This document shows positions 1 through 18,050 of a DNA stretch of 18,050 bases, in pieces. Positions within the stretch are counted from its first letter, which is position 1, and the number at the start of each line of letters is the position of its first letter. The position numbers and the translations under genes were made by a program. The stretch spans positions 1-18,050 of the forward strand of contig JALHUF010000515.1 in the NCBI GenBank assembly GCA_022866195.1, written 5' to 3'. Source of the DNA: Terriglobia bacterium (GTDB taxonomy: Bacteria; Acidobacteriota; Terriglobia; UBA7540). The notes beneath the pieces are model-generated. The model searched no databases. It had not been told where the DNA came from and saw only the letters and a list, made by a program, of their open reading frames with translations.

Positions 1-101
1 AGTCCCCAGGTGATTAAAGGCACCAAAATGATACCGGCCACCCCGTACATCACCCGGCGAAGACGGCGCTTCCGAGCTACATCTGGCCTAGGAATGTCCA
101 T
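1..101 (-). CDS. RND efflux periplasmic adaptor (HlyD/MFP family), N-terminal fragment
   Basis: Only the first 33 codons are present; the gene continues beyond the left edge. The peptide begins MDIPRPDVARKRRLRRVMYG and runs into a hydrophobic stretch (about residues 19-33, rich in V, I, L and G). That is a short basic cytoplasmic tail followed by a membrane anchor. This start resembles the N-termini I recall for membrane-fusion adaptor subunits of RND efflux pumps in Acidobacteriota, which link the inner-membrane pump to an outer-membrane channel. The ATG at 101 is preceded on the minus strand by GGGAGAGACC, a good ribosome binding site. No adaptor hallmark domain (lipoyl/barrel-sandwich, beta-barrel) can be seen in so short a piece. 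The family call rests on the N-terminal pattern and could be wrong; any single-anchor membrane protein remains possible. Confidence 0.5.
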   Translation of the reverse strand, partial: MDIPRPDVARKRRLRRVMYGVAGIILVPLITWG

Positions 102-542
102 GGTCTCTCCCGTGGTCTAGTTTGCAGGTCCCATTCCATTCTCGCAGGTGTCTAAGTGCTTGTCCCTCCGTGGGTTAGGAGGCTTACATCTGCTCGGCCG
201 GGGGCTGGATTGCCCGCTTCCGGGATTGACGAATCCCAAAATCGGACACCCTCGCGTCCTCCACTTGCTCAACACACTCTCCCTGAGCCGCAGGCCCTCA
301 ACCCGGTCCATGGTGGTCTCCCGGACGGGTGTTGCTGGGAGGGGCGGGGGGCGAGGATGATCAAGGGTGTTCGGGGGTTTCCTTTGATCGCACCCGTTCA
401 TGCTGTCATTGCGCGCACGAGCGGATAATCAAATCCCACAGATCCGGTACGCGAAAACTCAGCACCGAGGAGTTCGTATCAGCGATGCGGGACATGACCG
501 CACGGAATTCTTGGAGAGAATGGCAATGGGGATTACCCGGGG
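102..542. other. Intergenic stretch with no convincing gene
   Basis: This stretch lies between the adaptor start and the small gene at 543-719. The reading frames in it are short, arginine- and proline-rich, lack good ribosome binding sites and overlap each other on both strands, as expected for random frames in GC-rich DNA. A minus-strand frame shortly after the stop of the small gene can be read without a start to a TGA near 413-415, but I recognise nothing in it. It may be decayed coding sequence belonging to the truncated small gene. I see no RNA gene, repeat or clear terminator here. Confidence 0.5.
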
Positions 543-719
543 CTAGCCTCGGCATCTCGGCTGGCAGGCGGCCGCTTCGTCCAATTCTCTCTGCATGGTG
601 GCGGTGCGGGCAGTCGCCAGCAACAGGTAGCGCTGGGTGAGGTCGAGGGCGGAGTCAGCCAGGGTTACACTCACGGGAAGCATAAGAAGAAGGATTGCGA
701 ATTGCAGGCCGCGTTTCAT
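543..719 (-). CDS. Small secreted protein, probably a truncated remnant (58 aa)
   Basis: The ATG at 719 follows GGGAGGGAACG, an excellent ribosome binding site, and opens with a typical signal peptide: MKR, a hydrophobic core (FAILLLMLPVSVTL), and cleavage probably after LAD/S near residue 22. The mature part begins LDLTQRYLLLATARTATMQ and RELDEAA, then ends abruptly in ACQPRCRG and a TAG. The segment RYLLLAT-RT-TMQ-ELDEAA resembles longer secreted proteins of unknown function that I recall from Acidobacteriota, where it is followed by about 100 or more further residues. The change of character after ELDEAA, together with a good start and signal peptide, suggests a frameshift or deletion cut the gene short. 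Neither other frame restores an obvious continuation. It may still be a genuine small exported protein. No function is known. Confidence 0.5.
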   Translation of the reverse strand: MKRGLQFAILLLMLPVSVTLADSALDLTQRYLLLATARTATMQRELDEAAACQPRCRG

Positions 720-788
720 CGTTCCCTCCCCCCTTTCGGCCGACCAAGGCTGCTTATGCCGGCCGGTATAGCGCGCGTTGCCACCAGC

Positions 789-3002
789 CTACGCGGCTGG
801 CTCGCTGGAAGTAGCTGGCCCGGCGGCGAGCTGCTTGGCGGCCTCCTTCACCTGCTTCAGATCGAGCTTCCCGCTGCCGAGAAGGGGCAAAGCAGGAATA
901 CGAAAGAAATTCTCCCGGCGCGGCACCCAGAGCTTGGGCAGGCCGGAATCGCGCAGGCGCTTGAGTAGCTCGTCCACGCTCACCTCGAGTTCGGTGTGCA
1001 GGACGACCAGCCTTTCGCCCTTCTGTTCGTCGGCGACGGAGGTCACCACCAGTTTCGGCTCGAGGCTTCCCAGAACCTTGTGCAGCGCCTCCTCCACCTG
1101 CAGGTGCGGCACCATTTCGCCGGCGATTTTCGAGAAGCGCGTCAGCCGATCGGTGATGGTAATGAACCCGTCCTGGTCCAATCGCGCAATGTCGCCGGTG
1201 ATGTACCAGCCTCCTTCCCGGATGGCCTCGCGGGTCTTTTCCGGGTCGTCAAGGTAGCCCAGCATCACGCTCGGCCCCGCAACGAGCAGCATACCGTCCC
1301 GGTCGGGGGGAAGTTCCTCGAAGCTTTCGGCGTTTGCGACTTTCACCGCGACACCGGGAATCGGCCGTCCCACTGTGCCGGGCTTCACGCCTGCCCGCTT
1401 CGCGTCCTCTGCACTAGAGCCCAGAGTTTCTACTGACACGACGGGAGACAGTTCCGTACAGCCATAGCCCTGGAAGAGGTCGCGGCCGAATTTCTCCCGG
1501 AAGGCCCGCGCCAGTTCCGGCTTCATCTTCTCTGCGCCCACGATGGCGACGCGCAGCGAGGCGAAATCCTCCGGCGCGCACCGCCGCACGTACTCCCAGA
1601 CAAACGTGGGGGTACCGACGAGAACGGTGACTCTGTACCTGCGACACAGCTCCCCCACCTTGCGCCCTTCCAGCGGGTTTGTGTGGAAGGCCGCGCAGAA
1701 ACCTGAAACCACCGGGAGCCAGAGCGCCACCGTAAGCCCGAAAGAGTGGAAAAAGGGCAGGATGCCGAGCAGACAGTCGTTGCGGTCCACGTTGATGGCC
1801 TGCTGAACACCCTCGATGTTCGAGACGATGTTGCGGTGACTGAGCATGACGCCCTTGGGAATTCCCGTGCTGCCGCTCGAGAATATGACCGTGGCCAGCG
1901 AGTCAAGCTTTACCTCGCGGGGCAGCAGCCAGCGCTCCAGGACAAAGCGCGGCAGCAGTCTTGCAGCCAGGGTACACAGAAGCTTGTCAGAGGCAGAAAA
2001 GCTCCCGGCGACCTCCTCGACCATCGCCATCCCGGGACGCTGCGCGATGGCGAACCTTTCGAGCAGTTTCTCGGAGGTGAAGATGGTCTTGATCTCGCAG
2101 CGCTCGATGGCCGCGCCGAGCGCCTCAGCGGAAGTGGTGTAGTTCAGGTTGACAGGGACGCGCCCCGCCAAGCTGATTCCGAAGTTGAGCAGAGCGCTGG
2201 GAACGGAAGGCGGCAACAGGATCCCCACCATCTTTTCCTCGCCGCAGTGCTGGAGCACCCAGCGGCGGAAGAGTATTGTGCCCACCAGCGCCCGGCCGAA
2301 ATTCAACTCACGCCCGGACGAATCGGCCATGGCCAGACGGCGCCAGTTGCGGCGGGCAGTATCAAGGAACAATTGATGCAGCGGTCGCTGAGCAGCGTCG
2401 CGGCGGGCGAAGGCTTCCGCGCTCAGCGTCATGAGAGTTTGGTGGACCTCAGAGATGCCCGCATCCGGCGCCAGCGGCCGGCCGATGCTCACCGTCGCGG
2501 GGTAGGGAATGCGGCGCGGCCACTTGAAGGAAAACCGCCCGCGCTCGCAGCGGAAGATGTTGCCCCACACGCGGTCGAGATGAACAGGGATGATCGGCAC
2601 TCTCACCCCCTGCCTGACGTGCTTAAATCCGCGCTGGAAGGGCAGCAGGTTCCCCGCGCGGGTGACGGCGCCTTCCGCGAAGATGCAAACCAACTCGCCT
2701 TCGCGGAGATATTTCCGTGCCTGCCGCAGCGATTCCACGATTTTCCTTGGCGGGTCTTCTGCCGCCACCGGGATCGCGCCCATCAACTTCGCCAGCCAGT
2801 GAATGCCTCGTGCTTCGTAGAAGGGGCGATACATCAGGAAGCGGATCGGTCGCGGCGAACACGCAGCAATCAAGAAGGCATCGATGAAGGAAACGTGGCT
2901 GCACACGAGCAAGGCCGGGCCGCGCTGCGGCAGGTTTTCCCGTCCGCGCACCTGGAGGCGGTAGAAGGTGTGGGCAAGCAGCCAGAGGCACAGGCGGATC
3001 AT
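789..3002 (-). CDS. aas: Bifunctional PlsC-type acyltransferase / acyl-ACP synthetase (Aas-like)
   Basis: This 737-residue protein has the two-domain order of Aas, which re-acylates lysophospholipids at the inner membrane using acyl-ACP made by its own synthetase domain. The N-terminal PlsC-like domain (about 1-230) shows the catalytic HX4D motif (H36, D41), the FAEG motif (about 108-111) and VPIIPVHLD. The C-terminal AMP-forming domain (about 250-730) shows the phosphate-binding loop SSGSTGIPKG (about 374-383), GYGCTE (about 510), YITGDIARLDQDGF (about 599-612) and a probable catalytic lysine in GSGKLDL near 709. Length is close to E. coli Aas (719). An upstream in-frame ATG would give 812 residues, but the extra 75 have no domain character. 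The ATG at 3002 is preceded by GAGGGGGAAGCAGCTC and leads straight into the acyltransferase domain. No LplT-like lysophospholipid flippase gene lies beside it, and no MFS domain is fused. Confidence 0.88.
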   Translation of the reverse strand: MIRLCLWLLAHTFYRLQVRGRENLPQRGPALLVCSHVSFIDAFLIAACSPRPIRFLMYRPFYEARGIHWLAKLMGAIPVAAEDPPRKIVESLRQARKYLREGELVCIFAEGAVTRAGNLLPFQRGFKHVRQGVRVPIIPVHLDRVWGNIFRCERGRFSFKWPRRIPYPATVSIGRPLAPDAGISEVHQTLMTLSAEAFARRDAAQRPLHQLFLDTARRNWRRLAMADSSGRELNFGRALVGTILFRRWVLQHCGEEKMVGILLPPSVPSALLNFGISLAGRVPVNLNYTTSAEALGAAIERCEIKTIFTSEKLLERFAIAQRPGMAMVEEVAGSFSASDKLLCTLAARLLPRFVLERWLLPREVKLDSLATVIFSSGSTGIPKGVMLSHRNIVSNIEGVQQAINVDRNDCLLGILPFFHSFGLTVALWLPVVSGFCAAFHTNPLEGRKVGELCRRYRVTVLVGTPTFVWEYVRRCAPEDFASLRVAIVGAEKMKPELARAFREKFGRDLFQGYGCTELSPVVSVETLGSSAEDAKRAGVKPGTVGRPIPGVAVKVANAESFEELPPDRDGMLLVAGPSVMLGYLDDPEKTREAIREGGWYITGDIARLDQDGFITITDRLTRFSKIAGEMVPHLQVEEALHKVLGSLEPKLVVTSVADEQKGERLVVLHTELEVSVDELLKRLRDSGLPKLWVPRRENFFRIPALPLLGSGKLDLKQVKEAAKQLAAGPATSSEPAA

Positions 3003-3416
3003 GAGCTGCTTCCCCCTCTGGATCTCCAGGCCGGCGGCGCGGCAGGAGAGGGGATGGTCAACTCCATTGCGCTGTCGTCGGAAACGCCCACCACCTGTGC
3101 CGCATGCAGGCACATCAAGCCACACCGAAAGAAAAGGCTGACGCAACCTTGGGATAAGTTCCGCATAGTGTTGGGCCTGCGCAGAAACCGCTGGATCTAC
3201 TTTGCCAAGGCTTTCGCGCCGGGGCATGATGCCGTGTCATCTTCCCAGCGCAGCGCAACCCACCTCGTGCCGAAAGGATGGGCGAGCCACCAGGACGACC
3301 GGCCCATGGCGATTGTAAAGCAAGTGAGAGTGGGGCGGAAGTTCCTTCCCGACGCATGGCCAACGCGCGGCCTTCGCGTTGCCTAGAGGACTGCGCAGAG
3401 GGCGACCAAGCGCGCG
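3003..3416. other. Intergenic stretch upstream of the aas-like gene
   Basis: These 414 bases separate the stop of the uroporphyrinogen-decarboxylase-like gene from the aas-like start. Several frames stay open (one extends the aas frame to 3227, one runs on the plus strand across aas), but none has both a start site and protein-like composition. The promoter of the aas-like gene probably lies here; I could not find a convincing -35/-10 pair. No RNA gene or repeat was recognised. Confidence 0.45.
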
Positions 3417-4598
3417 CTACCTGATTCGCCGCCATTCGTCCATGAAAGCGTCGATATTGTGCCAAGTGCGGGGTGCGTCCACGGTGATGTTGTCCACGGG
3501 CGAGAGGATGAAGCCGTCCGGGCCCAGCACCTCCACTGCGTGGCGCACCGCCGCGCGGACCTCATCCTCAGTGCCCAATTCGACCGTCACCGCGCCGGAG
3601 ACTCCGCCCCACAGGCAGATCTGGTCTCCAATCTTCTTCTTGATATGGTTCATGTCGGTGTGCGTACCCTGCACAGGGTCGATGCCGATCAAGACGTCGA
3701 TGCCTGCTTCCACGTAGTAGTCCAGCATGGGCGCGAGGCCGCTGGAGCAGATATAACCGAACAGCGCGCCATGCTCGTGCGCCAGCTCCACCTCGGTCTT
3801 GAGCCGGGGCAGGATGACGTCGCGGTAGAACTTGGGTGTCACAAAGTCGCAGCCTTCATACCAGGCCCGCTTGATAAACAGATCCACCGGCGCTTGCAGC
3901 ACGGCGGCCATGCGCTGTTTGTTCCAGGCATGGATCATGTCCAAGAGTTCGATGACCAGGCCCGGCTGTTCGTGCGTCAGCACCATGAGGTTCTGAAATC
4001 CGCAGAGCCAGCTCGCCATGTCCACGCCCACGCCCCAGCCACCCGCCACCAGAACGCCCTGCTCGGCAGCGAAGGCGTGCGCTTTCTGCGCCTCGCGTTC
4101 GAACTGCACGAGGTCCACAGGCTCGGGAGGGATAAGTAGGTAGCGCAGGGCCTCCAGTTCCTTGGCCTCGGCGATGAGCGGCTTGAGGGCGCGCGGCACC
4201 TGATAGTCGTCCACGAAGGGGATGTGATTGCCGTGGGGCCAGTCCTTCGACCAACGAACGCTGGTGGACAGCCTGCCGGCAGGGGTGGTGTATTCTTTGT
4301 GCAGGATGGGATTCCCGTCAGGGACATCTTCTCGCCACTCGCGGGTTTCCACCGCCGGATGCAATCGGACCGGCAGGCCCCGCAGGTCGGGATGATCCAA
4401 ACGCTCCGGACGCGGGCTGGCGGGAATGAAAAGGAAGGAATCCAGTCCCAGGGCTCGCTCCGCTAAGACCAACTGGTAAAGATCCTCTTTACATTGGCGG
4501 CGCAACGCCGTGAAGCTCATGAAGCAGCAGGGCAAGTAATCAGGTTGCTGGTGATTGAGCGCATGCAGCATCCGCTCTCTGGAACTCAGTGCAGTCAT
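3417..4598 (-). CDS. Uroporphyrinogen decarboxylase (URO-D) fold protein, methyltransferase-like
   Basis: The protein has 393 residues. It begins SSRERMLHALNHQQPDYLPC, matching the typical opening of the URO-D/MtaA superfamily (R-M--AL----PD--P). It ends with LCLWGGVSGAVTVELG-type and GFILSPVDNI segments typical of the barrel's last strands. The superfamily includes haem-pathway HemE and corrinoid or coenzyme M methyltransferases such as MtaA. The divergent N-terminus and lack of nearby haem genes argue against HemE. In MtaA-like enzymes a zinc site uses an H-x-C motif before the segment L----E-G-D; here the matching place reads Y282-I-C284, so the histidine is missing. The exact reaction cannot be given. 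The ATG at 4598 is preceded by GGGGAGGCCTGAAGC, a good ribosome binding site. It starts 79 bases after the stop of the upstream peptidase gene and could be co-transcribed with it. Confidence 0.75.
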   Translation of the reverse strand: MTALSSRERMLHALNHQQPDYLPCCFMSFTALRRQCKEDLYQLVLAERALGLDSFLFIPASPRPERLDHPDLRGLPVRLHPAVETREWREDVPDGNPILHKEYTTPAGRLSTSVRWSKDWPHGNHIPFVDDYQVPRALKPLIAEAKELEALRYLLIPPEPVDLVQFEREAQKAHAFAAEQGVLVAGGWGVGVDMASWLCGFQNLMVLTHEQPGLVIELLDMIHAWNKQRMAAVLQAPVDLFIKRAWYEGCDFVTPKFYRDVILPRLKTEVELAHEHGALFGYICSSGLAPMLDYYVEAGIDVLIGIDPVQGTHTDMNHIKKKIGDQICLWGGVSGAVTVELGTEDEVRAAVRHAVEVLGPDGFILSPVDNITVDAPRTWHNIDAFMDEWRRIR

Positions 4599-4677
4599 GC
4601 TTCAGGCCTCCCCGTAGCGCCGCCCTTGCTGGGCGGCATGCTCAAGATAAGCAAAATTGCCGTGCTGGAATCCGCCG

Positions 4678-6681
4678 CTACTTCCCGGCAATTTTCGTGT
4701 AGCGGAGTTGCTGCTTGCCGATGTCGCGGGGGTAGACGATCTCCACGTCGGCGATTCTGCCGTTCTTGCCGTAGCGCGGCATAAGGTCGGAATTGATTCC
4801 GGTCCAGAATATCGGCAGATCGATTTGCTTGTAACGCTCCACCACTTGGTCCCGCCAGGCGGGGTCGAAATGGATGCCGTATTGCGTGATGAGCGCCTGG
4901 GCGGCGGCATAATCGCCCTCGGCCTTGATGCGCATCAGTTCGGCCAGCAGCAGGCCCACGCCCTGGCGCATCTTCTCGTAATCCTTCACCACCATGTAGG
5001 TTTTCCCGTCGCGCTCGACGGGTCCGACGGCCCCGGTCTTGTCGCGGATGAAGTTGATGACGAGCTGCGTGCCGCGCCGGTGGTCTTCCTCAATGGTGTC
5101 GCCGGTGGGGACTTCGCGGAGTTGCACCAGCGCCGCGCGCGCCTCGCCGTCGTACGCGGCTTTGGCAACCTCGAAGTCCGGCAAGGCGGCGATTTCAATC
5201 ACTTTCGGATCGAAGAAATTCCACAGGGCCACCAGGTCGGCGCGCGCCTCCTCCAGCGTGGAATAGTATTCCTTGAGGTAGGACGCGGGCTCCTGCGTGA
5301 GCTTGGGGTTCATCTTGCCGGAGCCATGGCCCAGGACCTCGTGCATGGCGGTGAAGAGGTTGTCGGCCAGTTCGCGGTACTGGCGGGCGCGCTCGATCTC
5401 CTCTGCGGAGAAGGCAAACTCTTCAGTTGCCTTCTCGCCAGTGGCCGCGGACAGGGCGCGAATGGAGCTAGTGAAGACAAAGCTCTTGCTGCCGAACTTG
5501 TCGTGGATTTCCGCCTCGTTGGGTAGGTTCTCGCCAATTGTGGAGACATCGAAGTCGGCTGTCTCGATGACTGTCTCCACTGCTTTGGCGAGAGGCGGGT
5601 GAGGGTTTTCCAGTTTGTACTGTTCCGCCCAGGGGGCACGCTGTTCGAAGTAGCGGGCGTTGGCGGCGAAGCCCTGCATCAACCGGTTCAGCTTCGCATC
5701 GATCACGGTCACGTAAGCCTGCGCCGCTCCTTTCACGCCCCGCGCGTCCTTGTAGACCTCAATGAAGCCGTGAGTAAAATCAACGGCGGAGTCGTCCCGC
5801 ACCCAGTCGATGTTGAATTGCCGCCAGTCGGCAGGATCACCCGTCTGGTAGTACCGGATCAGATCGTTGAGGACTTTCTTCTGTGAGGCGCCGGCGTAGG
5901 GCAGTGCCATCTTCAAGTAACGAATGGCGCGACCGAGTTCCGCGGCATAAAGCCCTGCGAGAATGCTCCCGTCTGGAGTCCCGGCGCGATAAACCTGCTC
6001 GACTAGCTTTCCGTCCTTCTTCACCAGGCGGGAATTGAGCGGGTATCGTTCGGCGAATCCCTGGAGGTCAGCCATGCGCACGCCCTCGTAGAGGTTATTG
6101 GCGCTCGCTTCGAGAGGGTCCTGGCCGCCGGGCGGGTTCTTCGCGGTGAGCATGGGTTCGAATTCGGGGTCGAAGATCGGCCTGCGCAATTCCTCGAGTT
6201 CCTTCTCCAGCCTTGCGCGTGGGCCCAGTCGCGCACGATTCTTCAACGCCTGTTCGGCCGCGGCTCTCAGCTCTTCGGGAGAAAACTCCGGCAAAAACTT
6301 GCGCGAAGTGGAACTGTTGCGATTTCCACGGTTCGCCCAAAACAGCTTGGTATAGTCAGTGAGCTTCCTGAGCAAGCCGGGGTCGATGCCCTGGGGATGC
6401 GTGAGGATCTGTTCGAGCAAGAGCTTTATGCGCAGGCCGCAAGGGGAATTCTGGTCGAAGACAATAGGATGAATGGCGATGGCAGCCATGGAGAGCCAGT
6501 AGGCCAGGACCTTATCCTTGAGCGCCAAGTCCTTGAAGCTTTCGGCTTGGACTTGCAGGAACCCTGTCGTGCCGACGCGTTCCACCAAGCTCGGCACAGG
6601 GGTTTCAGGCTTCATATCGGCTGCCCCCAACGTCGGTGCCGATAATACAATAAGCAGAACACAGCAAGGTTTGCGGGCCAA
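4678..6681 (-). CDS. Secreted dipeptidyl peptidase III-like zinc peptidase (family M49)
   Basis: With a TTG start at 6681 the protein has 667 residues. It opens with a signal peptide (basic ARK, core CVLLIVLSAP, probable cleavage after LGAA near 21), so it should act outside the inner membrane. The M49 signature HEVLGH lies at 447-452: H447 and H452 as zinc ligands, E448 as catalytic base. A second motif EEARAD (477-482) probably supplies the third ligand, E478, like EECRAE in the family. Other M49-like segments are YYQTGD and GFIEVYKDARGVKG. Dipeptidyl peptidases III remove dipeptides from the N-terminus of short peptides. Length is near the bacterial members (about 675). The start is supported by GAAGGGAG at 6689-6696 and by a promoter at 6710-6740. 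The promoter lies inside the longer frame that could start at 6807, so that longer start is unlikely. Loss of cysteine from EECRAE is a minor variation. Confidence 0.85.
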   Translation of the reverse strand: MARKPCCVLLIVLSAPTLGAADMKPETPVPSLVERVGTTGFLQVQAESFKDLALKDKVLAYWLSMAAIAIHPIVFDQNSPCGLRIKLLLEQILTHPQGIDPGLLRKLTDYTKLFWANRGNRNSSTSRKFLPEFSPEELRAAAEQALKNRARLGPRARLEKELEELRRPIFDPEFEPMLTAKNPPGGQDPLEASANNLYEGVRMADLQGFAERYPLNSRLVKKDGKLVEQVYRAGTPDGSILAGLYAAELGRAIRYLKMALPYAGASQKKVLNDLIRYYQTGDPADWRQFNIDWVRDDSAVDFTHGFIEVYKDARGVKGAAQAYVTVIDAKLNRLMQGFAANARYFEQRAPWAEQYKLENPHPPLAKAVETVIETADFDVSTIGENLPNEAEIHDKFGSKSFVFTSSIRALSAATGEKATEEFAFSAEEIERARQYRELADNLFTAMHEVLGHGSGKMNPKLTQEPASYLKEYYSTLEEARADLVALWNFFDPKVIEIAALPDFEVAKAAYDGEARAALVQLREVPTGDTIEEDHRRGTQLVINFIRDKTGAVGPVERDGKTYMVVKDYEKMRQGVGLLLAELMRIKAEGDYAAAQALITQYGIHFDPAWRDQVVERYKQIDLPIFWTGINSDLMPRYGKNGRIADVEIVYPRDIGKQQLRYTKIAGK

Positions 6682-6709
6682 AGTCCATCTCCCTTCAAAT
6701 GCAGGCAGG

Positions 6710-6740
6710 TTTATACCAGATTCCCCGTACCCCAAGTCAA
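6710..6740 (-). promoter_or_regulatory. Sigma-70-like promoter of the M49 peptidase gene
   Basis: Reading the minus strand, TTGACT (6735-6740) matches the -35 consensus at five of six bases. TATAAA (6710-6715) matches the -10 at five of six and is preceded by TGG, forming an extended -10. The spacer is 19 bases, longer than the ideal 17. Transcription would start near 6703, about 20 bases before the TTG start codon, leaving room only for the ribosome binding site at 6689-6696. Confidence 0.6.
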
Positions 6741-6880
6741 ATCTGGGGGCGGCAAGCGCTCCAGACCCGTGCTCATGCTCTCGCCGATGCGCAGGAGTAG
6801 TTCTCAAGTAAGGGCGTTACCAGCTTCATTCAGCAACCGCGTCTGGAGCGCCGGGGCCATAGCTCTACGTGACCATACAA

Positions 6881-6895
6881 GTTGAAAGTTTCAAC
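6881..6895. repeat. Perfect inverted repeat in divergent promoter region
   Basis: GTTGAAA-G-TTTCAAC is a perfect 7-base inverted repeat around one central base. It lies between the divergent peptidase gene and the GcvH-like gene, outside any coding region. The size and symmetry suit a dimeric repressor or activator site. The protein that would bind it cannot be told from the sequence. Confidence 0.45.
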
Positions 6896-6972
6896 AATGG
6901 ACGATGCAAATCACAACATGCCCCCAACCCGTTGATTTCAGCACGTTTAGCTTCAAAAGGCGACGTTTGGAG

Positions 6973-6984
6973 ACAGGATCCTGT
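6973..6984. repeat. Perfect 12-base palindrome, possible upstream activator site
   Basis: ACAGGATCCTGT reads the same on both strands. It lies 140 bases before the candidate sigma-54 element at 7113, a usual distance for the enhancer-like sites of NtrC-family activators. It has no obvious copy elsewhere in the window, and a 12-base palindrome can arise by chance, so the role is inferred from position only. Confidence 0.35.
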
Positions 6985-7112
6985 GGCGGGACGCAACAAG
7001 CGAGAAAGCTAAGGTCATTGTGTCACTTCCGCGGTTTCCTTGCCACGGCCTGTAATTGCATGGAAACAAAGGGGCCTTCAGACCCCAACCGAATCGGCTG
7101 AAGCAGTCACGG

Positions 7113-7127
7113 TGGCCTCCAGAGTGC
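7113..7127 (+). promoter_or_regulatory. Candidate sigma-54 (-24/-12) promoter before the GcvH-like pair
   Basis: TGGCCTCCAGAGTGC has GG (7114-7115) and GC (7126-7127) separated by exactly ten bases. TGGC matches the -24 core and GTGC matches three of the four -12 bases. It ends 70 bases before the ATG at 7197, similar to the better match before 8934 (78 bases). On its own it is a moderate match; the shared spacing and a sigma-54 activator gene in the same cluster raise its likelihood. Confidence 0.35.
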
Positions 7128-7196
7128 CTTTGGGGATGGCGACAAGAGGGGCTCCGCGGCTTGGGCAAGGCAAATAGCGGAGCAGCGAGGTGCTTG

Positions 7197-7868
7197 ATGG
7201 TCGCTGTACTAGTGGTAGCAACTTTTGTGATCTTCGTTCTGGTGGATTATTACTTCCACCGCCGGGCCCCCCACTTGGTGGAGGTGACGACGGGGATACG
7301 GGAACACGAGGAAGCGCCTCTCCCCATTGGTGTGGTGGGAGGCTTCAAGCTTCCGGCTCACCTCTCGTACCACCCGGGCCACACTTGGGCGATGAAAGAG
7401 GTGAGGCATCTGGTCCGGATTGGTCTGGACGATTTCGCCGCGCGCCTGGTGGGGCAAATCGACCAGATCGAGCTCCCGGCGCGCGGGCGCTGGCTCCGCC
7501 AGGGGGAAAAGGGTTGGACTCTCACGCGCGGCAATCACCGCTTTGAGATGCTCTCGCCCATCGAGGGCGAAGTGGTCGACGTGAACATGGAAATCCTGAA
7601 GGACCCGTCGGCACTTCGGGACGACCCGTTCGGCATCGGCTGGCTAGTGGCGGTTCACGCTCCTGCCGGGGATGCGAATTTGAAGAATCTGCTGCGGGGG
7701 CGGCTGGCGCAGCGCTGGATGGAGGATTCTGTTGCCACCCTCTACAGCCGAATCGGTGGAGGCGCCGAAGTCCACTTTCAGGACGGCGGCCGAGCCATCC
7801 CGGATATCATCGCGCAAGTCCCCGAGGAACGCTGGGAGAAGCTGGTGCGGGAACTATTCTTGTCCTAA
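7197..7868 (+). CDS. Membrane-anchored GcvH-like protein lacking the lipoyl lysine (first copy)
   Basis: The protein has 223 residues. A single membrane helix (about 2-19) is followed by HRR, which by the positive-inside rule places the rest in the cytoplasm. Residues about 50-155 resemble the H protein of the glycine cleavage system: LSYHPGHTWA matches the H protein's HEW region, SPIEGEVVDVN matches the hairpin after the lipoyl site, and DDPFGIGWL matches the conserved PYG-GWL. In H protein the lipoylated lysine lies eight residues before the proline of the hairpin; that residue is N113 here, with no lysine beside it. It therefore cannot carry lipoate there and is not a working H protein. 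A C-terminal extension (about 160-223) ends in DGG and W--LVRELFLS, also seen in the next gene. The ATG at 7197 has GAGGTGCTTG before it; an in-frame start at 7056 would add 47 unlikely residues. The two GcvH-like genes are 67 bases apart. Confidence 0.75.
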   Translation: MVAVLVVATFVIFVLVDYYFHRRAPHLVEVTTGIREHEEAPLPIGVVGGFKLPAHLSYHPGHTWAMKEVRHLVRIGLDDFAARLVGQIDQIELPARGRWLRQGEKGWTLTRGNHRFEMLSPIEGEVVDVNMEILKDPSALRDDPFGIGWLVAVHAPAGDANLKNLLRGRLAQRWMEDSVATLYSRIGGGAEVHFQDGGRAIPDIIAQVPEERWEKLVRELFLS

Positions 7869-7935
7869 GCGCGTCGCCCGATGGCCTGCGCCTGCACAGT
7901 GGGACGAGCCGAAAGGTTAGGGAGGAGCCCCGATA

Positions 7936-8631
7936 ATGGTTGCCATCTTTGTGGCTTTGACATTCATCGGTTTTATCTTGCTCGATGTCCTTATCCAGAA
8001 GTGGCAAGAGCGGCGGGGAGCTCGTGCTGGAAGGCCGGCTGCGAGCCCGTGGCTATCGCCTTCGGGCCGGGAGAAGCTCGCCGGTTGGATCTCGGTTCCC
8101 GAGGGTGTGTATCTCTCCGAGGGCCACGCCTGGGCCCAGCCTCAGCCGGAGGGCACAGTCCGAGCGGGCGCGGACGGTCTGGTGAGCCGCGCCCTGGGTC
8201 AGGTCAGCAGGGTCATTCTTCCCAAAGTGGGCGACGAAGTAACGGCGGGTAACCCTCTCTTTCACCTGGAACTCAACCGCCGGGTTTTGACCGTTAACTC
8301 TCCGGTGAGCGGAAGAGTCGTTGCAGTGAATCGCCGCCTGCAGGAGCGGCCCGGATTGGTGGCGGATGATCCCTTTGGAGATGGCTGGATCTGCTCCGTA
8401 GTTCCCGTACGTCGAGTGCAGGAAAACGGCGCAATGCGGCTGGGAAATAGAGCTGCCGAATGGCTTAAGCAAGAGGTTGGTCGGCTGCGAGAGTTCATTT
8501 CCACGCGGCTGACGCCTGACCTTGCGCTGGGGCTAACCAGCCAGGACGGCGGTGCGCCAGCCCGTGGTTGTCTGGCGCGATCTGACGCGAAGGCGTGGAT
8601 TGACTTTGAGCGAGAATTCCTGCGCTCGTGA
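7936..8631 (+). CDS. Membrane-anchored GcvH-like protein lacking the lipoyl lysine (second copy)
   Basis: The protein has 231 residues and the same plan as its upstream neighbour, so the pair probably arose by tandem duplication and then diverged. A membrane helix (about 2-20) is followed by a basic stretch (QKWQERRGAR), predicting a cytoplasmic body. The GcvH-like domain (about 52-157) shows YLSEGHAWA, GQVSRVILPKVGDEV, NSPVSGRVVAVN and DDPFGDGWI, closer to true H protein than the first copy. The residue at the lipoylation position is R115 instead of lysine. The C-terminal tail repeats the DGG and W--F-REFLRS ending of the first copy. The ATG at 7936 follows GGGAGGAGCCCCGATA, a strong ribosome binding site. 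Because both copies keep the fold but lose the lysine, a scaffold or small-ligand-binding role is more likely than carrying aminomethyl groups. No glycine cleavage genes (T, P or L protein) lie nearby. Confidence 0.76.
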   Translation: MVAIFVALTFIGFILLDVLIQKWQERRGARAGRPAASPWLSPSGREKLAGWISVPEGVYLSEGHAWAQPQPEGTVRAGADGLVSRALGQVSRVILPKVGDEVTAGNPLFHLELNRRVLTVNSPVSGRVVAVNRRLQERPGLVADDPFGDGWICSVVPVRRVQENGAMRLGNRAAEWLKQEVGRLREFISTRLTPDLALGLTSQDGGAPARGCLARSDAKAWIDFEREFLRS

Positions 8632-8650
8632 TGAGATTCATTGGCGCGGC

Positions 8651-8668
8651 GCGGCGGCGCACCGCCGC
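8651..8668. repeat. GC-rich hairpin after the second GcvH-like gene
   Basis: GCGGCG (8651-8656) and CGCCGC (8663-8668) can pair around a six-base loop, 19 bases after the stop codon at 8631. No run of T follows, so this is not a classical intrinsic terminator. It may still slow transcription or protect the 3' end of the GcvH-like mRNA before the separate promoter at 8842. Confidence 0.35.
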
Positions 8669-8697
8669 AAAGTGTTGCTTATGCCCACCTCGACAGG

Positions 8698-8708
8698 GGT
8701 TCCGAACC
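8698..8708. repeat. Short palindrome upstream of the sigma-54 promoter
   Basis: GGTTC-C-GAACC is a perfect 5-base inverted repeat around one base. It lies 144 bases before the sigma-54 element at 8842, within the usual range for an NtrC-family activator site. Its sequence differs from the palindrome at 6973-6984, so a common binding protein is not shown. Confidence 0.3.
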
Positions 8709-8793
8709 TTCCCCGACAACATTCCTCTCTGTGAATAGAGTGGCCAGCTGGGTTATTTCCCGGCTTCGCAGAGTGTGAGCCCATCAGCACGAA

Positions 8794-8822
8794 GAATGTC
8801 GGAGAAAATGGCCGAATGTGGC
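8794..8822 (+). repeat. Direct repeat GAATGT(C/G)G(G/C), 20 bases apart
   Basis: GAATGTCGG (8794-8802) and GAATGTGGC (8814-8822) share their first six bases and start 20 bases apart, about two turns of the helix. They lie 20-48 bases before the sigma-54 -24 box at 8842. Such phased repeats can be binding sites for an activator or accessory protein, but the match is short and could be chance. Confidence 0.25.
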
Positions 8823-8841
8823 GGTTTTGTGTTGAAATTAT

Positions 8842-8857
8842 CGGCACGCTGCGTGCT
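8842..8857 (+). promoter_or_regulatory. Sigma-54 (-24/-12) promoter of the ferredoxin/NrfD/two-component operon
   Basis: CGGCACGCTGCGTGCT matches the sigma-54 consensus TGGCACG-N4-TTGC(A/T) at ten of twelve specified positions. GG (8843-8844) and GC (8855-8856) have the required ten-base spacing. It lies in a 302-base gap with no gene, 78 bases before the ATG at 8934. The operon it would drive encodes a sigma-54-dependent activator (12684-14039), so the system probably controls its own expression. Transcription would start near 8868. Confidence 0.65.
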
Positions 8858-8933
8858 AATGAAAGCAGCGGGCGGTACAAAATGGGGGCGACTTTGTGTC
8901 TCTCCCCGATGAACTTTTGGAGACCTTGGCAGC

Positions 8934-9692
8934 ATGAGCAAAGCCATCTTGGTGGACACAACGCGGTGCATCGGCTGTGGCGCATGCGTCAGCGCCTGCA
9001 AGGAGGCCAATGGGTTACCCCAGAATGAAGACACGACGCTGACGGCTGAGACGCTGAATATCGTGGAGTCCCATTCCGGCGTTTTTGTCCGGAAGTTCTG
9101 CATGCACTGTCAGGACCCAACGTGCGTCTCGGTTTGCCCCGTGGGCGCGTTGCGCAAGACGGCGGCCGGGCCAGTGATTTACGAGGAGAGCCGGTGCATG
9201 GGCTGCCGTTACTGCATGATAGCCTGCCCGTTCGGTATTCCGCGCTATGAGTGGAAGCTGGTACTGCCGAAGGTGAAGAAATGCACTATGTGCGCCCCGC
9301 GGCAGGCCAAGGGCTTGCAGCCTGCGTGCACCGAAGCCTGTCCCGTCCAGGCCAGCATCTTCGGCGAGCGCAATGAGCTGCTGCGGGAGGCTGAGAACCG
9401 TCTTCGGCAGAATCCCGCTGGCTATGTTCAGCACATTTACGGAAAAGATGAGGTGGGGGGCACCTCGGTACTTTACCTCTCCGCGGTGCCTTTTGAAGCG
9501 CTCGGCTTTCCGGCCAACGTCCCGCATGACCCCTTGCCCATGTACACCTACCGCGTGCTCTCCGAGATACCGAATGTGGTCGCTGTGGGCACAGTGCTCC
9601 TGGGTGGGATCTGGTGGATCACGAAGCGTCGCGCCGAGGTAGCGTATGCGGAGGGCGAGGAGAAAGGAACGCCCAAGGCAAGCGACGGCTAA
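8934..9692 (+). CDS. Four-cluster [4Fe-4S] ferredoxin subunit, HybA/FdnH type, membrane anchored
   Basis: The protein has 252 residues with sixteen cysteines in four groups: C12/15/18/22, C56/59/64/68, C88/91/94/98 and C117/120/132/136. That is the pattern of four [4Fe-4S] clusters in electron-transfer subunits such as HybA, FdnH and NrfC. A single C-terminal membrane helix (about 213-230) is followed by KRR, as in FdnH and HybA. These subunits pass electrons between a catalytic subunit and a membrane quinone protein; the next gene encodes such a protein, 74 bases downstream. No Tat signal precedes the first cluster. Either the domain is cytoplasmic, or it is exported with a Tat-bearing partner as FdnH is with FdnG. 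The KRR after the helix favours export. No catalytic subunit is encoded in the window. The ribosome binding site before ATG 8934 is modest (TTGGAG, about 12 bases upstream). Confidence 0.88.
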   Translation: MSKAILVDTTRCIGCGACVSACKEANGLPQNEDTTLTAETLNIVESHSGVFVRKFCMHCQDPTCVSVCPVGALRKTAAGPVIYEESRCMGCRYCMIACPFGIPRYEWKLVLPKVKKCTMCAPRQAKGLQPACTEACPVQASIFGERNELLREAENRLRQNPAGYVQHIYGKDEVGGTSVLYLSAVPFEALGFPANVPHDPLPMYTYRVLSEIPNVVAVGTVLLGGIWWITKRRAEVAYAEGEEKGTPKASDG

Positions 9693-9766
9693 CGCCGAGG
9701 CCTGCCGCCAGTGATGATTGCCTGTGCTGGTGGGCCGGGCCGAAAACCTTGGGGCGGGGAGCGCAG

Positions 9767-10942
9767 ATGAACTGGACGAGGCTACCGAAACTGACCTTCT
9801 GGCGCGTGGTGCTGGCGGTGATTCTGGCCACGGGTTTCTACTCCGCGCTCCTGCGCTTCACCCAAGGCCTGGGTGCCGCGACCGCTTTGACTGACCGCTT
9901 CCCGTGGGGACTGTGGATCGGCTTTGACGTGCTCTGCGGCGTGGGCTTGGCGGCGGGGGGCTTCACCCTGGCGGCCATTGTTTACATCTTTCACCTGGAG
10001 CGATTTCAGCCTATCGTTCGTCCCACGATTCTGACGGCTTTCCTGGGGTATGCGCTGGTGGCGGTGGCGTTGCTTTTCGACTTGGGCCGCCCGTATAGGA
10101 TCTGGCACCCCATGGTGATGTGGAACCCCCGGTCCGTCATGTTTGAGGTGGCGTGGTGTGTGATGCTCTACCTGACGGTGTTGGCGCTGGAGTTCTCGCC
10201 GGTGGTTTTTGAGCGCTTTCGGTGGCAGAGGCCTCTCCGGATCGTAAAGGCCCTCACCGTTCCCCTGGTGATTGCGGGGGTGTTGCTTTCCACCCTGCAC
10301 CAGTCCTCGCTGGGTAGTCTTTATCTGATCGTCCCCTCCAAGCTGCACCCTTACTGGTATTCGCCGTTGTTGCCGGTGTTCTGTTTCGTCTCCGCCATTG
10401 GGGTGGGTCTGGCGATGGTGATTTTTGAGTCGAACTTGAGCGCGCGGGCCTTTGGCCGGGAGATTGAAATGCCGCTGCTGGTGGACTTGGGGAAGGGGAT
10501 GGTCGTGGTGTTGGCGTTCTATGGACTGATGCGTTTTCAGGATCTGGCTAGCCACGGTACGTTGCGCTACCTGCGCGAGCCTTCGACGGAGACCGTGTTG
10601 TTTGCGCTGGAAACTCTCCTGGGGGTAGTAATTCCGCTGGCCTTCCTGGCTTTCCGCCGGGTGCGGGAGAGTCGCGAAGGGCTGTTTGCCGCGGCGGTGC
10701 TGGTGATCACGGGTTTCCTGCTCAACCGTCTGAACGTTTCCATCACGGGTCTGGAAGCCTCGTCGGGGACGCATTACTTCCCCAAGTGGACTGAGGTTTC
10801 CGTGACCTTATCCCTGGTGGGTTTAGGGTTTCTGTTTTTCGCACTGGCGGTTCGTTACTTCGGCGTGTTTGAGTCGCACTCGGCGGGGGCAGAAGCCCGG
10901 CGCCAGCCGGAAAGGGCGAACACTCCTGTACCGGTGGTGTGA
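9767..10942 (+). CDS. HybB/NrfD-type integral membrane quinone-interacting subunit
   Basis: The protein has 391 residues, the length of E. coli HybB (392), and about ten hydrophobic segments (near 13-29, 49-73, 88-106, 126-143, 163-177, 202-221, 241-256, 276-296, 305-320 and 344-364). Segments such as HPMVMWNPRSVMFEV and TLHQSSLGSLYLI are typical of the HybB/NrfD family. Members sit in the inner membrane without haem and exchange electrons between a quinone pool and a partner iron-sulfur subunit, here the preceding gene. The ATG at 9767 has GGGGCGGGGAGCGCAG before it and gives the family length. An earlier in-frame start at 9614 would overlap the ferredoxin gene and add 51 polar residues with no family match. 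The pair probably forms a membrane module that couples quinol or quinone chemistry to an unseen partner. Confidence 0.88.
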   Translation: MNWTRLPKLTFWRVVLAVILATGFYSALLRFTQGLGAATALTDRFPWGLWIGFDVLCGVGLAAGGFTLAAIVYIFHLERFQPIVRPTILTAFLGYALVAVALLFDLGRPYRIWHPMVMWNPRSVMFEVAWCVMLYLTVLALEFSPVVFERFRWQRPLRIVKALTVPLVIAGVLLSTLHQSSLGSLYLIVPSKLHPYWYSPLLPVFCFVSAIGVGLAMVIFESNLSARAFGREIEMPLLVDLGKGMVVVLAFYGLMRFQDLASHGTLRYLREPSTETVLFALETLLGVVIPLAFLAFRRVRESREGLFAAAVLVITGFLLNRLNVSITGLEASSGTHYFPKWTEVSVTLSLVGLGFLFFALAVRYFGVFESHSAGAEARRQPERANTPVPVV

Positions 10943-10984
10943 ACGCGTCCGGGGGTGCCCGGAGATAAGGAAAGAGGAGAAAGG

Positions 10985-12631
10985 ATGCAGCGGCTGACCA
11001 CCAGTCTGGCGACGAAGCTGACGGCCTGCTTGGTCGGCAGCATGGTGGTGCTGTTTGGTTTCCTCGGGTATCTGAACCTTCGCCTCCACCGTCAGCACCT
11101 GGAGGAGATGGTCTTCCTGAGCGCCGACCGCATTAGCGACCTTATCCGGCGTAGCATCCGTTATTCGATGCTCCGCGACCAACGCGAAGAAGTCTTCCAG
11201 ATCATCCAGACCATCGGCCATCAGCCCGGCATCAGCAAAATTCGCATTTTCAATAAGGAAGGCAAGATTACCTTTTCCACCGATGCCCAGGAACTCGGGC
11301 AGTCCGTGGATGAGAAGGCGGAGGCTTGCTACGCCTGCCACGCTGAGGCTCAGCCGCTCAAGCGTCTGGACCGTCCCGACCGGATGCGCATCTACGTGGC
11401 CCGCAATGGCCAGCGCGTGCTCGGCTTGATTACCCCCATCGAGAATGAGCCGGATTGCTCCAACGCCGCCTGCCACGCCCACTCCGCAGCGGGTAACCAG
11501 GTGCTGGGCGTGCTCGATACGGACCTATCGCTGAGCGCGGTTGATCAAAGTCTGGCTCTCCGCCAGCGAAAGTTGGCATTCTTTACCGGCCTCTCAATCC
11601 TCGCCGTCAGCCTGATCTCTGTGGTGCTCATCTGGGTAATGGTACGCAGGCCAGTGCGGGCGTTGACCGAGGGGACGCGCCACGTGGCGGAAGGAGACCT
11701 GGACTACTCCCTCCCGGTAACCAGTGCGGACGAGATCGGGAGCTTGGCGGCTTCTTTCAACCACATGACCGCCCAGCTGAAGAAGGCGCAGCAGGAGATT
11801 CTGGAGTGGACCCGGACGCTGGAGGAGCGTGTCCGGCAGAAAACCAGCGAACTCGAGCGCGCCTACAAGCACCTGGTTCAGGCGGAGAGGATGGTGTCGT
11901 TGGGAAAGCTCGCGGCGGTGGTGGCGCACGAAATCAACAATCCCCTGGCGGGGATTCTGACTTATACCAAGCTGGTTTCGCGGATGGCGGAGAAAGGTTT
12001 CAATGGGAGCGAGCGGTTGGGCGAGGCGCGGAACTACCTGCAGGTCGTGGAGGGAGAGAGCCGGCGCTGCGGCGCGATTGTGAAGAACCTCCTAACCTTC
12101 GCCCGCCAGGCGCCCCTGAACCCGCAGAAGAACGACTTAAACGGCATCGTTGAGCGCTGCCTGCTGCTGGTGGGGCATCAGTTGGAGCTGCAGTCCATCG
12201 ACTTGGAGAAGACCCTGGCGGCGGACATTCCTTCTCTTTACTGCGACACCGGCCAGGTACAGCAGGCATTGCTGGCCCTGCTGATGAACGCGGTGGAAGC
12301 GATGCCTCACGGTGGGCGGTTGAGGGTCTCCACTTCCTTCGACTCCTCCCAGCGCGCGGGCCGCGTAGTAGTCAGTGACGAAGGGCCGGGCATCTCGGAG
12401 GAGGTCTTGCCCCACATCTTCGAACCCTTCTTCACCACCAAGGAGGAGGGCAAAGGGGTGGGTCTGGGGCTGGCCATTGCTTTCGGAATTATCCAGCAGC
12501 ACGGTGGGAACATCGAGGTGGTGTCCACGCCGCAGAAGGGCACCACCTTCACCGTGATCGTGCCGGAAGAGGCGCGGGTGGGTGACAAAGCGAGACTCCT
12601 GCCCATGGAGGGAGCCGGCGAAGTCGAGTAA
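10985..12631 (+). CDS. Sensor histidine kinase with periplasmic haem-binding-type motifs
   Basis: The protein has 548 residues. Membrane helices at about 14-34 and 199-220 enclose a periplasmic sensor domain of about 165 residues. This domain holds CYACH (C115, C118, H119), a standard c-type haem attachment motif, and C158-SNAA-C163-H164, a longer CX4CH form also used for haem. A HAMP linker follows (about 221-275), then a coiled coil (about 265-300). The HisKA domain has the phosphorylated histidine H315 in AHEINNPL. The ATPase domain has N435, D465-x-G-x-G, FEPFFTTK and GVGLGL. Kinases of this plan pair with NtrC-type regulators, and the regulator gene follows 52 bases later. Likely signals are redox state or a haem ligand such as O2, NO or CO; this is inference. 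The ATG at 10985 is preceded by GAGGAGAAAGG and lies 42 bases after the HybB-like gene. Confidence 0.92.
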
Positions 12632-12683
12632 GGCCCTCGCGGGCTGAAAACCTGCGCTGCGGGGAGTTTGCCAGGAGAGAGTC

Positions 12684-14039
12684 ATGAATGCCAAAGCCAG
12701 CATCTTGATTGTAGACGACGAAACGGTGGTCCGCGACTCGCTGAGTAAATGGTTCGAGGAAGAAGGCTACAGCGTGGAGACGGCCTCCACTGCCCGCGAG
12801 GCCTTGCTCAAGCTGCCGACCGAGCACTGGGATTTGTCTCTGGTGGACATCAAGATGCCCGGCATGGACGGCCTGGAGTTGCAGCGCAAAATCCGCGAGG
12901 TCAACCCGGAGACTATCGTCATTATTATGACGGGTTATGCCTCCGTGGAGACAGCGGTGCAGGCGCTGAAAGACGGCGCTTACGATTACATCACCAAGCC
13001 TTTTGACCCCGACGACTTGGCGCACGTGGTTCGCAAGGCCCTCGAGCACCGCCGCATGAAGGAGGAGAACATACGGCTGCGCGAGAGCCTGGAAGAGATG
13101 CAGGGCGTGGAGCTGGTGGGGCAGAGTCCGCCCATGCAGAAAGTCCTGGAGATGGTGCGGACAGTCGCTCCCACGGATACGACCGTCCTCATCACCGGCG
13201 AGAGCGGCACGGGCAAGGAGTTGGTGGCCCGCGCTATCCACAACTTGAGCCCTCGCCGCTTCATGCCCCTGGTGGTCATTCACTGTGGCGCCCTGACTGA
13301 GACCCTGCTGGAGAGCGAACTCTTCGGACATGAAAAAGGCGCCTTCACGGGCGCGCAATATCGCAAGAAAGGCAAGTTTGAGGTCGCTGAGGGCGGCACC
13401 GTCTTCCTGGATGAAATCAGTGACATCAGCCTGAAAACCCAGACCGACTTGCTCCGCGTCTTGCAGGAAAAAGAGATTACGCGTGTGGGCGGAACCCAAA
13501 CTATCAAGGTGGATTTTCGCGCCATCGCCGCCACGAACAGGGATCTGGAGGCCAAGGTCAAAGAGGGCACTTTCCGGCCGGACCTCTTCTACCGTTTGAA
13601 TGTGTTCGAGCTGCGGCTTCCCTCCCTGCGGGAACGCAGAGACGACATCCCTTTGTTGGCGGATCATTTCCTCCGCAAGTATGCCCGGGCCATGAACAAG
13701 CGCTTTACGTGCATCAGCAAGCCGGCCGTGGACTTGTTGATGCACTACGATTGGCCGGGAAACGTCCGCGAGTTGGAGAACGCCATCGAGCGGGCCATGG
13801 TGATCGGGCGAGAGCCGGAAATCCAAATCTCCGACTTCCCGCTCCAGGTCAGTTCCGGCACCCAGCCGCCCCTGGGACAAACCCTGGAGGATGTGGAACG
13901 TGCCCACATCCTCAAAGTCCTCGAGGGCTGCAGTTGGAACCAGAGCCTGGCTGCCCGGGTCCTTAAGATCGACCGGGTGACGCTCTACAACAAAATCAAG
14001 AAATATGGGTTCAAGAAGGCCGGATCCGCGTCGTCATGA
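12684..14039 (+). CDS. Sigma-54-dependent response regulator (NtrC/AtoC family)
   Basis: The 451-residue protein has the full three-domain plan. The receiver domain (1-120) has acidic D11/D12, phosphorylated D55, T83 and K105. The AAA+ domain (about 143-375) has Walker A GESGTGKE (172-179), the sigma-54 contact loop GAFTGA (219-224), Walker B GGTVFLDE (237-244), and the FRPDLFYRLNVFELRLPSLRER-type region (split here by my naming only). A Fis-type helix-turn-helix closes it (about 410-445, SLAARVLKIDRVTLYNKIKKYG region). Phosphorylated regulators of this class form rings that remodel sigma-54 RNA polymerase at -24/-12 promoters. Three such candidate promoters lie in this cluster (7113, 8842, 14628), so they are the obvious targets. 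The ATG at 12684 follows CAGGAGAGAGTC. The partner is almost certainly the kinase encoded just upstream. Confidence 0.95.
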   Translation: MNAKASILIVDDETVVRDSLSKWFEEEGYSVETASTAREALLKLPTEHWDLSLVDIKMPGMDGLELQRKIREVNPETIVIIMTGYASVETAVQALKDGAYDYITKPFDPDDLAHVVRKALEHRRMKEENIRLRESLEEMQGVELVGQSPPMQKVLEMVRTVAPTDTTVLITGESGTGKELVARAIHNLSPRRFMPLVVIHCGALTETLLESELFGHEKGAFTGAQYRKKGKFEVAEGGTVFLDEISDISLKTQTDLLRVLQEKEITRVGGTQTIKVDFRAIAATNRDLEAKVKEGTFRPDLFYRLNVFELRLPSLRERRDDIPLLADHFLRKYARAMNKRFTCISKPAVDLLMHYDWPGNVRELENAIERAMVIGREPEIQISDFPLQVSSGTQPPLGQTLEDVERAHILKVLEGCSWNQSLAARVLKIDRVTLYNKIKKYGFKKAGSASS

Positions 14040-14563
14040 GAATTGTTTCCCTCCTCCCGGTCGGGGAAGTCGACCGGGCCCACCTCGAATTGCTTGCCGA
14101 GGGTCTGGTGCCGATCCTGCGGGTGGCCTGCTCCATCCACACCGAAGGCTTGGAGGTCGCCTTTGCCTTCGACTCCTTGCGAGGGCAGTATCACTCCGCG
14201 GAGCTCCTGCGACGTCTGATGAAGCAGCCTGCGGTCGAGACCTGGCGGCTACTGGGCGTGACCGAGGCCGATCTCTATATCCCCATACTGACGTTTGTCT
14301 TCGGGGAGGCGCAGCTCGGACCCGCAAGCGCAGCGACCGCCCTGGTCTCGATGCATCGGCTTCGGCAGGAATTCTACGGGATGCCCCCGGACCCTGCCGT
14401 CCTGGCTGATCGGCTTCTCAAGGAAGCGCTCCACGAACTGGGTCACACGCTGGGCCTGCGGCATTGTCCGGCCTACCGCTGTGTGATGAGTTCTTCCCAC
14501 TCCGTCGAGAACATTGACTTGAAGCTGGCGCAGTTCTGCTCCACGTGCGCCCCCGCCCTCTGA
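14036..14563 (+). CDS. amzA: Archaemetzincin-type zinc metalloprotease
   Basis: The 175-residue protein ends in the archaemetzincin signature. HELGHTLGLRH runs from H133 to H143 and gives three zinc-binding histidines (H133, H137, H143) and catalytic E134. It continues with C144-x4-C149-x-M151, the Met-turn methionine, and a final C168-x2-C171. The four cysteines bind a second, structural zinc in this family. The M151-to-C168 gap is 16 residues, one less than in the usual consensus. Archaemetzincins occur in archaea, some bacteria and animals; their natural substrates are largely unknown. There is no signal peptide, so it should be cytoplasmic. The ATG overlaps the stop of the regulator gene (ATGA, 14036-14039), which implies translational coupling and a shared role or expression with the two-component system. 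Confidence 0.93.
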   Translation: MRIVSLLPVGEVDRAHLELLAEGLVPILRVACSIHTEGLEVAFAFDSLRGQYHSAELLRRLMKQPAVETWRLLGVTEADLYIPILTFVFGEAQLGPASAATALVSMHRLRQEFYGMPPDPAVLADRLLKEALHELGHTLGLRHCPAYRCVMSSSHSVENIDLKLAQFCSTCAPAL

Positions 14564-14627
14564 CAAGGCCTCGCTTGGTCCACATCTGCCCCCGATCCGC
14601 ATTGACGGTCTTGACGTTCTTCGCCTC

Positions 14628-14643
14628 TGGATGCAGGATTGCT
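14628..14643 (+). promoter_or_regulatory. Candidate sigma-54 (-24/-12) promoter before the radical SAM-hemerythrin gene
   Basis: TGGATGCAGGATTGCT has GG (14629-14630) and GC (14641-14642) separated by ten bases, with a perfect -12 box TTGCT but only TGG matching in the -24 part. It lies in the 153-base gap after the archaemetzincin gene and ends about 75 bases before ATG 14717, like the other two candidates. If correct, the in-frame TTG at 14639 falls inside the promoter and cannot be the start codon. Confidence 0.35.
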
Positions 14644-14716
14644 GAAGGGGCAGCGGGGCGGCTTCTCTGAGTTGGACGCTTCCCCGCGCCTCGGAGAGTC
14701 GAGAGGTTTCACGTCG

Positions 14717-16360
14717 ATGGCGCGATTCAGCGAGCACTGGGCGTCCGAGCGAGGTCGGATTGAGGCCTTGTGCGCGATGTCGGCGCCGGCGCGCCCCATC
14801 GAGGCGATTGTCCAAACGGCGGAGACGCTCGGGGGCCTGGGAGCGGAGGACGCAGCTTCTTTGCTTGCGTGGGGACGGGAGCCGGCCGCGCGCGCTGAAA
14901 TTCAGGCAGCCGCGCGCCAACTTCGCCGCCGGGTTGCCGGAAACACCCTCGAGTTTATCATCCCTGAGTATCTGACCAGTTTCTGTCAGAACGACTGCCT
15001 CTATTGCGGCTACCGCAAATCCAATCCCCTGGCAGAGCGCGTGCGGCTGAGCCTGGAGCATTACGAACGCGAGCTCGGTCTGATCCTTTCCTGGGGGCAC
15101 CGGCAGATCGAGTTGGTGCTGGCGGAAGATGCCGAGTTCGGCCCTGATCGGCTGGCGGCCTACGTCGAGCTGACAAGGCGGAAATTGGAGGCCCTCGGCG
15201 GGGGACTTGTGGCGCTGAACGCTCCGCCTTACGAGGCAGAGGATTATCGCCGCCTGCGCGCGGCGGGACTTGATTGGGTGGCGCTTTGGCAAGAGACCTA
15301 CGATCAGCCGCACTTCGAGCGCTGGCATTTCCCCGGCTCGCCCAAGCGGCACTACGAGTTTCGCTTGGACGTTTGGGATCGCGCGATTGCGGCGGGATTC
15401 ACGCGCGTGGCTCTGGGAGTGCTGTTTGGCCTGTACGACTGGCGATTCGACGTGCTGGCATTGGTGGAGCATGGGAACTATCTGCGCCGGACCCACGGTC
15501 TTGAACCCTACGTCCTCGGCATTCCTCGCCTCAAACCTGCCCGGGGGGTGCTCGCCTCGCAGAAGCCGTCACGGTTCAGCGTGTCCGATGAAGATTACCA
15601 GCTTGCCGTTAGCATCTATCACTTGGCATTCCCGCGCGCGCGCTTGTTTCTCAATACCCGCGAGAGCTACGACTTCAACCTGTCCATGGTGGCGGGCGGC
15701 GACCTCTTCACCGTGGACTGCGAGACGCTGCCGGGTGCGTACCTTCGCGGGCGCCTGCCCGGCCAGTTCACCACGCACGCTTACCCGCCGCGACGGGAAG
15801 TGGCCGCGACTTTCCAGAGCCGCGGTTATACTTGCCGATATCTCGCGCCGGAAAGCGCCGCGCCGCCTGCCGAACAGCCCTTGCGACTGACGCAGCCGGT
15901 CGAAGCCGGGGACCTGGAACAGTGGAGACGCGAACACCGCGAGATTCGCGTCCGGCTGGCCGACTGGGAGAATTTCCTGGAGAGACTGAAGACGACGCCC
16001 GCGGCTGAGCGCCAAGTGGTGGCGGCGGAGCTACGGGAGACGCTCACATTCTTCGAAACCGTCGCCGTCGCGCACTTTCGCTATGAGGAAACAGTCCTGC
16101 TCGCGGCTCTGGCACGGGGGGCCGAGAACGCAGCTCAGGTCGCTGACCTGCGGCGCGGTCACGAACGCTTTGGGATTGACCTGGACAGGTTTCAAAGACA
16201 GGTGACCTCTTACGAGCTCTCGGGAGATCCCAGCGTCCTGTTGACCTTGGGGGCACGGATGATCCGCGAACTCCGCGAACACCTCGAGGCGGAAGAGAAG
16301 TGGGCGCAAAGCTCGTTGGAAGTCGGAATGAATCGGGAGTTGCAGGCAGATTGCCCTTGA
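14717..16360 (+). CDS. ThiH/HydG-like radical SAM protein fused to a C-terminal hemerythrin-like domain
   Basis: The protein has 547 residues from ATG 14717. The first 375 or so resemble the ThiH/HydG group of radical SAM enzymes. The cluster motif is CX3CX2C (C90, C94, C97) in SFCQNDCLYCGYRKSNP, close to the ThiH and HydG form, and the last part of the barrel region (NTRES, then QF and a final RGY) fits that group. ThiH and HydG cleave tyrosine, and HydG then makes CO and cyanide. The C-terminal CX2C-containing cluster motif of HydG is absent (only isolated cysteines remain there), so it is not ordinary HydG. Residues about 395-540 form a four-helix hemerythrin-like domain with H407, H453 in AHFRYEE, H482 and H522 in REHLEAEE, suited to a di-iron site. 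That domain could sense or bind O2 or NO, or be a target for modification. A TTG at 14639 could add 26 residues but overlaps a candidate promoter. Substrate unknown. Confidence 0.85.
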   Translation: MARFSEHWASERGRIEALCAMSAPARPIEAIVQTAETLGGLGAEDAASLLAWGREPAARAEIQAAARQLRRRVAGNTLEFIIPEYLTSFCQNDCLYCGYRKSNPLAERVRLSLEHYERELGLILSWGHRQIELVLAEDAEFGPDRLAAYVELTRRKLEALGGGLVALNAPPYEAEDYRRLRAAGLDWVALWQETYDQPHFERWHFPGSPKRHYEFRLDVWDRAIAAGFTRVALGVLFGLYDWRFDVLALVEHGNYLRRTHGLEPYVLGIPRLKPARGVLASQKPSRFSVSDEDYQLAVSIYHLAFPRARLFLNTRESYDFNLSMVAGGDLFTVDCETLPGAYLRGRLPGQFTTHAYPPRREVAATFQSRGYTCRYLAPESAAPPAEQPLRLTQPVEAGDLEQWRREHREIRVRLADWENFLERLKTTPAAERQVVAAELRETLTFFETVAVAHFRYEETVLLAALARGAENAAQVADLRRGHERFGIDLDRFQRQVTSYELSGDPSVLLTLGARMIRELREHLEAEEKWAQSSLEVGMNRELQADCP

Positions 16361-16395
16361 GGCGCGAACCTTCTACCCAAGGAGTCCAACCCACC

Positions 16396-18050
16396 ATGCA
16401 CCGTTCCTTTCACGTTCATCACCTTCGCGTGATCGTTGTCTCGCTCTTCGTCTCGTTGGCTGTGACTGTGCTACCGGGGCAGCTGTCGGCCATCGACTGG
16501 TCAACCCTTTTTACGGCCCAGGATGTGCGCGATCACCTCTCGACCCCGCAGGGCCGCGCCGAGGCCCTGGAGTTCTGCCGCAAGATGGGCATCAGCAAGG
16601 TTTATGTCGAGGCCTTTCGCGACGGCTATCAGGCCGACGCGGCGGCGCTGAAGACTGCGCGCGACTTCTTCCGCCAGGCAGGATTGAAGGTCTCCGGCTG
16701 TGTCACCACCACGCGGTTCGGCAAGCCTACCAGCGGTTGGGAGGTTGGTGCCTGCTACACCCACCGCGCCAACCAGGAGCACCTGGCCTCCATCTTTGCC
16801 TTTACGGCGCAGCTCTTCGACGAAATCATGATCGACGACTTCTTTTTCACCGATTGCGAGTGCTCGGAATGCGCGGCGGCCAAAGGCGCAATGAGTTGGC
16901 GGCAGTACCGCGAAAAGCTGATGCTCGACGTGAGCCGCAACCGCGTGCTCGGCCCGGCCCGCCAGGCCAATCCCAATGTCAAGATCATTCTGAAGTACCC
17001 GCAGTGGTACGACGAATTCCATAACCGGGGCTATATCGTCGACAAAGAAACGGCGCTCTTCGACCGCATCTGGATGGGCACGGAGCTGCGTGACCCGAGC
17101 TCCGACGAGTGGGGACACAAACAGCAGTATGAAGGCTTCTTCATTTACCGCTGGATGGCCGAAATTGGCGCCGAAAAGCTCGGCGGCGGCTGGTTCGATC
17201 CTTACGGGACCAACCCTGTCCTTTATCTAGACCAACCGTATGTGACGGTGCTGGCGGGCGCGCCGGAGATCCTGCTGTTTTGTTACGGCTCATTGGTTTC
17301 GCCGGAATTTCGGCCCCAGGCGGAAGCCTTCGCCCCCCGGCGCACGGAATTCGAGGCCCTGAGCAAACTGGTCGGAGACTGGAAGGGCATTCCTGCTTAC
17401 AAGCCACCTTCGAGCGAGGCGGGCAACGAAGCGTATCTCTTTGACCAGATTGGCATGCTCGCGGTCCCGCTTCTGCCGACCGCGCGCTTTCCCGAGGGCG
17501 CGCGCGCCGCGCTCTTCACCGTCCACGCCCTGGAGGACGCGGAGTTTGTGCCCAAACTGGCGGGCTTCCTCAAGGCGGGTGGGACGGCCTTCCTGAGCGA
17601 GGGCCTGGCGCACCGGTTAAACGGCGACCCACGCTTGCCCACGTCGAGTCCGTTGGAGCTTCCGAAAGGAAAGCACGTTCAGGTAATTCCGCACGGTGAT
17701 GGCAAGTTGGTGGTGTTTTCCGCTGCACTGCCGCGCCTGACTTATGTTGATGCGCAGAACCGGGGAGCACAGCCGACGCCGGAGCTGCGTGAGGCTTTGG
17801 AGACCCTGCGGAAGGAGGTCTCGCAATTCACGGTCACCTCTCTTGATGCGCCACCACGCGTGGCGGTGTTTCCCCTGGGCGGCCGGGTGGCCGTCGTGAA
17901 TTTCACAGAACTTCCGGTCAATTGTCGTCTGGCGGGCCTTTGCTCTCGCCTTCACGCTGATGCTCAATCTCCTCTCCAGCTTCGCTGCCCTTCTGGCGAG
18001 GGGGGTCGGGTTTCGGCGGTTGTCCCGTGTGCTGACAGCGGTTGGCGGGG
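16396..18050 (+). CDS. Secreted protein of unknown function, possibly a glycoside-hydrolase-like TIM barrel (3' end missing)
   Basis: The reading frame is open from ATG 16396 to the right edge (551 codons) without a stop. The N-terminus has a signal peptide: basic residues in HRSFHVHHLR, a core VIVVSLFVSLAVTVL, and probable cleavage after QLSA near 32. The mature part contains YVEAFRDGYQADA, a FDEIMIDDFFFTD segment with a compact cysteine group (DCECSECAAAKG, with a further Y-R--LM-DV), ILKYPQWYDEF, and FDRIWMGTELRD. These strand-then-acidic-residue patterns resemble the barrel strands of glycoside-hydrolase-like proteins, where the DD and E residues could be catalytic. A later part (about 350-460) reads like a GATase-type or Rossmann segment (VHALEDAEFVPKLAGFLKAGGTAFLSEG). 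I do not recognise the family. It follows the radical SAM gene by 35 bases with AAGGAG 11 bases before the ATG, so it may be read from the same transcript, though a link in function is not evident. Confidence 0.75.
   Translation, partial: MHRSFHVHHLRVIVVSLFVSLAVTVLPGQLSAIDWSTLFTAQDVRDHLSTPQGRAEALEFCRKMGISKVYVEAFRDGYQADAAALKTARDFFRQAGLKVSGCVTTTRFGKPTSGWEVGACYTHRANQEHLASIFAFTAQLFDEIMIDDFFFTDCECSECAAAKGAMSWRQYREKLMLDVSRNRVLGPARQANPNVKIILKYPQWYDEFHNRGYIVDKETALFDRIWMGTELRDPSSDEWGHKQQYEGFFIYRWMAEIGAEKLGGGWFDPYGTNPVLYLDQPYVTVLAGAPEILLFCYGSLVSPEFRPQAEAFAPRRTEFEALSKLVGDWKGIPAYKPPSSEAGNEAYLFDQIGMLAVPLLPTARFPEGARAALFTVHALEDAEFVPKLAGFLKAGGTAFLSEGLAHRLNGDPRLPTSSPLELPKGKHVQVIPHGDGKLVVFSAALPRLTYVDAQNRGAQPTPELREALETLRKEVSQFTVTSLDAPPRVAVFPLGGRVAVVNFTELPVNCRLAGLCSRLHADAQSPLQLRCPSGEGGRVSAVVPCADSGWR

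Follow-up and report, generated by a model that had tools for sequence, protein, structure and literature searches.

A gene set shared by soil-dwelling Acidobacteriota suggests a signalling system that controls membrane electron flow

The window (the whole stretch of DNA analysed, 18,050 nucleotides of a contig from a Terriglobia bacterium) contains eight ORFs, all in the plus strand, that encode in this order two GcvH-like proteins (GcvHa and GcvHb), a HybA/HmcB-like and a HybB/HmcC-like protein, a histidine kinase, an NtrC-type response regulator, an archaemetzincin-family zinc protease and a radical SAM protein with a hemerythrin domain. The families and the order given in a preliminary description were confirmed, and two start codons had to be corrected. 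HybB starts at ATG 9767 (9764 is a CAG codon), and for the radical SAM gene ATG 14717 is more likely than TTG 14639 because its relatives align from 14717. The short gaps that had been described were also seen (67, 302, 71, 42, 52, -4 and 153 bases from GcvHa through the radical SAM gene, the 71 bases between HybA and HybB being counted from 9764), the negative value being the ATGA overlap between the regulator and the archaemetzincin. A literature search found no published description of this gene set.

The HybA/HmcB-like protein (8934..9692) has 16 cysteines that fall into four groups, the pattern of four [4Fe-4S] clusters, and a C-terminal transmembrane tail. Its partner, the HybB/HmcC-like protein (9767..10942), is an NrfD-family quinone-interacting membrane subunit (PF03916, 92.6 bits) with 10 transmembrane helices and the N terminus inside. 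This architecture is common to HmcB and HmcC of the Hmc complex of sulfate reducers and to HybA and HybB of E. coli hydrogenase-2, and four 4Fe-4S clusters with an NrfD-family subunit fit electron transfer between an enzyme and quinone, in line with what is known of the family and with PMC8076601. However, the pair stays under all four curated NCBIfam cut-offs. HybA scores 256.7 bits with HmcB (NF045715, cut-off 420) and 214.5 with HybA (NF008134, cut-off 263), and HybB 341.4 with HmcC (NF045714, cut-off 550) and 301.3 with HybB (NF008133, cut-off 450). Another difference is the usual absence of a Tat leader, as the sequence of the window HybA and of most of 75 homologues opens directly with the conserved ferredoxin part. 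A Tat motif search flagged 12 of the 75, two of them chance RR pairs when inspected by eye, and about ten distant homologues do carry the leader. HybB is N-in by positive-inside count in 58 of 58 proteins, as is E. coli HybB, and the HybA tail has its positive charges on the side expected to be cytosolic, so that the Fe-S domain should be periplasmic despite the usual lack of a leader. A leaderless HybA with an export-type tail poses a sharp topology puzzle.

The histidine kinase (10985..12631) combines a periplasmic sensor with HAMP, HisKA and HATPase domains (PF21563, PF00672, PF00512 and PF02518), and the sensor contains two haem-c motifs, CYACH and CSNAACH. Among the 70 homologues with the N terminus in view, CxxCH was found in 64 and either CxxCH or CxxxxCH in all. 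The regulator (12684..14039) consists of a receiver (PF00072), a sigma-54 AAA+ domain (PF00158) and a Fis HTH (PF02954), and the GAFTGA motif, which it contains, recurs in 56 of the 63 regulators compared. Receiver, AAA+ domain with GAFTGA, Fis HTH and cognate kinase gene together mark a sigma-54-dependent two-component system, a pairing common to the NtrC-family systems AtoSC and ZraSR (the top NCBIfam matches are AtoS and AtoC, under their cut-offs). It differs from these in the haem-c-type sensor, in the archaemetzincin gene that overlaps the regulator gene and in the apparent regulon, here the GcvH-like and HybAB genes. The product of the overlapping gene (14036..14563) reaches the curated archaemetzincin cut-off (NF033823, 153.5 bits, cut-off 145) and shares HEXXH with peptidase family M54; the motif occurs in 55 of 55 unmasked homologues, and its fuller form in 42. 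By this score and motif it is a predicted active protease. What sets it apart from known archaemetzincins is the recurrent neighbourhood with HybAB and a two-component system, and the literature searched on archaemetzincin gave no match describing such a genomic context.

GcvHa (7197..7868) comprises an N-terminal transmembrane helix, a GcvH-fold domain and a C-terminal helical extension with QDGG; GcvHb (7936..8631), a second membrane-anchored copy, is present in 11 of the 80 named GcvHa loci. They match PF01597 with 60.3 bits (GcvHa, scored on a longer frame) and 70.4 bits (GcvHb), and the pair scores 56.6 and 65.7 bits with the equivalog TIGR00527, whose cut-off is 115.85. The AF2 model of GcvHa (mean pLDDT 83) has H-proteins as its nearest PDB folds, 1onl being the top Foldseek match (TM-score 0.90 by target length), which points to an H-protein fold. 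The fold is shared with the glycine cleavage H protein and with LbpA-type lipoate-binding proteins, which PMC6067878 connects with sulfur oxidation. The proteins described here differ from both in the membrane anchor, the C-terminal extension, the receiver fusion of some lineages and the nearly constant loss of the lipoyl lysine. In an alignment from which 17 of 284 sequences had been removed beforehand, the lipoyl-accepting lysine is missing from both window copies, and the column is K in 2 of 136 GcvH-like proteins (with a gap in 10 more) and in 4 of 129 REC-GcvH proteins. The two remaining GcvH proteins of the same genome both have K in this column. Lysines and arginines follow the helix in 117 of 117 GcvH-like proteins and precede it in none, a distribution that predicts a cytosolic domain. 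Anchored in the membrane, facing the cytosol and nearly always without the lysine, the GcvH-like proteins are therefore not lipoyl redox carriers.

In some lineages, a fusion of transmembrane helix, receiver and GcvH domain adjoins HybA, HybB and the kinase (L170 and L179-L182, the f32 fusions, and L184-L186). The named protein matches of the f32 fusions are Geothrix/Holophagaceae, and the receiver motif is present in 120 of 120 fused proteins among the matches listed. The position of the fusion beside HybA, HybB and kinase places GcvH in a two-component pathway, and the electron flow to or from the GcvH-like proteins proposed in the preliminary description gives way to signalling. The fusion hints at a signalling role for the H-protein fold, and none was found described in the literature searched. 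Geothrix isolates are culturable, and as this genus holds the fused form it may permit direct tests.

Six of the genes (GcvH-like, HybA/HmcB-like, HybB/HmcC-like, haem-c kinase, sigma-54 regulator and archaemetzincin) recur together across the Acidobacteriota, and their clustering is far beyond chance. With the archaemetzincin as a bait independent of GcvH, 22 of 71 matches in 199 genomes lay at most 10 kb from a HybB match, where about 0.3 were expected. Of the loci, which had been picked by the GcvH bait, 28 extend 6.5 kb or more beyond HybAB in each direction, and kinase, regulator and archaemetzincin were each found nearby in 26 of these. Co-occurrence and order were the check proposed at the outset: the set is kept in many lineages and its order is shuffled from one to another. 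HybA, HybB, kinase, regulator and protease are all in view at 51 loci and share a single strand in 45; the named loci come mostly from metagenome-assembled genomes, many of them mutually related. The fusion loci listed above yielded neither a stand-alone NtrC-type regulator nor an archaemetzincin in the count around HybAB, and therefore neither is indispensable.

The eighth gene (14717..16360) is outside the conserved set. It encodes a ThiH/HydG-like radical SAM protein (PF04055, 44 bits; motif CQNDCLYC) with a C-terminal hemerythrin domain (PF01814, 50.4 bits), under the ThiH and HydG cut-offs (182.6 against 380 for TIGR02351, 144.7 against 312.15 for TIGR03955). It adjoins HybAB in 2 of 76 loci (the window and L049) and was found in 7 of 61 relatives, and appears facultative where it had earlier been taken as an obligatory member.

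Two sigma-54-like (-24/-12) sites precede the putative target genes, TGGCCTCCAGAGTGCC (7113..7128, plus strand) 68 nt before GcvHa and CGGCACGCTGCGTGCT (8842..8857, plus strand) 76 nt before HybA. The latter scores 19.7; the former, with 17.0, is weak alone and narrowly misses the 17.9 needed to be counted. Both were predicted from the sequence with a weight matrix built on the -24/-12 consensus. Simple pattern matching across the window gave 6 matches (at most two mismatches) against 9.6 expected, which is not significant. The shared promoters of the preliminary description find their support in comparison, at the GcvH-like and HybA genes. Each of 12 loci of the window's clade (L045-L056) has a GcvHa site 65-71 nt upstream (scores 15.0-19.7), and wherever HybA is visible in a relative of that clade (7 cases) a site precedes it by 71-77 nt. 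Sites above threshold precede 70 of 117 GcvH-like genes (4.15 expected) and 18 of 75 HybA genes (2.43 expected), against 1 of 49, 0 of 59 and 0 of 39 for kinase, regulator and protease as negative-control classes. For the 57 HybA genes without such a site, it may sit further upstream in the operon. The sites predict a regulon with candidate -24/-12 promoters at the GcvH-like and HybA genes.

These data suggest that this undescribed gene set of soil-dwelling Acidobacteriota is one signalling system controlling membrane electron flow, and with moderate confidence we read it as a signalling regulon around a membrane pair that transfers electrons to or from quinone. The kinase, through its periplasmic c-type-haem sensor, would detect a redox or gas cue and phosphorylate the NtrC-type regulator. 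This, with sigma-54, would activate the HybA-HybB operon and the genes of the membrane-anchored GcvH-like proteins from the sites compared above. HybB would exchange electrons with menaquinone, and HybA may relay them in one direction or the other between HybB and a redox partner whose gene lies elsewhere, an exchange that homology puts in the periplasm. The lipoyl-less GcvH domain would carry no substrate and may serve the two-component system as a docking or switch module held at the cytosolic face of the membrane, a role indicated by the receiver fusion in Holophagaceae and some other lineages. The archaemetzincin probably processes some component of the pathway. A bolder version, which we regard as tentative and rather doubtful, would make this a new kind of membrane electron transfer under signal control. 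In it the H-protein fold, without its lipoyl lysine and tied to the membrane, would be a phosphorylation-controlled gate of the quinone-linked Fe-S/NrfD module, with the two-component system setting both transcription and activity and the archaemetzincin clearing or maturing the gate. The conserved redox-signalling unit of the preliminary description stands for many Acidobacteriota lineages, but neither electron passage via the GcvH-like proteins nor an obligatory radical SAM-hemerythrin is supported. The unit offers one testable context, in an abundant soil phylum, for orphan NrfD/HybAB pairs, for archaemetzincins of bacteria and for GcvH proteins that are not lipoylated.

The sequence reveals no electron partner for HybA. 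Where Hmc and hydrogenase-2 have multihaem or NiFe genes, the window has kinase, regulator, protease and GcvH-like genes; it contains no hydrogenase or molybdopterin subunit (queries E. coli HybC, HybO, DmsA and FdnG), no multihaem frame and no counterpart of the 16-haem HmcA. A tblastn search of the 76 HybAB loci, with queries from E. coli alone, gave a NiFe large subunit within 10 kb at 2 of them (L080 and L118) and DmsA/FdnG relatives at none, in agreement with the missing catalytic partner first noted. The neighbourhood is conserved and a catalytic subunit is rarely near, so that neither of the findings named beforehand as speaking against a unit (a neighbourhood lost in relatives, or a catalytic subunit regularly next to the pair) was made. 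Alpha-subunits of 2-oxoacid:ferredoxin oxidoreductases are enriched around the GcvH-like genes, with 22 matches spread over 19 of the 80 loci, which total 1.23 Mb, where 1.1 (assuming 4 per 4.5 Mb) or 1.4 (the window's draft, 4 in 3.58 Mb) were expected. The oxidoreductases are of the VorB/KorA type, and a CoA-transferase akin to butyryl-CoA:acetate CoA-transferase often accompanies them.

This enrichment raises the alternative that such enzymes feed a leaderless, cytosolic HybA and through HybB menaquinone, with the GcvH-like protein tethering or gating the complex. The genes lie within 10 kb in 11 of 76 HybAB loci, lineages far apart (L071, L076, L185, L189 and L036) have them close to the unit and in its direction, and the missing export leader and the cytosolic GcvH domain are consistent with it. 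However, the HybB orientation and the charges of the HybA tail oppose it, 65 of the 76 loci have no such genes in the available stretch (often short), and the four alpha-subunit genes of the window genome sit on other contigs. Nor are their sigma-54 sites enriched (alpha 0 of 19, delta 0 of 13, and 1 of 12 for a small gene often heading the oxidoreductase operon, with a background of 9.6% of 250-nt windows), and we consider this input unlikely.

Less probable still is that HybA-HybB, with no catalytic partner, is part of the sensor and signals the quinone pool's redox state to both the kinase and the GcvH-like/receiver protein. The kinase gene near the pair in 26 of the 28 well-flanked loci, the catalytic subunit usually absent nearby and the REC-GcvH fusion within the same gene run would suit it, but the contact that it calls for is hypothetical, the kinase has its own haem-type sensor, and the four clusters and the NrfD-family subunit fit enzyme-quinone transfer. 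Least probable is an Hmc/Nhc-like respiratory complex joining menaquinone to a periplasmic cytochrome c amid ordinary neighbours, although the top matches are to HmcB and HmcC. Of the 76 loci, 20 have a frame with at least three CxxCH no more than 6 kb away (some with three motifs only, which may be chance), and in 11 a gene for a small monohaem cytochrome lies less than 3 kb from HybAB. The other 56 loci show no such frame within 6 kb or the available stretch, nor does the window; the kinase-regulator-protease grouping is too regular for ordinary neighbours, and the GcvH genes have the same promoter type. Putative multihaem frames with 14-16 CxxCH motifs occur nearby in L057, L164 and L186. 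Counting against the regulon that we prefer, the GcvH-HybA-HybB trio of L041 and L043, with no kinase detected within 6 kb, adjoins Rieske/cytochrome b and multihaem cytochrome genes.

The draft genome carrying the window comprises 3.58 Mb in 727 contigs, the contig of the window being 18,050 bases long. The eight plus-strand genes of the preliminary description were all found as stated, apart from two start codons: that of HybB has been corrected to 9767 and that of the radical SAM gene is probably at 14717. HybA and HybB are used here as labels for an Fe-S/NrfD pair that scored higher with HmcB/HmcC than with HybA/HybB, missing all curated cut-offs. Upstream on the minus strand we noted, by eye, an acyltransferase/AMP-binding fusion-like protein (789-3227), a UroD/methyltransferase-like protein (3417-4598) and, divergent from GcvHa (the first of the two membrane-anchored GcvH-like genes), a large peptidase-like gene (4681-6807) resembling dipeptidyl-peptidase III. 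A homologue of the latter occupies the same place in the related loci L045, L046 and L047.

In the named-genome collection we have confirmed 155 relatives of GcvHa, and neighborhoods were counted for the best 80 of these 155. In many of the 80 the run HybA-HybB-kinase-regulator-archaemetzincin adjoins GcvHa, with HybA beside it in 42, HybB in 41, archaemetzincin in 38 and kinase and regulator in 46 each (weak paralogues counted in). The radical SAM gene was there in 1/80 and GcvHb in 11/80; GcvHb is rejected as a constant member. Among the 76 loci with HybA or HybB, a kinase was found nearby in 65, a regulator in 53 and archaemetzincin in 51, flank length varying between loci; where at least 6.5 kb was available on both sides (28 loci) each of the three was present in 26. 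HybA, HybB, kinase, regulator and protease are all in view in 51 loci, on one strand in 45 of them. Related or near-identical loci (e.g. L098/L120, L105/L108, L111/L113) are counted separately, and the GcvH count (75/76) is circular, since these loci were picked via GcvH-like baits. To test the association independently of GcvH, 199 genomes were searched with archaemetzincin and 199 with HybB. Of the 71 archaemetzincin matches over the cut-off, 22 had a HybB match no more than 10 kb away, where random placement in 4-Mb genomes would give about 0.3, by which a chance neighborhood is rejected. The strongest HybB matches were near an archaemetzincin or a listed GcvH-like match in 35/52 cases, the GcvH-like list reaching about E 1e-24, covering 73/297 genomes and excluding one match in genome G115 as probably a canonical GcvH. 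The remaining archaemetzincin matches (49/71) were not near HybB and 138 of the 199 genomes searched had no archaemetzincin match; the family therefore also occurs in other contexts, and not every genome has the full unit.

The set persists across the phylum in altered order, as kinase-protease-regulator-HybA-HybB-GcvH-GcvH in L172, L192 and L193 and as kinase-regulator-protease-GcvH-GcvH-HybA-HybB in L169. In L045, L047 and L060, GcvHa stands with kinase and regulator, without adjoining HybAB. By their record labels, 78 of the best 80 of 155 relatives belong to Acidobacteriota groups, one to Riflebacteria (L104) and one to Bacillota (L113). The locus labelled Candidatus Riflebacteria contains two facing sets (6342-15462), GcvHa-kinase-regulator-protease and protease-HybB-HybA-GcvH. 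No relative of GcvHb was found in the viral contigs scanned, and a plasmid search with GcvHa gave 16 records, all partial and none over 80% of the query, without a full-length relative among them; 10 of the 16 matches lie over genes annotated gcvH.

Regions of 10-110 nt upstream of the genes were scanned with a sigma-54 weight matrix, the expectation being obtained from dinucleotide shuffles. Sites of this type were found upstream of GcvH-like genes in 70/117 cases (4.15 expected) and of HybA in 18/75 (2.43 expected), the figures for kinase, regulator and archaemetzincin being 1/49, 0/59 and 0/39. GcvH-like genes without a same-strand HybA, kinase or oxidoreductase (2-oxoacid:ferredoxin oxidoreductase) within 6 kb downstream had sites in 40/53 (2.65 expected), and these sites suggest that the stand-alone genes belong to the same regulon as members in their own right. 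In the window, the site of HybA (8842-8857) is above threshold and that of GcvHa (7113-7128) just under it, both at positions conserved in the clade. The shared sigma-54-like promoters proposed beforehand are supported by comparison at GcvH-like genes and HybA, whereas a plain pattern scan of the window alone was not significant.

In the GcvH-like proteins the H-protein fold is retained, with a membrane helix added at the N-terminus and an extension at the C-terminus. Positively charged residues lie after the helix in 117/117 proteins and before it in none, which places the GcvH domain on the predicted cytosolic side. In the alignment (17/284 sequences had been dropped beforehand) the lipoyl-lysine column is K in 2/136 GcvH-like and 4/129 receiver-fused proteins, and in both remaining GcvH proteins encoded in the window's genome. 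That the GcvH-like proteins act as lipoyl redox carriers or take part in glycine cleavage is rejected, since the lipoyl lysine is nearly always lost. Another setting of the domain is found in group f32 (loci L170 and L179-L182), where the architecture is TM-receiver-GcvH (PF00072 + PF01597) and the named protein matches are Geothrix or Holophagaceae. Here HybA, HybB and the kinase lie in a run, immediately followed by the fused gene, and the counts near it include neither a separate regulator nor an archaemetzincin. Near-full-length fused matches also adjoin kinase, HybA and HybB in L184, L185 and L186, from three other families, and the receiver D..MP motif is present in 120/120 listed fused proteins. 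Of the individual clues to the role of the GcvH domain the fusion is the strongest; it would assign the domain to the two-component pathway, outside one-carbon chemistry. In L054 and L055, two genes upstream of GcvHa resemble by eye ResB/CcsA cytochrome c biogenesis factors.

Sequence comparison establishes the gene set and the promoter sites, the topology of the GcvH-like proteins and their loss of the lipoyl lysine, the fusion to a receiver, and the haem-c motifs in the kinase (CxxCH in 64/70 homologues). In the mechanism that we propose the kinase would sense a haem signal and phosphotransfer from it to the sigma-54 regulator would activate the GcvH-like and hybAB genes; HybAB would carry out quinone-linked electron transfer. 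GcvH would have a docking or gating role and the archaemetzincin would probably perform proteolytic trimming. Each protein family is already known. Our literature search, most subscription journals lying outside its scope, found no description of the gene set or of the GcvH role; we consider it rather unlikely that the system gates a membrane redox module in a distinct manner.

A way to approach the electron route is the orientation of HybB. It has ten helices, with K/R excess in the presumed inner loops in 58/58 proteins and in HybB of E. coli, so HybA is expected on the periplasmic face, with which the charge of the HybA C-terminal tail agrees. A twin-arginine motif was flagged in 12/75 HybA N-termini, two of them apparently by chance as judged by eye; the window HybA and most others start at the conserved ferredoxin start. 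Tat-like leaders were seen on distant homologues (L159, L169, L172, L173, L184, L186, L192, L193, L194, L198), and their presence in some HybA proteins, not most, may represent an export-mode switch within one conserved unit. A tail-anchored ferredoxin without signal, thought to be co-exported with a Tat partner, is described in PMC10924467, and by analogy a hidden exported partner of HybA is possible. A PDB sequence search with HybB gave no match. A NiFe large subunit was within 10 kb in 2/76 HybAB loci; in L118 it lies in the next cluster past a small cytochrome and HybA, adjoined by an NrfD-type gene. Open frames with at least three CxxCH motifs were found within 6 kb in 20/76 loci and a small cytochrome c nearby in 11/76. 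In L041 (10234-18235) and L043 (9856-17842) GcvH-HybA-HybB adjoin NapC/NirT-type, Rieske, cytochrome b and multihaem genes, including a nine-haem cytochrome (domain search for L041), possibly a hybrid bc/NrfD respiratory cluster.

The electron partner of HybA could instead be a cytosolic enzyme, the 2-oxoacid:ferredoxin oxidoreductase, whose genes are enriched round GcvH-like loci: 22 alpha-subunit matches fall in 19/80 loci (best 80 of 155), where an assumed density of 4 per 4.5 Mb predicts 1.1 and that found in the window's draft 1.4. In L071, L076, L185, L189 and L036 these genes run in the same direction as the unit, and they are present in 11/76 HybAB loci and 4/40 phylum-wide loci. However, they show no enrichment of sigma-54 sites of their own, for which direct control by the regulator has been demoted, and follow a promoter only with GcvHa upstream on the same strand (7/9). 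The orientation of HybB is moreover uniform, pointing HybA to the periplasmic face, and for this reason a periplasmic partner is favored. A recurrent oxidoreductase operon (L071 3867-8563, L076 342-5076, L102, L122, L167, L168) contains a small protein with a sub-threshold RsbRD_N match, CoA-transferase, VorD, VorB and a fused beta-gamma oxidoreductase, and in several loci comes directly after GcvHa with a sigma-54 site.

The last of the eight genes (14717-16360), a ThiH/HydG-like radical SAM protein fused to hemerythrin, was present in 7/61 relatives and is rejected as a constant member. All seven have a strong GcvHa match (E below 1e-20), vs 20/61 overall (hypergeometric 1.8e-4, shared ancestry ignored), the two genes being on different contigs in five. 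Sigma-54-like sites precede it by 59-60 nt in L205 and L206, 73 nt in the window (weaker) and 225 nt in L204; none was found upstream in L203 and L207, and the sequence of L208 ends there. These sites are no more than suggestive. After this gene, a long reading frame (16396-18050, plus strand), its N-terminus signal-like, runs past the contig end.
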